NCBI RefSeq assembly: GCF_017303295.1
Contig: NZ_JAFKOK010000011.1
Location: forward strand, 62,001-126,000
DNA from: Rhodobacter sp. NTK016B
Lineage (GTDB): Bacteria > Pseudomonadota > Alphaproteobacteria > Rhodobacterales > Rhodobacteraceae
DNA: 64,000 nucleotides
Direction of reading: 5' to 3'
Program-made: the position numbers and the translations under genes
Notes under the pieces: generated by a model
Told to the model about the DNA's origin: nothing
What the model saw: the letters and a program-made list of their open reading frames with translations, nothing else
The model's database searches: none
Shown here: positions 1 to 64,000 of the stretch, one piece after another
Layout of the letters: each line of letters starts with the position of its first letter
Position numbering within the stretch: position 1 is the first letter of the stretch

Positions 1-152
1 ATTGGGAACAGGGCGCGCCCGTGGCCGCGCGTGGTGTCGAATTCCGTCGGCGCCGCGATATCCGCCCGGATCGCGCAGACCCGTGTCAGGCGCGGGATGC
101 CCGGCGAAAAGGGGGCGCCGAGGGCAGTGACGTCCGGGCCTTTATCCTTCAT
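1..152 (-). CDS. DUF3237 family protein, N-terminal fragment cut by window edge
   Basis: An open frame starts at ATG 152-150 and runs off the left edge, giving about 50 residues. The segment PRLTRVCAIRADIG followed by GRALFPI resembles the start of DUF3237 proteins, small beta-barrel-like proteins of unknown function about 150 residues long. The start lies inside the 3' end of the upstream amidohydrolase gene (11-bp overlap), which suggests translational coupling in the tetR-amidohydrolase operon. The family call rests on recall of the N-terminal pattern only, since the rest of the protein is outside the window. Confidence 0.5.
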   Translation of the reverse strand, partial: MKDKGPDVTALGAPFSPGIPRLTRVCAIRADIAAPTEFDTTRGHGRALFP

Positions 153-1791
153 GGGTCACGGCACCGTCGCAGATCGTCAGGGCGACATGCATCTGTGCGA
201 TCTCGTCCGGCGGCGTCGCTTCGATGTTCCCCGAAAGCAGGGCCAGATCGGCCTTCATCCCTGCTCGCAGCGATCCGGTCTCGGTTTCCATGAAGCCGAC
301 ATACGCCCCGTTGCGCGTATAGGCCGCCAGCACATCCAGCAGATCCAGCCGCTGGTCGGGCAGCCCGTCGATCCAGTTCTCGCGCAGCATCGCCGCCTGA
401 ATCCCCGCAAGCGGCGAGATCGGCACAATGGGCCAGTCCGAGGAAAAGGCCACGACCGCGCCCGTGTCGAAAAGATCACGCCAGGCATAGGCGTATCGCG
501 CCCGGTCGGGTCCGATACCCTCGGTCGTTCCGCTTTCTCCCTGCGGGGCGTGGGGCGGCTGCATCGAGGCCACGACGCCCAGTTCGGCCAGCCGGGGCAC
601 ATCCTCGGGCGCGATCAGTTCGATATGCTCGATCCGGTTTCGGCGGTCGCGCGGACCGTTTGCTTTCGCCGCTGCCTCGTAGCCATCCAGCGCCAGCCGG
701 ACCGCCGCGTCGCCGATGGCATGAACCGCGATCTGCAGGCCCCGGCGGTCGGCCTCGGTCGCCGCGGCGAGAAAGGCTTCGCGGGTGAAAAGGGTGTCTC
801 CGCGATGGCCGGGGCGGTTGGCATAGGGCGCAAGCATCGCGGCGGTGCCGCTTTCGATCACGCCGTCGAGGAACATCTTCACGTATCCCGAGCCAAGCTT
901 GGGGCCGGTGAAGTCGCGGGTCATCGCGCTGGCGCGGTCGAGTTCCGACAGCTCCATTTCGGGCGTCAGGTGAAAGGGCACCCGGACCCGCGCGAACAGA
1001 TCGCCCGCGGCCTCGATCTCGCGCAGGACGTCGAGCATGTAGCGATTGCCGTCCATGTTATGCATTGAGGTGATGCCGTGACGGGCGGCATGGCGCAGAC
1101 CCAGTTTGAGAAAGGCGCGATCATCCGCGCGCTCTTTCGGCGTGGGGGGAACCGGCGGCTCGATCCCGGACATGCCAAGTATCTCGCGCCCGCCGGTCGT
1201 ACGCAGGTCCAGAACCGGCAGGAAGGCGTGTTTCTCGTGCAACTCGCCGGTGGCGAGCCCGTCCTCGCCCATCACCACGGCGTTGCCATGCGGCAGGGCG
1301 CGGCCTTGAAGAAGACCTGCGGCTTTCAGCGCGGCGGTGTTGGCAAAGGCCGAATGGAAATCATAGGCCATGACGATCAGCGGGCGGTCCGGGCAGATCG
1401 AGTCGAGCGCGTGGCGGTCCAGCGTCCGGCCCGGGCCCAGCAGCGCGTAATCCGCCCCCTGTGCGAACAGCAGGGCCGCGTCGGGATTGGCCGCCGCGAA
1501 GCCTTCGACAGCCCGCTTGAGGGCGTCGAACCCCTTCACCCCGGCCAGTTGCAGAAGCGTTTCACCATAGGCGCCCGAAAACAGGTGCAGGTGCGATTCG
1601 ACGAAACCGGGCAGAAGCGTCGCGCCACCGGCGTCGATGACCCGGGTGGCGGGGCCTGCAAGGGCGCGCATCGCCTCATCATCGCCCACGGCAAGGATCC
1701 GGTCGCCCGCAATCGCGACGGCGCTGACGCGCGGATTGTCCGGGTCCATGGTCAGGACGCGGGCATTGGTCAGGATCAGGTCAGCGTTCAT
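142..1791 (-). CDS. Amidohydrolase family 3 (YtcJ-like) metal-dependent hydrolase
   Basis: This 549-residue protein has the layout of the amidohydrolase-3/YtcJ family. It has an N-terminal beta domain (ADLILTNARVLTMD), the metal-binding SHLHLF motif near residue 65, a central TIM barrel with IAVHAIGDAA and RIEHIE histidine motifs, a late SSDWP aspartate, and a C-terminal return to the beta domain (GSLRAGMKADLALLSG). Family members hydrolyse C-N bonds in varied amides and cyclic compounds; the substrate cannot be read from the sequence. No signal peptide is visible, so it is probably cytoplasmic. Its start overlaps the end of the upstream TetR gene by 11 bp, and its end overlaps the DUF3237 gene. 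The three genes diverge from a polyamine-type ABC operon, suggesting uptake and breakdown of one nitrogen compound. Confidence 0.88.
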   Translation of the reverse strand: MNADLILTNARVLTMDPDNPRVSAVAIAGDRILAVGDDEAMRALAGPATRVIDAGGATLLPGFVESHLHLFSGAYGETLLQLAGVKGFDALKRAVEGFAAANPDAALLFAQGADYALLGPGRTLDRHALDSICPDRPLIVMAYDFHSAFANTAALKAAGLLQGRALPHGNAVVMGEDGLATGELHEKHAFLPVLDLRTTGGREILGMSGIEPPVPPTPKERADDRAFLKLGLRHAARHGITSMHNMDGNRYMLDVLREIEAAGDLFARVRVPFHLTPEMELSELDRASAMTRDFTGPKLGSGYVKMFLDGVIESGTAAMLAPYANRPGHRGDTLFTREAFLAAATEADRRGLQIAVHAIGDAAVRLALDGYEAAAKANGPRDRRNRIEHIELIAPEDVPRLAELGVVASMQPPHAPQGESGTTEGIGPDRARYAYAWRDLFDTGAVVAFSSDWPIVPISPLAGIQAAMLRENWIDGLPDQRLDLLDVLAAYTRNGAYVGFMETETGSLRAGMKADLALLSGNIEATPPDEIAQMHVALTICDGAVTHEG

Positions 1792-2467
1792 CAGGGGTTC
1801 CGGCGTTGCGAAGACGGGGAGAGGTCAGGCTTTCGTCGTCGAAGATAAGCGCGAGCATCGGCAGCACCCGCCGCGCAACCAGCGCATCATGCTGGGCAAT
1901 CGTCATCTCGGCATCGGTGATCAGGCAGATGAAACAGGGCATCCACAGGTCGTGCAGCATCGTCGCCAGATCATGGGGATCGAGCGGCGCGCCACTGCGC
2001 GTCTTCAGCGCATAGGCATCGAGCAAGGCGGCGATAGAGTCGACCAGAAGGGTTTCGATCCGGCGGTACTTGTTGGACAATTCGGTATCGGGATGGCGGA
2101 TGACCGAAGCTTCGGCATAGCGCCACACGCGTTTCGGGGCGATCGCCAGCGTCTGCGACGAAATCCGCGAGAAAAGCGCCTGAATGACGCTGGCCAGTGA
2201 CACACCTTCGGGCCGGGGCAGGCGGGTTTCCTCGTCCCGTCCTTTGCGCGCGCCTTCGTCGATGATCGCCATCAACAGCCCGTCCTTCGAGCCGAAATAG
2301 TTGAACACTGTCGGCACCGACACGTCACAGGCTTCCGCGATATCGGCGAGGGTCGTGGCATCGACCCCTTTCTCGCCGAAGAGCGTGGTCGCGGCGGCGA
2401 TCAGTGCGTCGCGGCGTTGCGCCTTTTTGCGGTCTCGCAGGCTCTCGGTGGCAATGGCAGCGGACAT
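1781..2467 (-). CDS. TetR/AcrR family transcriptional regulator
   Basis: The 228-residue protein has a classic N-terminal TetR helix-turn-helix at about residues 18-62, including LIAAATTLFGEKGVDATTLA and the recognition stretch SVPTVFNYFGSKDGLL. An all-helical ligand-binding domain without obvious family signature follows. It is first in a leftward operon with the amidohydrolase and diverges from the potABCD-like operon. A 26-bp inverted repeat lies in the intergenic gap and is the obvious candidate operator. The likely role is substrate-responsive repression of both directions; this is inferred from position only. Confidence 0.88.
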   Translation of the reverse strand: MSAAIATESLRDRKKAQRRDALIAAATTLFGEKGVDATTLADIAEACDVSVPTVFNYFGSKDGLLMAIIDEGARKGRDEETRLPRPEGVSLASVIQALFSRISSQTLAIAPKRVWRYAEASVIRHPDTELSNKYRRIETLLVDSIAALLDAYALKTRSGAPLDPHDLATMLHDLWMPCFICLITDAEMTIAQHDALVARRVLPMLALIFDDESLTSPRLRNAGTPDER

Positions 2468-2502
2468 TCATTCCATCATTTTTTATCGCACTAAAAAATT
2501 TG

Positions 2503-2528
2503 TATTGACTAAATAATGATTGTCAATA
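2503..2528. promoter_or_regulatory. Inverted repeat, candidate TetR operator between divergent operons
   Basis: The two half sites TATTGAC (2503-2509) and GTCAATA (2522-2528) are perfect inverted repeats separated by 12 bp. On the minus strand the right arm supplies a perfect TTGACA -35 element, with TACAAA about 16 bp downstream as a possible -10 for tetR. The repeat overlaps an upstream in-frame ATG (2516) of the ABC ATPase gene, so a bound repressor would block transcription into the pot-like operon. Confidence 0.5.
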
Positions 2529-2560
2529 GCGTTGCCGAAACACCAGACGAATGGACCGCG

Positions 2561-3637
2561 ATGCTGGAGATAAAGTCCCTTTCCAAGACCTTCGGGGCGG
2601 GTGTTGCTGCCTATCACGCCCTTCGAAGCGTCGATGTCACTGTCGAGGATGGCGAGTTCTTCACGCTGCTCGGCCCGTCGGGTTGCGGCAAGACGACCCT
2701 GCTGCGTCTCATCGCCGGGTTCGAGCAACCGACCGGCGGTCAGCTGGTTCTCGACGGGCAGGATATCGCGGCCATCCCGCCCAGCCGTCGACCGGTGAAC
2801 ACCGTCTTCCAGAGCTATGCGTTGTTTCCGCACATGACGGTGGCGCAGAACGTGGCATTCGGCCTTGAAGCGCGCGGTACGCCCGCCCGCGACGTGGCTG
2901 CGCGGGTCGAAGAGGTGCTGCAACTGGTGCAGATGGACCATCTGCGCGACCGCAAGAGCGCGGCCCTGTCCGGTGGTCAGCAACAGCGCGTGGCACTGGC
3001 GCGCGCTCTGGCACCGCGTCCCCGGATCCTGCTGCTGGACGAGCCGCTTTCGGCGCTGGACCTGAAGCTGCGCAAAGAGATGCAGGCGGAACTGAAACGT
3101 CTCCAGCGGGAAATGGGCCTGACCTTCATCTTCGTCACCCACGATCAGGACGAGGCGCTGACCATGTCGGACCGGATCGCGGTGATGGAAGGCGGGCGCC
3201 TTCAGCAGGTGGCCGCGCCGCGCGATCTTTACGACCACCCGGCGAACCGCTTTGTCGCGGGTTTCATCGGCGAGACGAACCTGCTGCCGGGCGAGGCCGG
3301 GAACGGTCAGCTCCGGCTGGCCGGACTGGCCCCGGCGCCGATTGCGGAAGCCGGGGCAGAGAGCGGCGCGGTCACGGTGATGATCCGCCCCGAACATGTC
3401 GTCGTCGGTCAGGAAGCGGCGAATGCGGTGCATACCAGCGGGCGCGTCGATGAACTGATTTTCTTCGGCACCGACACGCATGTGAAGCTCTCGCTGCCGG
3501 GCGGCGGCAGCCTTACCGCCCGCACGCAGAACAGCCTGCATTCCGGCACCCATCTGACCGAGGGTCAGACCGTGCCGCTGTCCCTGCCATACGAGGCGTT
3601 GCGCATCCTGCCCGACGAGGCCGCGCATGCTGTCTGA
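2561..3637 (+). CDS. potA: Polyamine-type ABC transporter ATP-binding protein (PotA-like)
   Basis: This is the ATPase of a spermidine/putrescine-type importer. It has Walker [11 protein letters not shown]-loop [11 protein letters not shown], signature [13 protein letters not shown], Walker [13 protein letters not shown], the H-loop [12 protein letters not shown], and a C-terminal TOBE domain ([13 protein letters not shown]). The start was set at ATG 2561 (358 residues, beginning [11 protein letters not shown]), because the in-frame ATG at 2516 lies inside a perfect inverted repeat and would add an atypical 15-residue leader. Neither start has a clear Shine-Dalgarno, so 2516 remains possible. 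It is first in a four-gene operon and overlaps the next gene by 11 bp. Confidence 0.88.
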
Positions 3638-4550
3638 GGCCGCATCGGGCGAAGCCCTGCTGCGGCGCGCCGAGACGCGTCGGCGCTGGTCGCTGGCGAT
3701 GCCCGCCCTGATCGTGATCTCGCTGTTCTCGATCCTGCCGTTGGCGGTGATGGTCGTCTATTCGTTCCTTACGCCCGGCACCTACGGCAATGTCGAATGG
3801 CAATTTTCGCTCGATGGCTGGTTCTCGGTCATCTTCGAGCGGGATCTGTTCGACGACACGCTCGGCCTTGCTGATGCGCATCTGTCGATCCTGGGGCGTT
3901 CGGCGCTACTCGCCCTCGCGACCACGGCTCTGACCATGGTGTTCGGACTGCCGACGGCATGGTTCATTGCGACCCGGCCCGTGGCGTCGCGCGCCTATTG
4001 GATGTTCCTCATTACCGTGCCCTTCTGGACCAACCTTCTGGTGCGCACCATCGCCATCCAAGAGGTCATCCGCGCCGACGGCACGATCAACCGGTTGCTG
4101 CTGGGGCTGGGCGTGATCGACGCGCCGATCCAGATGATGTTCACCAATGGCGCGGTGCTGCTGGGCATGACCTATGTCTATCTGCCGCTCATGGTTCTGC
4201 CCGTCTACGCGGCCATCGAAAAGTTCGATTTCCGGCTCGCCGAGGCGGCCTATGACCTGCATGCCTCGCGCTTCTATTGCCTGCGCCGCGTCATCTTTCC
4301 GCTGATCCGGCCCGGGGTCATCGCGGGTTCGATCCTTGTCTTCATTCCCGCGCTCGGCGCCTATGTCACGCCGCGGCTGATGGGCGGAGGCCGGGCGATG
4401 ATGTGGGGTAACCTGATCGACCTGCAATTCGGGCAGGGCCGCAACTGGCCGCTGGGCGCCGCGCTGTCGGTGTCGCTGACGTTGCTGGTGATGATCGCGC
4501 TTGTGCTGAGTGTGCGGCGCTTTGCCGGCGGGGGGCGGGCGGATGGCTGA
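3627..4550 (+). CDS. potB: Polyamine-type ABC transporter permease (PotB-like)
   Basis: This 307-residue inner-membrane permease has about six hydrophobic segments. An EAA loop near [25 protein letters not shown] fits the coupling motif that contacts the ATPase. Length and topology match PotB/PotH. It begins inside the ATPase gene and ends in an 8-bp overlap with the next permease, showing tight translational coupling. It would form the translocation pore together with the following permease. Confidence 0.87.
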
Positions 4551-5346
4551 ACGAAAATTCTCTGTCAGGCATGTCCCCGGCGCCGCGCCGATCGCGATCG
4601 TGACCTTCATCGCGCTTTATGCCCCGATCGTCATCCTGATCGCGAATGCCTTCAACGCGGGCCCAGTCATCGGCCGGTGGGAGGGCTTTTCTCTGCGCTG
4701 GTTCGCCTCGGCCATGCAGAACGAGGCCTTTCGCAATGCCGCCCTCAACTCGCTGATCGTCGCGATGCTGGCCGCGCTGTTCTCGACCCTTCTGGCCGTG
4801 ATGGCCGCGCTGGCCATTACGCGCGGGCGGCGGCTCAAGGGTGAAGGCGGCATCTTCGTGGTGCTGAACCAGCCGCTTCTGGTGCCTGAGATTGTCCTCG
4901 CCATCGCACTGATGATCGTGCTGGCCCAGATCAAGCAGGCGACGGGCTATCACGGTCTTGCCTACATGATCGTCGCGCATTCCACCTTCTGCATCCCTTT
5001 CGCGTTCATGCCGATCCGCGCGCGGCTCGAGGGCATGGATCTGACGTTGGAAACCGCGGCGATGGATCTCTATGCGGGACGTTTCTACACCTTCCGGCGC
5101 GTCACGCTTCCGCTTCTTGCGCCCGGAATCCTTGCCGGGTTCATGCTGGCCTTCGTCGTGTCGCTCGACAATGTCGTGGTCAGCAGCTTCGTGAAATCGC
5201 CCGGGCAGGAAACGCTGCCCACCTACCTGATGGGCGAGCTGCGGCGCAATCTCAGCTCAGAAATCTACGCGATCTCCGCCCTCCTTCTGTTCGCCAGCGT
5301 GACGGTCGTCGCGGCGTCGTGGCTCATCACAAGACGCAAACCATAA
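4543..5346 (+). CDS. potC: Polyamine-type ABC transporter permease (PotC-like)
   Basis: The second permease of the importer has 267 residues when started at ATG 4543 ([11 protein letters not shown]), overlapping the preceding stop. An upstream in-frame start at 4510 lies within the previous gene and is less likely. It has hydrophobic helices and an EAA-type loop (ETAAMDLYAGRFYTFRRVTLPLLAPG). The SLDNVVVSSF region and length are typical of PotC/PotI. It pairs with the preceding permease. Confidence 0.87.
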   Translation: MAERKFSVRHVPGAAPIAIVTFIALYAPIVILIANAFNAGPVIGRWEGFSLRWFASAMQNEAFRNAALNSLIVAMLAALFSTLLAVMAALAITRGRRLKGEGGIFVVLNQPLLVPEIVLAIALMIVLAQIKQATGYHGLAYMIVAHSTFCIPFAFMPIRARLEGMDLTLETAAMDLYAGRFYTFRRVTLPLLAPGILAGFMLAFVVSLDNVVVSSFVKSPGQETLPTYLMGELRRNLSSEIYAISALLLFASVTVVAASWLITRRKP

Positions 5347-5382
5347 CCAACCCAAAAATCGCCCAACAACGGAGAAGAACAC

Positions 5383-6417
5383 ATGAAACGGAAAGCCTGT
5401 TTTCTGGGAAGTGCCGCCGCTGCGGCCCTGCTGGCGCAGGGCGCTCTGGCCGAGGGGCGGCTCAACATCTACAATTTCGGGCTCTATACGCCGCCCGAGC
5501 TGCTCGAGCGGTTTTCCGAAACCTACGATGTCGAAGTCTCGCTGACCGAGTTCGCGGCGAATGAGGAAGCCATCGCGCGGATTCAGGCAGGCGGCCACGG
5601 GCTGGATGTCGTGCTGGTCAGCGGGTATTTCATCCCCGCCTATCTCGATCAGGGCCTTTTGATGGAAAGCCACCCGAACGAGATGGAGAATTTCTCCAAC
5701 GTCGCGCCGGAATGGGCGTCGATCACCAATGATCCCGAGCGCGCTTATACCGCGCCGTGGGTCTGGGGCACGACCGGCGTGATGGTGAATACCGGGCTCT
5801 ACGATGGCGACATCAATACAGCCGCCATCTTTCTCGACCCTCCCGAGGAACTTAGCGGCACGATCAATCTCGTCCCGTCGATGAACGATGTGATCGACAT
5901 GACGCTGCGCTATATCGGCGCCGAACCCTGCACCAGCGACCGCGAGGCTCTGAGCGCAGCGCGCGATCTTCTCACCTCGGCAAGCGAGCATTGGGCGTCG
6001 ATCGATTACGCCTCGTTCGAGAAATTTGTGAACGAAGATCTCAATGCGTCGGTGTTCTGGAGCGGTGCGGCCGGGCGTATTCGCGATGCCAATCCCGATT
6101 TCGCTTATGGCTGGCCCGAGACCGGCTATATCCAATGGATGGACAACATGGCGATCCTGGCCGATGCCACCAACGTCGAGAACGCGCGCCTGTTCCTGAA
6201 CTTTATCATGGCGCCGGAAAACGCCGCGATGATCTCGAACTATACGCGCTATGGCAACGGCATCACCGGGTCCGAGGCTTTCATGGATGCGGGGCTTCTG
6301 GATTCGCCCGAATTGCAGGTGCCCGAGGCGCTCGAAGGCGCTGCGATCGACCAGCAACTCTGCGCGCCGGCGGTTCAGGAACTCTACACCCGGATCTGGA
6401 CCGAGCTTACGCGCTGA
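5383..6417 (+). CDS. potD: Polyamine-type ABC transporter substrate-binding protein (PotD/PotF-like)
   Basis: The 344-residue periplasmic protein has a Sec signal peptide (MKRKACFLGSAAAAALLAQGALA, cleavage after ALA). The mature start RLNIYNFGLYTPPELLERF is typical of PotD/PotF. The aromatic-rich segments APWVWGTTGVMVNTGLY and VFWSGAAGRIRDANPD match the ligand-cleft regions of the family. A GGAGAAGAAC ribosome-binding region precedes the ATG. It is last in the operon, 36 bp after the second permease. Whether the ligand is putrescine, spermidine or another cationic amine cannot be decided here. Confidence 0.87.
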   Translation: MKRKACFLGSAAAAALLAQGALAEGRLNIYNFGLYTPPELLERFSETYDVEVSLTEFAANEEAIARIQAGGHGLDVVLVSGYFIPAYLDQGLLMESHPNEMENFSNVAPEWASITNDPERAYTAPWVWGTTGVMVNTGLYDGDINTAAIFLDPPEELSGTINLVPSMNDVIDMTLRYIGAEPCTSDREALSAARDLLTSASEHWASIDYASFEKFVNEDLNASVFWSGAAGRIRDANPDFAYGWPETGYIQWMDNMAILADATNVENARLFLNFIMAPENAAMISNYTRYGNGITGSEAFMDAGLLDSPELQVPEALEGAAIDQQLCAPAVQELYTRIWTELTR

Positions 6418-6463
6418 TCGGAGGCGTCGTTCGGGAAGAACCGAGCCGGGTTTTCATCCGGTG

Positions 6464-6586
6464 GGGTAGGGACCTGAGCTTTGATCGGGCCCTGCCCTTC
6501 CCGTCAGGGAATCGTCGCAGTTGGAGATCACGGTGGTGAAGTCTGTTGCACCCTCGGTCAAGCTCGGCGCTTTACGGGAAGCGCCG
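6464..6586. terminator. Two stem-loops between potD and flgI, candidate terminators
   Basis: The 236-bp gap between the convergent pot-like and flagellar operons holds two stem-loops. One pairs GGGTAGGG (6464-6471) with CCCTGCCC (6490-6497), one G-U pair included. The other pairs CGGCGCTT (6565-6572) with AAGCGCCG (6579-6586). Neither has a strong T-tract, so factor-independent termination is uncertain. No convincing gene was found in the gap. Confidence 0.35.
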
Positions 6587-6653
6587 GTATCCGACACACC
6601 ATTTCTGCCTTGTTTTCAGAATGTCTTGGCGGGTCAATCTCCTGCTTCCAGGG

Positions 6654-7757
6654 TCAATGAACCACCAGATCGGCATGCAACGCGCCTGCGGCATTGATCG
6701 TGTTGAGGATGTCGATCATGTCACGCGGACCGACACCCAGCGCATTCAGCCCGGCGACCACTTCTGCCAGCGACGTGCCCCCCTGCAATTCCGCCAGCCC
6801 GGTTCCCGGTTGTGGCATGATCTCGGCATTCGTGCGCGGCACAACGACCGTCTCGCCGGGGGAAAACGGGTTGGGCTGGATCGCTTGCGGCATTTCTTCC
6901 ACTCTCAGCGTCAGACCCCCTTGCGCGACGGCGACCCGGCTGATGCGCACGTCTTCGCCCATGACAATCGTGCCCGAGCGCTGATCGATGACCACGCGCG
7001 CCCGCGTTCCGGGCGAGATGGGAAGGTTTTCGATCCGGCTGAGCGCATGGGCCGCCGTCGGCGCACGCGTCGCGGCGATGTCGAGTACCACGGTGCCCGA
7101 ATCCTGCATGGCCGCGACGGCGCGTCCGAAATGGGTATTGATCGCCCGCTCGATATGCAGCGCCGTGGTGAAATCGGCCTGACGAAGCGCAAGCCGGACG
7201 CGCGACAGCGACGCCAGCTGAAAGTCGACCTCGCGTTCGACCCGTGCCCCGCCGGGTATCGTGCCCGAGGTGGGAACGCCCTCGACCACCTGTGCGGCCT
7301 CGCCGCGCGCGGCGACGCCACCGGCGATGACCGCGCCCTGGGCAACGGCATAGATCTGCCCGTCCGCCCCGTTCAACGGTGTCATGACCAGCGTTCCGCC
7401 GAACAGCGAGTTTGCGTCGCCGATTGCCGAAACGGTCACATCGACCCGCGATCCCGTGCGCGCGAAGGGCGGAAGCGTCGCGGTTACCAGCACCGCAGCG
7501 ACATTGCGCGGGCGAAACTGCTCGCCCGTCACATTGACGCCCAGCCGCTCAAGGATATTGGTCATGATGTCTTCGGTGAAGGGCGCGTTGCGCAAACCGT
7601 CCCCGGTTCCGTCCAGCCCCACGACGAGGCCGTAGCCGATCAGATCGTTGCCGCGAACTCCGTCGAATTCGACGAGATCCTTCAGCCGGATCTGCGCGGC
7701 GGCGGCCTGACACATCAGCGCAAGCAGGATCAGGGCGCAAAACGTGGCCCGCATCAC
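6654..7757 (-). CDS. flgI: Flagellar P-ring protein FlgI
   Basis: This 367-residue secreted protein forms the periplasmic P-ring around the flagellar rod. It has a signal peptide (ATFCALILLALMCQAAAA). The family's start RLKDLVEFDGVRGNDLIGYGLVVGLDGTGD and the motifs NVAAVLVTATLPPFARTGSRVDVTVSAIGDA are near diagnostic. The C-terminus contains GTSLAEVVAGLNALGVGPRDMIDILNTINAAGALHADLVVH, as in FlgI proteins. Its start overlaps the end of flgL by 4 bp. No rod-binding (FlgJ-like) gene follows it here. Confidence 0.95.
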   Translation of the reverse strand: MMRATFCALILLALMCQAAAAQIRLKDLVEFDGVRGNDLIGYGLVVGLDGTGDGLRNAPFTEDIMTNILERLGVNVTGEQFRPRNVAAVLVTATLPPFARTGSRVDVTVSAIGDANSLFGGTLVMTPLNGADGQIYAVAQGAVIAGGVAARGEAAQVVEGVPTSGTIPGGARVEREVDFQLASLSRVRLALRQADFTTALHIERAINTHFGRAVAAMQDSGTVVLDIAATRAPTAAHALSRIENLPISPGTRARVVIDQRSGTIVMGEDVRISRVAVAQGGLTLRVEEMPQAIQPNPFSPGETVVVPRTNAEIMPQPGTGLAELQGGTSLAEVVAGLNALGVGPRDMIDILNTINAAGALHADLVVH

Positions 7758-8761
7758 AGATACTCCGTCAGCGACAGGCGCGCTGTCCTTGCGGTGAAGA
7801 CATAAAGCGTTTCCAGCCGCGCCTGCACCACTTCGAGCTGGCCGGCTACCTCATAAGGATCGGCCCCGACGAGATTCTGGCGGGCAAGGCGCAGCGTATC
7901 GCGTTCGCCGGTCAGCCGTGCCGAGACATCGTCGAGCTGCGCTTGGGTGTCGCCGAGGCTGCCCTGCAGGACGGCAATGCTGGCTGAACTGGCCATCAGG
8001 GTCTCTGACCCTGCGCGGGCCAAAGCCCGGCGCTGGCCATCCGACAGGCTCAAGCTGTCCGAGCCCGCAAGCGCAGAGATCACCAGTCCCGTCATCACCT
8101 GTCGCAAGGCGGGATCGGCCGCAGTGGGCAGCGCGTTGGCGGTCAGGCCGGTATCGATGGCCGCGCCCGTGGCGGCGGCTCCGCCCTGATAGAGGCTTGT
8201 CTCGAACGTTCCGCCCGGATCCATGAACTCCGACGTCACCGCGGCGATGATGTCGTCGGTATTGGACAGCGCGGTGACCGACGGCAGGATCGCGGCGATA
8301 ATCGTGTCCGCATCGGGCAAAGGGGGTGTGTCGCTTGCGATTCCGGAAAAGACCGCGCGCCCTGCGACGCGTTGACCCAGCGATGCGGACAGGTCGTTCA
8401 ACGCGCCTTGCGCCGCGATCGCGGCTGAGCGCAGCGTGGGCATCGCGGTTCCGTCTGATGACACAGCCAGCATCCGCGTTGCGGCATCCGCCGCCGTATC
8501 CGAGACCCGTTGCAGCGCGGTCTGGGTTATGTCGGCGGCGCTGGTTGCAAGCTTGTTGGCTTCGAGAAAGGCGTCGATCCGGGTCAGGCGCGATTCAAGC
8601 GCGCTGAACGGTGCCAGATCGCCCTTCAGCACCTTCTCGGGTCTGGCAACCTGCCCTGAGGTCAGTTCGAGCCCGAGGCGCGAGACATGATCGCGAAGGG
8701 TGACGGCGTTCCGGTTAAGTTGAAAGGGCAGCGCGAGACTTCCGAGGGAATTCCAGGTCAT
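7754..8761 (-). CDS. flgL: Flagellar hook-filament junction protein FlgL (flagellin-like)
   Basis: The 335-residue protein resembles FlgL/HAP3, which joins hook to filament outside the cell. It has a flagellin-like N-terminal helical region (RDHVSRLGLELTSGQVARPEK) and a C-terminal coiled helix ending LYVFTARTARLSLTEYL. Position between flgK and flgI on the same strand supports the call. The N-terminus is divergent from enterobacterial FlgL, as is usual in Rhodobacteraceae. It sits 3 bp after flgK and overlaps flgI by 4 bp. Confidence 0.85.
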   Translation of the reverse strand: MTWNSLGSLALPFQLNRNAVTLRDHVSRLGLELTSGQVARPEKVLKGDLAPFSALESRLTRIDAFLEANKLATSAADITQTALQRVSDTAADAATRMLAVSSDGTAMPTLRSAAIAAQGALNDLSASLGQRVAGRAVFSGIASDTPPLPDADTIIAAILPSVTALSNTDDIIAAVTSEFMDPGGTFETSLYQGGAAATGAAIDTGLTANALPTAADPALRQVMTGLVISALAGSDSLSLSDGQRRALARAGSETLMASSASIAVLQGSLGDTQAQLDDVSARLTGERDTLRLARQNLVGADPYEVAGQLEVVQARLETLYVFTARTARLSLTEYL

Positions 8762-8764
8762 CGG

Positions 8765-10192
8765 TCAGATCTCCAACAGGGTGCGGATCATGGCATCGGC
8801 GGTCTGGATCACGCGCGCATTGGCGGCGTAGGCCTCTTCGATCAGCAGCAGTTTCTGCATTTCGGCATCGGTATCGACGCCCTGTTCCAGCATCGCTTCG
8901 GTCAGCGTGTCGAGCCGCGTCCTTGCCGTGGTGGCGCCGTCTTCGGCCCATTGGCGTTCGGTCGAGATATCGGCCAGAATCGCCCCCAGCGTGGTGGCGG
9001 AATCCTGTAGGGGGGCCCCGGGGCCGGACGAAATGGTCCGCTCGAGCGCGCCGAGCATGGCGTTGATCTGGGTCGCGTCGCCGACGGGTCCCGCCGCCGC
9101 CGCGCCGATCCCGTCGCGCAATCGCCAGAGCGCGCCGCCATTCGCCGGATCGACGAGGGTGTTCACGCTCAGCCGTCCGGCAAGGCCGGGCAGGCCGGTA
9201 TCGGGGCCGTCTTCATCGGTAAAGAAACCGACCCCACCTGCCAGCGTGGCATCCGTCGCCGGATCGGCGAAGCGCGCGATCAGGTCGCTGGCATAGCTGT
9301 CGATCTGCGATTGTGCCGAGACCGCGTTGATATCGCGGGCGGTGAAGGCAGCGGCGAGACGCCCGCCGCCCAGCGGTCCGGTTTCAGCGGTCGAGACGGC
9401 CTGTCCGTTGATGGTGAGGCCCGACAATTCCACGCCGACGCTCATCGAGGCGTCGATCGCTACGGTCGGCGAGAAACCGAGCGTCGCGGGTTGCGTGTCG
9501 AGCAACAGGCGGCCGGAGGCAGAATAGATCATAACCCGGCCGTGGTCGCGCGGATATTCCTTGATCGGTACGATCTCGGACAGGCGACCGATCAGTTCCT
9601 GACGTTCGTCTTCGAGACCCAGCGTGGATTGGCCGCTCAGACGCATCTTGACGATCTGTTCGTTGAGCTTGTCGATTTCGATAAGGCCATTATTGACGGT
9701 GTCGACATCGCGCGCGATCTGCGCATCGGCGTCCATGCGCAGCGTCTGCACACGATCTTCGACGGTCGCCAGAGTTTTGGCGAGCGCGGTGCCGGTTTCG
9801 ACGATGCGCGAGAGGCGGTTGTCCAGATCCGGCCGTTCCGAGGCCGAGATCAGCGCGCTTTCAAAGGCCGAAAGCGCAGCGGAGACGCCCTTGTCGGGAA
9901 GCCCCATCGCGGTTTCGACGCTTTGCCAGAATTTCTGCGCATAGGTGCTGGCCGCGGTCGAGGCGCCGGCATCGCGGTGCAGGCCCAGTGTGACCGGGTC
10001 GACCATGCGCGTGATGCCGGCGATGCGCACCCCCGACCCCGCGCCCCCCAGAGAGGAGGACGCGAGATCGAGCCGCCGGGCGGCATAGCCCGGCGTGAGC
10101 ACGTTGGCGACATTGGCCGACGCGACCTGAACCGCGCGGGCCGAAGCGGTCAGGCCCGTCGTGGCGTTATGCAGCGAGCTTGCGATGCTCAT
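8765..10192 (-). CDS. flgK: Flagellar hook-associated protein 1 FlgK
   Basis: This 475-residue hook-associated protein starts with the flagellar rod/hook family N-terminus (LHNATTGLTASARAVQVASANVANVLTPGYAAR). It ends with the matching C-terminal coiled segment (LLLIEEAYAANARVIQTADAMIRTLLEI), which pairs with the N-terminus in the axial structure. The order flgE-flgK-flgL and the 18-bp gap from flgE support the assignment. Confidence 0.93.
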   Translation of the reverse strand: MSIASSLHNATTGLTASARAVQVASANVANVLTPGYAARRLDLASSSLGGAGSGVRIAGITRMVDPVTLGLHRDAGASTAASTYAQKFWQSVETAMGLPDKGVSAALSAFESALISASERPDLDNRLSRIVETGTALAKTLATVEDRVQTLRMDADAQIARDVDTVNNGLIEIDKLNEQIVKMRLSGQSTLGLEDERQELIGRLSEIVPIKEYPRDHGRVMIYSASGRLLLDTQPATLGFSPTVAIDASMSVGVELSGLTINGQAVSTAETGPLGGGRLAAAFTARDINAVSAQSQIDSYASDLIARFADPATDATLAGGVGFFTDEDGPDTGLPGLAGRLSVNTLVDPANGGALWRLRDGIGAAAAGPVGDATQINAMLGALERTISSGPGAPLQDSATTLGAILADISTERQWAEDGATTARTRLDTLTEAMLEQGVDTDAEMQKLLLIEEAYAANARVIQTADAMIRTLLEI

Positions 10193-10210
10193 GTCGGCCT
10201 CCTGTCAGGG

Positions 10211-11521
10211 TCAGCGTTTGATGTTGGTGGTTTCCTGCAGCATCTCGTCCACGGTCTGGATGACCTTGGCGTTGGACGAATAGGCGCGCTGCGTCTGGAT
10301 CATGTTGGTCAGCTCGGCGGCGACATCGGTCGAGGATTGTTCCTGCGAGAAGCCCAGAATCTCTCCGGTCGGGCCGTCGCCCGCGTTCCACAGGAACATC
10401 GCACCCGAATTGGGCGAGACGCTGTAGGTCTGGTTGTCATGCGATGCGAGGCCGTTGGGATTGGGCACATCGACCAGCGGGATCTGCCCGATGGTGCGGA
10501 TCAGGCCGGAATCGTAATACGCCTTGACCATGCCGAGTTCATCCACCTGCACGCCGACGAGCGACTGAACAGGCGAGCCGTCGCGATCCGACGAAACCGG
10601 GATGAAACTGTCGGCCATCTGGGTGATCGAATCTTCGCTGCCCGGCATGCCGATATTGAGCGCGATGTCCTGCCCGCTATCGGTGGTGACGGTGAATTCG
10701 CCGGTCAGCGGGTCGTAGGGGCCGCCCGCAGCGCCGGGCGTGACGCTGAGGATCCGGCCACCATTGGGGGGCACATCATCGAAGACAACCGTGTATTCGC
10801 CAATCAGCGAGCCGGTGGTCGGGTCGGTGACGGTTGCCGTCCATTCGTTCGACTGGCCGGTGGCGGGGACGGTCGGCGTGAAGGTCATGGTCAGCGTGTC
10901 GGTGGTGCCGAGCGGGCTGTAATATTCCAGCGCGATGTCATGCGACGAGCCGTCGGAATCCGAGCGCGTGCCGGTGGCGGGCAGGTTCGCGCGGACCTCG
11001 ATCCGGGTGGTCGGGTCCGAGGCGAACTGGTTCGAATTGATGCGGATCGGTTCCAGACCGCCGATCGTGTCGCGCGGGAAGGCGGGGATCGAGCCGTCGG
11101 GATCCGCCGGCCAGCCCAGCAGGATCAGCCCCGCGGGATTGCGCAGCAGCCCGTCCTGATCGGCGCGGAACGAGCCCGTCGTCGTCAGCAGCAGCGGCAG
11201 GGCACCCGAGCGTTCCAGCGCCGAGGCATTGGTCACCGGCAGAAAGCCGCGGCCGCTGACGGCCAGATCGGTGGCGTTCGAACTGGCGACGAGCGCGCCG
11301 CGTTCGTCGATCAGCCGCATCGTCGAGGCCCGCACGCCGCCGGCGATATAGGGGCCGTAATTCGACCCTTCGCCCATCACCATCGACTGGAACGAGGCAA
11401 TGACACGCTTGTATCCGAGAGTACCGGTATTCGCGATGTTGTCCGAGATCGCGGCAAGCCGCGTCGCGTTCGAGTTCAAGCCAGCGATACTGGCATTGAA
11501 CGAGGAATAGAGCGTGGACAT
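10211..11521 (-). CDS. flgE: Flagellar hook protein FlgE
   Basis: The 436-residue hook subunit starts at ATG 11521 (MSTLYSSFNASIAGL), preceded by AAAGG. The frame could be extended 15 codons upstream, but that leader is not family-like. The N-terminus contains ATRLAAISDNIANTGTLGYKR, and the C-terminus EQSSTDVAAELTNMIQTQRAYSSNAKVIQTVDEML matches hook/rod proteins. The middle is a low-conservation Thr/Ser/Gly-rich surface domain. It is followed by flgK. Confidence 0.93.
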   Translation of the reverse strand: MSTLYSSFNASIAGLNSNATRLAAISDNIANTGTLGYKRVIASFQSMVMGEGSNYGPYIAGGVRASTMRLIDERGALVASSNATDLAVSGRGFLPVTNASALERSGALPLLLTTTGSFRADQDGLLRNPAGLILLGWPADPDGSIPAFPRDTIGGLEPIRINSNQFASDPTTRIEVRANLPATGTRSDSDGSSHDIALEYYSPLGTTDTLTMTFTPTVPATGQSNEWTATVTDPTTGSLIGEYTVVFDDVPPNGGRILSVTPGAAGGPYDPLTGEFTVTTDSGQDIALNIGMPGSEDSITQMADSFIPVSSDRDGSPVQSLVGVQVDELGMVKAYYDSGLIRTIGQIPLVDVPNPNGLASHDNQTYSVSPNSGAMFLWNAGDGPTGEILGFSQEQSSTDVAAELTNMIQTQRAYSSNAKVIQTVDEMLQETTNIKR

Positions 11522-11633
11522 CAGGGCAGACCTTTCGTGCTGGTGCGAAGCGATTGCCACAGACACTGCCCGAGTCGCGTTAATGCCCGCCTAACGCCCG
11601 AAAGATCATCGCCAAGGACGTGCTGCCAAGGAC

Positions 11634-12431
11634 TTACTGGCGCCGCAGCAGGATCAGCTCCAGCCGGTTGTTGCGCACCGCCATCGGGTTCGGATCGGCG
11701 GGCCGGCGGTCGGCATGGCCGGTCACCCGCGAAATCCGCGCGGGGTCGTAGCCTGCCTCGTCGAGCATCCGGCGCACGCGGTCGGCGCGCGCGCCCGACA
11801 GGGTCCAGCCGGGATCGTTGGCCTGGACTATCGGGTACGCGCGGGTATGCGCTTCGATCGCGAGGGGGTTGATCACCATCGGGAACATTTGCGCGATGAT
11901 CTCGATGATGCGCCGGGTCACCGGCGTCGGTTGGTCGGTTTCGGGCACGAAGAGCGGCGCGTCGGGCAGATCGAAGATCTCGATCACCAGCCCTTCATCG
12001 GTCAACCGGGTCACGACATGGCGCAGCGCTTCGCTCAGAATGGCGCTTTCGCCGCCCATCCCGGTCAGGCGCTGTTGCAGATCCTCAAGGCTTTCGGTTT
12101 CGGCCTGCGTGTCGATCCCGGTTTCGGTTTCGCTGTCATCGGGCGTGGCCGGTGCGCTTTGATCCGATGTTTCGATATCTGTGCCGCCGAACATGCCTTC
12201 CCCGCCCGAGGCGATGCGGTGCACCGGAACCGACGGGTTGAAGTAATCCGCAAGGCCGCGCCGTTGCGATTCCGTTGTTGCGCCCAACAGCCACATCATC
12301 AGAAAGAATGCCATCATCGCAGTCACGAAGTCGGCATAGGCCACCTTCCAGGCGCCCCCGTGATGACCGCCGCCGGCGATCACTTTCTTCCGTTTGATAA
12401 TGATGGGCGCGGCATCGTTCTGCCGGCTCAT
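11634..12431 (-). CDS. motB: Flagellar motor stator protein MotB
   Basis: This 265-residue stator component has a basic cytoplasmic N-terminus (IIIKRKKVIAGGGHHGGAWKVAYADFVTAMMAFFLMMWLL). That segment carries the single transmembrane helix with the conserved proton-binding Asp of the ADF motif. A low-complexity acidic linker rich in Glu/Thr (about residues 75-110) leads to a C-terminal OmpA-like peptidoglycan-binding domain (GHADRRPADPNPMAVRNNRLEL). The start at 12431 has a good AGAGGTGG ribosome-binding site; an upstream start would add seven residues. It heads the flagellar block. No motA is present in the window. Confidence 0.92.
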   Translation of the reverse strand: MSRQNDAAPIIIKRKKVIAGGGHHGGAWKVAYADFVTAMMAFFLMMWLLGATTESQRRGLADYFNPSVPVHRIASGGEGMFGGTDIETSDQSAPATPDDSETETGIDTQAETESLEDLQQRLTGMGGESAILSEALRHVVTRLTDEGLVIEIFDLPDAPLFVPETDQPTPVTRRIIEIIAQMFPMVINPLAIEAHTRAYPIVQANDPGWTLSGARADRVRRMLDEAGYDPARISRVTGHADRRPADPNPMAVRNNRLELILLRRQ

Positions 12432-12488
12432 ACCACCACCTCTTGCTTTCACCCGTCTCCGGGATACCGCGCAGAAGTGAAGCCGGGG

Positions 12489-13214
12489 TTAACCCGCGTC
12501 GGGCCGCAGGGGAACACGGCCCTCGTCGGTCAGCACGAAGATCTCGCGGCCTTCGACGACAATCGCCGTAAGTGGGCCGTCATAGCCCGCGCCGGTGTCG
12601 ATATCGACGCGGTTGCCGTGGTGTTCGGGCGTCTTGCAGGTGGTGTGGCCGTGGATCACCAGCCATGGATGCGCGCCGGTGAAATCGAGGAACGGCGCGC
12701 GGATCCAGACGAGGTCGTTTTCGGTCTGATCGTCGAGCGCGACACCGGGCCGGATGCCGGCATGGACGAAGAGCAGCTCGCCCGTCTGGTGATAGCAAGG
12801 CAGCGAGGCGATGAAGTCGCGATGGGCCTCGGGTACGGCGGCGGCGATGCGGGGCGCGGGAAGCTCGGGGTCAATATCGTAGCTTTCCAGCGTCTTGCGC
12901 CCGCCGATGCGCGGATCGAGATAGGTCAGCCCCGCCCGCAGCGCCGGGTCACGCTGTCCTTCGAGGTGGTAGCCGAACATCCGGTCATGATTGCCCTTCA
13001 GCACCACCCAGGGCTGACCGGCAAACTGGCCCTTGAGCAGGTGGTCGATCACGCCGCGCGAATCCGGGCCCCGGTCGACCAGATCGCCCAGATGGATCAC
13101 CGGCGCTTCGGCATCTCCGGTGCGGGCGCGGTCGGCCATGATGCGGGCATGGGCGGCGTGCAGCTTGTCGAGCTGGCCGTGAATGTCGCCGATGGCGTAA
13201 CAGCGCGGGGTCAT
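12489..13214 (-). CDS. Calcineurin-like metallophosphoesterase (serine/threonine phosphatase type)
   Basis: The 241-residue cytoplasmic protein has the metal-binding motifs of the PPP-type phosphoesterases: GDIHGQ near residue 8, GDLVDRGPDSRG near residue 45, GNHDRMFG near residue 75, and late HGHTT. This matches bacterial diadenosine-tetraphosphatase or protein phosphatase relatives (ApaH/PrpA-like). The start is ATG 13214 (MTPRCYAIGDIHG); the open frame continues far upstream on this strand but only as antisense to the liv genes. Substrate is not predictable. Confidence 0.88.
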   Translation of the reverse strand: MTPRCYAIGDIHGQLDKLHAAHARIMADRARTGDAEAPVIHLGDLVDRGPDSRGVIDHLLKGQFAGQPWVVLKGNHDRMFGYHLEGQRDPALRAGLTYLDPRIGGRKTLESYDIDPELPAPRIAAAVPEAHRDFIASLPCYHQTGELLFVHAGIRPGVALDDQTENDLVWIRAPFLDFTGAHPWLVIHGHTTCKTPEHHGNRVDIDTGAGYDGPLTAIVVEGREIFVLTDEGRVPLRPDAG

Positions 13215-13589
13215 GGGGGCTCCGATAGCGTTTGGCGTCTTTTGGGCCGAAACGGGCCGGGTTTCAACGCATGGCCGGGTTGCAAGTTCAACGCCGGGGC
13301 TTCCGTTGCGGCAAGCGACGGGCAGCGCTGGTGTTTTCGGCATGCCCGAAGCGAATGCTGTTGCTGATCGCGTCGCGGTGGGTAAAGTCAGGCATGGCAA
13401 CGCGCCACATGACCGGGTTTGGCTAGGCACGGGAGGGCCTTGGGACAGAAAAGATCGGTTCGCACGACACGAAACCCTTGCGCCGACCGCGCGAAAGACG
13501 CGGCAGGGCGGAACGGGACGGCGTGGCCGATTGCATCTCAGGGGCTCCGAAGCCGCCCGCATATCAAGATCCACAGGGAAGGATATCCA
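13215..13589. other. 375-bp intergenic region upstream of the liv operon
   Basis: No gene with family resemblance was found. It should hold the promoter of the rightward liv operon. A weak candidate is TTGCTG at 13361-13366 with TAAAGT at 13383-13388 (16-bp spacing), which would leave a long untranslated leader of about 200 bp. No riboswitch fold was recognised by eye. Confidence 0.3.
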
Positions 13590-14771
13590 ATGAAAAAGCT
13601 TCTTCTGACCACGGCTCTCGCCGGTTTCGCCGCTGGCGCCGCGCAGGCCGAAGACGTGCCGATCGGCATCGTTCTGGGCTTCACCGGTCCGCTCGAAACC
13701 ATCACCCCGGCGATGGCCGACGCCGCCGAACTGGCGCTGGCCGAAGCCAACGAGTCGGGCAACTTCGCTCTGGGCACGCTGATGCCGGTGCGCGCGGACT
13801 CGACCTGCATCGATTCGGGCGCGGCTGTTGCCGGTGCCGAACGTCTGGTGACCTCGGACGGCGTGGCGGGCATCATCGGTGCCGATTGCTCGGGCGTCAC
13901 GGGCGCTATCCTGCAGAACGTCGCCCGCCCGAACGGCATGGCGATGATCTCGCCCTCGGCCACCTCGCCGGCGCTGTCGACCGCCGAGGATGACGGCCTG
14001 TTCTTCCGCACCTCGCCCTCGGATGCGCGCGGTGGTGAAATCGCCGCCGAAGTCCTGCGCGACCACGGTGTCGAGACGGTCGCCATCACCTATACCAACA
14101 ACGATTACGGCGCCGGTCTGGCCGAAAGCATCCGCGCCGCGTTCGAAGAGCAGGGCGGCACCGTGACGCTGGTCGCCTCGCACGAGGAAGACAAGGGTGA
14201 CTACACCGCCGAAGTCGGCGCGCTGTCGTCTGCCGGTGGTGAGGTGCTGGTCGTCGTGGGTTATGTCGATGGCGGCGGTGCGGGCATCATCCGTTCGGCG
14301 CTGGATCTCGGTGCGTTCGAGACCTTCTATCTGCCCGACGGCATGATCGGCGACTCGCTGACCGAAACCTTCGGCGACGAAATCGACGGCTCGTATGGTG
14401 CGCTGCCGGGCACCGACAGCCCGGGTGCGTCGCAATTCGCCGATCTGGCTGCCGCTGCCGATTTCGATGCGACCTCGGCCTATGCCGGCGAGTCGTATGA
14501 CGCCGCCGCGCTGATGATCCTTGCGATGGCTGCGGCCGGATCGACCGCACCGGCCGATTACGCCGAGCACATCATGTCGGTGGCCAACGAGCCGGGCGAA
14601 GAGATCTATCCGGGTCAGCTGGGCCGTGCGCTTGAAATCATCGCCGAGGGCGGTGAGGTCGATTACGTCGGCGCGACCGCCGTCACGCTGATCGGCCCGG
14701 GCGAAAGCGCCGGTTCGTATCGGGAAGTGGTCGTCGAGGGCGGTGCTCTCGAAACGACGCAGTATCGCTGA
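13590..14771 (+). CDS. livJ: Branched-chain amino acid ABC transporter substrate-binding protein (LivJ/K-like)
   Basis: This 393-residue periplasmic protein has a signal peptide (MKKLLLTTALAGFAAGAAQA). The mature part begins EDVPIGIVLGFTGPLETITPAMADAAELALAE, typical of type I (Leu/Ile/Val) binding folds. The central IGADCSGVTGAILQNVARPNGMAMISPSATSPALS is the family's serine/threonine-rich ligand site. The ATG at 13590 follows AGGGAAGGAT. It is first in the liv operon and followed by two strong stem-loops that may raise its abundance over the membrane parts. Confidence 0.9.
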   Translation: MKKLLLTTALAGFAAGAAQAEDVPIGIVLGFTGPLETITPAMADAAELALAEANESGNFALGTLMPVRADSTCIDSGAAVAGAERLVTSDGVAGIIGADCSGVTGAILQNVARPNGMAMISPSATSPALSTAEDDGLFFRTSPSDARGGEIAAEVLRDHGVETVAITYTNNDYGAGLAESIRAAFEEQGGTVTLVASHEEDKGDYTAEVGALSSAGGEVLVVVGYVDGGGAGIIRSALDLGAFETFYLPDGMIGDSLTETFGDEIDGSYGALPGTDSPGASQFADLAAAADFDATSAYAGESYDAAALMILAMAAAGSTAPADYAEHIMSVANEPGEEIYPGQLGRALEIIAEGGEVDYVGATAVTLIGPGESAGSYREVVVEGGALETTQYR

Positions 14772-14819
14772 TCGCCACCTGGCGACTTTTTCGGGCAGCC
14801 CGGCCATTCCGGGCTGCCC
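14772..14819 (+). terminator. Two intercistronic stem-loops between livJ and livG
   Basis: The first stem TCGCCA/TGGCGA (14772-14785) directly follows the stop codon and is followed by a T-run at 14787-14791, the form of a Rho-independent terminator or attenuator. The second is an 11-bp perfect stem, GGGCAGCCCGG (14793-14803) with CCGGGCTGCCC (14809-14819), loop CCATT. Such hairpins after binding-protein genes commonly protect the upstream message and reduce read-through to the transporter genes. Confidence 0.65.
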
Positions 14820-14837
14820 ATTCGCACAGGGTATCGC

Positions 14838-15621
<784 letters not shown>

Positions 15622-15629
<8 letters not shown>

Positions 15630-16356
15630 ACATCCCGTGACCCCCAATCCCGACGCCGTTCTGATCGGCGAGGGCATGACCGGCGGCTATGGCGGCGCCG
15701 ACATCCTGCACAATTGCACCATCGCCGTGAACAAGGGCGAGATCGCAGTGATCGTCGGCCCCAACGGCGCGGGCAAATCCACCGCGATGAAAGCCGTGTT
15801 CGGCATGCTGAACCTGCGCGAAGGGCAGGTGCGGCTGGACGGCAAGGACATCACCGGGCTGACACCGCAGGCGCGCGTCGGCATGGGCATGGGCTTCGTG
15901 CCGCAGACGCGCAACATCTTCCCGTCGATGAGCGTCGAGGAGAACCTCGAAATGGGGGCCTTTATCCGCCACGACGATATCCGCACGACGATGGAGCAGG
16001 TCTATCATCTGTTTCCGATCCTGAAGGAAAAGCGCCGTCAGGCGGCGGGCGAATTGTCGGGCGGTCAGCGTCAGCAGGTGGCCGTGGGCCGCGCGCTGAT
16101 GACGAAACCCTCGGTGCTGATGCTCGACGAGCCGACCGCCGGGGTGTCGCCCATCGTCATGGACGAGCTCTTCGACCGCATCATCGAGATCGCCCGCACG
16201 GGGATTTCTATCCTGATGGTCGAACAGAATGCCCGGCAGGCGCTGGCGATTGCCCATAAGGGCTATGTGCTTGTGCAGGGCGCGAACCGCTACACCGACA
16301 CCGGGCAGGCCCTTCTGGCCGACCCCGAGGTCCGGCGTTCGTTCCTGGGGGGCTGA
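15622..16356 (+). CDS. livF: Branched-chain amino acid ABC transporter ATP-binding protein LivF-like
   Basis: This 244-residue partner ATPase has Walker A GPNGAGKST, Q-loop FVPQTRNIFPSMSVEENL, signature LSGGQRQQVAVGR, Walker B LMLDEPTAGVSP and H-loop VEQNARQAL. These are standard LivF features; the late HKGYVLVQG and DPEVRRSFLGG end fits the family. It starts within livG and is followed after 3 bp by a small secreted protein gene. Confidence 0.9.
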
Positions 16357-16359
16357 GGG

Positions 16360-16728
16360 ATGCGTATTCTTTTGCCGCTTCTTCTGGCTGCCATGTCCGC
16401 TCTGATCGCCGCGCCCGCTCTTGCCGAAGGCCAGCGCGACGCTTTCGATTGCAGCACGATGCAAAGCTGCGCGCCCGGCACCGCCTGCACCGAGGGAGGC
16501 ACCGATTTCGGGCTGGCCTTTCTCGGCGGCGGGATCGAGGTGATGATGGACGGGCATCTCTATGCGCCGGTTTACGACGGCGATCTGCGCAGCACCGCGT
16601 GGCGCCACGAGAGCATGATCTATCAGATGCGGATCACCGGCGACGGTGGCGGCGTGCTGACCGTCACGCCCGAAACCGGAGATTTCACCCAAGCGCGGCT
16701 GGAATGGCTGCACTGCTCGCCGCAATGA
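16360..16728 (+). CDS. Small secreted protein of unknown function inside the liv operon
   Basis: The 122-residue product has a clear Sec signal peptide (MRILLPLLLAAMSALIAAPALA, cleavage after ALA). The mature domain of about 100 residues carries four cysteines (FDCSTMQSC, GTACTEG, LHC), probably two disulfides. It has alternating hydrophobic strands (MIYQMRITGDGGGVLTVT) suggesting a small beta fold. The gene lies 3 bp after livF and 64 bp before livH on the same strand, so it is almost certainly co-transcribed. I do not recognise the family; a role in envelope or substrate handling is only a guess from location. Confidence 0.75.
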   Translation: MRILLPLLLAAMSALIAAPALAEGQRDAFDCSTMQSCAPGTACTEGGTDFGLAFLGGGIEVMMDGHLYAPVYDGDLRSTAWRHESMIYQMRITGDGGGVLTVTPETGDFTQARLEWLHCSPQ

Positions 16729-16792
16729 GTATCGCGATGATCGAAACACGCTACCGCTTCGCACGCGACGCGCAGATCCGAAAGGTCCCGAC

Positions 16793-17803
16793 ATGGATGC
16801 GCTGAACGCCATTGTCCTGTTGTCCAACTTCGTGCTGCTGCCGGCCGTGTCCTATGGCAGCCAGCTTGCGCTGGGCGCGCTGGGCATCACGCTGATCTAC
16901 GGCATCCTGCGATTCTCGCATTTCGCCCATGGCGATGTGATGGCTTTCGCCACGATGGCCGTGATTCTTGTCACATGGTGGCTGCAGGGGATGGGCGTTT
17001 CCATCGACCCGTTGCCCACCGCGCTGCTGGCGCTGCCCTTCGGGATCGCGATCACCGCGCTACTGCTTCTGGGCACCGACCGCGCGGTCTATCGATTCTA
17101 CCGAAAGGTTCGCGCCGCGCCGATCGTGGTGGTGATGGCGTCGCTGGGCGTGATGTTCGTGCTCAATGGCCTTGTCCGCCTGATCATCGGCCCCGACGAT
17201 CAGCATTTCGCCGACGGCGCGCGTTTCCTGTTCACGGTGCGCGAGTTCCGGGAGTTCACGGGCCTCGACGAGGGCATCGGCCTTCGCGTGTCGCAGCTGA
17301 TCACCATCGTCGTGACGCTGGTCGTGGTTGCCGCGCTGTTCTGGTTCCTCAACCGCACCCGCAGCGGCAAGTCGATGCGCGCCTTTTCGGATAACGAGGA
17401 TCTCGCGCTGTTGTCGGGGATCAATCCCGAGCGCGTGGTCACCGTGACATGGCTGATCGTGGCGGTGCTGGTGACCGTCGCGGGCACGCTTTACGGTCTG
17501 GACAAGAGCTTCAAGCCGTTCACCTATTTCCAGCTTCTGCTGCCGATGTTCGCCTCGGCGATCCTCGGGGGGCTGGGGAACCCGCTTGGTGCGGTCGCCG
17601 GCGCCTATGTCATCGCGCTCAGTGAAGTCGGCGTGACCTATGCGTTCCGCAAGTTCCTGCAATACCTGCTGCCGGAAAACCTTGAACCCTCGGGGCTCGC
17701 GCAGCTTCTGTCCACCGACTACAAATTCGCCGTGTCCTTCGTGCTGCTGGTTCTGGTGCTGCTGTTCCGCCCGACGGGCCTGTTCAGGGGGCAATCGATA
17801 TGA
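16793..17803 (+). CDS. livH: Branched-chain amino acid ABC transporter permease LivH-like
   Basis: The 336-residue integral membrane protein has the LivH pattern: ALGALGITLIYGILRFSHFAHGD near the start, IVVVMASLGVMFVLNGLVRLI in the middle, and ILGGLGNPLGAVAGAYVIALSE near the end. At least eight hydrophobic segments are visible. It is preceded by GAAAGG and overlaps livM by 4 bp (ATGA). It is somewhat longer than enteric LivH (about 308 residues). Confidence 0.9.
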   Translation: MDALNAIVLLSNFVLLPAVSYGSQLALGALGITLIYGILRFSHFAHGDVMAFATMAVILVTWWLQGMGVSIDPLPTALLALPFGIAITALLLLGTDRAVYRFYRKVRAAPIVVVMASLGVMFVLNGLVRLIIGPDDQHFADGARFLFTVREFREFTGLDEGIGLRVSQLITIVVTLVVVAALFWFLNRTRSGKSMRAFSDNEDLALLSGINPERVVTVTWLIVAVLVTVAGTLYGLDKSFKPFTYFQLLLPMFASAILGGLGNPLGAVAGAYVIALSEVGVTYAFRKFLQYLLPENLEPSGLAQLLSTDYKFAVSFVLLVLVLLFRPTGLFRGQSI

Positions 17804-19098
17804 GCCTGAGACACGCATCCTATTTCGCGATCATGGCTGTTCTGCTTGTGGGGGTCGGCTGGCTGCAAAGCTGGTCGGTGGCCATGGGCCTGTTCAATAT
17901 GTGCCTGATCTCGGCGATCATGGCGCTGGGCGTGAATATCCAGTGGGGCTATGCCGGGTTGTTCTCTGTCGGCACGATGGGCTTCGTCGCTCTGGGCGGG
18001 CTGGCCGCCGTGCTGACCTCGATGCCGCCTGTTCCCGCCGCGTGGTCGGCGGGGGGCCTGCGCGTGCTGGCCGCTCTGGCGCTGGGCGCGGTGGTGATCC
18101 TGGCGTCGGTGCTGGTCTACCGCACGATGGCCAAGGGCATCGGCCGGGCGGTGGCGCTGACGATCACCATCGTCGTGGGCTTCTTCGTTTACCGCGCCGT
18201 GCTGGACCCGGCGGTCGATGCGATCGAAGGCGTCAACACCGCAGCCGAGGGCTATCTGGGCGGCATGGGCCTGCCCATCGTGCTCAGCTGGGCGGTGGGC
18301 GGTCTGCTTGCCGCTGGCGCGGCCTGGGTGATCGGCAAGATCAGCCTTGGCCTGCGGTCGGACTATCTTGCCATCGCCACGCTGGGTATCGCCGAGACCA
18401 TCATCGCCATCCTGAAGAACGAGGACTGGCTGTCGCGCGGCGTGAAGAACGTGAACGGCCTGCCGCGCCCGGTCCCCTACGAGGTGGACCTGCAGCAAAG
18501 CGCCGAGTTCCTGATCTGGGCCGACCGGCTGGGGCTTGATCCCGTCGAAGCGTCGTCGCTCTTCGTGAAAGCGTGCTATGCGGTGATCTTCATCGTCGTG
18601 CTGGCGCTGATCATGTGGCTGTCCGAACGGGCGTGGAATTCGCCCTGGGGACGGATGATGCGCGCCATCCGCGATAACGAGACCGCCGCGCGCGCGATGG
18701 GCAAGAACGTCACCAAGCGCCATCTTCAGGTGTTCATTCTGGGCTCGGCCGTCTGCGGGATCGCCGGCGCGATGCTGACCACGCTGGACGGGCTGCTCAC
18801 GCCCGGCACCTATCAGCCGCTGCGCTTTACCTTCCTGATCTGGGTGATGGTGATCGTCGGCGGGTCGGGCAACAACTGGGGCGCGGTTCTGGGCGGTTTC
18901 CTTGTCTGGTTCCTGTGGATCGAGGTCGAACCGATCGGCCTGTGGCTGATCACCAACCTGACCGCGACCATGCCCGAGGATTCGGCCATCAGGCTTCATC
19001 TGATCGACGGCGCGGCGCATATGCGGCTGCTGACGATGGGTCTGATCCTGCTGCTGGTGCTTCGATTCGCGCCACGCGGGCTGATACCCGAGAAGTAA
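17800..19098 (+). CDS. livM: Branched-chain amino acid ABC transporter permease LivM-like
   Basis: This 432-residue permease contains the family motifs ALGVNIQWGYAGLFSVGTMGFVALGG, LRSDYLAIATLGIAETI and WVMVIVGGSGNNWGAVLGGFLVWFLW. About ten hydrophobic segments are visible, with an insertion around residues 60-170 compared with the core family. The start ATG overlaps the livH stop. It completes the importer and is followed by a strong GC-rich stem-loop. Confidence 0.9.
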   Translation: MSLRHASYFAIMAVLLVGVGWLQSWSVAMGLFNMCLISAIMALGVNIQWGYAGLFSVGTMGFVALGGLAAVLTSMPPVPAAWSAGGLRVLAALALGAVVILASVLVYRTMAKGIGRAVALTITIVVGFFVYRAVLDPAVDAIEGVNTAAEGYLGGMGLPIVLSWAVGGLLAAGAAWVIGKISLGLRSDYLAIATLGIAETIIAILKNEDWLSRGVKNVNGLPRPVPYEVDLQQSAEFLIWADRLGLDPVEASSLFVKACYAVIFIVVLALIMWLSERAWNSPWGRMMRAIRDNETAARAMGKNVTKRHLQVFILGSAVCGIAGAMLTTLDGLLTPGTYQPLRFTFLIWVMVIVGGSGNNWGAVLGGFLVWFLWIEVEPIGLWLITNLTATMPEDSAIRLHLIDGAAHMRLLTMGLILLLVLRFAPRGLIPEK

Positions 19099-19115
19099 CC
19101 TCGCGCAGGCTTGAG

Positions 19116-19144
19116 GGCGCGCGCCGGACCTTTCGGCGCGCGCC
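19116..19144 (+). terminator. GC-rich stem-loop after livM
   Basis: GGCGCGCGCC occurs at 19116-19125 and again at 19135-19144, forming an extremely stable stem of about 11 bp with a short loop (GACCTTT). There is no T-tract, so it may act as a partial terminator or message stabiliser before the downstream dehydrogenase gene. Confidence 0.45.
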
Positions 19145-19183
19145 GCGCGTTGTCTTCCCTGAGTCCGAATAAGGGAAGATATC

Positions 19184-20563
19184 ATGTCCGACACAATCAC
19201 CACCGTGAATCCGGCCACCGGCGAGACGCTGCAAAGTTATACCCGGATGACTGCCGCCGAGGCCGCCGACGCGGTCGAAGCCTGTCACAAGGCCTTTCTG
19301 GACTGGCGCCACCGCCCGCTGAAAGAACGCGCCGAGGTCATCCGCGCCATCGGCAAGGAGCTGCGCGATGTGAAGGACGATCTGGCGACACTAATGACCG
19401 ACGAGGTCGGCAAGCTGTTGAAGGACAGCCGTCAGGAAATCGACCTCTGCGCCGCGATCTGCGATTTCACCGCCGAAAACGGGCCAAAGGTTCTGGCCGA
19501 TGAAGAACGCAAGATCGACAACGGCACCGGCGTCATAACCTATGCCCCGGTCGGGGTTATATATGGCATTCAGCCGTGGAATTTCCCCGCGTATCAGGCA
19601 ATGCGGTATGCCATCGCCAACCTGATGGCCGGGAACGGTGTGCTGCTAAAACACGCGTCCAGCTGCACGGGTTCTGGCCTGATGCTGCGCGATATCTTCG
19701 AACGCGCGGGCCTGCCCAAGAACCTGTTCACCGTGCTGCTGATCGACCACGATACGTCTGACGCGATCATCGCCAATCCGCATGTGCGGGGCGTGACGCT
19801 GACGGGCTCGGACAAGGCGGGCAAGGTCGTGGCGGAAAAGGCTGGTGCGGCGCTGAAGAAGACCGTGCTCGAACTGGGATCGAACGACGCCTATGTGGTG
19901 CTCGACGATGCTGATCTCGAACTTGCGGTGAAGACCTGCGTGGCGGGCCGGATCTATAACAACGGCCAGACCTGCGTGAACGCCAAGCGCTTCATCGTGA
20001 CCGAGGCCAATTACGACGCCTTCGTCGAGGCCTACACCAAAGCAATGCAACAGATCGAACCGGGCGATCCCACGGACAAGGCGACCAAGCTGGGCCCGAT
20101 GTCGGATACGGGACTGCGCGACGATCTGCACAAACAGGTCGAAGAAAGCCTTACCAAAGGCGCGCGGGCGCTGTGCGGGGCCAAGGTGCCGGATCGCGCG
20201 GGTGCGTGGTATCCGGCGACCGTGCTGGTGGACGTGGCGCCGGGGCAGCCGGCCTATGACGACGAATTGTTCGGCCCTGTCGCGTCGATCATTCGCGCGC
20301 GCGATGACGAGGACGCGATGCGCATCGCCAATGACAGCCGCTATGGCCTTGGCGGCGGGATCTTTTCGAAAGACGTGGCCCGCGCGCGCAAGCTGGCCTG
20401 CGAGCATTTCGATACCGGCATGGTTTCGGTCAACGGCTACAACGTCGCCAAGCCCAACATGCCCTTCGGTGGGGTCAAGGATTCAGGCTATGGCCGCGAG
20501 CATGGCGGTTTCGGCATGAAGGAATTCGTCAATGCGAAATCCGTCTTCCTGACCGGCGTGTGA
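19184..20563 (+). CDS. NAD(P)-dependent aldehyde dehydrogenase, succinate-semialdehyde dehydrogenase-like
   Basis: The 459-residue cytoplasmic enzyme has the aldehyde dehydrogenase layout: NAD-binding IQPWNFPAYQAMRYAIANLMAGN, the general-base Glu in VLELGSNDAYVVL, and the catalytic Cys in NNGQTCVNAKRFIV. The C-terminal motif KPNMPFGGVKDSGYGREHG is typical of the succinate-semialdehyde branch. GGGAAGATATC precedes the ATG. It lies 85 bp after livM, separated by a strong stem-loop, and may share transcription with the transporter. The exact aldehyde is not certain; the product could serve GABA, lysine or branched-chain breakdown. Confidence 0.88.
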   Translation: MSDTITTVNPATGETLQSYTRMTAAEAADAVEACHKAFLDWRHRPLKERAEVIRAIGKELRDVKDDLATLMTDEVGKLLKDSRQEIDLCAAICDFTAENGPKVLADEERKIDNGTGVITYAPVGVIYGIQPWNFPAYQAMRYAIANLMAGNGVLLKHASSCTGSGLMLRDIFERAGLPKNLFTVLLIDHDTSDAIIANPHVRGVTLTGSDKAGKVVAEKAGAALKKTVLELGSNDAYVVLDDADLELAVKTCVAGRIYNNGQTCVNAKRFIVTEANYDAFVEAYTKAMQQIEPGDPTDKATKLGPMSDTGLRDDLHKQVEESLTKGARALCGAKVPDRAGAWYPATVLVDVAPGQPAYDDELFGPVASIIRARDDEDAMRIANDSRYGLGGGIFSKDVARARKLACEHFDTGMVSVNGYNVAKPNMPFGGVKDSGYGREHGGFGMKEFVNAKSVFLTGV

Positions 20564-20576
20564 TCCGTCGCTTTCC

Positions 20577-20609
20577 GAATGACCCGCGCGTCCGGCGTGC
20601 GGGTCATTC
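20577..20609. terminator. Convergent bidirectional stem-loop
   Basis: GAATGACCCGC (20577-20587) pairs perfectly with GCGGGTCATTC (20599-20609) around an 11-nt loop, between the dehydrogenase and the convergent kinase gene. The right arm includes the kinase stop codon. It would terminate both transcripts, although no long T-run is present. Confidence 0.5.
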
Positions 20610-23600
20610 CTCGTCGGCGGGTTCTTCTTCGGGCGGCACGAAGGCGGGCATGCTCAGCCCCAGCCGCAGCATGCCGTCGGCCACGTCGCGTTCAAGCTCG
20701 GCCCCCAATTGCATGACCGAGGCCTGCACCAGACGCGAGCCAAAGCCCGACCCGGTGCCGCTGTCCTCGAAGGAGTCGACGCTTTCCTCCCAGGTTATCT
20801 GGAAGCGCTCGTCGCCATTCGTCCAGCGGATCGCCAGCGTGCCTTTGGGATCGGACAGCGCGCCGTACTTGGCCGAGTTGGTGCTCCATTCGTGCAAGAT
20901 CAGCACCAAAGGCGTCAGTTCGCGCACCGGGACCAGCGTGTCGGGGCCGTCGATGCGGATTTCCTGCCCGCCGCGCGCGGGTTCCAGAACCCGTTCCAGA
21001 AGCTGCGGCAACGAGATCGGAGCCCGCATGTTGTCGCGCAGCATCAGCGCATGCGCCCGGTCCAGAGCCGAGATCCGCCCGCGGAGGTTCTGCGAGAATT
21101 GCCGGGTTGTCTCGCTTTCGCGCTCGACGCTGGAAATCATCGCCGACACCACCGCGAACAGGTTCTTGATGCGGTGATTCATCTCGGCCAAGTGCAGTTC
21201 GCGCTCTTCCAGCATCCGGTGTTCGGCGCTGATGTCGAAGGTCACGCCCATCACCCGCGGATCGCCGTCGCGCAGCACGAATCGTCCCAGACCGCGCAGC
21301 CATTTCGTTTCGCCGTTCTGCCCCGAGACCCGGAAGCTTTCGTCGAAATTGCGCTTGTTCGCGGCGGCATCGGTCAGGGAGCGGGTGACCGCGTCGCGGT
21401 CATCCTCGTAGACGCGGTCCATCAGCTTCGACAGATCGCTGGGTTCTTCAGCGTTCAGGTTGAAGAACTCGCGTTCGGTCTCATCCAGTTCGGTATTGCC
21501 GGTGATCGGGTTGTACGACCAGATCCCCACCTTCGCGACCTCGATCGCCAGCGCGAGGCGCGCGCGTTCGTCCTTCAGCGCGCGCTCCAGCGACAGCGAG
21601 GCGGTGATGTCGGTAAAGATCAGCGTCGCGCCGTCCTGCGTGCCGTCGAGCAGGCGGTAAGGCATCACCCGGACCGCGAAGTCGTGGCCGCGTTGTTCGT
21701 CGCGCATCCGGTCCTCGATGGTTTCGCCGGTTTCGGCCACCTTGCGCGCATGGTCGAGATAGCGCGTCGTCCCGAGGGGCGAGGTCACATCGGCCAGCGA
21801 CCGGCCCCGGTCGCCCGGCTGGAACGGGAACAGGCTCATTGCCGCGTCGGTGAAGCTGCGGATCTGCATGTGCCGGTCCACCACGATCACCGCAAGCTGG
21901 GTCGAGTCGAAGAAGTTCTTCAGATCCGCATTCGCCGCCGTTAGCTGATCGACCTTGGATTTCAGCTCGTCATTGACGGTTGTCAGCTCTTCGTTTGTCG
22001 ATTGAAGCTCTTCGTTCATCGACATCATTTCTTCGTTCGAGCTTTTGAGCTCCTCGTTCGCGGTCTCCAGCTCTTCGACGGTCGAGCGCAGGCGGTGACG
22101 CATCACCCGCAGCTCATTCTCCATCAGGTGAACCTGACTGTCGCCGTCGCGCAGCTCGACGTAATCTTCTTCGCCGTTCGACTGGAAGCCGCCGGTTTCA
22201 CGGATGACAATCAACAAGGCGTTGTCGCGCACCGGTTCGCAGATCACCCGAACGTCCTGCGTGCCGAAATCGGCCCGCACGGTCACGTCCTTGACGATAT
22301 GCGCGCGTCGGTCGCCCGATGTCTGGCGCACCAGGGGCCCCAGCACGTCGCGCAGGCCCGGTTTCGCCAGCGAGGGCGCGTATTGGCGGCGCTCCCGTTC
22401 CGAGGGGAAGTCGAAATAGCGTCCGACCGGGCCCCATGTGTTGATGATCCCGCCCGCGCTGTCGACCAGCAGCGTCGGCGGCGCGTAGCGCTGCGTCATC
22501 TGCTGCAGCGCTTCGCTTTCAAGCCAATCCTGAGCGCCGCCATTCCCGTTGCTGTCGCCGGGATTTTGCGGGCCGGTCGGCTTGGTGCGCCGACCGCCGC
22601 CGCTGGCTGCAGGCAGGTTCAGCGGATAGCTCAGCCGCACCGAGCGGCGACGGAACAGCCGGTGGCGATGATTGACCTCGTCGAACAGATCGTCGAAGCG
22701 CCCTATGGTTTCTGACGAGCCGAGGAACAGGTATCCGTCAGGCCGCAGCGCGTAATGCATCAGCGGCATGACCGAACGCTGAAGATTTTCGTCAAGGTAA
22801 ATCAGCAGGTTGCGGCACGACACAAGGTCGATGCGCGAAAACGGCGGGTCCTTGATAAGGCTATGCGCGCTGAACCGGACCATGTCGCGGATCTGCGGCA
22901 CGATGTTGAAATGATCGCCCGAGGCGGTGGTGAAACGGGTGCGGAACGGCTCGGGCACATCGGCCAAAGCGGCCAGCGGATAGCTGCCTTCGCGCGCGAT
23001 CTCGAGCATCCGCTCGTCGATGTCGCTGGCGAAGATGTTGACCACCGGATAGCGCTTGTGACGTGTCATCGCGTCGCGAAACAGCATGGCGATGGAATAG
23101 GCTTCCTCGCCGCTGGAACAGCCCGCGACCCAGATCCGCAACTCGTCGGAATCGCTGGCATCGCGTACCAGCGGGTCGATGGCGCGCTCGGCCAGCGTGG
23201 TAAAGGATTCGGTGTCGCGAAAGAAGCGCGTGACGTTGATCAGCAGGTCGCGGAACAGCGTCTGGCACTCGCCCGGATCGCTGCGCACGCGGGTGACGTA
23301 ATCGGCGCCCTCGGCAATCCCCAGAACCTGCATCCGGCGCTGGATGCGGCGCGACAGGGTGCGCCGCTTGTAGCCGGAGAAGTCATGGCCGGTCGCGTCA
23401 TTCAGCGCGGTGCACAGATCGTCGATGTAATCGGCCACTTGCGCGGTCGGATCGGCCACCGGGTTCCTGGCATCGCGGCGGAAGAAGTCGCTCAGCACCG
23501 GCAGGATCTCGCGCGCGGGGCGGACGAAATCGACCAGCCCGGTGCTTTCCGCCGCCAGCGGCATCCCGTCATAGCGCGCTTCGGTGGGTTCCTGTGCGAC

Positions 23601-24050
23601 GGCAAGGCCGCCATGCTCTTTAATCGCGCGGATGCCCCGGCTGCCATCGGCGCCGGTGCCCGACAGGATCACACCCGCCGAGCGTTGTGCGTGCTCGACA
23701 CCGAGGATCTCGAAGAAATCGTCGATCGGTCGCCGCATACCGCGCGGCGCGTCGAAATCGTGCAGTTCCAGCACGCCATCGCGGATGCTCAGATTGCGCC
23801 CCGGCGGGATCACATAGACGTGACCGGGCTCGACCTGCTCGCCACCGCTGATCTGCGTCACGGGCATCGACGTGTAACGGTCGATGAGCTGCGCCATCAT
23901 TGATTCGTGGTTGGGGTCGAGATGCTGAATCACGATGAGAGCCATCGCGGCATCGCCGGAAAACCCCTCGAGCATATCGCGCAAAGCTTCGAGGCCGCCT
24001 GCGGAGGCCCCGATGCCGACGATCGGAAAATCAGGTCGTTGGTCGTTCAT
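20604..24050 (-). CDS. CheB-CheR-PAS-HWE histidine kinase hybrid sensor
   Basis: This 1148-residue multi-domain protein begins with a CheB-type methylesterase (about 8-190; GIGASAGG nucleophile region, QHLDPNHES His, SGTGADG Asp). A CheR-type methyltransferase follows (about 205-485; LLINVTRFFRD, WVAGCSSGEEAYSIAM). A long coiled coil of repeated NEEL/NEEM units (about 655-705) leads into two PAS domains (about 710-950). The C-terminal HWE/HisKA_2 kinase has the phospho-acceptor stretch EMNHRIKNLFAVV and the ATPase N-box HEWSTNSAKYGAL with a late WEE. It lacks the response-regulator receiver of canonical CheB. No transmembrane segment is seen. It lies 98 bp downstream of a Crp/Fnr gene that is itself coupled to a LOV photoreceptor. 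Confidence 0.9.
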   Translation of the reverse strand: MNDQRPDFPIVGIGASAGGLEALRDMLEGFSGDAAMALIVIQHLDPNHESMMAQLIDRYTSMPVTQISGGEQVEPGHVYVIPPGRNLSIRDGVLELHDFDAPRGMRRPIDDFFEILGVEHAQRSAGVILSGTGADGSRGIRAIKEHGGLAVAQEPTEARYDGMPLAAESTGLVDFVRPAREILPVLSDFFRRDARNPVADPTAQVADYIDDLCTALNDATGHDFSGYKRRTLSRRIQRRMQVLGIAEGADYVTRVRSDPGECQTLFRDLLINVTRFFRDTESFTTLAERAIDPLVRDASDSDELRIWVAGCSSGEEAYSIAMLFRDAMTRHKRYPVVNIFASDIDERMLEIAREGSYPLAALADVPEPFRTRFTTASGDHFNIVPQIRDMVRFSAHSLIKDPPFSRIDLVSCRNLLIYLDENLQRSVMPLMHYALRPDGYLFLGSSETIGRFDDLFDEVNHRHRLFRRRSVRLSYPLNLPAASGGGRRTKPTGPQNPGDSNGNGGAQDWLESEALQQMTQRYAPPTLLVDSAGGIINTWGPVGRYFDFPSERERRQYAPSLAKPGLRDVLGPLVRQTSGDRRAHIVKDVTVRADFGTQDVRVICEPVRDNALLIVIRETGGFQSNGEEDYVELRDGDSQVHLMENELRVMRHRLRSTVEELETANEELKSSNEEMMSMNEELQSTNEELTTVNDELKSKVDQLTAANADLKNFFDSTQLAVIVVDRHMQIRSFTDAAMSLFPFQPGDRGRSLADVTSPLGTTRYLDHARKVAETGETIEDRMRDEQRGHDFAVRVMPYRLLDGTQDGATLIFTDITASLSLERALKDERARLALAIEVAKVGIWSYNPITGNTELDETEREFFNLNAEEPSDLSKLMDRVYEDDRDAVTRSLTDAAANKRNFDESFRVSGQNGETKWLRGLGRFVLRDGDPRVMGVTFDISAEHRMLEERELHLAEMNHRIKNLFAVVSAMISSVERESETTRQFSQNLRGRISALDRAHALMLRDNMRAPISLPQLLERVLEPARGGQEIRIDGPDTLVPVRELTPLVLILHEWSTNSAKYGALSDPKGTLAIRWTNGDERFQITWEESVDSFEDSGTGSGFGSRLVQASVMQLGAELERDVADGMLRLGLSMPAFVPPEEEPADEE

Positions 24051-24077
24051 GGCAGAGAGGAGGCAAATCCGGAACAG

Positions 24078-24104
24078 ATGCGGTAGTGAATACTAACACC
24101 GCAT
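24078..24104. repeat. Inverted repeat between the Crp/Fnr gene and the kinase gene
   Basis: ATGCGGT (24078-24084) and ACCGCAT (24098-24104) form a perfect 7-bp inverted repeat with 13 bp between. It lies about 30 bp upstream of the kinase start, in a locally AT-richer 98-bp gap. It could be an operator for a separate kinase promoter or an intercistronic hairpin. Confidence 0.35.
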
Positions 24105-24148
24105 TAATTTCCTTGTCCAGAAGTTAACGATGTTTTGCCCGTGCCCGA

Positions 24149-24889
24149 TCAATCGAGCATCAGGTCGCCCTTGCCATACAGGTACGACGGATCGAAGCCC
24201 CCCAGTTCGATCAGCGCGTCCTTGTCCATGATCGTGACGCGGCCGCGCGAAATGTCGGCGATACCGCTTTCGCGCAGTTTGCGCACCACGCGATTCATGT
24301 GGATCGCCGTGGTGCCGCAGGAATCGGCCAGTTCCTGCTGCGTCAGCGGGAAAGAGAACCCGCTTGAATCGGCAAGCCCCACGAAATCCAGCCGCTGCCA
24401 GATCTCGGCGATCAGATGCGCCAGCCGGCCATCGGCGCTGAGATGTTCGAGCTTGAGAATCCACTCGCGGTGCATCGCCGCGTCCAGCAGGGTCGAGAAC
24501 CACAGCATCCGCGCCAGACGGGGCCGGGTTTCAAGGATCTCTTCCAGCTTCGTATGCGGGGTGTAGCCGACCAGAACCGGCCCGATCGACACGATCGAAT
24601 GATCCAGCCGCTTAAGCGCGAAAGCGTGCAAATCGACGAAATCGCCCGGAACATGCAACGCAAGGATATGGCGGCGGCCTTCCTGCTTGATGACGCGCGC
24701 GACGAAGCCTTCGATCAGCAGCGTGCTGCGGCTGACCACGTCGCCGCGTTCCAGAACCGAATGCGCCGAGGTGAAGCGCTCGACATCGGTGATCATGTCT
24801 TCGATCGTGCGCTGGTCTTCGTCGTCCAACCGGTGCCTGGCACGGCCCAGCAGGAAGCGGTGCGACATCGGATACGGCGTCGAAGTCAA
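24149..24889 (-). CDS. Crp/Fnr family transcriptional regulator coupled to the LOV gene
   Basis: The protein has a cyclic-nucleotide-binding-like beta barrel (about 40-125; VSRSTLLIEGFVARVIKQEG, ALHVPGDFVDLHAF). It ends in a winged helix (LTQQELADSCGTTAIHMNRVVRKLRESGI). The recognition helix lacks the Arg-Glu pair of CRP, so it should not bind TGTGA sites. No N-terminal cysteine cluster is present, arguing against an oxygen-sensing Fnr. I prefer the TTG start at 24889, which overlaps the upstream stop codon and follows GAGGAG at good spacing (246 residues); ATG 24868 would give 239. The direct overlap with the LOV gene implies co-translation and a shared pathway. Confidence 0.88.
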   Translation of the reverse strand: MTSTPYPMSHRFLLGRARHRLDDEDQRTIEDMITDVERFTSAHSVLERGDVVSRSTLLIEGFVARVIKQEGRRHILALHVPGDFVDLHAFALKRLDHSIVSIGPVLVGYTPHTKLEEILETRPRLARMLWFSTLLDAAMHREWILKLEHLSADGRLAHLIAEIWQRLDFVGLADSSGFSFPLTQQELADSCGTTAIHMNRVVRKLRESGIADISRGRVTIMDKDALIELGGFDPSYLYGKGDLMLD

Positions 24890-25419
24890 TGGTTCGCTCC
24901 TCGGGACTGGGCGATCAGGGCAGTGCTGGTCGCGAGGGATTCGATGCTTCCATACATCAGATACCCCGTATCGCCCGCAATGATGGACACTTGACGGATA
25001 TCGTCTCTCAGGGCGGAATCGTAGAGCGTGTCGTTGCGCCCGTCGATCCGCGCCGCGTCGAATTGCGAGCCCAGAACGAAGAGACAGGTCTTTCCGTGGA
25101 AAATCTTCGTCATGTACAGCACGTTGACGAAGGGTGTGCCGTCCTTGCGGCGGTTGGAAAGAAGAAAGCGTTCGGTCGTGTCGTCGTCGTTCGCAAGGAA
25201 AGCACGCATGCGCTCTCTCACGGGCCCGGCGCCGTCCGGTGGCTGCAGGAACCGGCAATTCTGGCCGATCACATCTTCTGGCCCGTAGCCTGTCAGCTTG
25301 CAAAACGCATCGTTGACGAAGACCAGAGGAAAATCCTCGGCCGTTGCGTCGGCAAGAGTCAGCGCGACGCCGCTCTGCTTCAGGAACGATAGCAAGGGGG
25401 CTGGGACAGATGCAGTCAT
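24886..25419 (-). CDS. Short LOV-domain blue-light photoreceptor
   Basis: The 177-residue protein (from ATG 25419) contains the LOV signature GQNCRFLQ with the photoactive cysteine at about residue 55, which forms the flavin-C4a adduct in this family. Other LOV features are NDAFCKLTGYGPEDVIG before it, RRKDGTPFVNVLYM after it, and the conserved Gln in LFVLGSQFD. A C-terminal helical tail of about 55 residues without an effector domain follows. This is the layout of short LOV proteins known from Rhodobacter sphaeroides and Dinoroseobacter shibae. An upstream TTG start at 25449 would add ten residues. It is translationally coupled to a Crp/Fnr regulator. Confidence 0.9.
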   Translation of the reverse strand: MTASVPAPLLSFLKQSGVALTLADATAEDFPLVFVNDAFCKLTGYGPEDVIGQNCRFLQPPDGAGPVRERMRAFLANDDDTTERFLLSNRRKDGTPFVNVLYMTKIFHGKTCLFVLGSQFDAARIDGRNDTLYDSALRDDIRQVSIIAGDTGYLMYGSIESLATSTALIAQSRGANH

Positions 25420-25742
25420 TGTTATATGTTCGGCTTTCGGCAGAGCCAATCTGCACTAACTTAGGTTAATGCGCCATCGCAAACGCAGAAAAAGATTGCG
25501 ATTTCATTTAGAAACTAGCGTAAAACGACTCTGTTCCATCGGCTATCGAAAAAAGATGAATCCATCGCTGCGTCAGGCTTCCGCCTGTCGGAACGCGCGG
25601 CGGGCTCTTGTCGTCTTTTGCTTTCCTATTGCAATGTGCCGGGCAATCCGCACGATACCGACATATCCCCCAAAACGGACCGACCCGTCCCGCGCCCCAT
25701 GACCCAGCGCCGCATGACCCAGCGCCCCGAGATTTTGCGTCC
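25420..25742. other. Divergent intergenic region between LOV and GntR genes with inverted and tandem repeats
   Basis: No gene is visible. A 7-bp perfect inverted repeat, ATCGCAA (25476-25482) and TTGCGAT (25496-25502), lies 57-83 bp upstream of the LOV start and is a candidate operator. Just before the GntR gene the 14-mer CATGACCCAGCGCC occurs twice with a 15-bp period (25698-25711, 25713-25726). The left half is AT-richer than its surroundings, fitting a promoter region. Confidence 0.4.
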
Positions 25743-26531
25743 ATGACCAAGCCGTCCCCGAAACGAGCCGCAGCGTCGTCGCGTGCGTCCCGCACGGCTC
25801 CGCGTCGCTCGCGGCCTGTCCGCGTGGCCGAAGAGATCAAGGACTGGGTGGTCGACCGCAATCTGAAAAAGGGCGACCGCCTGCCCAGCGAGCCCGAGCT
25901 GATTGCGCAGTTCGGCATGGCCAAGGGGACGATCCGGGAAGCGATGCGCATTCTGGAGGCGCAGGGACTGATCGAGACCCGAACCGGACCGGGGGGCGGC
26001 AGTTTCATCGGCGAGGTGACGGCGGACCGGGCCAAGGCCTTGCTGGCGAATTATTTTTATTTCACCGAATTGTCGGTCGCGGATATCTATCAGCTGCGCA
26101 AGGCGCTGGAGCCGGAACTGGTCGCATCGCTTGCCGGCAAGCTGGACGAGGCCCAGATCGCCGAGCTGGAAGCGGTGGTCGCGCAATATCCCGAGCCCGC
26201 ACAGGACGCCGAGGAAGAGCGCGAACAGCATATCGCCTCGCTGGTCTTTCACCGGCGGTTGGCGAATTTCTCGAACAATCCGCTGCTGGCTTTCGTGGTC
26301 AGTTTCATGGCCCGGATCCTGACCGATCTGACGGTGTATCGTCAGCTTTATGATCCCCCCAACCGCGAGCTTTACGAAAAGGGTACCGCCTATCAGAAGG
26401 ATCTGATCGCGGCGTTGAAAGAGGGCCGCGGCGAAGAGGCCCGCGCGATCATGCGGGCGCATATGGAGACCGCCGAGGCGCTGATGCAGTTGCAGGAAGC
26501 CAAGGTCCTGCGCCGGTTCATCGCGGAATAG
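25743..26531 (+). CDS. GntR family transcriptional regulator, FCD (FadR/PdhR-like) domain
   Basis: The 262-residue regulator has a basic Ser/Arg-rich N-terminal tail, then a winged helix (VAEEIKDWVVDRNLKKGDRLPSEPELIAQFGMAKGTIREAMRILEAQGLIETR). An all-helical FCD ligand domain follows. The start is ATG 25743; a longer frame exists upstream but reads through a repeat. Its 3' end overlaps the convergent DUF1028 gene by 14 bp, and that gene diverges from a dipeptide-type ABC operon. It is therefore the likely local regulator of both. Confidence 0.88.
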   Translation: MTKPSPKRAAASSRASRTAPRRSRPVRVAEEIKDWVVDRNLKKGDRLPSEPELIAQFGMAKGTIREAMRILEAQGLIETRTGPGGGSFIGEVTADRAKALLANYFYFTELSVADIYQLRKALEPELVASLAGKLDEAQIAELEAVVAQYPEPAQDAEEEREQHIASLVFHRRLANFSNNPLLAFVVSFMARILTDLTVYRQLYDPPNRELYEKGTAYQKDLIAALKEGRGEEARAIMRAHMETAEALMQLQEAKVLRRFIAE

Positions 26532-27222
26532 ACGCGCTGTCGAAGCTGCGCTTGTCCGCGTCGCTGGGCGCACGCCACGGATCGTCGAGCACCGGCACGA
26601 CCCGCAACCAGCCGTGGTAGGGGTCCGCCGTCGCCCGGGCATGAAGATCGGCCAGCGCAGCCAGCGGATCGGCGGAATGGTCGATGCGCAGCGTAAAGGG
26701 AGGCATGTCGCGCCCGACGACCAGCAGCGCCGCCGATTGGTAACCGCGCACATCGCCCCCCTCTTTCGCCGATGCCGCGAGCGCGGCCATCAGCCGTTCC
26801 GAGAAGGGCAGGGGCGAGGACAGGAAAGCGTCGAGCGCGGCTTGCAGAACCGAGGGGCCGGTCAGCATGTTGCCCGCCACCACGACGCCCGGCGCCGTCA
26901 CCGCGCTGGCATGGGGGACGCTGTTATCGCCGGTGAAATGCGCCGTGCCCCGGTTCAGATCCAGCGCCGACAATTGTCGTTCGGCCCGCCCGGTATCGGG
27001 ATCGGTCACCGCGCGCACCGCGTCCTGCGCCGAGGCGCCTTCCTTCATGCGCGCCAGAACGCCGTCGCCCCACAGGGTCGAAGGGGCCGATCCCTGGCTT
27101 GCGGACAGGCCCGATTCGGCGTCGCCCCGCAGCACCCAGCCCCCGACGCACAGGCTCCCGGTCGCGGCGGCGCCACCAAGGCGGCCCGATTTTTCATCAA
27201 AAGCAAGGATCGAGATCGTCAC
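26518..27222 (-). CDS. DUF1028 family protein
   Basis: This 234-residue protein starts with TISILAFDEKSGRLGGAAATGSLCVGGWV, typical of DUF1028 proteins, an Ntn-hydrolase-like family of unknown activity. Later GDNSVPHASAVTAPGVVVAGNMLTGPSVLQAALDAF fits the family. I chose the GTG at 27222 because CGGAGG lies 7 bp upstream; an upstream start would add ten non-family residues. DUF1028 genes often neighbour peptide or amino acid uptake genes, as here (divergent dpp-type operon). No signal peptide is seen. Confidence 0.87.
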   Translation of the reverse strand: MTISILAFDEKSGRLGGAAATGSLCVGGWVLRGDAESGLSASQGSAPSTLWGDGVLARMKEGASAQDAVRAVTDPDTGRAERQLSALDLNRGTAHFTGDNSVPHASAVTAPGVVVAGNMLTGPSVLQAALDAFLSSPLPFSERLMAALAASAKEGGDVRGYQSAALLVVGRDMPPFTLRIDHSADPLAALADLHARATADPYHGWLRVVPVLDDPWRAPSDADKRSFDSASIPR

Positions 27223-27250
27223 GCGCAAACCTCCGCAGCAAGACGCTTGC

Positions 27251-27294
27251 ATTTTTCATGATAATTTGCGGTCATGCAATTCATAATGAAAAAT
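27251..27294. promoter_or_regulatory. Inverted repeat in the DUF1028/dpp divergent promoter
   Basis: ATTTTTCAT (27251-27259) and ATGAAAAAT (27286-27294) form a perfect 9-bp inverted repeat. Between them lies a smaller dyad, TTGC-N6-GCAA. The segment is AT-rich between two divergent genes and sits about 30 bp from each start. It is a candidate operator for the neighbouring GntR regulator. Confidence 0.45.
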
Positions 27295-27324
27295 ACGCAT
27301 GTCCCGACAGAAGAGGTGAGACCC

Positions 27325-28902
27325 ATGAACATTCTGACCCTGACACGGCGCGCCTTGATGGCCGGGGGCACCGCCCTTGCGCTGAGCGTGTCGGCGCTGA
27401 GTCCGGCCGCGGCGCAGACGCCGCCGGGCGTGCTGATCGTGGGACAGGTTGCCGAACCGCAGGCGCTGGACCCGGCGGCGGTCACGGCGGTCAACGATTT
27501 CCGCATCCTGATGAACGTCTATGACGGGCTGGTGCGCTATGCCTCGGGCACGCTCGAGGTCGAACCGGCGCTGGCCACGGACTGGGACATCTCGGACGAC
27601 GGGACCGTCTATACCTTCACCCTGCGCGAGGGCGTCACCTTCCACGACGGATCGCCCTTCGATGCCGAGGCCGTGGTGTTCAATTTCGAGCGGATGCTCA
27701 ACGACGACCACCCCTATCACGACACAGGCCCCTTCCCGCTGGCCTTCTTCTTCTCGGCGGTCGAAAGCGTCGAGGCGGTCGATGACATGACGGTGCGGTT
27801 CACCCTGAACGCGCCCTATGCGCCTTTCCTGTCGAACCTCGCCTATCCGACCGGCCTGATCGTTTCGCCGCAGGCGGTGATGGATCAGGGCGCCGAATTC
27901 GGGCGTAATCCGTCCGGTACTGGGCCTTTCCGCTTTGTCGAATGGCGCTCGAACGAGGCCGTGGTGATCGAGGCCAATCCCGATTACTGGGACGGCGCGC
28001 CCGAGCTTGAGGCGGTCGTGTTCCGCCCGATCACCGACGCCAATACCCGCGTGGCCGAGATGCTGTCGGGCGGGATCGACATGATGGTCGAAGTGCCGCC
28101 CGTCGCGCTGAGCGAATTTCAGGGCGATGCGTTCAACATCGTCGAACAGGCCGGGCCGCACGTCTGGTTCCTGATCCTGAACATGCGCGAAGGGCCGTTT
28201 ACCGATCAGCTTGTCCGTCAGGCCGCGAATTACGCGATCAACAAGACCGCTTTGGTCGAAGAGGTGCTCGAAGGCACTGCCGCCGTGGCTGCCGGCCCGA
28301 CGCCACCCGCCTTCGCCTGGGCCTATAATGAAGAGCTCGAACCCTATCCCTACGACCCCGACCGCGCCCGCGAATTGCTGGCCGAGGCGGGTGTCGAGAA
28401 CCCGTCTATCACCTTCTATGTGACCGAGGGCGGTTCGGGGATGCTGGACCCGGTCGCCATGGGCACCGCGATTCAGGCCGATCTGGAAGCGGTGGGTTTC
28501 GACGTCACCATCGAAACCTATGAGTGGAACACCTTCCTTGGCCGCGTGAATCCGGGGCTCGAGGGCGAGGCCGACATGGCCGAGATGGCGTGGATGACCA
28601 ACGATCCCGACACGCTGCCCTATCTGGCGCTCAGGACAGATGCCTTCCCCGATGCGGGCGGTTTCAACTCGGGCTATTACTCGAACCCCGAAGTCGATGC
28701 GCTGCTTGAAGAGGCCCGCACCGCGACCTCTCAGGATCGCCGCGCCGAGCTGTATCGCGAGATGCAGGCGATCGTGCAGGAAGACGCGCCATGGGTCTTC
28801 GTTGCGAACTGGGTCCAGAACGCCGTGACCTCGGACCGGGTCGAGAATTTCTCGCTTGAGCCGTCGTTCTTCCTGCTTCTCGACGATGTCGTGAAGAACT
28901 GA
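27325..28902 (+). CDS. Dipeptide/oligopeptide-type ABC transporter substrate-binding protein
   Basis: The 525-residue periplasmic protein belongs to solute-binding family 5 (DppA/OppA/NikA-like). The start at ATG 27325 follows GAGGTGAG; its signal region LTRRALMAGGTALALSVSALSPAAAQ carries a twin Arg. Family motifs include LATDWDISDDGTVYTFTLREGVTFHDGSPFDAEAVVFNFERM and VRQAANYAINKTALVEEVL. It opens an operon of permease, permease-ATPase fusion and ATPase. The ligand may be a peptide, opine, glutathione or a metal chelate; the sequence does not decide. Confidence 0.9.
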   Translation: MNILTLTRRALMAGGTALALSVSALSPAAAQTPPGVLIVGQVAEPQALDPAAVTAVNDFRILMNVYDGLVRYASGTLEVEPALATDWDISDDGTVYTFTLREGVTFHDGSPFDAEAVVFNFERMLNDDHPYHDTGPFPLAFFFSAVESVEAVDDMTVRFTLNAPYAPFLSNLAYPTGLIVSPQAVMDQGAEFGRNPSGTGPFRFVEWRSNEAVVIEANPDYWDGAPELEAVVFRPITDANTRVAEMLSGGIDMMVEVPPVALSEFQGDAFNIVEQAGPHVWFLILNMREGPFTDQLVRQAANYAINKTALVEEVLEGTAAVAAGPTPPAFAWAYNEELEPYPYDPDRARELLAEAGVENPSITFYVTEGGSGMLDPVAMGTAIQADLEAVGFDVTIETYEWNTFLGRVNPGLEGEADMAEMAWMTNDPDTLPYLALRTDAFPDAGGFNSGYYSNPEVDALLEEARTATSQDRRAELYREMQAIVQEDAPWVFVANWVQNAVTSDRVENFSLEPSFFLLLDDVVKN

Positions 28903-28912
28903 CCGGAATACC

Positions 28913-28938
28913 GGCGGGGGCGCTTGCCCGCCCCCGCC
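28913..28938 (+). terminator. GC-rich stem-loop after the peptide-binding protein gene
   Basis: GGCGGGGGCG (28913-28922) pairs perfectly with CGCCCCCGCC (28929-28938) around a 6-nt loop, 11 bp after the stop codon. There is no T-run. As in the liv and ugp operons of this window, it probably protects the binding-protein message or dampens read-through. Confidence 0.5.
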
Positions 28939-29010
28939 GTTGCGGTTTTCAATCACGCAGGTTGCCGGGGCGCGCGATGTCCCGTCCGTCCTCTCCGTGA
29001 AAGGGACGCG

Positions 29011-29973
29011 ATGCTTCGCTTCATCCTGAACCCCTATATCCTGAAACGCCTTGTCTCGGCGGTGCCGGTTCTGCTGGGCATCTCGGTGATCGTCTTCGCG
29101 ATCATGGCGCTGATCCCCGGCGACCCGGCCACGGCGATTCTGGGCAGCTATGCGACGCCCGAAAACGTCGCAGCCCTGAACGAGGATCTCGGGCTGGATA
29201 AGCCGTTGGTCCAGCAGTACTTCATCTGGCTCGGCAACATGCTGCAGGGCGATTTTGGGCGCTCTTTCGCGCTCAACCGTCCGGTTCTGGACGAGGTTCT
29301 GGAGCGCTTCAACGCCACCCTGATCCTTGCCGGGACCAGCTTCGTTCTGTGCTCGATCCTCGGGATCATCGCGGGGGTCGTCTCGGCCGCCAATCAATAT
29401 GGCTGGGCGGACAAGGCGATCACCTTCGTGGTGCTGCTGGGCATTTCGATCCCGTCCTTCTTTCTGGGCATGATGATGATCCTGACCTTCGCGGTAAACC
29501 TGCGCTGGTTTCCGGCCTCGGGGATGTGGCCGATCTACGGATCACGCGATATCTGGGCGCTGATCGACCACCTTGCCATGCCCGCGCTGGCGCTGTCGGT
29601 CGTCGCGACGGGCGTCATCGCGCGGCTGTCGCGCTCGGCCATGCTGGAGGTGCTGCGGCAGGACTTCATCCGCACCGCGCGCGCCAAGGGGGTGCATGAA
29701 CGCGGCGTGGTCTGGCGCCACGCCCTGCGCGCCGCGATGGTGTCGATCATCCCGGTTCTGGGCGTGCAGGCGGGCTTCGTTCTGTCGGGTGCGGTCTATA
29801 TCGAGGTGGTGTTCCAGTGGCCCGGTCTGGGCCGGATGCTGGTCGATGCGATCCTGCGCCGCGACATCCTGCTGGTGCAGGGCGGAGTGGTGTTCGTCGC
29901 GGCCTGCTACGTCTTCTTCAACATCGTCGTCGATGTCGCGCAGTCCTATCTGGACCCGAGGATCAAGACATGA
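29011..29973 (+). CDS. Dipeptide-type ABC transporter permease (DppB-like)
   Basis: The 320-residue permease has the DppB family N-terminus YILKRLVSAVPVLLGISVIVFAIMALIPGDPA and the C-terminal coupling region LRQDFIRTARAKGVHERGVVWRHALRAAMVSIIP, followed by VVFQWPGLGRMLVDAI. The start at ATG 29011 follows GAAAGGGA; an upstream in-frame extension reads through a proline/arginine-rich stretch and is rejected. The stop overlaps the next start (ATGA). Confidence 0.9.
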   Translation: MLRFILNPYILKRLVSAVPVLLGISVIVFAIMALIPGDPATAILGSYATPENVAALNEDLGLDKPLVQQYFIWLGNMLQGDFGRSFALNRPVLDEVLERFNATLILAGTSFVLCSILGIIAGVVSAANQYGWADKAITFVVLLGISIPSFFLGMMMILTFAVNLRWFPASGMWPIYGSRDIWALIDHLAMPALALSVVATGVIARLSRSAMLEVLRQDFIRTARAKGVHERGVVWRHALRAAMVSIIPVLGVQAGFVLSGAVYIEVVFQWPGLGRMLVDAILRRDILLVQGGVVFVAACYVFFNIVVDVAQSYLDPRIKT

Positions 29974-31835
29974 GCTTCCTGTCCCTTCTGGCCCGCAACC
30001 GTCTGGCGCTGGCCGGGCTGATCGTGATCGGGCTGGTCGTGCTTCTGGCGCTGCTGACCCCGTGGCTGCCGCTGAAGCCGCCCAATGTCACCGACACATC
30101 GAACCGGTTCCAGCCGATCTTCTCGGACGGCGCGCTTCTGGGGACGGATCATCTGGGCCGCGACCTGCTGAGCCGCCTGATGTGGGGCACGCGGCTGAGC
30201 CTTGCCGTGGGCTTTGCCGCAGCTCTCGTCGCCGCGACACTGGGCGCAGCCATCGGGATCGTCGCCGGCTATTACGGCGGGCGCACCGACAACATCATCA
30301 TGCGCGGCGTCGATATGCTGATGGCGTTCCCCTATATCCTGCTGGCGCTCGCCATCGTCGCGGCGCTGGGTCCCGGCCTGCTGAACGCGCTGATTGCCGT
30401 GGCTGCCGTCAATATCCCGTTCTTCGCGCGTAATATCCGCGGCATTACCGTGGGCATTGCGCATAAGGAATTCGTCGATGCCGCGCGGCTGTCGGGGATG
30501 TCCAACACCCGGATTATCCTGTCCGAGATTCTGCCAAACGTGATCCCCGTGATCGTCATCGCCATGTCCACCACCGTGGGCTGGATGATCCTTGAAACGG
30601 CGGGTCTGTCGTTTCTGGGCCTCGGCTCGCAGCCGCCGGTGGCCGATCTGGGCTCGATGCTGGGCGAAGCGCGCTCGGCGCTGATAACCAATCCGCATAC
30701 CTCGGTCGTGCCGGGGGTGATGATCCTGATCATCGTCATGGCGATCAACCTTTTGGGCGACGGCGTGCGCGACGCGCTGGATCCGCGCCTGAAATCCGGC
30801 GCGCTGAATCGGCCCCTGCCTGCCACGATGGTCGCCCGTGACCACCAGCCCGCCCCGGCGCAGGCCGAGGGCATCCTGACCCTGTCGGACCTGCAGACGC
30901 AGTTCCACGTCAAGAACAAGGTCTACCGCGCGGTGGGCGGCGTGTCGCTGTCGGTCAAACCGGGCGAATGCCTTGGCATTATTGGCGAATCCGGTTCGGG
31001 AAAATCGGTGACGGCTTTGTCGGTGATGGGGCTTGTGGCCTCGCCCCCGGGCGTGATCGCGGGCGGGTCGGTGCGGTATCAGGATCAGGAGCTGATCGGC
31101 GCGCCCTATGGCACGCTGCGCAGCCTGCGCGGGCGCGAGGTCGCCTATATCTTCCAAGACCCGCTGGCGACGCTGCACCCGCTCTACCGCGTCGGCGACC
31201 AGCTGATCGAGGCGATCAAATGCCACCGTCCCATCGGCCGGGCCGACGGCCGGCGCAAGGCGATCGAGTTGCTGGAAGCCGTGCGCATTCCCAACGCGTC
31301 GGCGCGCGTCGACGATTACCCGCACGAAATGTCGGGCGGGATGCGCCAGCGGATCGGCATCGCCATGGCGCTGGCCAATGACCCCGAGGTCATCATCGCC
31401 GACGAGCCGACCACTGCGCTCGACGTCACGGTGCAGGCGCAGGTTCTGTCGCTGCTCGACGATCTGCGGCGCGAACGCGGGCTGGCCATCGTGTTCATCA
31501 CCCATGATTTCGGCGTGGTTGCGCAGCTTTGCGACCGGGTGGCGGTCATGTATGCGGGCCGGATCGTCGAAGAGGGCGCGACCCGCGCGATCCTCGACGC
31601 GCCACGGCATCCCTATACCGCGCGTCTGATGGCCTGCGTGCCCGAACTGGGCGGTGGCAAACGGCGGCTCGAGGCAATCCCCGGCCTGCCGCCCGTCGTC
31701 AGCGATCTGCCCGAGGGATGCGCCTTTGCCGAACGCTGCACTCGCGTGCGGGGCGATTGCCGGAAGGGCGAGATCCCGCTTGAGAACGGCGTGCGCTGCC
31801 TGCACCCGGTAACCTATCAGGAGGCCCCGGCATGA
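29970..31835 (+). CDS. Fused ABC permease (DppC-like) and ATPase (DppD-like)
   Basis: This 621-residue polypeptide joins two transporter parts. Residues 1-280 form a DppC-like permease ([23 protein letters not shown]; coupling loop [23 protein letters not shown]). A linker of about 20 residues rich in Pro/Ala leads to a DppD-like ATPase with Walker A GESGSGKS at 339-346. It also has Q-loop [19 protein letters not shown], signature [16 protein letters not shown], Walker [15 protein letters not shown] and an oligopeptide-family C-terminal region ([16 protein letters not shown]). The frame is continuous, so this is a true fusion. It overlaps both neighbours by 4 bp. Confidence 0.92.
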
Positions 31836-32803
31836 ATGCCCCCGCTCTGCGCCTGACCGACCTGTCCAAGACCTTCCCGCTGGGGCGCAAGATGTTCCGC
31901 CCCACGGGGCAGGGCGTGCGCGCGGTTCATCCGGTGACGCTGGATGTGCCGCAGGGCGAAACGCTGGGCATCGTCGGCGAATCTGGCTGTGGAAAATCCA
32001 CGCTGGCGCGCATGCTGGTGGGGTTGCTCGAACCCACGACCGGCGCCATCGAGATCGAGGGCGAGGCGCTCGACAATGCCGATCCGGCCGTGTTCGGCAA
32101 GCGCATCCAGTATGTGTTTCAGGACCCGATCTCGTCGCTGAACCCACGCAAGACGATCCGTCAGATCATGGACGCGCCGCTGAAGCGCCTGCACGGGATG
32201 AACCGGGCCGAGCGGACCAAGCGGATTTCCGAGATTTTCGACACTGTCAGCCTGCGCGAGGAATTCCTCGACCGTTATCCGCATGAATTCTCGGGCGGGC
32301 AGGCGCAGCGGATCGGCATCGCGCGGGCGCTGGCGGCGCAGGCGCGGATCCTGATCCTGGATGAGCCGGTCTCGGCGCTGGATGTCTCGGTGCAGGCGCA
32401 GGTGCTGAACCTGCTGGCCGATCTGAAGGCGCAGCTCGGCCTCACCTATCTCTTCATCAGCCATGATCTGGCCGTGGTCGAAGCCGTCTCGGACCGTATC
32501 GCGGTGTTGTATTTCGGCTCGGTGGTCGAGCTTGGCCGCGCCGAGGACGTGTTTCGCGCGCCCCGCCATCCCTATACCCGGCTGCTGGCGAATTCGGCGC
32601 CGGTGGTGGGCCGCGCCCTGACCGCCCCCGAAGGACGCGAAACCGAGCTGCCCGATCCGCTCGACCCGCCCCAAGGCTGCGCGTTCCGGGCGCGTTGTCC
32701 CTTCGCGACCGAGATCTGCGGCACCGCGCCGCCGCCTCTGGATGACAAGGGCAGCGGGCATCTGGCGGCCTGCTACCACCCGCTCGATGCGGCTCAGATC
32801 TGA
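31832..32803 (+). CDS. Dipeptide-type ABC transporter ATP-binding protein (DppF/OppF-like)
   Basis: The 323-residue second ATPase of the peptide importer has Walker [11 protein letters not shown]-loop [15 protein letters not shown], signature [16 protein letters not shown], Walker [17 protein letters not shown] and H-loop ISHDLAVVE. The C-terminal cysteine-rich [14 protein letters not shown] segment is the family's oligopeptide C-terminal domain, which in some members binds an iron-sulfur cluster. Its 3' end overlaps the convergent metal permease gene by 10 bp. Confidence 0.9.
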
Positions 32804-32805
32804 GC
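32792..32805. repeat. Palindrome at convergent gene ends
   Basis: GCTCAGATCTGAGC is a perfect 14-bp palindrome that contains both convergent stop codons, dppF-like on plus and the metal permease on minus. It could form a compact terminator hairpin for both transcripts or be chance. Confidence 0.3.
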
Positions 32806-33627
32806 GCTGGTGCGGCGGACGATCCAGACGCGGCGCAGGAAGGCCAGAATGAACAGCGTGGTCAGGATCAGGATGATCGTCGGCGCGGGCGCGCTGTCGA
32901 GAAAGAAGCTGGCATAAACCCCGGCCATCATCGACAGCAGGCAGACGACCACCGCGACGGCCAGCATCCGCCCGAAGCGGCGTGTGACCAGAAAGGCGAT
33001 GGCACCGGGCGCGATCAGCAGGCCCACGGCAAGGATCAGGCCGGTGGCCGACATCGTCGCGACGATGGTCAGCGACAGGACCGTCAGCAGCCCGTAATGC
33101 AGCACCCGGACCGGCAGCCCCGACGCCTGCGCCTGCGCGGGGTCGAAGGCGTGCAGCATCAGGTCCTTCCATTTGAGCAGCAGCAAGCCCGAGACCAGCG
33201 CGGAAATAAGACCCGCCGTCCAGAGATCCTGCGCGTCGATGCCCAGCATGTTGCCAAACAGGATGTGGTCCAGATGCGCGTCCGAGCGGATCGAGGTGTA
33301 AAGCACGATGCCCAGCCCGAACATGCCCGAGAACACCACGCCCATCACCGTGTCCTGCTTGATCCGGCTGTTGGCCGACAGATAGCCCGTGGCCAGCGTC
33401 GTCACCATGCCGGCGGCGAAGGCGCCGATGATCAGCGGGATGCCAAGGACATAGGCCAGCACCACGCCCGGCAGGATCGCGTGGCTGACCGCGTCGCCCA
33501 TCAGCGCCCAGCCCTTGAGGACCAGAAAGCACGACAGCAGTGCGGTTGGCACCGCGACGATGGCCGCGATCAGGAAGGCGTCGCGCATGAAATTGAATTC
33601 GAACGGAAAGAGCAGCGTCTCGATCAT
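32794..33627 (-). CDS. sitD: Manganese/iron/zinc ABC transporter permease (SitD/MntD-like)
   Basis: This 277-residue ABC-3 family permease has the motifs FLVLKGWALMGDAVSHAILPGVVLAYVLGIPLIIGAF and LKWKDLMLHAFDPAQAQASGLPVRVL. Eight or so hydrophobic segments are visible. It overlaps the preceding permease stop by 4 bp (ATGA). Longer readings of this frame upstream are antisense. It is last in the four-gene metal-uptake operon. Confidence 0.87.
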   Translation of the reverse strand: MIETLLFPFEFNFMRDAFLIAAIVAVPTALLSCFLVLKGWALMGDAVSHAILPGVVLAYVLGIPLIIGAFAAGMVTTLATGYLSANSRIKQDTVMGVVFSGMFGLGIVLYTSIRSDAHLDHILFGNMLGIDAQDLWTAGLISALVSGLLLLKWKDLMLHAFDPAQAQASGLPVRVLHYGLLTVLSLTIVATMSATGLILAVGLLIAPGAIAFLVTRRFGRMLAVAVVVCLLSMMAGVYASFFLDSAPAPTIILILTTLFILAFLRRVWIVRRTSAQI

Positions 33628-34487
33628 GGCTGCACCTCTTCCGTCAGCGCCGCGCGGGCTTTGGCGCGCGCCGCCAGCAGCCCATGTTTCGGGGCGAAGA
33701 CGAAGACGGCAAGAAAGATCAGGGTCTGCAGGCAGACGATCACCCCGCCCGTCGCGCCATCCAGGAAATAGCTCAGATACGCGCCCACGAAGCTGGTCGC
33801 GGTGCCGATGGCGACCGACAGGGCGATCAGGCGCGGGAAGCGGTCGCACAGCAGATAGGCGGTCGCGCCGGGCGTCACCACCATGGCGATGACCAGAAAC
33901 GCGCCCACGGTCTGCATCGCTGCCACCACGCTGGCCGACAGCAGCATGAAGAACACGCCTTTCAGCAGGCCGGGCCGCAGCCCGATCGAACGGGCGTGGT
34001 TCTCGTCGAAGAAAACGACCATCAGGTCTTTCCATTTCAACAACAACACCGCCAGCGAAACGGCGGCGATCAGCACCAGTTGCAGCGTATCCTCGGGCGT
34101 GATGGCCAGAATGTTGCCCATGGTGATGGTCTGGATCGACACCGCCATCGGGTTCATCGACACCATGAACAGTCCCAGCCCGAAAAAGCCGGTGAAGATG
34201 AGGCCGATGACCACATCGACCTTCAGCCCCGAGCGGTCGGACAGGAACAGCATCGCGGCGGCGGCCAGCCCCCCGGACAAAAAGGCCCCCAAAGCAAAGG
34301 GCAGGCCCAGCATATAGGCGCCCGCCACGCCCGGCACGACCGAGTGGGACAGCGCGTCGCCGATCAGCGACCAGCCTTTCAGCATCAGATAGGCCGACAG
34401 GAAAGCGCAGACCCCGCCCACCAGAGCCGAGACCCACATCGCATTGGTCATGTAATGATAGCCGAAGGGTTCAAGCAGCACGTCCAT
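33624..34487 (-). CDS. sitC: Manganese/iron/zinc ABC transporter permease (SitC/MntC-like)
   Basis: The 287-residue ABC-3 permease is a paralogue of its downstream neighbour, sharing LMLKGWSLIGDALSHSVVPGVAGAYMLGLPFALGAF and LKWKDLMVVFFDENHARSIGL. Tandem paralogous permeases after ATPase and binding protein are the SitABCD/YfeABCD arrangement. Its start directly abuts the ATPase stop. Confidence 0.87.
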   Translation of the reverse strand: MDVLLEPFGYHYMTNAMWVSALVGGVCAFLSAYLMLKGWSLIGDALSHSVVPGVAGAYMLGLPFALGAFLSGGLAAAAMLFLSDRSGLKVDVVIGLIFTGFFGLGLFMVSMNPMAVSIQTITMGNILAITPEDTLQLVLIAAVSLAVLLLKWKDLMVVFFDENHARSIGLRPGLLKGVFFMLLSASVVAAMQTVGAFLVIAMVVTPGATAYLLCDRFPRLIALSVAIGTATSFVGAYLSYFLDGATGGVIVCLQTLIFLAVFVFAPKHGLLAARAKARAALTEEVQP

Positions 34488-35365
34488 CAGCGATCCTCGC
34501 GGGTGCGGGTCTGGTCGCCGTATTGCACGAAGGGCCGTTCGTCATCGGTGAGGATGCTGATATGGCGCGGGTCGTCGTCATCGTGCAGATGCTCGCCGCC
34601 CAGTGTGAAATGCCGCAGCACGCCGCCAAAGGCGCGCTCGAGGTTCTCGCGGGTAAAGGTCGTCTCGGTCGGCCCGTAATTCAGCACGGTGCCCTTGACC
34701 AGCACCACCCGGTCGCAGAATTCCGGCACCGAACCCAGATTGTGCGTCGAAACCAGCATCACCCGCCCCTCGTCGCGCAATTCGCGCAACAGGGCGATGA
34801 TCTGTTCCTCGGTCTTCACGTCGACTCCGGTAAAAGGCTCGTCCAGCAAGATGACCTGCCCGTCCTGCGCCAGTGCGCGGGCAAGGAAGACGCGCTTCTT
34901 CTGGCCCCCAGACAGTTCGCCGATCTGGCGATGACGGAATTCGCTCATGTTGACGCGCGCGAGCGCGGCCTCGACGGCGGCGTGGTCGTCCGTTTTCGGG
35001 CGGCGCAGGAACCCCATATGCCCGTAGCGGCCCATCATCACCACGTCTTCGACCAGAACCGGAAAGGACCAGTCGACCTCTTCCGCCTGCGGGACATAGG
35101 CCACGAGGTTTTGCTTCAGAGCCTCGCGCACGCTCATGCCGAGCAGCCGGATTTCACCGGCCGCGGCGGGGACAAAGCCCATGATCGCCTTGAACAGCGT
35201 GGATTTCCCCGCGCCGTTCACGCCCACCAGCGCCGTGACCGTGCCGCGCGGGATCTCGAAGCTGGCATGTCTGAGCGCGGTCATGCCGTTGCGATAGGTG
35301 ACGGTGACGTCCCGCGCGGTGATGCCGCCGCCTGCGTCCGTCGAAGAGGTATCGGGCTGAGCCAT
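34487..35365 (-). CDS. sitB: Manganese/iron/zinc ABC transporter ATP-binding protein (SitB/MntB-like)
   Basis: This 292-residue ATPase has Walker [11 protein letters not shown]-loop [34 protein letters not shown] (metal-transporter type), signature [17 protein letters not shown], Walker [17 protein letters not shown] and H-loop VSTHNLGSV. The [12 protein letters not shown] region is characteristic of the manganese/zinc branch. A His/Asp-rich tail ([16 protein letters not shown]) near the C-terminus could bind metal. It lies 6 bp after the binding-protein gene. Confidence 0.9.
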
Positions 35366-35371
35366 ATGTGC

Positions 35372-36268
35372 TTACTCGGTTCCCGTCAGGCCGGTGACCA
35401 CGGTCTCGGCGGTCACGCGCAGAAGATCCAGATAGGTGGGCACCGGGCCGCCCGCTTCGGACAGGCTGTCGACATAGAGCACACCGCCGAAGCGCGCGCC
35501 GGTTTCGCGGGCGACCTGTTCGGCGGGGGCGGTATTCACCGTGCTTTCGCAGAACACGACCGGGATGTCGTTGTCGCGGACCCCGTCGATCACGCTGCGC
35601 ACCTGCCGGGGCGTGCCCATCTGGTCGCTGTTCATCGGCCACAGATACAGCTCTTGCAGGCCCAGATCGCGGGCGAGATAGGAAAACGCGCCTTCACATG
35701 TCACCAGCCAGCGCTGCTGTTCGGGCAGATCGTCAAGCTGGGCTGCGATGGGTTCGAGCGTCGCGCGCAGCTCGGCCTTGTAGGCTTCGGCATTGGCCAG
35801 ATAGATCTCGGCATTGTCGGGGTCGTGTTCGGCAAAGGCGCGGGCGATGTTGTCGACATAGATCTGCGCGTTCGCCAGTCCCATCCACGCGTGCGGGTTC
35901 GCCAGCCCGTCGTAATCGCCGCCCGAAATCGAGATCGGCGCGATGCCGTCCGTCAGCGTGACCGAGGGTACGTCGCCCAGATTGTCGAGGAATTGAGAGA
36001 ACCACAGTTCAAGGTTCAGCCCGTTCCACAGGATGAGGTCCGCCCCATGCGCGCGCACCAGATCGCGCGGCGTGGGCTGGTAGCCGTGAATCTCGGCGCC
36101 GGGTACCGTGACCGACACGACCTCGGCTGCATCACCCGCGACGTTGCGGGCCATGTCGGCGAGAATGGTGAAGGTGGTGACCACCTTCATCGGCTCGGCA
36201 CTGGCCCCCGTGGCGCCGAGGCCGATCAGGGCGGTGGTGGCGAAGAGGCGGACGATACGTCCCGGCAT
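35372..36268 (-). CDS. sitA: Manganese/iron/zinc ABC transporter substrate-binding protein (SitA/MntA-like)
   Basis: The 298-residue periplasmic protein (ATG 36268, signal peptide ending ATGASA) belongs to the cluster A-I metal-binding family. Probable metal ligands include His in GAEIHGYQPTPRD, His in NPHAWMGLANAQIYVDNIARAF, Glu in VTCEGAFSYLARDLGL and Asp near VLYVDSLSE. The short loop without a His-rich insert favours manganese or iron over zinc. It is first in the leftward operon and diverges from a Fur-family regulator. Confidence 0.88.
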   Translation of the reverse strand: MPGRIVRLFATTALIGLGATGASAEPMKVVTTFTILADMARNVAGDAAEVVSVTVPGAEIHGYQPTPRDLVRAHGADLILWNGLNLELWFSQFLDNLGDVPSVTLTDGIAPISISGGDYDGLANPHAWMGLANAQIYVDNIARAFAEHDPDNAEIYLANAEAYKAELRATLEPIAAQLDDLPEQQRWLVTCEGAFSYLARDLGLQELYLWPMNSDQMGTPRQVRSVIDGVRDNDIPVVFCESTVNTAPAEQVARETGARFGGVLYVDSLSEAGGPVPTYLDLLRVTAETVVTGLTGTE

Positions 36269-36288
36269 GGTGTCTCCTGAAGGCTCAG

Positions 36289-36305
36289 TTGCGAGAAGGT
36301 CGCAA
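36289..36305. promoter_or_regulatory. Candidate Fur-family operator 1 (TTGCGA-N5-TCGCAA)
   Basis: A perfect palindrome TTGCGA-GAAGG-TCGCAA lies 21 bp upstream of the sitA-like start, in its probable leader. The same TGCGA-N5-TCGCA core recurs at 36354-36368. Paired identical dyads between a metal-uptake operon and its Fur-family regulator are strong operator candidates. Confidence 0.6.
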
Positions 36306-36353
36306 AAACGATGATTCGACACGAACCCTAACAGGTCGCTTGACGGTTACAAC

Positions 36354-36368
36354 TGCGAATTAGTCGCA
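36354..36368. promoter_or_regulatory. Candidate Fur-family operator 2 (TGCGA-N5-TCGCA)
   Basis: TGCGA-ATTAG-TCGCA is a perfect palindrome near the middle of the 198-bp intergenic region, 65 bp (centre to centre 64 bp) from the first copy. TTGACG (36340-36345) lies just before it on the plus strand, a possible -35 for the regulator gene. Confidence 0.6.
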
Positions 36369-36466
36369 TTAAAGAAATTCCCGCCCTTCGTGACGCCCTC
36401 CCGGGGCCATGTTAAGGTGACCCCTGCGGCGCTCCGGTGCCTCTGACGACCAGCGAGCGCGACTTC

Positions 36467-36886
36467 ATGACCCAAACCGCCCCGTCCTCTCTTGCCCTTC
36501 GCATCAAGCAGGCGGGCCTGCGGCTGACGGCGCCGCGCCGGGTGATCCTGCAGGTGCTCGACAGCGCCGACGATCACCCCGATGTCGAGGAACTGCACCG
36601 CCGCGCGCAAGCGATCGAGCCGGGGATTTCCATCGCCACCGTTTACCGCACCATGAACGCGCTGGCCGAGCACGGGCTGATCGAGCGCCAGCGCTTCGAC
36701 GATGGCCGCACCCGGTACGAGGCCGTGCCCGAAGAGCATCACGACCACTTCATCGATGTCGAAACCGGGCAGGTGGTCGAATTCCGCTCGGACGAGATCG
36801 AGCGCCTGCAACAGGACATCGCCCGCGCGCATGGTTTCGAGATCGTCAGTCACCGGCTGGATATTTTCGTCCGCCGCAAGCGCTGA
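36467..36886 (+). CDS. mur: Fur family metalloregulator (probably manganese-responsive, Mur-like)
   Basis: This 139-residue regulator (ATG 36467; an upstream in-frame start at 36437 adds ten residues) has the Fur winged helix (IKQAGLRLTAPRRVILQVLDSADDHPDVEELHRRA, recognition ISIATVYRTMNALAEHGLIER). The dimerisation domain has the metal-binding HHDHFIDVETGQVVEFRSDEIE. The CxxC zinc pairs of Zur and many Fur proteins are absent, as in alphaproteobacterial Mur. The gene diverges from a sit-type operon with two operator-like dyads between them, supporting metal-dependent repression of uptake. The symbol is inferred from context. Confidence 0.85.
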   Translation: MTQTAPSSLALRIKQAGLRLTAPRRVILQVLDSADDHPDVEELHRRAQAIEPGISIATVYRTMNALAEHGLIERQRFDDGRTRYEAVPEEHHDHFIDVETGQVVEFRSDEIERLQQDIARAHGFEIVSHRLDIFVRRKR

Positions 36887-36899
36887 ACGGGTTGCACCC

Positions 36900-36932
36900 G
36901 CGCGCCTTGCGTCATAGGCAGCGCGCCTTGCG
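36900..36932. repeat. 12-bp direct repeat, two copies 21 bp apart
   Basis: GCGCGCCTTGCG occurs at 36900-36911 and 36921-36932, spacing exactly two helical turns, in the short gap before the Hsp70-like gene. It could be a tandem regulator site or chance in GC-rich DNA. Confidence 0.35.
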
Positions 36933-36949
36933 ATTTCGGGATGATGTAC

Positions 36950-38188
36950 ATGACCACGTTGGCGATTGATTTCGGCACGTCGAATTCGGCGGTTGCCCTG
37001 TTGGAAGACGGCAAGATCCGGCGCCTGCCGGTCGAGCAGGGATCGGATACCCTGCCTACCGCTGTGTTCTTCCCCGCCGACCGGGGCGCGATGATGATCG
37101 GCGCGGCGGCGGGCGAGGCACTGATCGCCGGGGAAGAGGGCCGCTATATGCGGGCGCTGAAAAGCGTGCTGGGCACCGCGCTGTTGCACGAATCGCGGTT
37201 GATCGGCGGCAAGCGGCGGACGCTGTCGGATATCGTCACCGAGTTCCTGTCCGCTCTGCGCCAGCGGGCCGAAGCCGCCACCGGCCAGACGCTGACCCGC
37301 GCGCTGTCGGGCCGTCCGGTGCATTTCCATACCAACGACGCCACCCGCGACGCACAGGCCGAGGCCGATCTGCGCGCCTGCTACCATGCTGCCGGTTTCA
37401 CGCAGGTGGATTTCCTGCCCGAACCCGAAGCCGCCGCGCTGGCCAGCCACGGGCTGAGCGGCGAGACGGGCCTCGGGCTGATCGTCGATATCGGCGGCGG
37501 TACGTCGGATTTCACGGTGTTTCGCAATGACGGCGGACGCCCGCGCATTCTGGCCAGCCACGGGATCCGGCTGGGCGGCACCGATTTCGACCATGCCGTG
37601 TCGATGGCCCATGCGATGCCGCTTCTGGGGCTGGGTGGCGAACTGCGCCGCGAGATGGGCGAGGGACGGCTACCGGTGCCGCGCGCGCCCTATCTCGACC
37701 TGTCGACCTGGGCGAAGATCCCGTTCCTGTATGCGCCCGACACGCGGCGCATGGTGGCCGATATGGTCAAGATGGCGGTTGAGCCGAAGCCCATGCAGCG
37801 GTTCCAGACCGTGCTGAACGAGGAACTGGGTCACGATCTGGCTTTCGCGGTCGAGCGCGGCAAGATCGCCGCCAATGGCCGTGACGGGCAGGGCCGGATC
37901 GACATGGGCGAGATCGAGCGCGGGCTCACGGCGCTGGTGACGCATTCCAGCCTCGACGCCGCGCTCAGGGGCTACCGCGACGATCTGCGCGCCGCCGCTG
38001 CCGAAACGCTGGTCATGGCCGATTGCGCGCCCGAGACGCTGGATAGTGTGATCCTTGTTGGCGGCTCGTCCCTGATGCAGCTTGTCACTGACGAGATGCG
38101 CGCGCTCTGCCCCGGCGCCGAGATCCGCACGAGCGAGGCCTTCACCGCCGTGGTGGACGGGCTGGCACTGGCGACGGGCGATGCTTGA
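36950..38188 (+). CDS. YegD-like Hsp70 family protein (actin-like ATPase)
   Basis: The roughly 412-residue protein carries the Hsp70/actin ATPase motifs: phosphate 1 AIDFGTSNSAVALL, phosphate 2 GLIVDIGGGTSDFTVF, and adenosine motif VILVGGSSLMQLV. It lacks the substrate-binding beta domain of DnaK, as YegD proteins do. It probably acts as a divergent chaperone-like ATPase in the cytoplasm. The ATG at 36950 begins MTTLAIDFGTSNS; in-frame starts at 36941 and 36944 are alternatives. Confidence 0.85.
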   Translation: MTTLAIDFGTSNSAVALLEDGKIRRLPVEQGSDTLPTAVFFPADRGAMMIGAAAGEALIAGEEGRYMRALKSVLGTALLHESRLIGGKRRTLSDIVTEFLSALRQRAEAATGQTLTRALSGRPVHFHTNDATRDAQAEADLRACYHAAGFTQVDFLPEPEAAALASHGLSGETGLGLIVDIGGGTSDFTVFRNDGGRPRILASHGIRLGGTDFDHAVSMAHAMPLLGLGGELRREMGEGRLPVPRAPYLDLSTWAKIPFLYAPDTRRMVADMVKMAVEPKPMQRFQTVLNEELGHDLAFAVERGKIAANGRDGQGRIDMGEIERGLTALVTHSSLDAALRGYRDDLRAAAAETLVMADCAPETLDSVILVGGSSLMQLVTDEMRALCPGAEIRTSEAFTAVVDGLALATGDA

Positions 38189-38194
38189 GGGGCG

Positions 38195-38884
38195 TTAGTC
38201 CCTCAGCCAGCCGAAAGCCTGCTCAAGGACCATATCCGCCCCTTTGGTCACGGGCGTTCCATGCGCCATCACCACCCGCTGGGCGGGCCACGACAGGATC
38301 TTGTCCGCGGCATAGCGCGCCGTTGCGCGGTCCCTCAGCGCCAGCCGGAACTTGCGCGGCATGGTGGGCCGGACTTCGGTCATCAGGTCCAGCCGGGCGA
38401 TCAGTCCGCGCCAGCCGCGATGCCATCCTGCCGGGAATTGCTGGATGAAATCGGTCAGCAGGACGGTGCCGCTGGGCCGGTGAAAGAACACCACCTCATC
38501 GGTGATCGCGCTGCGCAGAACGACCTGATCCATGTCCCGCGCCCAGACCGGCGGCGCCGTGTCGCACAGCGTTTCGGCAAAGGCCAGATCGGGATGCGCC
38601 CGGGCGATGCCGGGGGCGGGGTGCAGGGTGGCCGCGGGCCAAGCCACTGCCCAGTCACCAAGGAACGTGTCGTGCAGGCTGTTGGGCGCGATCACATGCG
38701 CAATACGGCCCAGCCCGGCCAGATCTGCGCGCAGGGTGTCGGTCAGTGCGACGGGCGACCAGACAACCAGATCGCCGCTTCCAAGCCGGATAACCGCCAT
38801 CCGCGTCGGATAGCGAAACCCCAGCGCGGCGGTGACCACGGGGCCGTCGGAAAGCCAGATCTGCGGGCCGAAAGCGGTGAGCAT
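38195..38884 (-). CDS. DUF4336 domain protein (metallo-beta-lactamase-fold relative)
   Basis: The 229-residue protein matches the DUF4336 pattern: FGPQIWLSDGPVVTAALGFRYPTRMAVIRLGSGDLVVWSPVAL, then IAHVIAPNSLHDTFLGDWAVAWPAATLHPAPG, and later VMAHGTPV. The family is related in layout to metallo-beta-lactamase hydrolases, but its activity is unknown. It diverges from a TetR regulator with a perfect palindrome in the 67-bp gap, so it is a likely target of that regulator. Confidence 0.82.
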   Translation of the reverse strand: MLTAFGPQIWLSDGPVVTAALGFRYPTRMAVIRLGSGDLVVWSPVALTDTLRADLAGLGRIAHVIAPNSLHDTFLGDWAVAWPAATLHPAPGIARAHPDLAFAETLCDTAPPVWARDMDQVVLRSAITDEVVFFHRPSGTVLLTDFIQQFPAGWHRGWRGLIARLDLMTEVRPTMPRKFRLALRDRATARYAADKILSWPAQRVVMAHGTPVTKGADMVLEQAFGWLRD

Positions 38885-38926
38885 GACGCGGTCCTTTCAT
38901 CCCCGCAGGATAAGGACTGGCACCGA

Positions 38927-38942
38927 TTACACAAGTGTGTAA
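38927..38942. promoter_or_regulatory. Palindrome TTACACA-AG-TGTGTAA, candidate TetR operator
   Basis: A perfect 16-bp dyad (7-bp arms, 2-bp centre) lies 10 bp before the TetR start and 43 bp from the divergent DUF4336 start. The position fits a TetR dimer repressing both genes. Confidence 0.6.
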
Positions 38943-38951
38943 ATTGAGCCT

Positions 38952-39515
38952 ATGACCCGCCGTGCCCAAACCCGGATCGCGATTCTCGATGCCGCCGAGC
39001 AGGCGTTCCGCGACCACGGCTATGGCGCGACCGCGATGGAGGACATCGCCCGGCGCGCGGGCGTGGTGCGCAAGACGCTCTACAATGCTTTCGCCTCGAA
39101 AGAGTACATCGCCGAGCATCTGGTCCAGCGGGCCGAGGCAGCCTCGGAGCCGCTCTATCGCCACCGGATCGCGGCGGGCGAAGACGCGCTGGCGCTGCTG
39201 GCCGAGATGCTGACCGACAGCGCCGGGTGGTGCCTGCAATCCCCCGAACTTGCCGCCTTCGCGTTGTCGCCCCGGATCCGTCCCGCCGCCGAGCCCCCGG
39301 CAGACGGGCCCTCCTTTCAGCGCATCATCCGCGATACCATCGCCGCGGGGCAGGCGCAGGGACAGATACGGCGCGATGAGGATGCGGGGTTTCTGGCGCT
39401 CATGCTGCTAGGGATCTACGCACAGCACATGACCTCGGTTCTGGCGGGCGCCGCATTCGATCCGGGGCAGATCCGGCGTATTCTGCGGGTGCTGGTCGAG
39501 GGGATCGGCGCCTAG
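38952..39515 (+). CDS. TetR/AcrR family transcriptional regulator
   Basis: This 187-residue regulator has the TetR helix-turn-helix (TRIAILDAAEQAFRDHGYGATAMEDIARRAGVVRKTLYNAFASKEYIAEHL) and a helical C-terminal domain. It diverges from the DUF4336 gene, with a 16-bp palindrome between. Its stop overlaps the convergent LysR stop by 4 bp. Confidence 0.88.
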   Translation: MTRRAQTRIAILDAAEQAFRDHGYGATAMEDIARRAGVVRKTLYNAFASKEYIAEHLVQRAEAASEPLYRHRIAAGEDALALLAEMLTDSAGWCLQSPELAAFALSPRIRPAAEPPADGPSFQRIIRDTIAAGQAQGQIRRDEDAGFLALMLLGIYAQHMTSVLAGAAFDPGQIRRILRVLVEGIGA

Positions 39516-40408
39516 CTGCCGTCGCGCCCGGTGATCTCGGTCAGCCAGTCCAGAAAGGCCTGCGCCCCATGCGAGAGCCGTTCCGCGGCGGTGACGTAAT
39601 AGGCGGTGCCCATGTCGATCGCGCCGCCCGGCCATTCCTTCAGCGCGCCGTCGCTCACCAGCCGCGCGGTGATCGAGCGCCAGCCCAGCATCAGCCCGCG
39701 CCCGTCCAGCGCCGCCTGCGCGCCCTGCACGTAATTGTTGAAGCTCTGACCGCCCAGCCTCTGGCGGGCGATGCCGCGCGTCAGCAGGTAATCCTCCCAC
39801 CCGGCCCAATGCTGGTTGTTGGGGCTGCGCACATGGATCAGCGGCGCGTGGTCCAGCCCGGTCCCGGCAGCCAGCAGGTCGTCGACAAGCTTCACGGTGC
39901 CCACGGGACAGATTTCTTCGTGGAACAGCAACCGCGTCACGCCTTCGCGCCAGCCGCCGGTGCCATAGCGCACGGCAATGTCGATGCCGGGCGCCAGCGT
40001 CGGCAGATCGCTGGGCGGGGCCTGTACGTTGACGGCGATATCGGGGAAGCGGGCGTAGAAATCCGACAGTCGGGGCATCAGCCAATAGGTCGCCATGCCC
40101 AGCGTGCAGCTGACGGTGACATGCCGGTCCTCGCGGCCACTGAGCGCGCGGATATCCTCGATCGCCGCCGCGATCTGGCCCAGCCCGCCGCGCACCGCGC
40201 GCGCCAGAAGGTGCCCCGCATCGGTCAGGCTGGCCGGGCGCGTCCCCCGGTTCAGCAGCTTGGTGCCGACATCGTCTTCCAGCATCTGCAGGGCCTGACT
40301 GACGGCGGGCTGGCTGACATTCAGCACCGCCGCCGCCTCGCGCATCGAGCCCAGCCGCGAGACGGCCTCGAAAGTGACAAGCAGACGAAGCGGGGGCAGG
40401 CGTTCCAT
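39512..40408 (-). CDS. LysR family transcriptional regulator (GcvA-like)
   Basis: The 298-residue regulator starts at ATG 40408 (MERLPPLRLLVTFEAVSRLGSMREAAAVLNVSQPAVSQALQMLEDDVGTKLLNRGTRP), the LysR winged helix. The effector domain (VTVSCTLGMATYWLMPRLSDFYARFPDIAVNVQ) and RYGTGGWREGVTRLLFHEEICPVGT resemble the GcvA/AmpR subgroup. Longer in-frame readings upstream are antisense. It diverges from a small secreted protein gene, 133 bp away. No obvious metabolic partner is adjacent. Confidence 0.88.
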   Translation of the reverse strand: MERLPPLRLLVTFEAVSRLGSMREAAAVLNVSQPAVSQALQMLEDDVGTKLLNRGTRPASLTDAGHLLARAVRGGLGQIAAAIEDIRALSGREDRHVTVSCTLGMATYWLMPRLSDFYARFPDIAVNVQAPPSDLPTLAPGIDIAVRYGTGGWREGVTRLLFHEEICPVGTVKLVDDLLAAGTGLDHAPLIHVRSPNNQHWAGWEDYLLTRGIARQRLGGQSFNNYVQGAQAALDGRGLMLGWRSITARLVSDGALKEWPGGAIDMGTAYYVTAAERLSHGAQAFLDWLTEITGRDGS

Positions 40409-40541
40409 GGCTGTATCCGGCTGGTGGCGGGACCAGCCTGTCGCGAAATCGCGGCGGGTGAAAGGGACAAGTGCGCTGTCACTCCCAAGACTGGACGGCT
40501 GACGCCAAGGCGGGCAGGGTAGGGACATCGCGGGAGGAAAC

Positions 40542-40928
40542 ATGCGCAAGATATTCTGGACGACCGTCACCCTCGGTTTCTTCGCGGCTCCTGCATGGGC
40601 CGGGCCTTTCGATGGCGTCTGGGATGGCTCGGGGGCGCAATGCCAGCGGGCGATGTCCGACGGGCGCGTGACCGTGTCGGAAACCGCGCTCGCGTTCTGG
40701 GAAACCCACTGCACGCTGTCGAACCCGACCGCTATTCGCGACATGCCGGACGCCATGCTCTATGACGCCGCCTGTTCGGGCGAAGGCGAGACGTGGGCGT
40801 CGCGCGTCCTGCTGGCGCGGCTAAGCTTCGGCGGCGACCGGCTGCTGATCCTGATGGGCGGGGTCGAGACGATCCGCCAGCGCTGCGACGCGCCGCCGGT
40901 ATCGGGCCCCGATGGGCTCAAAGGTTAA
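40542..40928 (+). CDS. Small secreted protein of unknown function
   Basis: This 128-residue product has a signal peptide (MRKIFWTTVTLGFFAAPAWA, cleavage after AWA). The mature part starts GPFDGVWDGSG and has four cysteines (GAQCQRAM, ETHCTLS, YDAACSG, RQRCDAP), suggesting two disulfides. The GxWxG-like opening recalls small lipocalin-type beta barrels. It follows a GGGAGGAAAC ribosome-binding site. I do not recognise the family. Confidence 0.75.
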   Translation: MRKIFWTTVTLGFFAAPAWAGPFDGVWDGSGAQCQRAMSDGRVTVSETALAFWETHCTLSNPTAIRDMPDAMLYDAACSGEGETWASRVLLARLSFGGDRLLILMGGVETIRQRCDAPPVSGPDGLKG

Positions 40929-41060
40929 GCCGGGACTTAACTTATCTTCAGCCGATCCCGCCTGTTTCGTCCCTGATCCGCATGAGATGCTGCGCGCAAT
41001 CGGCCCGTGTTTTCGGGCCTGTCGCCAAGCGCCTGCAACCCTCAGCGAACGAGATCCGCG

Positions 41061-42200
41061 ATGAATATCATGACCGCCCCCCCGGCCGCCGTCGAGCTGA
41101 AAGACCACGGGGTCGATGTCCGTCTGAGCGACGGGGCAATGCACTATTTCAACGCCTATTGGCTGCGCGACAACGATCCGACCTCGTTCAGCCCGATGAC
41201 GCGCGAGCGCAGTTTCGACATTTTCCATCTCGACGCGGCCCCGGTGGTCGACAGCGCCGAGATCGACGGCGATGCCCTGATCCTGCGCTGGGCGAGCGAG
41301 GATCACGTCACCCGGATGCCGTTGTCATGGCTCGAGAGCTTCAGGAATGGTGCGCGCCGCCCCGATCCCGCCGATCTGCCGCGCAAAGCGTGGTATGCCG
41401 ACCATTACCCCGCGATCCCGCGTTTCAGCTTTGATGCGCTGATGACCGAGCCGGGCCAGCGCGCGGCATGGATCGAGGCGCTGATCGTCGACGGGCTGGC
41501 CATCGTCACCGACATGCCCGACACGAATGAGGCGCTGACGCAGACCGCCAACCTGATGGGCGCGGTTCGGCCGACGTTTTTCGGCGATTATTTCGACGTC
41601 TACACCCATATCAACCCCACCAACACGGCCTATACCGCTGGCCCGCTGGAACTGCACACCGACACCCCGGCCGAGGAATTCGCGCCCGGCATCCAGTTTC
41701 TGCACTGCCGCCGCAACTCGGTTCAAGGGGGCGAGAGCCTGTATGCCGATGGCGTTGCCGTGGCGAACGATTTCCGCAAGCGCGATCCGCGCGGGTTCGA
41801 GCTGCTGTCGACCGTCGACGTGCCGTTCTTCTGCGAGCATGACAGCTACGACATGCGTTCTCGCCAGACGGTAATCGAGCTGGACCGCTACGGCGAGGTG
41901 TCGGGCCTGACGATCAGCCAGCATATGCTGGACCTGCTGGACCTCGATCAGCATCTTCTGGACGAGTATTATCCCGCCTTCTGCCGTTTCGGCAAAATGC
42001 TGCAGGAAGAGAAATACGTGATGCGCTTCATGATGAAGGCGGGCGAGTGCATGGTGTTCGACAATCACCGCATCGTGCATGGTCGCGCGGGATATGTGGC
42101 GACCTCGGGCGAGCGGTTCCTGCGCGGCACCTATGCCGACCGGGCCGAGATGCGCTCGACCTACCGCGCGCTGGTCAGCGAGGGGCGGTTCAAGGCATGA
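41061..42200 (+). CDS. TauD/TfdA-type 2-oxoglutarate/Fe(II) dioxygenase with gamma-butyrobetaine-hydroxylase-like N-terminus
   Basis: The 379-residue enzyme (ATG 41061) has an N-terminal GBBH-like (DUF971) module (VDVRLSDGAMHYFNAYWLRDNDPTSF). A TauD-type jelly roll follows with the iron ligands H and D in LELHTDTPAEE and the distal H in FDNHRIVHGRAGY, plus a downstream Arg (ERFLRGTYAD) for 2-oxoglutarate. The architecture matches gamma-butyrobetaine and trimethyllysine hydroxylases, but other amine substrates are possible. It overlaps the following class II aldolase gene by 4 bp, so the two may act in sequence. Confidence 0.87.
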   Translation: MNIMTAPPAAVELKDHGVDVRLSDGAMHYFNAYWLRDNDPTSFSPMTRERSFDIFHLDAAPVVDSAEIDGDALILRWASEDHVTRMPLSWLESFRNGARRPDPADLPRKAWYADHYPAIPRFSFDALMTEPGQRAAWIEALIVDGLAIVTDMPDTNEALTQTANLMGAVRPTFFGDYFDVYTHINPTNTAYTAGPLELHTDTPAEEFAPGIQFLHCRRNSVQGGESLYADGVAVANDFRKRDPRGFELLSTVDVPFFCEHDSYDMRSRQTVIELDRYGEVSGLTISQHMLDLLDLDQHLLDEYYPAFCRFGKMLQEEKYVMRFMMKAGECMVFDNHRIVHGRAGYVATSGERFLRGTYADRAEMRSTYRALVSEGRFKA

Positions 42201-42916
42201 GAGATCTGATCGATTCCGAAGCCACTCTGCGCGAAGACCTCGCGGCTGCGTTTCGCATCACCCACAGGCTGGGCTGGAGCGAAAGCGTCGGCAACCATTT
42301 CAGTGCGGCCCTGTCCGAGGACGGCAAGCGGTTCCTCCTAAACCCGCGCTGGCAGCATTTCGCCACGATCGGCCCCGACGACCTGCTGGACCTGCATTCC
42401 GACGATACCGGCGTGCTGGACCGACCCGACGCGCCCGATGCTTCGGCGTGGTGCATTCACGGGGCGATCCACCGGGCCCTGCCGCGCGCGCGCGTGATCC
42501 TGCATGTCCATTCGCCCTATGCCACGGCGCTGGCTTGTCTTGCCGATCCGACGATGCTGCCCCTCGACAACAATACCTGCCGTTTCTTCGGGCGCATGGC
42601 CTATGACCTCGATTTCGGCGGCATCGCCGATGCCGAAGAGGAAGGCGCGCGCATCGCGGCCTCGCTGGGGGACAAGGATGTTCTGCTGATGGGCAATCAC
42701 GGCGTGACCTTCATCGCCCCCACCGTTGCCGCCGCGTTCGAGGATCTGTATTTCTTCGAAAAGGCCGCGCAGACGATGATCCTGACCCGCTCGACCGGGC
42801 AGCCGCTGGCGGTTCTGTCGGACGCGGTCGCACAACACACGGCAGACGGGTGGCGGGCCTATGCGGGCATGGCCGAGCGTCATTTCGACTGGCTGAAATC
42901 TCAGGTCCCGCTCTGA
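42197..42916 (+). CDS. Class II aldolase/adducin family protein
   Basis: This 239-residue protein (ATG 42197, overlapping the previous stop) carries class II aldolase features. They are the phosphate/substrate region GNHFSAALSEDG, the catalytic acidic and metal His stretch ASAWCIHGAIHRALPRARVILHVHSPYATALA, and a late His in LMGNHGVTFIAPTV. These His residues bind the catalytic metal in fuculose-phosphate aldolase relatives. The substrate is unknown. Coupling to a 2OG dioxygenase suggests hydroxylation followed by retro-aldol cleavage. Confidence 0.87.
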   Translation: MRDLIDSEATLREDLAAAFRITHRLGWSESVGNHFSAALSEDGKRFLLNPRWQHFATIGPDDLLDLHSDDTGVLDRPDAPDASAWCIHGAIHRALPRARVILHVHSPYATALACLADPTMLPLDNNTCRFFGRMAYDLDFGGIADAEEEGARIAASLGDKDVLLMGNHGVTFIAPTVAAAFEDLYFFEKAAQTMILTRSTGQPLAVLSDAVAQHTADGWRAYAGMAERHFDWLKSQVPL

Positions 42917-42956
42917 CGCCGCCGCTTCGGGGCGCGCGATGAACAGACCGCTGCCC

Positions 42957-42976
42957 GCAAGGGCGGCGGTCCTTGC
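42957..42976 (+). terminator. Stem-loop after the dioxygenase-aldolase pair
   Basis: GCAAGG (42957-42962) pairs with CCTTGC (42971-42976) around an 8-nt GC-rich loop, 40 bp after the aldolase stop. Followed by ATTTG rather than a T-run, so it is a weak terminator candidate. Confidence 0.3.
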
Positions 42977-43059
42977 CATTTGAGCGCAGCAACATTTGCC
43001 TCTTGGATCACGCGGCCCGCGACCGCATATAGGGGGCAACACAACGCTGAGAGGATGCC

Positions 43060-43965
43060 ATGCTGGGCAATTTGGATGCCGCGCCGCAAGCGGGCGACTG
43101 GATCAAGGACACAAGCGAAGCCACCTTCCTGGCCGACGTGGTCGAGGCCAGCCAGGAGGTTCCGGTCATCGTCGATTTCTGGGCGCCGTGGTGCGGCCCC
43201 TGCAAGCAGCTTGGCCCGGCGCTGGAAGCCGCCGTCACCGCCGCCAAGGGCAAGGTGAAGATGGTCAAGGTCAATGTCGACGAGAACCAGAACATCGCCG
43301 CCCAGCTGCGCATTCAGTCGATCCCCACGGTCTATGCCTTCTTCCAAGGCCAGCCGGTCGATGCGTTCCAGGGCGCGCTGCCGCCGTCCGAGCTGAAAAC
43401 CTTCGTCGACAAGCTTGCCGCGATGGGCGGCGAGGATGATGGCCTTGGCGCGGCGCTGGACGAGGCCGAGACGATGCTGTCCGAAGGCGCGCTTGCCGAT
43501 GCCAGCGAAGTCTTCGCCGCCGTTCTGGCCGAAGAGCCCGAGAATCCCCGCGCGCTGGGCGGTCTGGCGCGGGCGCAGATCGCTGCCGGCTCGCTCGATC
43601 AGGCCGAGGCGCTGATCAACAACGCCCCCGCCGCCATCGCCACGGCGCAAGAAGTCGAAGCGGCGCGCGCGCAGCTGGCGCTGGCGCGGCAGGCCGAGAA
43701 TGCGGGCCCGGTGGACGAGCTTCGCGCCGTTCTGGCCGACGCGCCCGACAACCATCAGGCGCGCTTCGATCTGGCGCAGGCGCTGCATGCCAAGGGCGAC
43801 GTGGCCGAGGCGATCGACGAATTGCTCGAACTTTTCCGCCGTGACCGCGAGTGGAACGATGGCGCGGCAAAGAGCCAGCTCTTCACGATTTTCGAAGCGC
43901 TGAAGCCGAACGATCCGCTGGCCGCGAAGGGCCGTCGCCGCCTGTCGTCGATGATCTTCGCATAA
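43060..43965 (+). CDS. Thioredoxin-TPR protein (CnoX/YbbN-like)
   Basis: The 301-residue protein has a thioredoxin domain (about 20-125; VIVDFWAPWCGPCKQLGPALEAAV with intact CGPC). A TPR-like helical region of about 150 residues with Ala/Glu/Asp-rich repeats follows (LSEGALADASEVFAAVLAEEPENPRALGGLARAQI and similar). This is the layout of CnoX/YbbN chaperedoxins, which protect clients from oxidative aggregation and hand them to folding chaperones. YbbN of E. coli has SXXC, so the intact CxxC here suggests active redox chemistry. It appears to be followed in operon by a Lon-N-domain gene. Confidence 0.9.
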   Translation: MLGNLDAAPQAGDWIKDTSEATFLADVVEASQEVPVIVDFWAPWCGPCKQLGPALEAAVTAAKGKVKMVKVNVDENQNIAAQLRIQSIPTVYAFFQGQPVDAFQGALPPSELKTFVDKLAAMGGEDDGLGAALDEAETMLSEGALADASEVFAAVLAEEPENPRALGGLARAQIAAGSLDQAEALINNAPAAIATAQEVEAARAQLALARQAENAGPVDELRAVLADAPDNHQARFDLAQALHAKGDVAEAIDELLELFRRDREWNDGAAKSQLFTIFEALKPNDPLAAKGRRRLSSMIFA

Positions 43966-44013
43966 CCGCGCCGGACCCTTTGCCGGATGCCCGGCGCGCA
44001 CTATGTCAGGGGA

Positions 44014-44670
44014 ATGCTGACCGCGACCGACCTCCCCGACACGCTCGCTCTGTTCCCTTTGCCGGGCGCGCTGCTTTTGCCGCGCGCCAAGCTGCCCCTG
44101 CATATCTTCGAGCCGCGCTATCTGCAGATGATCGAGGATTGCATGGCCACGCAGCACCGGCTGATCGGCATGATCCAGCCGCGACCCACGCCCTCGGGCG
44201 GTGGTGAGCGGTTGCATGTCATCGGTTGCGCCGGGCGGCTGACGGCGATGTCGGAAACCGAAGACGGGCGTTACATGATCACCCTGACCGGGGTCAGCCG
44301 CTTCCGTATCCTGGCCGAGCAGACCGATACCGCGATGCCCTATCGGCAGGCGCGGGTGGACTGGTCGGATTTCGCGTCCGATCTGGGCCATGCCGAGCGC
44401 GATCCGGCGCTTGATCGCGATGGCTTCATGGCGCTGCTCAACCGCTATTTCGAGGCGATGTCGCTGTCCACCGAATGGGACAGCCTGAAAGAGGCCGAGG
44501 ACGAGCTGTTGATCAACGCGCTGGCGATGCTCTGCCCTTTCCCGCCCGAAGAGCGGCAGGCGCTGCTGGAAGCGCCGTCGCTGACCACCCGGCGCGAGAC
44601 GCTGGTGACCTTGATGGAATTCGCGATGCGCGGCGGGCGCGGCGCCGAAAGCAACGACAGGATGCAGTGA
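44014..44670 (+). CDS. LON peptidase N-terminal (substrate-binding) domain protein
   Basis: The roughly 218-residue protein has the Lon N-terminal domain pattern [34 protein letters not shown] and later [31 protein letters not shown]. No ATPase or protease domain follows, so it is a stand-alone Lon-N protein, widespread in alphaproteobacteria and probably a protein-binding factor. Start is uncertain: ATG 44014 begins [11 protein letters not shown], while ATG 43987 adds nine residues; neither has a well-spaced ribosome-binding site. It overlaps a Trm112-like gene (TGATG). Confidence 0.85.
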
Positions 44671-44876
44671 TGGGCGAACTTGGCGGCGCGGCGCAGGACA
44701 AGGGCCCCCGGGCCGAACGGCACATGCTTGAATCGCTGGTTTGTCCGGTGACGCAGGGCCAGCTTAGATACGATGCCAACGCGCAGGAACTGATCTCGAC
44801 CACCGCGCATCTGGCCTTTCCGATCCGCAACGGTATTCCCATCATGCTGGCCTCTGAGGCGCGCGAGCTGGACTGA
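44670..44876 (+). CDS. Trm112 family (UPF0434/YcaR-like) small protein
   Basis: This 68-residue protein reads [41 protein letters not shown], the Trm112/YcaR pattern. The usual CPxC...C zinc ligands are reduced to a single Cys (VCPVTQG), as in many bacterial members. Relatives support methyltransferases or lipid A kinase folding; the partner here is unknown. The ATG at 44670 shares its A with the previous stop, so it is translationally coupled. Confidence 0.85.
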
Positions 44877-44879
44877 CTT

Positions 44880-45893
44880 TCAGTCGAACCGTTCGCGCCA
44901 TGTGGGCAGGACATCGCCCGGCATCGGGCGCGCCGCGTGGATCGCGCGGGCGATGGCCCGGCTCAGCGTGAGCGCCGTAGCATGGCCTAGCTCCAGCGCC
45001 GCGCCTTCGGGCAGCTCGCGCTGCCCGGTGGATACCGCGAATACCAGATCCCCGTCATGCGGCGTATGCGCCGGCACGATCGCGCGCGCCAGCCCGTCAT
45101 GCGCGGATGTGGCCAGCCGCGTCGCCTGTGGCTTGGTCAGCACGGCGTCGGTGGCGACGATGGCGATGGTCGTGGCCTCGCCCAGCCGCTTGATCGGCGG
45201 CGGGACCATGGCCGCAGGCGCGGATTCGATGCCCAGCCCACCGAATTCGGCGCCGATCTCGAAAGGCGCCGCCCAGAAGCGCGCGCCGTCTCCGACCGTG
45301 ACGCTGCCCAAGGCATTGACCGCAACCAGCGCCCCCACCGTGATGCCCGAGGGCAGTACCTGCGAGGCCGACCCCAGCCCGCCTTTCAGCCCCGCGACCA
45401 GCGCGCCGGTGCCAGCGCCCTCGGATCCCAGCGCGAAATCCGCGCCGCAGGCGGCCAGCGCCCCGCGCCCGAGCCGGGGATAGGGGTTTTCGGCCCAGCC
45501 CTTGTCGCCGCCATTGATCAGGTCAAACAGGATCGCACCGGGCACGATCGGCACGCGCGCGGGACCGACGGCAAAGCCGCGCCCCTGCGCGGCCAGCGCA
45601 TCCATCACCCCCTGCGCTGCGGCCAGCCCGAAGGCCGAGCCACCCGACAACACCAGCGCATCCACCGCCTGCACCATCTTGTCGGGGGCCAGAAGATCGG
45701 TCTCGCGCGTGCCCGGGGCGCCGCCCATGACATGCACCCCCGCCACCATCGGCGCGTCGCCCAACAGCACCGTGACCCCGGTCTTGATCGCGTCGTCGCG
45801 GGCATTGCCGACGCTCAGGCCGGGAACGTCAGTGATCAGATTGCGCGCGCCGGGGCGATAGGCACTGCTGTCCTGTGGGCGTTGGGCGGTCAT
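44880..45893 (-). CDS. P1 family peptidase (DmpA/NylC-like, autoprocessing)
   Basis: The 337-residue Ntn-type hydrolase has the P1 family motifs ITDVPGLSVGNARDD, GGAPGTRETDLL, VLSGGSAFGLAAAQGVM, the PRVPIVPGAILFDL-like region, and GGLGSASQVLPSGITVGALVAVNALGSV. The segment EATTIAIVATDAVLTKPQATRLA corresponds to the autocleavage site in NylC/DmpA; Thr would be the new N-terminal nucleophile. Family members cleave beta-amino or N-terminal peptide bonds. It is convergent with the Trm112-like gene, 3 bp away. Confidence 0.88.
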   Translation of the reverse strand: MTAQRPQDSSAYRPGARNLITDVPGLSVGNARDDAIKTGVTVLLGDAPMVAGVHVMGGAPGTRETDLLAPDKMVQAVDALVLSGGSAFGLAAAQGVMDALAAQGRGFAVGPARVPIVPGAILFDLINGGDKGWAENPYPRLGRGALAACGADFALGSEGAGTGALVAGLKGGLGSASQVLPSGITVGALVAVNALGSVTVGDGARFWAAPFEIGAEFGGLGIESAPAAMVPPPIKRLGEATTIAIVATDAVLTKPQATRLATSAHDGLARAIVPAHTPHDGDLVFAVSTGQRELPEGAALELGHATALTLSRAIARAIHAARPMPGDVLPTWRERFD

Positions 45894-45982
45894 CCGGGCC
45901 TCCTGTTTGTGCAGCCACGCTATGCGCGCATTGCCGCAGCGTAAACGTCTAGGCAGGTTCGGTTATCTGCGATAGCGTCCGA

Positions 45983-46000
45983 TTTTGATCAGATTATCGC
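45983..46000. promoter_or_regulatory. TTGATCA-type dyad upstream of the GntR gene
   Basis: TTTTGATCAGAT (45983-45994) is a near palindrome about TGATCA, 8-25 bp upstream of the GntR start. It is flanked by a wider dyad GCGATA (45969-45974) and TATCGC (45995-46000). A matching but perfect palindrome is found upstream of the putrescine aminotransferase gene at 48555-48568. Confidence 0.4.
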
Positions 46001-46007
46001 GGATCTC

Positions 46008-46685
46008 ATGACCTCGAACGACACCGTCGCCCCGGGATTGCCCGGAAAGCTGCCCGAACACGAGGCCACCTACCGCCGTCTGCGCGACATGGCGATCTTT
46101 GGCGAGCTGGTGCCGGGGCAGAAGGTGACGCTTCAGGGCATCACCGCGCAGCTTGGGGCGGGTATGACCCCGGTGCGCGAGGCGATCCGTCGCCTGACCG
46201 CCGAGGGCGCGCTGGTGCTGCACGAAAACCGTCGCGTATCGGTGCCCCGGCTGACGCCGTCGCAGGCCGATGAGCTGGCCTTTGCCCGGCTGGCGCTGGA
46301 ACCGCGACTGGCCGAGCTGGCGCTCGCCAGGCTGAGCCGCGATCAGATCGACGGGCTCGAAGCCGTCGATGCCGAGATCGACGCGGCCATCGCCACCGAT
46401 GATGTCCGGGGCTATCTGGCGGGGAATTACCGCTTTCATTTCATGCTCTATGACGCGGCCGAGGCGCCGATCCTGACTTCGCTCACCCGGTCGCTGTGGC
46501 TGCGCTTCGCGCCCTCGCTGCGGGTGGTGATGACCTCGGAGAACGAGATCGGCCCGGATCGCCACAAGGACGCCATCGCCGCGATGCGCGCGGGCGATGC
46601 CGGGGCGCTGGCCGCGGCGATCGACGCCGATATTCGGCAGGGGATCGACCGCGTGCGCAGCGATCTGCAGGCACTGTCCGACTGA
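46008..46685 (+). CDS. GntR family transcriptional regulator, FCD domain
   Basis: This 225-residue regulator has the winged helix (ATYRRLRDMAIFGELVPGQKVTLQGITAQLGAGMTPVREAIRRLTAEGALVLHENRRVSV) and an FCD helical domain with the Asp/His metal-binding pattern (YRFHFMLYDAAEAPIL, HKDAIAAMRAGDA). It belongs to the same group as the regulator at 59042-59698. A TGATCA-centred dyad sits in its own promoter and another before the aminotransferase gene, hinting at control of amine catabolism. Confidence 0.87.
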   Translation: MTSNDTVAPGLPGKLPEHEATYRRLRDMAIFGELVPGQKVTLQGITAQLGAGMTPVREAIRRLTAEGALVLHENRRVSVPRLTPSQADELAFARLALEPRLAELALARLSRDQIDGLEAVDAEIDAAIATDDVRGYLAGNYRFHFMLYDAAEAPILTSLTRSLWLRFAPSLRVVMTSENEIGPDRHKDAIAAMRAGDAGALAAAIDADIRQGIDRVRSDLQALSD

Positions 46686-46712
46686 CGCGGCGCAGGCCGC
46701 GTCTGGGCGGCA

Positions 46713-46937
46713 TCACGCGGGCAGGGCACCCAGAACGGGCATCGCGGCCTGCGACAGGGCGGCACCCGCCGAATGGGACACACCACGATAGCACATCATG
46801 GTCTGGGGCGCGGCCGCTTTCAGCGTCTGGCGCTGCGACAGGAAGCGGATGCCGCGATAGATCATCGGCGTCGGGGACGTCGGGGTTTGGGGCTTCTGGC
46901 CGTCATGTTCGATGCCGCGATAGATGAGCGTGGTCAT
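46713..46937 (-). CDS. DUF4278 small protein with three YRG repeats
   Basis: The 74-residue protein has three copies of the DUF4278 motif, YRG(I/V), at about residues 6, 27 and 50 (LIYRGIEHDG, MIYRGIRFLS, MCYRGVSHSA), separated by about 20 residues. No signal peptide or membrane segment is visible. The start is ATG 46937; upstream in-frame reading is antisense. It diverges from a LysE-type gene across a 183-bp region with two perfect TGTGA-N6-TCACA boxes. The function of the family is unknown. Confidence 0.7.
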   Translation of the reverse strand: MTTLIYRGIEHDGQKPQTPTSPTPMIYRGIRFLSQRQTLKAAAPQTMMCYRGVSHSAGAALSQAAMPVLGALPA

Positions 46938-47018
46938 GGGTCTGGTCCTTTGCGTTGATGTGAGTAGCTGCGGGTTTGCAGCGACGAGACCACCCTGCCG
47001 CCAATCGCCGTTCCGCGC

Positions 47019-47034
47019 TGTGAACACGATCACA
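47019..47034. promoter_or_regulatory. CRP-type operator box 1 (TGTGA-N6-TCACA)
   Basis: Perfect TGTGA-ACACGA-TCACA dyad between the divergent DUF4278 and LysE-type genes. It lies 81 bp from the DUF4278 start and 86 bp from the lysE start, and 33 bp (centre to centre) from box 2. Confidence 0.65.
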
Positions 47035-47051
47035 GGGTCCGGGCTTTGGCC

Positions 47052-47067
47052 TGTGACCGCGTTCACA
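47052..47067. promoter_or_regulatory. CRP-type operator box 2 (TGTGA-N6-TCACA)
   Basis: Perfect TGTGA-CCGCGT-TCACA dyad, centred 33 bp from box 1, that is, on the same face of the helix. It is 53 bp upstream of the lysE-type start, a usual activator position. Confidence 0.65.
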
Positions 47068-47120
47068 GCGTTCCTTTCCAGACCATGAGAGACCTCCCGC
47101 AACGAAAGCGGGAGGCTCAT

Positions 47121-47738
47121 ATGACACCGGAAACCTGGATCACTCTGGCGATGGCGAATTTCGTGGCCTCGGTCGCGCCCGGTCAGAACGTGGCGCTGGT
47201 CGGCGCGTCGACGGCGCGGGCCGGAAGCGCGGGCGGGTTGCTGGCGGTTCTCGGTATCCTGTTGGCCGAACTGAGCTGGTCGATCCTTGCGTTGTTCATG
47301 GCGCTCGGCGCGCGGGGCGTCGATCCGGCGCTGATGCTGGCGCTGCAACTGGCGAGCGGCTCGGTTCTGATTGTGTCGGGGCTGAAGGTTCTGCGCGCAG
47401 TTCCGGCAGAGGCACGGCATGCGGCTGATGGACCCTGCTCAGCCATTCGCATTGTCGCCAATGGCGTCTGGATCGGCGCGGCGAATCCGATGGCGCTGGT
47501 CTTCTTTCTGTCCCTCTTTCCCGGCTTCGTTGCTGCCGGCGCCGAGACCGTGGTGCTGAGCGACCTTGTGCTGTTTTACGGCTCGGCGGTCGTGGCCTCG
47601 GCGGCGGCGGGGCTGATGCCCTATCTGGTGGTGTCGAACGCGCTTGTCCGGTTCGGTCTGGCACGGCTTCTGGGCTATGCCTCGGGCGCGGCACTTCTGG
47701 TGGTGGGTCTGTCGGCCATGGCGTTGGGCGTGCTGTAA
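47121..47738 (+). CDS. LysE/RhtB family amino acid exporter
   Basis: This 205-residue inner-membrane protein has about six hydrophobic segments and the family start TWITLAMANFVASVAPGQNVALVGASTARAGSAGGLLAVLGI. The ANPMALVFFLSLFPGFV segment is a LysE/RhtB hallmark. Substrates in the family include Lys, homoserine, threonine and other amino acids. ATG 47121 follows GAAAGCGGGAGG. Two CRP-type boxes are upstream and a Crp-family gene is convergent immediately downstream. Confidence 0.86.
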   Translation: MTPETWITLAMANFVASVAPGQNVALVGASTARAGSAGGLLAVLGILLAELSWSILALFMALGARGVDPALMLALQLASGSVLIVSGLKVLRAVPAEARHAADGPCSAIRIVANGVWIGAANPMALVFFLSLFPGFVAAGAETVVLSDLVLFYGSAVVASAAAGLMPYLVVSNALVRFGLARLLGYASGAALLVVGLSAMALGVL

Positions 47739-47740
47739 CG

Positions 47741-48445
47741 CTAACGACCGTCCACCGCGCCCGCTGCACGCGCGGCGAGGGCGGCCAGATCGGGGATCAC
47801 GAACAGGCCGTTTTCCTGCGTCACGACGCGGTCCTGCGCCATCGCCGCCAGCCGTTTGTTCACCGCCTCGCGCGTGACCCCCAGCATCTGCGCCAGATCG
47901 GTTTGCGAGAATTTCCGCAAGAAGACCGCGCCATCCCCGTTCAGCGTGGCATGCGAGAGCGCCAGATCGTGCAGTTTCCGCGCGAGCCGACGGTCGAGGC
48001 TGACAAAGGCAAAGCCGCCCAGCGTATCGGTATCGCGCCTAAGCAATTCGCACAGAAGCTGGATCAGGTGCCGGGCCAGTCCGATATCGTGCTTTAGCAC
48101 CGCATCGAGTGCCCGGCGCGGCGTGACAAGGCATTCGCTGTCTTCCAGTGCCGAGGCATTCGCGCTGCGGGGCAGGCCGTCGAGCAGGGCGATCTCGCCG
48201 AACGGTTCGCCCGGCTCGCGCAGGGTCAGGGTCAGTTCGCGCCCCTCGGGGTCTGCCAGCCAGATCCGCACCAGCCCCGACAGCACGACATGCAGCCCGT
48301 CTTCGTCGTCGCCCTTGAAGAACAGGGGCGCGCCGGCGGGGATGCGTTTGACGTGGCTGCCATCGGCCAGCGTCCGGATGCTGTGCGCATCCGCCCCGGC
48401 AAACAGATAGCAGTTGCGGATCGCGTCGATGATGTCTTCGCGCAT
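47741..48445 (-). CDS. Crp/Fnr family regulator with CRP-like recognition helix
   Basis: The 234-residue regulator has a cyclic-nucleotide-binding-type beta barrel (IPAGAPLFFKGDDEDGLHVVLSGLVRIWLADPEGRELTL, LREPGEPFGEIALLDGLPRSANASALEDSE) and a C-terminal winged helix (FSQTDLAQMLGVTREAVNKRLAAMAQDRVV). The phosphate-binding-cassette sequence GEIALLDGLPRSANA resembles the cAMP site of CRP (GELGLFEEGQERSAWV). The recognition helix begins with Arg-Glu, as in E. coli CRP, which reads TGTGA. Two perfect TGTGA-N6-TCACA boxes are about 0.7 kb away. Start ATG 48445; longer reading upstream is antisense to the aminotransferase. Confidence 0.88.
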   Translation of the reverse strand: MREDIIDAIRNCYLFAGADAHSIRTLADGSHVKRIPAGAPLFFKGDDEDGLHVVLSGLVRIWLADPEGRELTLTLREPGEPFGEIALLDGLPRSANASALEDSECLVTPRRALDAVLKHDIGLARHLIQLLCELLRRDTDTLGGFAFVSLDRRLARKLHDLALSHATLNGDGAVFLRKFSQTDLAQMLGVTREAVNKRLAAMAQDRVVTQENGLFVIPDLAALAARAAGAVDGR

Positions 48446-48554
48446 GGGATTCCCAGTGTCGGGCGATACGTGGATTGCACACCGCTTCGCTTTGTAGCGC
48501 AAGCGTTGCGGGCCCCTTGCGCGCGTGCCGCGCTGAAAGCGGGCAGCCCGAAAT

Positions 48555-48568
48555 AATTTGATCAAATT
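48555..48568. promoter_or_regulatory. 14-bp perfect palindrome AATTTGATCAAATT upstream of the aminotransferase gene
   Basis: A perfect dyad in the 198-bp region between the Crp-family gene and the aminotransferase, 75 bp upstream of its start. The central TTGATCA matches the dyad before the GntR gene at 46008, supporting a shared FCD-type GntR regulator. It stands out as AT-rich in GC-rich surroundings. Confidence 0.5.
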
Positions 48569-48643
48569 CTGTTGCAGCGGTTCGCGCGGATGCGTATCGT
48601 GCAGCGAATCCCCCGCCATCGCGGGGCAAAAGGAGTTTCCGCC

Positions 48644-50041
48644 ATGCGCACGATCACCAACCACATGCCCACGGCCGAGTTGCAGGCTCTTGATGCCGCG
48701 CACCACATGCACCCTTTCACCACCGATTCCCAATTGGAGAAGAAAGGCGCGCGGATCATCACCCGCGCCAAGGGTGTGTTCCTGACCGACAGCGAGGGGC
48801 ATGAGATCATCGACGGCATGGCCGGGCTTTGGTGCGTCAATGTGGGCTATGGCCGCGACTCGATTGCCGATACCGCCGCGCGCCAGATCCGCGAATTGCC
48901 CTATTACAACACCTTCTTCCAGACCTCGCATGTGCCCGCTATCGCGCTGGCCGCGCGCATCGCCGAACTGGCGCCGGGCGATCTGAACCACGTGTTCTTC
49001 GCCTCGTCGGGCTCGGAAGCGAACGAAACCAATATCCGTCTGGTCCGCCATTACTGGGCGCTCAAGGGGCAGCCCGAACGCAGCGTGATCATCTCGCGCA
49101 TGAACGGCTATCATGGCTCGGGCATGGGTAGCGCCAGCCTCGGGGGCATGGTGTCGATGCACGAACAGGGCAATCTGCCGATCCCCGGCATCGTGCATAT
49201 CGGCCAGCCGCACTGGTACGCCGAGGGCGGCGACATGACGCCCGAAGAATTCGGCCTGATGCGCGCGCGCGAGCTTGAGGAAAAGATCCTCGAAATCGGT
49301 GCGGACAAGGTCGGGGCCTTTATCGCCGAGCCGGTTCAGGGCGCCGGCGGCGTGATCATCGCGCCCGACAGTTACTGGCCCGAAATCCAGCGCATCGTCG
49401 ACAAATACGGCATCCTGCTGATCGCGGACGAGGTCATCACCGGCTTTGGCCGCACTGGCAACTGGTTCGGCTGCGAAACGCTCAACATCAAGCCGCATAT
49501 CATGACCATCGCCAAGGGTCTGTCCTCGGGCTATGCGCCGATCGGCGGCTCGGTCGTCTGCGACGAGGTCGCGGCGGTGATCGGCTCGGACGAGTTCAAC
49601 CACGGCTACACCTATTCCGGCCACCCGGTCGCCGCGGCTATCGCGCTGGAAAACCTGCGCATCATGGAAGAAGAGGGCGTGGTCGAGCATGTGCGCGACG
49701 TGGCCCATCCGCATCTGGCCGAACGCTGGCACGCGCTGGGCGATCACCCGCTGGTGGGCGAGACGAAGCTGATCGGCATGATGGGGTCGCTGGCGCTGAC
49801 GCCGGAAAAGGGCAGCCGCGCCCGGTTCGCCGCCGATGCGGGCACCGCCGGCTACATCACCCGCGAGCGTTGCTTCGCCAACAATGTCATCATGCGGCAC
49901 GTCTATGACCGCATGATCATCTCGCCGCCGCTGGTGATGACCACGGACGAGATCGACATCCTGATCGATCGGGCTACAGTGGCGCTGGATGAAGCCTATG
50001 CCCAACTCAAGGCCGAGGGGCTGCTGAAAAAGGCCTCCTGA
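48644..50041 (+). CDS. spuC: Class III aminotransferase, putrescine/polyamine-pyruvate transaminase-like (SpuC)
   Basis: This 465-residue PLP enzyme has the class III layout. The N-terminal HMHPFTTDSQLEKKGARIITRAKGVFLTD is typical of putrescine aminotransferases, followed by FFASSGSEANETNIRLVRHYW, the Asp in LLIADEVITGFGRTG and the PLP-Lys in MTIAKGLSSGYAPIG. AAAGGAG precedes ATG 48644. It is followed after 15 bp by an FAD oxidoreductase of the PuuB family. Together they fit putrescine or related diamine breakdown. The relatives include beta-alanine-pyruvate transaminases, so the substrate is probable, not proven. Confidence 0.88.
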   Translation: MRTITNHMPTAELQALDAAHHMHPFTTDSQLEKKGARIITRAKGVFLTDSEGHEIIDGMAGLWCVNVGYGRDSIADTAARQIRELPYYNTFFQTSHVPAIALAARIAELAPGDLNHVFFASSGSEANETNIRLVRHYWALKGQPERSVIISRMNGYHGSGMGSASLGGMVSMHEQGNLPIPGIVHIGQPHWYAEGGDMTPEEFGLMRARELEEKILEIGADKVGAFIAEPVQGAGGVIIAPDSYWPEIQRIVDKYGILLIADEVITGFGRTGNWFGCETLNIKPHIMTIAKGLSSGYAPIGGSVVCDEVAAVIGSDEFNHGYTYSGHPVAAAIALENLRIMEEEGVVEHVRDVAHPHLAERWHALGDHPLVGETKLIGMMGSLALTPEKGSRARFAADAGTAGYITRERCFANNVIMRHVYDRMIISPPLVMTTDEIDILIDRATVALDEAYAQLKAEGLLKKAS

Positions 50042-50056
50042 TCAGGAGACAGCACC

Positions 50057-51358
50057 ATGGACCTGCTGACCGCCAATGACACGCTGGGGGAATACCCGGC
50101 AAGCTGGTATGCCGCCAGCACCGACCCGCTGCTGCCCTTCCCGGCGGCCGAGGGCGAGCTGAGCTGCGATGTCTGCGTCATTGGCGGCGGCTTCACCGGG
50201 CTGTCGGCTGCGCTGCATCTTGCCGAACGCGGCTATGACGTGATTCTTCTGGAAGCGCAGCGTCTGGGGTTCGGGGCCTCGGGGCGCAATGGTGGTCAGG
50301 TCGGCACCGGCCAGCGTCTGGATCAGGAAGCGCTGGAAGGCATGGTCGGCAAGCCGGCGGCGCGCGCGCTTTGGGACCTGTCGCTGGAATCGGTGGAACT
50401 GACGCGTTCGCTGGCCGAGGCACATGCCCCCGATGCAGGCTATGCGCCGGGCATCATCCACGCGGCCCACAAAGAGCGTTACGTCGCCGAATTCCACCGC
50501 TACGCCGAGAAGATCGCGCGCGAATACGGCTATGACCAGATCCGCACGCTGGACCGTCGCGAGATGCGCGAGATGGTCGGCTCGCCGCGCTATCACGGCG
50601 GGGATATCGATATGGGCGGCGGGCATCTGCATCCGCTGCGCTATGCGGTGGGTCTGGCGCGCGCGGTTCAGGCGGCGGGCGTGCGGATCTTTGAGCAGTC
50701 GCGCGTCATTTCCTTCACCAAGGGCGAGCCCGCGCGCGTCGATACCGGCGCTGCCCGGATAACCGCGAAGTACCTTGCGCTGGGCGTGAACGGCTACGCC
50801 GGGCGGCTCGAGCCGGAAATCTCGGCCCGGGTGATGCCGATCAACAATTTCATCGCCGCGACCCGCCCCATGAGCGACGAGGAACGCGCCGGGATCATCC
50901 GCCAGAACCACGCCGTCGCGGATTCGAAATTCGTCATCAACTATTTCCGCTTCTCGCAGGACAACCGCCTGCTTTTTGGGGGTGGCGAATCCTATGGCTA
51001 TCGTTTTCCCGACGATATCGCCTCGAAAGTCCGCAAGCCGATGGAAGAGATCTTCCCGCAGCTCAAGGATATCGAGATCACCCATGCCTGGGGCGGGACG
51101 CTGGGCATCGCCTTCAACCGGATGCCCTATTTCGAGCGACTGGCGGGGAACGTGCTGACCGCGTCGGGCTTCTCGGGCCACGGGGTCGCTATGGGGACGC
51201 TGGCGGGCAAGCTGATGGCCGAAGCGATCGCCGGTCAGGCCGAGCGGTTCGACGTCATGGCCTCGGTTCCCAGCCCGATCTTCCCCGGTGGCGCGACGCT
51301 CCGCTGGCCGTTGATGGTGCTGGCGATGGTCTGGTTTTCGCTGCGGGATAAGCTCTGA
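50057..51358 (+). CDS. puuB: FAD-dependent oxidoreductase, gamma-glutamylputrescine oxidase (PuuB)-like
   Basis: The 433-residue DAO-type flavoenzyme has the dinucleotide-binding motif VCVIGGGFTGLSAALHLAERGYDVILLEA (glycines near 43-48). The family stretch GFGASGRNGGQVGTGQR follows. Late elements LLFGGGESYGYRF and HAWGGTLGIAFNRMPYFERLAGNVLTASGFSGHGVAMG also fit PuuB and OrdL proteins. It oxidises an amine to the aldehyde with production of hydrogen peroxide. It is in operon with spuC. There is no PuuA glutamylating enzyme nearby, so it may oxidise a different amine. Confidence 0.87.
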   Translation: MDLLTANDTLGEYPASWYAASTDPLLPFPAAEGELSCDVCVIGGGFTGLSAALHLAERGYDVILLEAQRLGFGASGRNGGQVGTGQRLDQEALEGMVGKPAARALWDLSLESVELTRSLAEAHAPDAGYAPGIIHAAHKERYVAEFHRYAEKIAREYGYDQIRTLDRREMREMVGSPRYHGGDIDMGGGHLHPLRYAVGLARAVQAAGVRIFEQSRVISFTKGEPARVDTGAARITAKYLALGVNGYAGRLEPEISARVMPINNFIAATRPMSDEERAGIIRQNHAVADSKFVINYFRFSQDNRLLFGGGESYGYRFPDDIASKVRKPMEEIFPQLKDIEITHAWGGTLGIAFNRMPYFERLAGNVLTASGFSGHGVAMGTLAGKLMAEAIAGQAERFDVMASVPSPIFPGGATLRWPLMVLAMVWFSLRDKL

Positions 51359-51618
51359 CGCGCGAACTGATTCGCCTGTTCCGTGCGAAACCCCTGTCGA
51401 CACAGCGTGAATATTTCCCGTAAGCGGCCGTCCGCCGATGCAATCTGCATCGCCTGAGGGCCGTGAATCCCGGCCCAAACCTGCGAAAAGCCCATGTTTT
51501 GTGGCATTTGCGTCGCATGAGACACACCAAACGACACAATTGACGGATTCATCCTTCCCGCTTGCGGGGCGGCTTCGTAGGACTCCCGAAGCTGCCAACA
51601 CAACTGTCGGGGGACAGT
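51359..51618. other. 260-bp intergenic region before the deacetylases, with hairpins
   Basis: No gene is visible. CGATGCA (51436-51442) and TGCATCG (51446-51452) form a 7-bp stem with a 3-nt loop. A second weaker stem (GGGCCG/CGGCCC) follows nearby. These may terminate the spuC-puuB transcript. The right part is AT-richer and probably holds the promoter of the first deacetylase. Confidence 0.35.
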
Positions 51619-52428
51619 GTGACCAATCAAAACCGACGGACTTTCATGTCCGGGCTCGGGGTGATGTGCCTTGCCGGCGCCGCGCCCATGGGCCTGTCTT
51701 CGACCGCCATGGCGCAATCCGTGCCTGCGGTCCCGCAACCGCCGATGCCGCGCCTTTCGCGCACGCATGAGGTGGTTTCGCTCAACGCCGTGCAGACGAC
51801 GCGCCCGCGCGTTGCGCTGACTTTCGATGACGGTCCGCATCCGCAGAACACGCCGTGGCTGCTGGACATTCTGGCGCAGTACAACGCCAAGGCCACGTTC
51901 TATGTGATCGGCCGCAACGCGCAGCGCTATCCTGAGATCCTGCGCCGGATTGTTGCCGAAGGCCACGAGATCGGGAACCACACGCTCAGCCACCCGGTGC
52001 TGGCGCGGCTGGGCGACGGCAATGTCCTGCGCGAGATCGACCGCACCCAGCAGATCGTCTGGGACGCGGTCGGCGCGGTGCCGGTGACGATGCGTCCGCC
52101 CTATGGGTCGTTCTCGCACCGGCAAATGAACATGCTGTTCAACCAGCGCAACCTGTCGACCGTCGTCTGGTCGGTCGATCCGCAGGACTGGCGTCGTCCC
52201 GGCGTGTCGGTCGTGGCCGACCGCATGGTGCGCGGCGCGCGCCCCGGCGCGGTGATCCTGGCGCATGACATCCACGGCCCGACGATCCGCGCGGTACCAC
52301 AGGCGCTGCAGGGGATCCTTGCGCGCGGGCTTGAGCCGGTGACGATGTCCGATCTGCTGGCCTGGCCGCATTGGGGGCCGCGCGGGCTGCGCTATGTAAG
52401 CGCCTCGTCCCGGCAACATCGCGGCTGA
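51619..52428 (+). CDS. Polysaccharide deacetylase (NodB-type), exported
   Basis: This 269-residue protein has NodB motifs: MT1 TFDDGPHPQNTPWLLDIL, MT2 HTLSHP, MT3 RPPYGSFS, and a late WSVDPQDW and ILAHDIHGPT. Three metal ligands (Asp, His, His) are intact. The start is GTG 51619 following GGGGGAC; the N-terminus NRRTFMSGLGVMCLAGAAP with twin Arg suggests Tat export, cleavage near AMA. It probably deacetylates a cell-surface polysaccharide or peptidoglycan. A second deacetylase with similar sequence follows. Confidence 0.87.
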   Translation: MTNQNRRTFMSGLGVMCLAGAAPMGLSSTAMAQSVPAVPQPPMPRLSRTHEVVSLNAVQTTRPRVALTFDDGPHPQNTPWLLDILAQYNAKATFYVIGRNAQRYPEILRRIVAEGHEIGNHTLSHPVLARLGDGNVLREIDRTQQIVWDAVGAVPVTMRPPYGSFSHRQMNMLFNQRNLSTVVWSVDPQDWRRPGVSVVADRMVRGARPGAVILAHDIHGPTIRAVPQALQGILARGLEPVTMSDLLAWPHWGPRGLRYVSASSRQHRG

Positions 52429-52615
52429 TCGGTCGCAACGCATGACTGTGATTCGGCGCGACCCTTTCCGGGGCCGCGCCGTTTTCGTTTTGGGCGGGCC
52501 GTCGTGGGCCCCGGCCCTTGGCAACACAGGGGTTTGAGCCCGATTCTTCCCGGTTTCCGCAGGAATCAGCAGAAATTTCCTCGCGAAACGAAGCCATTAG
52601 CGCTTAAGTAACCCA

Positions 52616-52633
52616 GAGTTGCCACGGCAACTC
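52616..52633. promoter_or_regulatory. Perfect 8-bp stem-loop in the leader of the second deacetylase
   Basis: GAGTTGCC (52616-52623) and GGCAACTC (52626-52633) form a perfect stem with a 2-nt centre, 18 bp upstream of the ATG. It could be an operator dyad or a leader hairpin controlling translation. No equivalent lies before the first deacetylase. Confidence 0.4.
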
Positions 52634-52651
52634 GCCTAAGGGTTGGGAAGA

Positions 52652-53452
52652 ATGAATCATTTTTCGCGTAAAACTGGTGAGCCTGTACTTGCGTCCGCAA
52701 CTTTGCGTGGCACGCAACCGGGGCGCAGGGCACCGCTTTCGGCGGCGCGGCCCTATGCCCGTTTTCCGATGGCGCCCTTGCAGCCGATGAAGGGCCTCGT
52801 GTCGTTGATCGAGGTCGAAACCGCGCAGCCCGTTCTGGCGCTGACCTTCGATGACGGCCCCGACCCCGAGCGCACGCCGCGTGTGCTGGACATGCTGGCC
52901 GAAGCGGGCGCGCGCGCGACCTTCTTCGTCATCGGCCAGAAGGTTCTGCGCCACGCGGATCTCGCCCGCCGGATCGTCGCCGAGGGGCACGAGATCGGCA
53001 ATCATTCCTTCAGCCATCCTTATCTGGTGACGCAGGGCGATGACGCGGTCTTGCGCGAGGTCGATCTGGCGCAACGCGCGGTCTTCGACGTGGTGGGCCA
53101 TCAGCCCGTGATTTTTCGCGCGCCGCATGGCCGGTTCACGCCGCATCAAAAGGCGATGCTGCACGCCAATCGCGCCTTGCCGACCATCGGCTGGAACGTG
53201 GACCCCAAGGACTGGCGCTATCCGGGCGAGACACTGATCGCCGAGCGGATGATCGCCGGCGCCGCACCGGGCGCCATCCTGCTGGCGCATGACGTCAACG
53301 ATCAGATGCTGGGCGCTTTGCCCGAAACGCTGGCCGGAATCCTTGCGCAGGGGCTGGAATTCCGCACGATTTCCGCGCTTCTGGGCTGGCCGCGCTGGCA
53401 AGATCGCCAGCCGCTGAGCCTGCCCGAACCGGCGCTCGCCGCCAGCGCCTGA
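52652..53452 (+). CDS. Polysaccharide deacetylase (NodB-type), second copy
   Basis: The roughly 266-residue paralogue has TFDDGPDPERTPRVLDML, HSFSHP, RAPHGRFT, then GWNVDPKDWRYPGE and ILLAHDVND. MT3 carries His in place of the first copy's Tyr (APHG against PPYG), so fine activity may differ. No clear signal peptide: the N-terminus (MNHFSRKTGEPVLASATLRG) is not hydrophobic, so it may be cytoplasmic or exported another way, unlike its neighbour. Start is ATG 52652 after GGGAAG. The pair looks like a duplication with divergence of the N-terminus. Confidence 0.84.
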   Translation: MNHFSRKTGEPVLASATLRGTQPGRRAPLSAARPYARFPMAPLQPMKGLVSLIEVETAQPVLALTFDDGPDPERTPRVLDMLAEAGARATFFVIGQKVLRHADLARRIVAEGHEIGNHSFSHPYLVTQGDDAVLREVDLAQRAVFDVVGHQPVIFRAPHGRFTPHQKAMLHANRALPTIGWNVDPKDWRYPGETLIAERMIAGAAPGAILLAHDVNDQMLGALPETLAGILAQGLEFRTISALLGWPRWQDRQPLSLPEPALAASA

Positions 53453-53663
53453 GCGCAACATCCCCCAGAATCGCGGTCCGCAGCCTAAGCGCGCAAGGGC
53501 GTCAGATGACGACTTTACGTCGAGGTATTTTCGGTTTTTGTCATCCACTCTTCACAAACGAAGAATATCGCAGCAAAGTGATGAAATTCGCGCCCGCGGG
53601 ATCGTGGGGAGCGGTTTCGCAAACCCGTGCGCAATAACGACGAAACCAATGGGGGGACCCCTG

Positions 53664-54986
53664 ATGTTCAAGCAAAGCCTGATGGCCGCCACGGCCATGG
53701 CCCTTGTCGCGCCTGCCGCGGCCTCGGCCCAGACCGAAATCCAGTGGTGGCATGCGATGAGCGGCCGCCTTGGCGAACTGGTCGAGCAAACGGCCGCGAC
53801 GTTCAACGAATCGCAATCCGATTACGTCGTCGTGCCCAGCTATCGCGGCACCTATTCCGAAGCCATGAACGCCGCCATCGCCGCTTTCCGCGCCGGTGAG
53901 CAGCCGCATGTCCTGCAGGTTTTCGAAGTCGGCACCGGCACGATGATGGCCGCCGAGGGCGCGATCATCCCGATCTACCAGCTGATGGCCGAGCACGACG
54001 TCGAATTCGACCCCGACGCGTATATCCCCACCGTCGTGGGCTATTACACCGATCCCGACGGCAACATGCTGTCCTTCCCGTTCAACTCGTCGACGCCGAT
54101 CCTGTATTACAACAAGGACGTGTTCGAAGCCGCCGGGCTTGACCCCGAAACGGCGCCCGCCACATGGGCCGAGGTCGAGGAATTCTCGCAGCAGATCATC
54201 GATTCGGGCGCCGCGACCTGCGGTTTCACCACCCGCTGGCCGTCCTGGATCCAGCTTGAGAACTTCCTCGCGCTGCACAACCTGCCGCTTGGCACCGAGC
54301 AGAACGGCTTCGCCGGTTTCGACGCCGAGCTGGTCCTGAACCAGCAAGAGCCGCTGATCCGTCACTGGGAAAACCTTGCCCGCTGGCAGTCCGAAGGCAT
54401 CTTCAAATGGGCTGGTGGCAATGACGGCCCCGATGCGGGTCCGACCTTCTACTCGGCCGAATGCGCGATGATGATGGAAAGCTCGGCCGGCCGCGCGGGC
54501 GTGATGGCCAACGCGCCGTTCAACGTGGGCTACGCGATGCTTCCCTATTACGCCGATGTCGAAGGCGCGCCGCAGAACTCGATCATCGGCGGCGCCACGC
54601 TGTGGACTCTGTCGGGTCATGACGAAGGCGATTACGAAGGCGTTGCGCGCTTCTTCGAGTTCCTCTCGACGCCCGAGCAGCAGGCGTGGTGGCACCAGAA
54701 CACCGGCTACCTGCCGATCACGCAGGCCGCCTATGAGCTGTCGCAAGAGCAGGGCTATTACGAAGCCAATCCCGGCGCCGATGTGTCGATCATGCAGATG
54801 AACCTGAACCCGCCGACCGAGAATTCGCGCGGCCTGCGCTTCGGCAACTACCTGCAGATCCGCGACATCATCTCGGAAGAGATGGAAGCGATGCTGATCG
54901 GTTCGATCTCGGCGCAGGACGCTGCCGACAACATCGTCGAGCGCGGCAACATGCTGCTGCGTGACTTCGAATCGTCGCTGCAGTAA
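53664..54986 (+). CDS. ugpB: sn-Glycerol-3-phosphate-type ABC transporter substrate-binding protein (UgpB-like)
   Basis: The 440-residue periplasmic protein (ATG 53664, preceded by GGGGGGACC) has a signal peptide ending AAASAQ. The mature start TEIQWWHAMSGRLGELVEQTAATFNESQSDYVVVPSYRGTYSEAMNAAIAAFRAGEQPHVLQVFEVGTGTMM is typical of UgpB. Later NKDVFEAAGLDPETAPATWAEVEEFSQQI also fits. It opens a four-gene operon in the usual ugpBAEC order. A weak possible Pho box is upstream. Ligand could also be a glycerophosphodiester. Confidence 0.9.
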   Translation: MFKQSLMAATAMALVAPAAASAQTEIQWWHAMSGRLGELVEQTAATFNESQSDYVVVPSYRGTYSEAMNAAIAAFRAGEQPHVLQVFEVGTGTMMAAEGAIIPIYQLMAEHDVEFDPDAYIPTVVGYYTDPDGNMLSFPFNSSTPILYYNKDVFEAAGLDPETAPATWAEVEEFSQQIIDSGAATCGFTTRWPSWIQLENFLALHNLPLGTEQNGFAGFDAELVLNQQEPLIRHWENLARWQSEGIFKWAGGNDGPDAGPTFYSAECAMMMESSAGRAGVMANAPFNVGYAMLPYYADVEGAPQNSIIGGATLWTLSGHDEGDYEGVARFFEFLSTPEQQAWWHQNTGYLPITQAAYELSQEQGYYEANPGADVSIMQMNLNPPTENSRGLRFGNYLQIRDIISEEMEAMLIGSISAQDAADNIVERGNMLLRDFESSLQ

Positions 54987-55005
54987 CTCCACGGTTTCCT
55001 GACAC

Positions 55006-55033
55006 GCGGGACGGACGGAAACGCCCGTCCCGC
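55006..55033 (+). terminator. Stem-loop between ugpB and ugpA
   Basis: GCGGGACGG (55006-55014) pairs perfectly with CCGTCCCGC (55025-55033), loop 10 nt, 20 bp after the ugpB stop. No T-run. Similar hairpins follow the liv and dpp binding-protein genes in this window, implying a shared way to raise binding-protein level. Confidence 0.55.
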
Positions 55034-55062
55034 ATTGACGATCCGCGACCGGAGCCCGGACC

Positions 55063-55947
55063 ATGCAAACCAAGCGCATGACCTTCTCCAGCCGATGGCT
55101 GCCTTACGCGCTGCTGGCGCCGCAGGTGCTGATCACGCTGGTCTTCTTCGTCTGGCCCGCCAGTCAGGCGCTTTGGCAGTCGATGCTGCGCGAAGACCCG
55201 TTCGGGCTGCGCTCGACCTTCGTCTGGTTTCGGAATTTCGAACGTCTCTTTGCCGATCCGCATTATCTGGCCGCGATGAAGACCACGGCGATCTTCGCCG
55301 TCGGCACCACGTTTCTGGCCATGGGCGTGTCGCTGCTGTTCGCGGTGATGGTCAACCGGATGCTGCGGTCGCGCGAATGGTACACGACGCTTCTGGTCTG
55401 GCCCTATGCCGTGGCCCCTGCCATTGCCGGTGTGCTGTGGTGGTTCATGTTCAACACCTCGGTCGGGATCGTGCCCTATATGCTGCAGGGCTTCGGCTAT
55501 GACTGGAACCACCGGCTCGACGGGACCGACGCGATGATCCTTGTTGTGATCGCCGCCGCGTGGAAGCAGATCAGCTACAATTTCCTGTTTTTTCTGGCCG
55601 GCCTGCAATCCATCCCGCAATCGCTGATCGAGGCGGCCTCGATCGACGGTGCGGGACGGATGAAGCGGTTCTGGACCATCGTCTTCCCGCTGCTGTCGCC
55701 CACCACCTTCTTCCTGATGGTGGTCAATGTCGTCTACGCGATGTTCGACACGTTCGGCGTGATCCATGCCACGACCGAGGGCGGCCCCGCGCGCGCCACC
55801 AATATCCTTGTCTACAAGGTGTTCCGCGACGGCTTCGTCGGCGGCAATCTGGGCTCGTCGGCGGCGCAGTCGGTGATCCTGATGGCCATCGTCATCGTCC
55901 TGACCGTGATCCAGTTCCGCTGGATCGAACGCCGCGTCAATTACTGA
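55063..55947 (+). CDS. ugpA: Glycerol-3-phosphate-type ABC transporter permease UgpA-like
   Basis: The 294-residue permease has six or so hydrophobic segments, family motifs [30 protein letters not shown] and the coupling loop [31 protein letters not shown]. It matches UgpA/MalF-type partners. It is 10 bp before ugpE. Confidence 0.9.
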
Positions 55948-55957
55948 GGGGCCCGCG

Positions 55958-56806
55958 ATGGTACAGAACGACCGCTTCGGCACCTTCCTTGCGCATCTGA
56001 TCCTGATCCTCGGGGTGGGGATCGTGGTGTTCCCGGTCTATGTGGCGGTGATCGCCTCGACCCATGCGCCGGGCACCTTCCTGCAGGGCGTGATGCCGCT
56101 TCTGCCCGGCAGTCATGCCATCGAGAATTACAGCGAGGTGATTTTCCAAGGTCGCTCGACCGCGGGTGCGCCGCCCATCGGGCTGATGCTGTGGAACAGC
56201 TTCGTCATGGCCATGATGATCGCCGTGGGCAAGATCGCCATCTCGCTGCTATCGGCCTTTGCCATCGTCTATTTCCGCTTCCGGTTCCGCATCTTCTTTT
56301 TCTGGATCATCTTCATCACGCTGATGCTGCCGGTCGAAGTGCGGATCGTGCCCACTTTCGAGGTCGTGGCGAATCTCAACCTGCTCAACACCTATGCCGG
56401 GCTGACGATCCCGCTGATCGCCTCGGCCACCGCGACCTTCCTGTTCCGGCAGTTCTTCATGACCGTGCCCGAGGAAATGCTCGAAGCCGCGCGGGTCGAC
56501 GGGGCGGGACCGATGAAATTCTTCAAGGACATCCTGCTGCCCCTCAGTGTCACCAACATCGCGGCGATGTTCGTGATCATGTTCATCTATGGCTGGAACC
56601 AGTATCTCTGGCCGCTTCTGATCACCAGCGACGAGAGTTATTACACCGTCGTCATGGGCATTCAGCGCATGGTGACCGGCGCCGACAGCGAACCGCTGTG
56701 GCATCTGGTCATGGCCACCGTCGTGCTGGCCGCGCTGCCCCCCATTCTGGTGATCCTGTTCATGCAACGGCTCTTCGTGAAGGGCCTGACCGAGACGGAG
56801 AAATAA
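55958..56806 (+). CDS. ugpE: Glycerol-3-phosphate-type ABC transporter permease UgpE-like
   Basis: This 282-residue permease has the UgpE/MalG pattern: [20 protein letters not shown] near the start, [43 protein letters not shown], and the coupling loop [24 protein letters not shown]. It forms the pore with UgpA and abuts ugpC. Confidence 0.9.
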
Positions 56807-56807
56807 C

Positions 56808-57857
56808 ATGGCCCGCATCGTGATGGACGACCTGCACAAGGTCTATCCCGGCGGCGTGAAGGCGGTGACGGGCATCAGCCTGGACATTGCCGACGGCGAG
56901 ATGATCGTGCTGGTGGGCCCGTCGGGCTGCGGCAAGTCCACGCTTTTGCGCATGGTCGCGGGGCTTGAGACGATCACCGGCGGCACGCTGAGCATCGGCG
57001 ACCGGGTTGTGAACACCCTCGAACCCGCCGACCGCGACATCGCCATGGTGTTCCAGAATTATGCGCTCTACCCGCATATGACGGTCTACAACAACCTTGC
57101 CTATGGCCTGCGCAATCAGGGCGTGGCGAAGCCCGAGATCGAGCGCCGCGTGCAGGAAGCCGCCGCGATGCTGCAGATCGGCGATTACCTGCAACGCAAG
57201 CCGCGCGCCCTATCGGGTGGCCAGCGTCAGCGCGTCGCGATGGGCCGCGCGCTGGTGCGCGAGCCTTCGGCCTTCCTGTTCGACGAGCCGCTGTCGAACC
57301 TCGACGCCAAGCTGCGGGTGCAGATGCGCGTCGAGATCCGGCAATTGCAGAAACGGCTGGGCACGACCTCGCTCTATGTCACGCACGATCAGCTTGAGGC
57401 GCTGACGCTGGCCGACCGGCTGGTGGTGCTGAACGCGGGCCAGATCGAGCAGGTCGGCACCCCGATGGAGCTGTATCAGCGCCCCGAGACACTGTTCGTC
57501 GCGGGTTTCATCGGCTCGCCTGCGATGAACATGATCGAGATGGCTTATCTGCGCGACCGCGGCGCCGCACCGACGACCCTGCCCGGCGGCACCGATCTGG
57601 TCGGGATGCGTCCCGACGACATGCTGCTTACCGCCCCCGCCGCGCCGCATCTGTCGCTGAACGGGCGGGTGGTTCTGCTCGAACCCGCCGGGGCTGAAAG
57701 CCATATCTACGTGTCGCTCGACGGCAACGATCAGCCGATCACCGTGCGGATCCCCGGCCTGCCGACGATGAACGAGGGCGATCCGATCCCGTTGCATGTC
57801 CCGCTTGAGGCGCTGCATCCGTTCAACACGGCCAGCGGTCGCCGGGTCAGCGCCTGA
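56808..57857 (+). CDS. ugpC: Glycerol-3-phosphate-type ABC transporter ATP-binding protein UgpC-like
   Basis: The 349-residue ATPase has Walker [11 protein letters not shown]-loop [17 protein letters not shown], signature [16 protein letters not shown], Walker [17 protein letters not shown] and H-loop [14 protein letters not shown] MalK/UgpC-type C-terminal regulatory domain follows ([14 protein letters not shown]...GMRPDDMLL). It completes the ugpBAEC operon; its 3' end is 7 bp from the convergent next gene. Confidence 0.9.
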
Positions 57858-57864
57858 AACGGCG

Positions 57865-58980
57865 CTATCCCGGCGTGTTGCCGAGCGCCGCGAACTCTTC
57901 GTAGAACCCGGCGAGCGACAGGCCGAATACATCGGCGAAGGCGTTGTCGAAGCGGCGGCCTTCGCCCACCCGCTCATACAGCTGCCCCAGCGCGGGATAC
58001 CCGCCATGCCGCGCGATCAGGTAGGACACCGCCACCGCGCCGCCCAGATAGACGCCGTCGTAATCGATCTTCAGCCCGTGGCGCGTTTCAAGCTGCCGCA
58101 GGTTGGGCCAGTCGCGGTCGTCGAACGTGCCGATCAGCCGCCGGTCTATGGTATTCACCGCGCTCTGGGCGGGATAGCGGCCCTCAAGGATCACCGCCGT
58201 GCCCTCGGCCATCCAGATCGGCACTTCATGCGGGTCCCAGCCGGGCGTTTCGTTGATCCGGCGCACCCGCAGTGCCGAGACCTGATGCTGGATCAGGTGC
58301 AGGGCCTCGTGGCGCAGGGCGTGGCGCAAGTCGCGTTCAGACAGCGACTCGCCCAGAACAGCGTCATCGCGCAGGCACAAGATTGTCAGTCCCGACACCG
58401 TCCAGCCGCCCAGCCGGTTGATGCCGGTGCAGTGACGTTCCATCGCTTCGGCGAAGAACGGGTTGTCATTCGCCCCGCGCAGCGCCTGCATCCGGGGCAG
58501 AGCAATGCGCCATGTATCGTTGCGTACGACGATCACTTCGTCCGTCGCGGCCAGTTCCAGCCCCAGAAGCGCGCTGAGCGACTGCATCTCAGGCACCAGC
58601 GTGGCCTCGATCCGCGCGGCGATATCGCGCGGCACGTCCGGCGCGATCGACAGGTCCACCGGGCGCCGCGCCGAAGGCCAGAACGCGCGCAAGGCGGGAT
58701 CGGTCAACCCGATGCGGCGGCACCATGTCACCGCGGTGTCCGAGCTGACGTCAGAGTCGATCTCAAGCCCGTTATCGCGCGCAAAAAGCCCCAGCGCGGC
58801 GCGCGTGGGGTCGCCCAGCCGCCCGTCCACCGGACCTTCGCGATAGCCCGAGGCATTGAGCTGCTCCTGCACACAGCGCACATGCGCGCTCAGCGCATGG
58901 GCCGGTACCGCCGACAGGGCCGGGAACAGCACAAGGCCAAGGACAGCCAGCGAAAGGACGGATACGATTTTGCGTGCCAT
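57865..58980 (-). CDS. Secreted peptidoglycan-binding-like protein with HExxH metallopeptidase motif
   Basis: The 371-residue protein (ATG 58980) has a signal peptide (SLAVLGLVLFPALSAVPAHA). It then has a peptidoglycan-binding-1-like domain (VRCVQEQLNASGYREGPVDGRLGDPTRAALGLFARDNGL). A long C-terminal part contains HEALHLIQHQ with the zinc-site HExxH pattern, followed by EGTAVILEG about 35 residues later, which may supply the third (Glu) ligand as in gluzincins. Cysteines in CVQEQ, WCRRIG, HCTG and LCLRDD could pair. The likely role is periplasmic peptidase activity near the cell wall. The family name is not recognised. Confidence 0.78.
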   Translation of the reverse strand: MARKIVSVLSLAVLGLVLFPALSAVPAHALSAHVRCVQEQLNASGYREGPVDGRLGDPTRAALGLFARDNGLEIDSDVSSDTAVTWCRRIGLTDPALRAFWPSARRPVDLSIAPDVPRDIAARIEATLVPEMQSLSALLGLELAATDEVIVVRNDTWRIALPRMQALRGANDNPFFAEAMERHCTGINRLGGWTVSGLTILCLRDDAVLGESLSERDLRHALRHEALHLIQHQVSALRVRRINETPGWDPHEVPIWMAEGTAVILEGRYPAQSAVNTIDRRLIGTFDDRDWPNLRQLETRHGLKIDYDGVYLGGAVAVSYLIARHGGYPALGQLYERVGEGRRFDNAFADVFGLSLAGFYEEFAALGNTPG

Positions 58981-59041
58981 GCCCGGCATTTTCGGCCTGC
59001 AAACGGGCGTCTGTCTACTCCCGCGAGGGGTCGATCACCGA

Positions 59042-59698
59042 TTATTGCGTCAGATGCCGCAATCCCTGCGTGACATCGGTGCGAATCGCCAGCCGCAGCC
59101 CCGGTTCGTCCCCGGCTTTCAGCGCGGCAAGGATCATCCGGTGATGCGGCGGCGGCGTATTGCGACGCAAGCGGCCATAGAGCGCGCGCATCGTCGGCCC
59201 CAGCTGCAGCCAGATCGTCTCGACCATCGCCAGCATCGCGGGCGACTGCGCGCGCAGATACAGCGTGCGGTGAAATTCCAGATTGGTGCGCACATAGGTC
59301 ACCGCGTCGCCGCGCAGCACGGCATCGGTATTGGCGGCGTTAATCGCCTCCATCCGGTCGATCAGCGCGGAATGCGCGCGGGGCAGGGCGCGGCTGCCCA
59401 GTTCGGGCTCCAGCAGCGCGCGGATCGTCGCCAGTTCCTCGATCCGCTCATTGCCCAGTTCCGGCGTCTGCACGCGGCCCGACCCGGACATCGTCAGCGC
59501 GCCCTCGGCCACCAGACGCTGGATCGCTTCGCGCGCGGGCGTCATCGACACCCCGAATTCACGGCCGATCCCGCGCAGCGTCAGCGGCTGACCGGGAAGC
59601 AATTCGCCATGAATCACCCGCGTGCGCAGCGTGCGGTACACGCGGTCATGCGCCGAAAGGGTCGAGGCATCGGGGCCGGGGCGGGCGGGAACTTCCAT
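59042..59698 (-). CDS. GntR family transcriptional regulator, FCD domain
   Basis: This 218-residue regulator has the winged helix (DRVYRTLRTRVIHGELLPGQPLTLRGIGREFGVSMTPAREAIQRLVAEGAL) and FCD domain (LEFHRTLYLRAQSPAMLAMVETIWLQLGPTMR, HHRMILAALKAGDEPGLRLAI). It is similar in sequence to the regulator at 46008-46685. A short dyad GTGATCAC (59708-59715) is 10 bp upstream of its start, sharing the TGATCA core with other GntR-linked dyads here. Confidence 0.87.
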   Translation of the reverse strand: MEVPARPGPDASTLSAHDRVYRTLRTRVIHGELLPGQPLTLRGIGREFGVSMTPAREAIQRLVAEGALTMSGSGRVQTPELGNERIEELATIRALLEPELGSRALPRAHSALIDRMEAINAANTDAVLRGDAVTYVRTNLEFHRTLYLRAQSPAMLAMVETIWLQLGPTMRALYGRLRRNTPPPHHRMILAALKAGDEPGLRLAIRTDVTQGLRHLTQ

Positions 59699-59707
59699 GC
59701 GCGAACC

Positions 59708-59715
59708 GTGATCAC
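59708..59715. promoter_or_regulatory. GTGATCAC dyad before the GntR gene
   Basis: An 8-bp perfect palindrome with the same TGATCA core as the sites at 45983 and 48555. It is short enough to be chance; its position 10 bp before the start suggests autoregulation. Confidence 0.3.
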
Positions 59716-59731
59716 AAATCCACTCAGGCCG

Positions 59732-60460
59732 TCAAGATGCGCTATGCCCGCTTGTCCCGGGCGCGGCGTCGAAACGGAAGCGATGCAGCCGCGCGCCGTC
59801 GCTCTTCAGCCAGCGCCGCGCCTCCTGATAGCCGGGGAACAGCCTCTGGACCTGCGCCCAGAAGGCCGCGGAATGGTTCATCTCGACCAGATGCGCGACC
59901 TCATGCGCGGCGACGTAATCGAGGATCGGCGGCGGCGCCATGATCAGCCGCCAACTGAACATCAGATCGCCGGTCACCGTGCACGACCCCCAGCGCGAGC
60001 GCGTATCGCGCAGCGTCAGCTTGCCCGTTGGGCGTCCCAGAGCGGCGCTGTGGACCGCCACCCGCTCGGCCAGCCGGTCCCGGGCCTGAAGGCGCAGAAA
60101 GGCCAGCGCCCCCGCTGCAGGGCGCTGGCGGGGCACCAGCAGGTGCTCGCCCTCGATCCGCGCGGCACGGATCGCGGCGGGTTCCACCCTCAGCAGCCGT
60201 CCTTCGACCGGGATCGCCACGCCCGAGACGACCGCCAGCGGCGTCTCGGTCTCGGCCACCGCGCGGTCCAGCCAGTCGCGGCGTTCGTTGAGAAAGGCAA
60301 TCGCGTTTCGCACCGAGGCCCGCGCCGGGACCGTCAGAGTGATCGTCCCGTCCAGCCGCGAAACCCGCAGCGAGACCCGCCGCGCCTGCCGCGAGCGCTT
60401 CAGCCGCACCGAGAGCGGCGGATCGCCGGGCAATTCGATCATCTCGGTTTCGGGCGGCAT
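59732..60460 (-). CDS. YgjP-like (DUF45/M48-type) metallopeptidase
   Basis: The 242-residue protein matches the YgjP/WLM-like family: SVRLKRSRQARRVSLRVSRLDGTITLTVPARASVRNAIAFLNERRDWLDRAV, LTLRDTRSRWGSCTVTGDLMFSWRLIMAPPPILDYVAAHEVAHLVEMNHSAAFWAQVQRLFPGY. HEVAH is the zinc HExxH motif, and the distal His lies in NHSAAFW. Start ATG 60460 follows AGGAAA; a longer reading is less family-like. The family is often an accessory of restriction or repair loci, but here no such neighbour is on this side. Confidence 0.88.
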   Translation of the reverse strand: MPPETEMIELPGDPPLSVRLKRSRQARRVSLRVSRLDGTITLTVPARASVRNAIAFLNERRDWLDRAVAETETPLAVVSGVAIPVEGRLLRVEPAAIRAARIEGEHLLVPRQRPAAGALAFLRLQARDRLAERVAVHSAALGRPTGKLTLRDTRSRWGSCTVTGDLMFSWRLIMAPPPILDYVAAHEVAHLVEMNHSAAFWAQVQRLFPGYQEARRWLKSDGARLHRFRFDAAPGTSGHSAS

Positions 60461-60625
60461 GCATTTTCCTTGCTGCGGGGCCAAAGCGGCGCGCGATGGC
60501 GCGCGGGCGGCGGCGATGGCAGACGTCATGCCCCGACCGGTGGCACCAAACAACGCCCGAAAGGCTTTGACAAGGCAATCCAACTATGGCAACGGGCGTC
60601 GATCCAAGCATGGGAAGGATTGTCA

Positions 60626-60955
60626 ATGCCCAAGGAAGAATGGGGCGTGAAGCGCCTTTGCCCGACGACGGGCAAGCGATTCTACGACCTGAACAAGTCG
60701 CCTGTGATCAGCCCCTATACCGGCGAGGTCGTTCCCACGGAACAGCCGGGTCGCAAGGGCGTCACTGCGGCCACCGAATCGAACAAGTCGAAATCCGCTC
60801 CCAAGGCCGAGCCCGAGAGCGAAGACGCGCTGCTCGACGATGAAGACGATGTCGCGGTCGAGGCCGACGACGAACTGCTCGAGGACGAGGACGACGATAC
60901 CGTGTCGTTCGACGAACTGGGCGACGTCGCTGACGACAGCGAAGACGACAGCTGA
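60626..60955 (+). CDS. TIGR02300 family protein
   Basis: This 109-residue protein begins KEEWGVKRLCPTTGKRFYDLNKSPVISPYTGEVVP, the TIGR02300 hallmark restricted to alphaproteobacteria. A linker of Lys/Ala/Ser and a strongly acidic tail (ALLDDEDDVAVEADDELLEDEDDDT) follow. The single CPxxGxxFY-type motif suggests a metal or RNA-polymerase-related fold, but function is unknown. GGAAGGA precedes the ATG, and a strong Rho-independent terminator follows. Confidence 0.9.
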   Translation: MPKEEWGVKRLCPTTGKRFYDLNKSPVISPYTGEVVPTEQPGRKGVTAATESNKSKSAPKAEPESEDALLDDEDDVAVEADDELLEDEDDDTVSFDELGDVADDSEDDS

Positions 60956-60980
60956 GCGGGCCACAGGGTCTGCTGATACG

Positions 60981-61018
60981 AAACGGGCGCCCCGCAACGG
61001 GCGCCCGTTTTGCTTTTC
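60981..61018 (+). terminator. Rho-independent terminator after TIGR02300 gene
   Basis: AAACGGGCGCCC (60981-60992) and GGGCGCCCGTTT (60999-61010) form a perfect 12-bp stem with a 6-nt loop, followed by TTTTGCTTTT. This is the clearest intrinsic terminator in the window. Confidence 0.85.
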
Positions 61019-61175
61019 AGGGACCGGGCACGCCCGGCAGGACAGTCCGGCCCATTGCCTAACCCGTACCTCGCAACCGGCGCGCGGGTTTTTTCCGCGA
61101 TTGCATTTTTCCTCTTGATCTGTCCCACGCGAAACCATACACCGCCCCTCGCAGCCCGATGGGATGCACCTCGGT

Positions 61176-61251
<76 letters not shown>

Positions 61252-61555
61252 ATTATATCAAGCACTTAGTGCCCAGAAGGCCCCGCCAATGGCGGGGCTT
61301 CTTCGTTCGGGGTAACGGGGCAGGGTAACATCTCTTGGCGTTTTGCCACGACCAACAGAGCCGCCATAGGACCCACCCGCACAACCCTGCAACTGCGCAA
61401 ATTCTAGATGAACGCGAGAAGAGCGCCTGCCTCAGATCGTTTAAGTAAACGCAGCTAGAAGGTGAGCCGGGAGTACATTACAACCTTGCCGCGCAATTGA
61501 CACACCAAAGCCCGTGTGCCTGATTGGTTCTGCAACTGTTAGGTCAGGTCGAGTA
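61252..61555. other. 304-bp gap after tRNA-Ala with terminator and AT-rich leader
   Basis: No coding gene is visible, and no integrase fragment was recognised. After the terminator at 61280 the sequence turns AT-richer than the rest of the window. It has a 6-bp-armed palindrome CGTTTA-AG-TAAACG (61438-61451) and TTGACA (61497-61502) as a possible -35 for the downstream gene, but no convincing -10. It reads as the left border of an acquired segment. Confidence 0.4.
61280..61304 (+). terminator. Terminator after tRNA-Ala
   Basis: GCCCCGCC (61280-61287) and GGCGGGGC (61291-61298) form a perfect 8-bp stem with an AAT loop, followed by TTCTTC. It probably ends the tRNA transcript. Confidence 0.75.
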
Positions 61556-64000
61556 ATGATGTCATTTGAGACGGTTGAGGAAGGGAAGCCTGGCGGCCTC
61601 GTATTGGAGTTGTCGATCGCGAAGAAGGTGAACTTTGCATCGTCTCAGAACGGCGTTTCGGTTCTAAAGAAGTTGTTGCTGAAGAATCAATTTGAAGCGC
61701 CGCTGGAGAAGCTAACGGTCGAACTCAGCAGTCGCCCCGGATTGATACGTCCGAAGAGTTGGACCGTCGATCGCATCGCTTCTGGACAGCATCAGGAACT
61801 CCATGACCTTGAAACGCCTCTGGATACGGCTCTTCTTGGTGGCCTCAACGAGGCAGAGCGGGGAGAACTTCATGTCGTCGTGAAGCACGGCGAGAACGAG
61901 TTGCTTCATGAACGTGTTCCGATCGAGATGCTGGCTCGGGATGAATGGGGCGGTGTCGGTGACATGGCGCATCTGCTTGCGGCCTTCGTCTCTCCCAATG
62001 ACACGGTTGTCGCTAGTGTCCTAAAGGAGGCCAGCCGGCTACTGGAGGGTGCCGGGCAGAGCGGTGCCATGGATGGTTACCAGTCCCGCGACCCGTCGCG
62101 TGCATGGATGCTGGCCGGGGCGATCTGGTCGGCCGCGACCGGCATGGGGCTTACCTACGCGGTGCCTCCGGCAAGTTTCGAGTTGAACGGCCAGAAAGTG
62201 CGCGACCCCGGTCGCATCAAGTCTGAAGGACTGGCCACCTGCCTGGATAGTGCCCTTCTGCTGGCCGGCTGCTTCGAGGCCGCTGGCCTCAACCCCGTCG
62301 TGCTCTTCGCTGAGGGGCATGCTTGGACCGGGGTCTGGCTGACGGAGCGGGATTTCGGAACCATCAGTGAGCCCGACGTGATGACGGTCCGTAAAGCAAT
62401 TGATGCGCGTGAGTTCGTGGTCATGGAGACCACCTTGCTGACGAAGAAACCCAGCGTCGGGTTCGAGCAGGCAGTTGATACGGCGCGCGAGCTGACCTCC
62501 GAGCGCAATGAGCACAGCTTCGTCACGGCAGTCGATATCCGGCGCGCCCGTGCGGCCCGTATCCGCCCGCTTGCCAGCCACCGCTCTGAACCGGAGGCCG
62601 AGGCGGAAGACGTCGTTGCAAGTCCGGCAGCGCTGCCGCGCCCGCTGGATCTGGGCCTGCTTCCGGGTGAACTGATCGAGGATAAGGCCACGACGCCGGC
62701 GGACCGTATCTCTCGCTGGCAACGAAAGCTCCTGGACCTGTCGCTGCGCAACCGGTTGCTTAATTTCAAGGATAGCAAGCAGACGCTACCTTTCCTGTGC
62801 CCCGATGTATCGGCTTTGGAGGATCAACTGGCCGACGGGAAGAAGTTCCGCGCCTTGGCGTTAAAGGACGAGGATCCGGTCGGCACGCGCGACCTTCTGG
62901 CGAAGGAGGAACCCAAGCTGCTTGAGGAGGTCGCGAAGGATGCCTTCGCGAAGGGCCAGATCGCGGTCCCGCTGACCCGAAAGGAAAGCGAGCGCCGGCT
63001 GCTCGAGCTGCACCGGCGCGCCAAAAGCGATATGCAGGAAGGCGGCACGAACACGCTGTTTCTGGCGGCTGGCTTTCTGCGCTGGAAGAAGTCCGAAGGG
63101 GACACGCGCAGCTACCGCGCGCCGCTGCTCCTGGTGCCGGTGAAGATCTCCCGCAGGTCGGCGCAGTCGGAGTTCGTGATCGAGCATCACGAGGACGACG
63201 TGCGCTTCAACACCACGCTGCTGGAGTTTCTCAAGCGGGATTTTGACCTGAAAGTACCCGAGTTGGAGGGGGATCTGCCGCGGGACGAGAGCGGTTTCGA
63301 CCTGCCTCGCATCTTTGAAATCATGCGTCGCAAGGTGCGCGATGTGGCTGGTTTCGAGGTGGTCGAGGAGCTGGCGCTTTCGACCTTCTCCTTCGCCAAG
63401 TTCTTGATGTGGAAGGACCTGGTAGAGCGGACCGACAGCCTCCGCGAGAGCGCACTGGTAAAGCATCTGGTGGACAACCCGACCGAGCCCTTCCTGGCTG
63501 AAGGGGCGCCGGGTCTTCCGGTCGCGGTCGATGTGGACCGCAGGCTGGCGCCGCGCGATTTGTTCACGCCGCTGCCCGCAGACTCCTCCCAGCTCGCTGC
63601 CGTCTTGGCCGCGCAGGAGGGGCATGATTTCGTTCTGATCGGGCCGCCGGGCACGGGCAAGAGCCAGACCATCGCCAATATCATCTCGCAATGCCTCGCC
63701 ATGCAGAAGACGGTTCTCTTCGTGGCCGAGAAGTCGGCGGCGCTGGACGTGGTGCAGCGGCGGCTTGCGTCGCATGGGCTTGGCGATGCGGTGCTGGAGC
63801 TGCATTCCAACAAGGCCGACCGGAAATCGGTGCTGTCTCAGCTGGGCCGAAGCTGGGCGCGGGCGGCCAGCACGTCGGATGCCGACTGGATCAAGGTGAC
63901 GGATGAGCTGACGGTCACCCGCGAACAGCTGAACACCTATGTCACGGCGCTGCACAAGAAGGGTACGCAAGGCTTCAGTGTCTTTCAGGCGATTGGCAAG
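61556..64000 (+). CDS. DUF4011-type superfamily 1 helicase, N-terminal 815 residues (continues past window)
   Basis: One frame is open from ATG 61556 (or ATG 61559) to the right edge without a stop, 815 codons. Residues 1-200 are not recognised. Residues about 215-270 look like a transglutaminase/papain-type active-site region with Cys at about 229 (LATCLDSALLLAGCFEAAG) and His at about 255 (EGHAWTGVWL). DUF4011 begins near residue 385 (RISRWQRKLLDLSLRNRLLNF). Walker A GPPGTGKS is at 696-703, followed by TIANIISQCL as in UPF1-like SF1 helicases. Remaining helicase motifs and any nuclease domain (DUF3320, DUF559/Vsr or PLD-type in relatives) lie beyond the window. Codons in the first 150 residues are less GC-rich than elsewhere, which suggests transfer. 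Confidence 0.88.
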   Translation, partial: MMSFETVEEGKPGGLVLELSIAKKVNFASSQNGVSVLKKLLLKNQFEAPLEKLTVELSSRPGLIRPKSWTVDRIASGQHQELHDLETPLDTALLGGLNEAERGELHVVVKHGENELLHERVPIEMLARDEWGGVGDMAHLLAAFVSPNDTVVASVLKEASRLLEGAGQSGAMDGYQSRDPSRAWMLAGAIWSAATGMGLTYAVPPASFELNGQKVRDPGRIKSEGLATCLDSALLLAGCFEAAGLNPVVLFAEGHAWTGVWLTERDFGTISEPDVMTVRKAIDAREFVVMETTLLTKKPSVGFEQAVDTARELTSERNEHSFVTAVDIRRARAARIRPLASHRSEPEAEAEDVVASPAALPRPLDLGLLPGELIEDKATTPADRISRWQRKLLDLSLRNRLLNFKDSKQTLPFLCPDVSALEDQLADGKKFRALALKDEDPVGTRDLLAKEEPKLLEEVAKDAFAKGQIAVPLTRKESERRLLELHRRAKSDMQEGGTNTLFLAAGFLRWKKSEGDTRSYRAPLLLVPVKISRRSAQSEFVIEHHEDDVRFNTTLLEFLKRDFDLKVPELEGDLPRDESGFDLPRIFEIMRRKVRDVAGFEVVEELALSTFSFAKFLMWKDLVERTDSLRESALVKHLVDNPTEPFLAEGAPGLPVAVDVDRRLAPRDLFTPLPADSSQLAAVLAAQEGHDFVLIGPPGTGKSQTIANIISQCLAMQKTVLFVAEKSAALDVVQRRLASHGLGDAVLELHSNKADRKSVLSQLGRSWARAASTSDADWIKVTDELTVTREQLNTYVTALHKKGTQGFSVFQAIGK

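Follow-up and report, generated by a model that had tools for sequence, protein, structure and literature searches.

A free-standing LOV photoreceptor and a large CheB-CheR-PAS-PAS-HWE histidine kinase, encoded close together in Rhodobacter sp. NTK016B, appear to constitute a split LOV-histidine kinase in which the LOV protein would act in trans on the separate kinase, a reading to which we assign, from comparative sequence analysis, a probability of roughly 0.6. The two genes, with one for a Crp/Fnr-like regulator, all lie on the minus strand of the 64,000-nucleotide stretch of DNA that was analysed (the window), at the positions given for them in an earlier reading made from the letters alone (the sequence-only reading). 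The LOV gene (24886..25419, minus strand; ATG at 25419, stop at 24886) encodes 177 aa, the regulator gene (24149..24889, minus strand) 246 aa from a TTG start, and the kinase gene (20604..24050, minus strand; ATG at 24050) 1148 aa. As had been noted, the regulator's TTG at 24889 sits on the TGA stop codon of LOV (TTGA, 24886-24889), and the 1148-residue kinase begins 98 bp past the regulator's stop. The 4-bp overlap is no accident of start choice, since two species of the same genus have it too, in the forms GTGA and ATGA; GAGGAG at 24897-24902 lies 7 bases ahead of the TTG. The proposal that all three genes form one transcription unit held in part: it is likely for LOV and the regulator, while the kinase may have an additional promoter of its own, because a scan found a promoter-like TGGACA-N18-TAGTAT (24090..24119, minus strand) in the 98-bp gap, mostly kept in a species of the same genus (G775). 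Shuffled versions of the region would give 0.7 such elements by chance, so that the one observed is weak on its own. No Rfam matches were found at 20000-27000.

The LOV gene was identified from its open reading frame and motif, matches to PDB sequences, a 21-row alignment and an AlphaFold model (mean pLDDT 85.7), whose best fold match was RsLOV of Rhodobacter sphaeroides, over nearly the full length and with a TM of 0.77. The protein comprises an N-cap helix, the LOV core and a long J-alpha helix, followed by a C-terminal extension of ~50 residues; its 177 aa hold no fused effector domain, and its Pfam matches were PAS-type only. The photoactive cysteine said to be intact is indeed present, as Cys55 in GQNCRFLQ (codon at 25255-25257), and the positions of Cys55, Asn89, Asn99 and Gln119, which we take to be the photoactive residue and flavin contacts, are invariant in the alignment. 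The protein is predicted to sense light by binding flavin and forming an adduct at Cys55.

In the kinase, CheB, CheR_N, CheR, PAS_10, PAS_3 and HWE_HK all reached their Pfam cut-offs. A CheB methylesterase domain at residues 11-183 (23502..24020, minus strand; PF01339, E 7e-51) and a CheR methyltransferase domain at residues 272-462 (22665..23237, minus strand; PF01739, E 1.3e-55) are followed by a coil, two PAS domains at residues 710-816 and 861-934 (21249..21923, minus strand; PF13596 and PF08447) and an HWE phosphoacceptor domain at residues 956-1037 (20940..21185, minus strand; PF07536, E 1.3e-16). All of the motifs checked were intact (CheB, CheR, H-box, N-box and WxE), and membership of the HWE class follows from the phosphoacceptor His in EMNHRIKN, the N-box His in HEWSTNSAKYGAL and WxE in the form WEE. 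Residues 817-1127 aligned to residues 137-449 of Brucella LOV-HK (PDB 6ph4) with an E of 4.4e-31.

The survey of short LOV neighbourhoods that the sequence-only reading had proposed revealed a conserved neighbourhood, mainly of LOV with kinase rather than of all three genes. Within the family, 34 free-standing LOV genes were examined, and 21 of them adjoined a kinase of the CheB-CheR-PAS-HWE type; the best 8 of 80 loci in a scan of named relatives all led from LOV to kinase, in organisms that we take to belong to the Rhodobacterales, Sphingomonadales and Hyphomicrobiales. Among LOVs with the C-terminal extension, 21/26 had a kinase nearby, compared with 0/8 of the DsLOV-type proteins without it; none was found near five extension-bearing LOVs (L041, L042, L047, L059 and L062). 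The pairs came in two arrangements, tandem and divergent. Sixteen tandem kinases formed one clade (100/99), tandem LOVs and divergent LOVs formed one clade each (100/100), and LOV and kinase distances were correlated in Mantel tests (r 0.944 for tandem and 0.833 for divergent pairs; 0/2000 permutations), a correlation that includes the organisms' shared history. A class-wide LOV search of 385 genomes, 49 of them with a match, mostly in long open frames, was excluded from these counts; in the 1.5-kb flanks that it covered, a CheB-CheR kinase lay beside LOV only in the window. Of the two outputs that had been offered for the photoreceptor, signalling through the kinase is thus supported by a widely conserved pair with congruent trees.

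Free-standing LOV proteins are common, and their adjoining such kinases in many related bacteria suggests that the kinase is the partner so far missing for such sensors. In the mechanism that we favor, LOV would act on the kinase via its J-alpha helix and C-terminal extension; physical contact between the two and the direction of the effect are inferred. In relatives, the kinase would then pass phosphate to an adjoining single-domain receiver, as a split analogue of LovK-LovR. A receiver gene was next to the kinase in all 27 of the Crp-less LOV-kinase loci checked (13/13 tandem, 14/14 divergent) and was found in 0/8 Crp operons, and no single-domain receiver was matched in the 64-kb window. 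In the window's lineage, the receiver gene would have been lost and the kinase output would most likely go to another receiver, for which PhyR of the general stress response is the best candidate.

A connection with the general stress response, raised as a possibility in the sequence-only reading, gained modest support, and the kinase output perhaps leads there. The genome of the strain encodes a PhyR family protein (345 bits against 240) and a sigma factor (PRK12546, 287 against 270) that we call EcfG-like because it is placed beside PhyR. Upstream of LOV, GGAAC-N16-AGTT (25513..25537, minus strand) differs by one base from the consensus GGAAC-N16-17-C/GGTT given in PMC12148442 and is a candidate promoter of the general-stress (EcfG) kind. 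The looser GGAAC-N16-NGTT was upstream in three species of the genus, and in two of them, G775 and G222, it was the exact GGAAC-N16-GGTT, 117-118 bp ahead of LOV; the G222 motif aligned with the others in one alignment and was misaligned in a later one, and the distance of 117-118 bp is the firm observation. The strict pattern occurred in 2/29 upstream regions, both from the window's genus, with 0.19 expected from mononucleotide shuffles; the idea that LOV-kinase operons generally have such a promoter was rejected, 27 of the 29 other upstream regions checked being without one.

The regulator is a member of the Crp/Fnr superfamily by its cNMP_binding (PF00027, 30.2 bits against 27.5) and HTH_Crp_2 (PF13545, 52.1 against 27) domains, and has orthologues at 96 and 84% within the genus and at 66-70% in five other genera. 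FNR proper, an Fe-S protein, has an N-terminal cysteine cluster, which is absent from this protein, its single Cys being in the HTH part, and the NCBIfam equivalog cut-offs were missed for both FnrL (59 bits against 300) and CRP (26 against 266). Its candidate operator is a dyad, TTAACCTAAGTTAG (25456..25469, minus strand), 36 bp ahead of the LOV start. The form TTAAC-N4-GTTAR was upstream of 8/8 Crp operons and 0/13 Crp-less tandem LOV-kinase operons, and therefore the Crp-type protein probably regulates its own operon, in which case it would set the dose in the window's lineage. The dyad was not found in the 1.5-kb flanks of a more distant Crp (38%, L306). A wider regulon was rejected: the genome has four strict dyads, compared with seven in the control read backwards, and two of the four, a pair of TTAACAGCTGTTAA beside genes that are presumably plasmid repABC, resemble sites for plasmid partition, so that, with the pair omitted, two are left. 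One strict dyad precedes a flavin-reductase-like gene (called by eye and from one weak NCBIfam match) and is without an equivalent in the site lists of G775 and G222.

It is conceivable, though unlikely, that in this lineage the Crp-type protein has taken the receiver's place as kinase output, the kinase altering Crp activity either by itself or by way of a receiver encoded elsewhere, and with it the operon and other targets. The receiver counts given above are as this would have them, and so is a short-kinase lineage in which LOV and CheB-CheR are both missing, Crp is present and PAS-HWE alone is kept (these short kinases fall inside the tandem clade on the tree, with an alternative placing at p 0.09 and not rejected). 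Against it, the Crp-type protein is without a receiver domain and two strict dyads make no visible regulon; furthermore, receiver absence with Crp presence was probably one event, and it therefore counts as one observation.

That LOV and kinase are merely co-regulated, the kinase PAS domains sensing some other input and LOV acting on a third protein, we consider unlikely. In its favour, and against the split kinase, 12 of the 33 kinases of this type that were found had no LOV neighbour, and G792 has an intact RsLOV orthologue adjoining a decayed kinase. The neighbours scanned at the 12 LOV-less kinases included one each of a bacteriophytochrome, a PAS hybrid kinase, a Crp/Fnr protein and TspO, the bacteriophytochrome, ahead of its kinase, carrying an HWE domain of its own; other neighbours were unrelated or without a match. 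Small open reading frames in L258 and L267 gave no match at all, and it is doubtful that they are genes. What argues for more than co-regulation is that the pair exists in two arrangements, that its trees are congruent over distant families, and that LOV is missing together with the N-terminal half of the kinase.

Direct control of the Crp-type regulator, the other output that had been offered, with LOV binding it in the light to alter its DNA binding and the kinase a passenger, fared worst and is very unlikely: it has a precedent in PmSB-LOV and PmlR2 (PMC9758184), a translational overlap common to three species, and co-occurrence within the genus (a strong LOV match in 3/18 genomes, the same three having Crp at E 1e-40, compared with 0/9 others searched), but no comparative support beyond that genus, and LOV-Crp was rejected as the conserved unit because LOV and kinase stay together in 13 distinct tandem loci without Crp and because Crp orthologues occur without LOV in the loci searched. 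In five other genera no LOV match was found beside the orthologues in the loci searched, four being beside a PAS-HWE kinase and one beside an ECF sigma factor; Crp accompanies the kinase more than LOV.

The split LOV-histidine kinase, if borne out, would extend the light-regulated kinases by a two-protein type of use in optogenetics, and the CheB-CheR-PAS-HWE kinases would gain a role. A co-inherited neighbour is a concrete candidate partner even for RsLOV, crystallised and much used. More speculatively, and with a low probability, there may be a split photoreceptor-kinase family that takes in RsLOV and spans Rhodobacterales, Sphingomonadales and Hyphomicrobiales. Free LOV, a cytosolic photoreceptor, would in this family work through the CheB-CheR half, which would serve it for docking or even for light adaptation, as is suggested by the LOV-less lineage being also without CheB-CheR and keeping only PAS-HWE.

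Among known systems, Brucella LOV-HK (LOV-PAS-HWE) shares LOV, PAS and HWE kinase with the window; the sequence-only reading rightly set its fused chain against the separate genes here, between which the Crp gene lies, and ahead of PAS-HWE the window kinase additionally has CheB-CheR, a coil and one more PAS. RsLOV (PDB 4hia, 4hj4) is 25-28% identical to the window LOV over the structural alignment, and a protein identical to the crystallised one (175 residues) adjoins a CheB-CheR-PAS-HWE kinase and a receiver; its locus differs in that the genes are divergent, the receiver is present and no Crp was seen there. Through its 84% orthologue L063, RsLOV groups with the divergent clade. Caulobacter LovK differs in having LOV fused to it and is not known to carry CheB-CheR. 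As described in PMC5964349, LovK-LovR is alike in having LOV, a HisKA2-type kinase, a single-domain receiver and a place in the general stress network. A system of that kind has its own receiver encoded with the kinase, and none was matched in the window. DsLOV, likewise a short LOV, comes from the related marine bacterium Dinoroseobacter shibae and is described as having no C-terminal extension (PMC4335406). From the same species, LdaP (Dshi_1135) is reported to signal by contact with the repressor PpsR; at 338 aa it is no short LOV, and its kinase-like domain lacks the phosphoacceptor His (PMC10890935). That partners are usually not known for short LOV proteins, as the sequence-only reading stated, is mostly still true, with one physical partner shown: PmSB-LOV of Pseudomonas mendocina lies beside the gene for its effector in trans, the class II LitR PmlR2, which its authors in 2022 presented as the first physical effector of a short LOV (PMC9758184). 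That effector is a MerR-family repressor, whereas in the window the candidate is a kinase.

The locus comprises three genes on the minus strand, encoding a short, predicted blue-light receptor (LOV; 25419 to 24886, 177 aa, Pfam PAS), a Crp/Fnr-type regulator (Crp; 24889 to 24149, 246 aa, Pfam cNMP_binding and HTH_Crp_2) and a histidine kinase (24050 to 20604, 1148 aa, Pfam CheB, CheR_N, CheR, PAS_10, PAS_3 and HWE_HK). The sequence-only reading had described a short LOV gene overlapping a Crp/Fnr gene at its stop codon, with a 1148-residue CheB-CheR-PAS-HWE kinase next, and the open reading frames and Pfam matches bear this out. The LOV stop and Crp start share TTGA in the window, GTGA in G775 and ATGA in G222 (two species of the same genus), so that the start codon varies while the overlap is kept. 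By eye, without a family search, an aldehyde-dehydrogenase-like gene is convergent with the kinase and a GntR-like gene divergent from LOV. A GntR-type gene adjoins LOV both in the window (25608-26531, by eye) and at locus L037 (8837-9520, Pfam), divergent in the former versus in the same direction in the latter, which is possibly a coincidence.

The neighborhood survey of short LOV genes that the same reading had proposed was run on 394 genomes drawn from the family, of which 71 held the 91 LOV matches at E 1e-12 or better. Of the 90 matches lying outside the window, 40, selected largely for a short open frame, were taken with their wider surroundings; 33 of these and the window's own were judged free-standing (34 in all, to which longer-frame matches outside the 40 may add), and the other seven were treated as fused or unclear. 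A CheB-CheR-PAS-HWE kinase adjoins 21 of the 34: nine in tandem, LOV then kinase on the same strand, with Crp between them in the window and L031 and without it in L032-L038, and 12 divergent, LOV and kinase facing apart (L039, L040, L043-L046, L048-L050, L052, L054, L063). No such kinase was found near the remaining 13 (L041, L042, L047, L051, L053, L055-L062), of which L051 and L061 are close enough to contig ends that a neighbor could be missed; eight of these 13 proteins resemble DsLOV, the short LOV of Dinoroseobacter shibae, and have no C-terminal extension. Scanning 84,980 species genomes gave at least 80 loci, and the best eight of the 80 named loci listed (Sphingomonas MAG, Sagittula marina, Sagittula salina, Limimaricola pyoseonensis, Sphingomonas pituitosa, Aureimonas ureilytica, Maritimibacter alkaliphilus and Sphingomicrobium lutaoense) were all LOV then kinase, and Crp was matched at none of them; two of the eight are judged to be genomes of the family set (L033 = L073, L035 = L074). 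Two further pairs among the 80 are divergent (L081, L128), and a full CheB-to-HWE kinase match was not found at the other 70. As judged from gene order, the conserved pair is LOV and kinase.

Queried with the kinase, the 394 genomes gave matches at E 1e-100 in 87 of them; 33 matches are strong from CheB through HWE (32 complete and one truncated at a contig end), a count that may miss copies, since scoring was limited to two candidates per genome. LOV neighbors account for 21 of the 33; the remaining 12 have mixed neighbors, including a divergent Crp/Fnr gene at L259. At L262 (G230:C6:204500-216500, 3966-10187), a kinase relative stands in tandem after a bacteriophytochrome with HWE and receiver domains of its own (PAS_2-GAF-PHY-HWE-receiver), and the kinase family may thus serve other photoreceptors besides LOV.

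A kinase tree of 41 rows has the tandem kinases, 16 in number, as one side of a branch (100/99); the 14 divergent kinases require four changes, and LOV-less kinases are nested among them. A LOV tree of 30 rows has one clade for tandem and one for divergent LOVs (100/100 each). Distances between LOVs and between kinases correlate at 0.944 for the 16 tandem and 0.833 for the 14 divergent pairs (0/2000 permutations each), values that include shared organism history. Both trees unite Sphingomonas pituitosa with Aureimonas, which belongs to another family, a grouping that movement of the LOV-kinase pair as a unit would be expected to produce.

A third gene, a single-domain response regulator (receiver), adjoins the kinase on the same strand or convergently in all 13 distinct tandem loci lacking Crp and all 14 divergent ones. 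Its longest reading frames, 118-195 aa, are of single-domain length (ends approximate at L054), and a Pfam scan of nine small frames after the kinase found Response_reg in all nine, above the curated cut-off in seven; the L038 receiver rests on that scan, the wider comparison having picked a second kinase nearby. The 64 kb of the window yielded no receiver, and neither did the surroundings of the other Crp operons (L031, L280, L216, L307-L310). The best matches in the window's own genome to a profile of six receivers were in a bacteriophytochrome kinase and PhyR, of the general stress response, followed by three OmpR-type or other regulators. An own-genome bacteriophytochrome with kinase and receiver parts lies at L294 (G000:C6:69000-77000, 2608-5764), directly preceded by a 193-aa gene that has no NCBIfam match and that we take to resemble heme oxygenase.

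Within the genus, a strong LOV match occurs in three of 18 genomes, three others having weak PAS-like matches only, and Crp was present at E 1e-40 or better in the three LOV-bearing genomes and in none of the nine others searched (12 of 18 covered). Crp orthologues (66-70%) occur outside the genus in five of the 394 genomes, and the gene after Crp encodes a short PAS-HWE kinase (314-355 aa) in G002, G192, G128 and G229 and an ECF sigma in G272; no LOV match was found in these five Crp loci, and G192 carries a separate LOV-kinase-receiver locus (L037). In G272 (L302/L308, G272:C446), the best NCBIfam model of that sigma is that of the window genome's EcfG-like sigma, and GGAAC-N17-GGTT precedes its gene. 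Among more distant Crp relatives, L191 (41%) is near an HWE kinase, which was not matched at the other such loci examined. A tree built on the C-terminal part of the kinase places the short kinases as sister to those of the window genus (100/98), so that Crp has remained beside the HWE core in the lineage missing both LOV and CheB-CheR, a single event; a tree that unites the 16 tandem kinases to the exclusion of the short kinases was not rejected (p 0.09).

A dyad, TTAAC-N4-GTTAR (CTAAC in G272), the candidate operator of a Crp-type protein, precedes the first gene by 34-110 bp in all eight Crp operons, having first been spotted by eye in three of them; the 300-bp regions upstream of LOV at 13 tandem loci without Crp contain no such dyad. 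Whole-genome counts show the dyad to be rare, though not enriched: 4, 2, 3 and 4 sites in four genomes versus 7, 6, 5 and 9 for the backwards control. One strict dyad (L297, G000:C1:140500-143800, 1624) precedes by about 50 bp a gene that, by eye, resembles a flavin reductase, and none of the sites listed for G775 or G222 corresponds to it. Elsewhere in the genome, a pair of TTAACAGCTGTTAA palindromes (L298, G000:C75:151500-156000, 2204 and 2251), with similar pairs in G775 and G002, probably represents plasmid partition sites; the gene beside it is presumably RepC-like. In both G775 and G222, GGAAC-N16-GGTT, the form published for the EcfG promoter (PMC12148442), begins 117-118 bp ahead of LOV. 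At the same distance the window has GGAAC-N16-AGTT, and a site of that form is among the targets listed for Sphingomonas melonis (PMC6599016); as a positive control, the pattern with CGTT precedes PhyR in the window's own genome. The gap between Crp and kinase also has a promoter-like site. Crp looks like a lineage-specific operon regulator, or is possibly an output in the receiver's place.

The weight of the comparative evidence favors LOV acting through the kinase, and according to one review, short LOV proteins presumably signal in trans to a distinct protein (PMC6798134). The G790 LOV is identical to RsLOV, the crystallized short LOV of Rhodobacter sphaeroides (175/175 residues, PDB 4hj4), and its gene is divergent beside a kinase matching the window's over CheB to HWE, after which comes a receiver sharing 80% identity with the one at L048. 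The LOV gene is present in each of the five genomes from that genus, and four have the kinase start beside it; in the fifth, G792 (L315, G792:C31, about 2100-3130), the kinase has decayed through a large internal deletion and frame breaks, and an intact RsLOV orthologue and the receiver remain. We found no naming of this kinase as RsLOV's partner in the open-licence papers searched. The AlphaFold model of the window's LOV (10 sequences; mean pLDDT 85.7, the last 17 residues averaging <70) predicts a LOV core preceded by an N-cap helix and followed by a J-alpha helix of 24 residues and a terminal helix, and RsLOV entries are its best matches in the PDB, along almost the full length (TM 0.77). 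The window kinase, in its region 817-1127, matches the PAS-HWE of Brucella LOV-HK.
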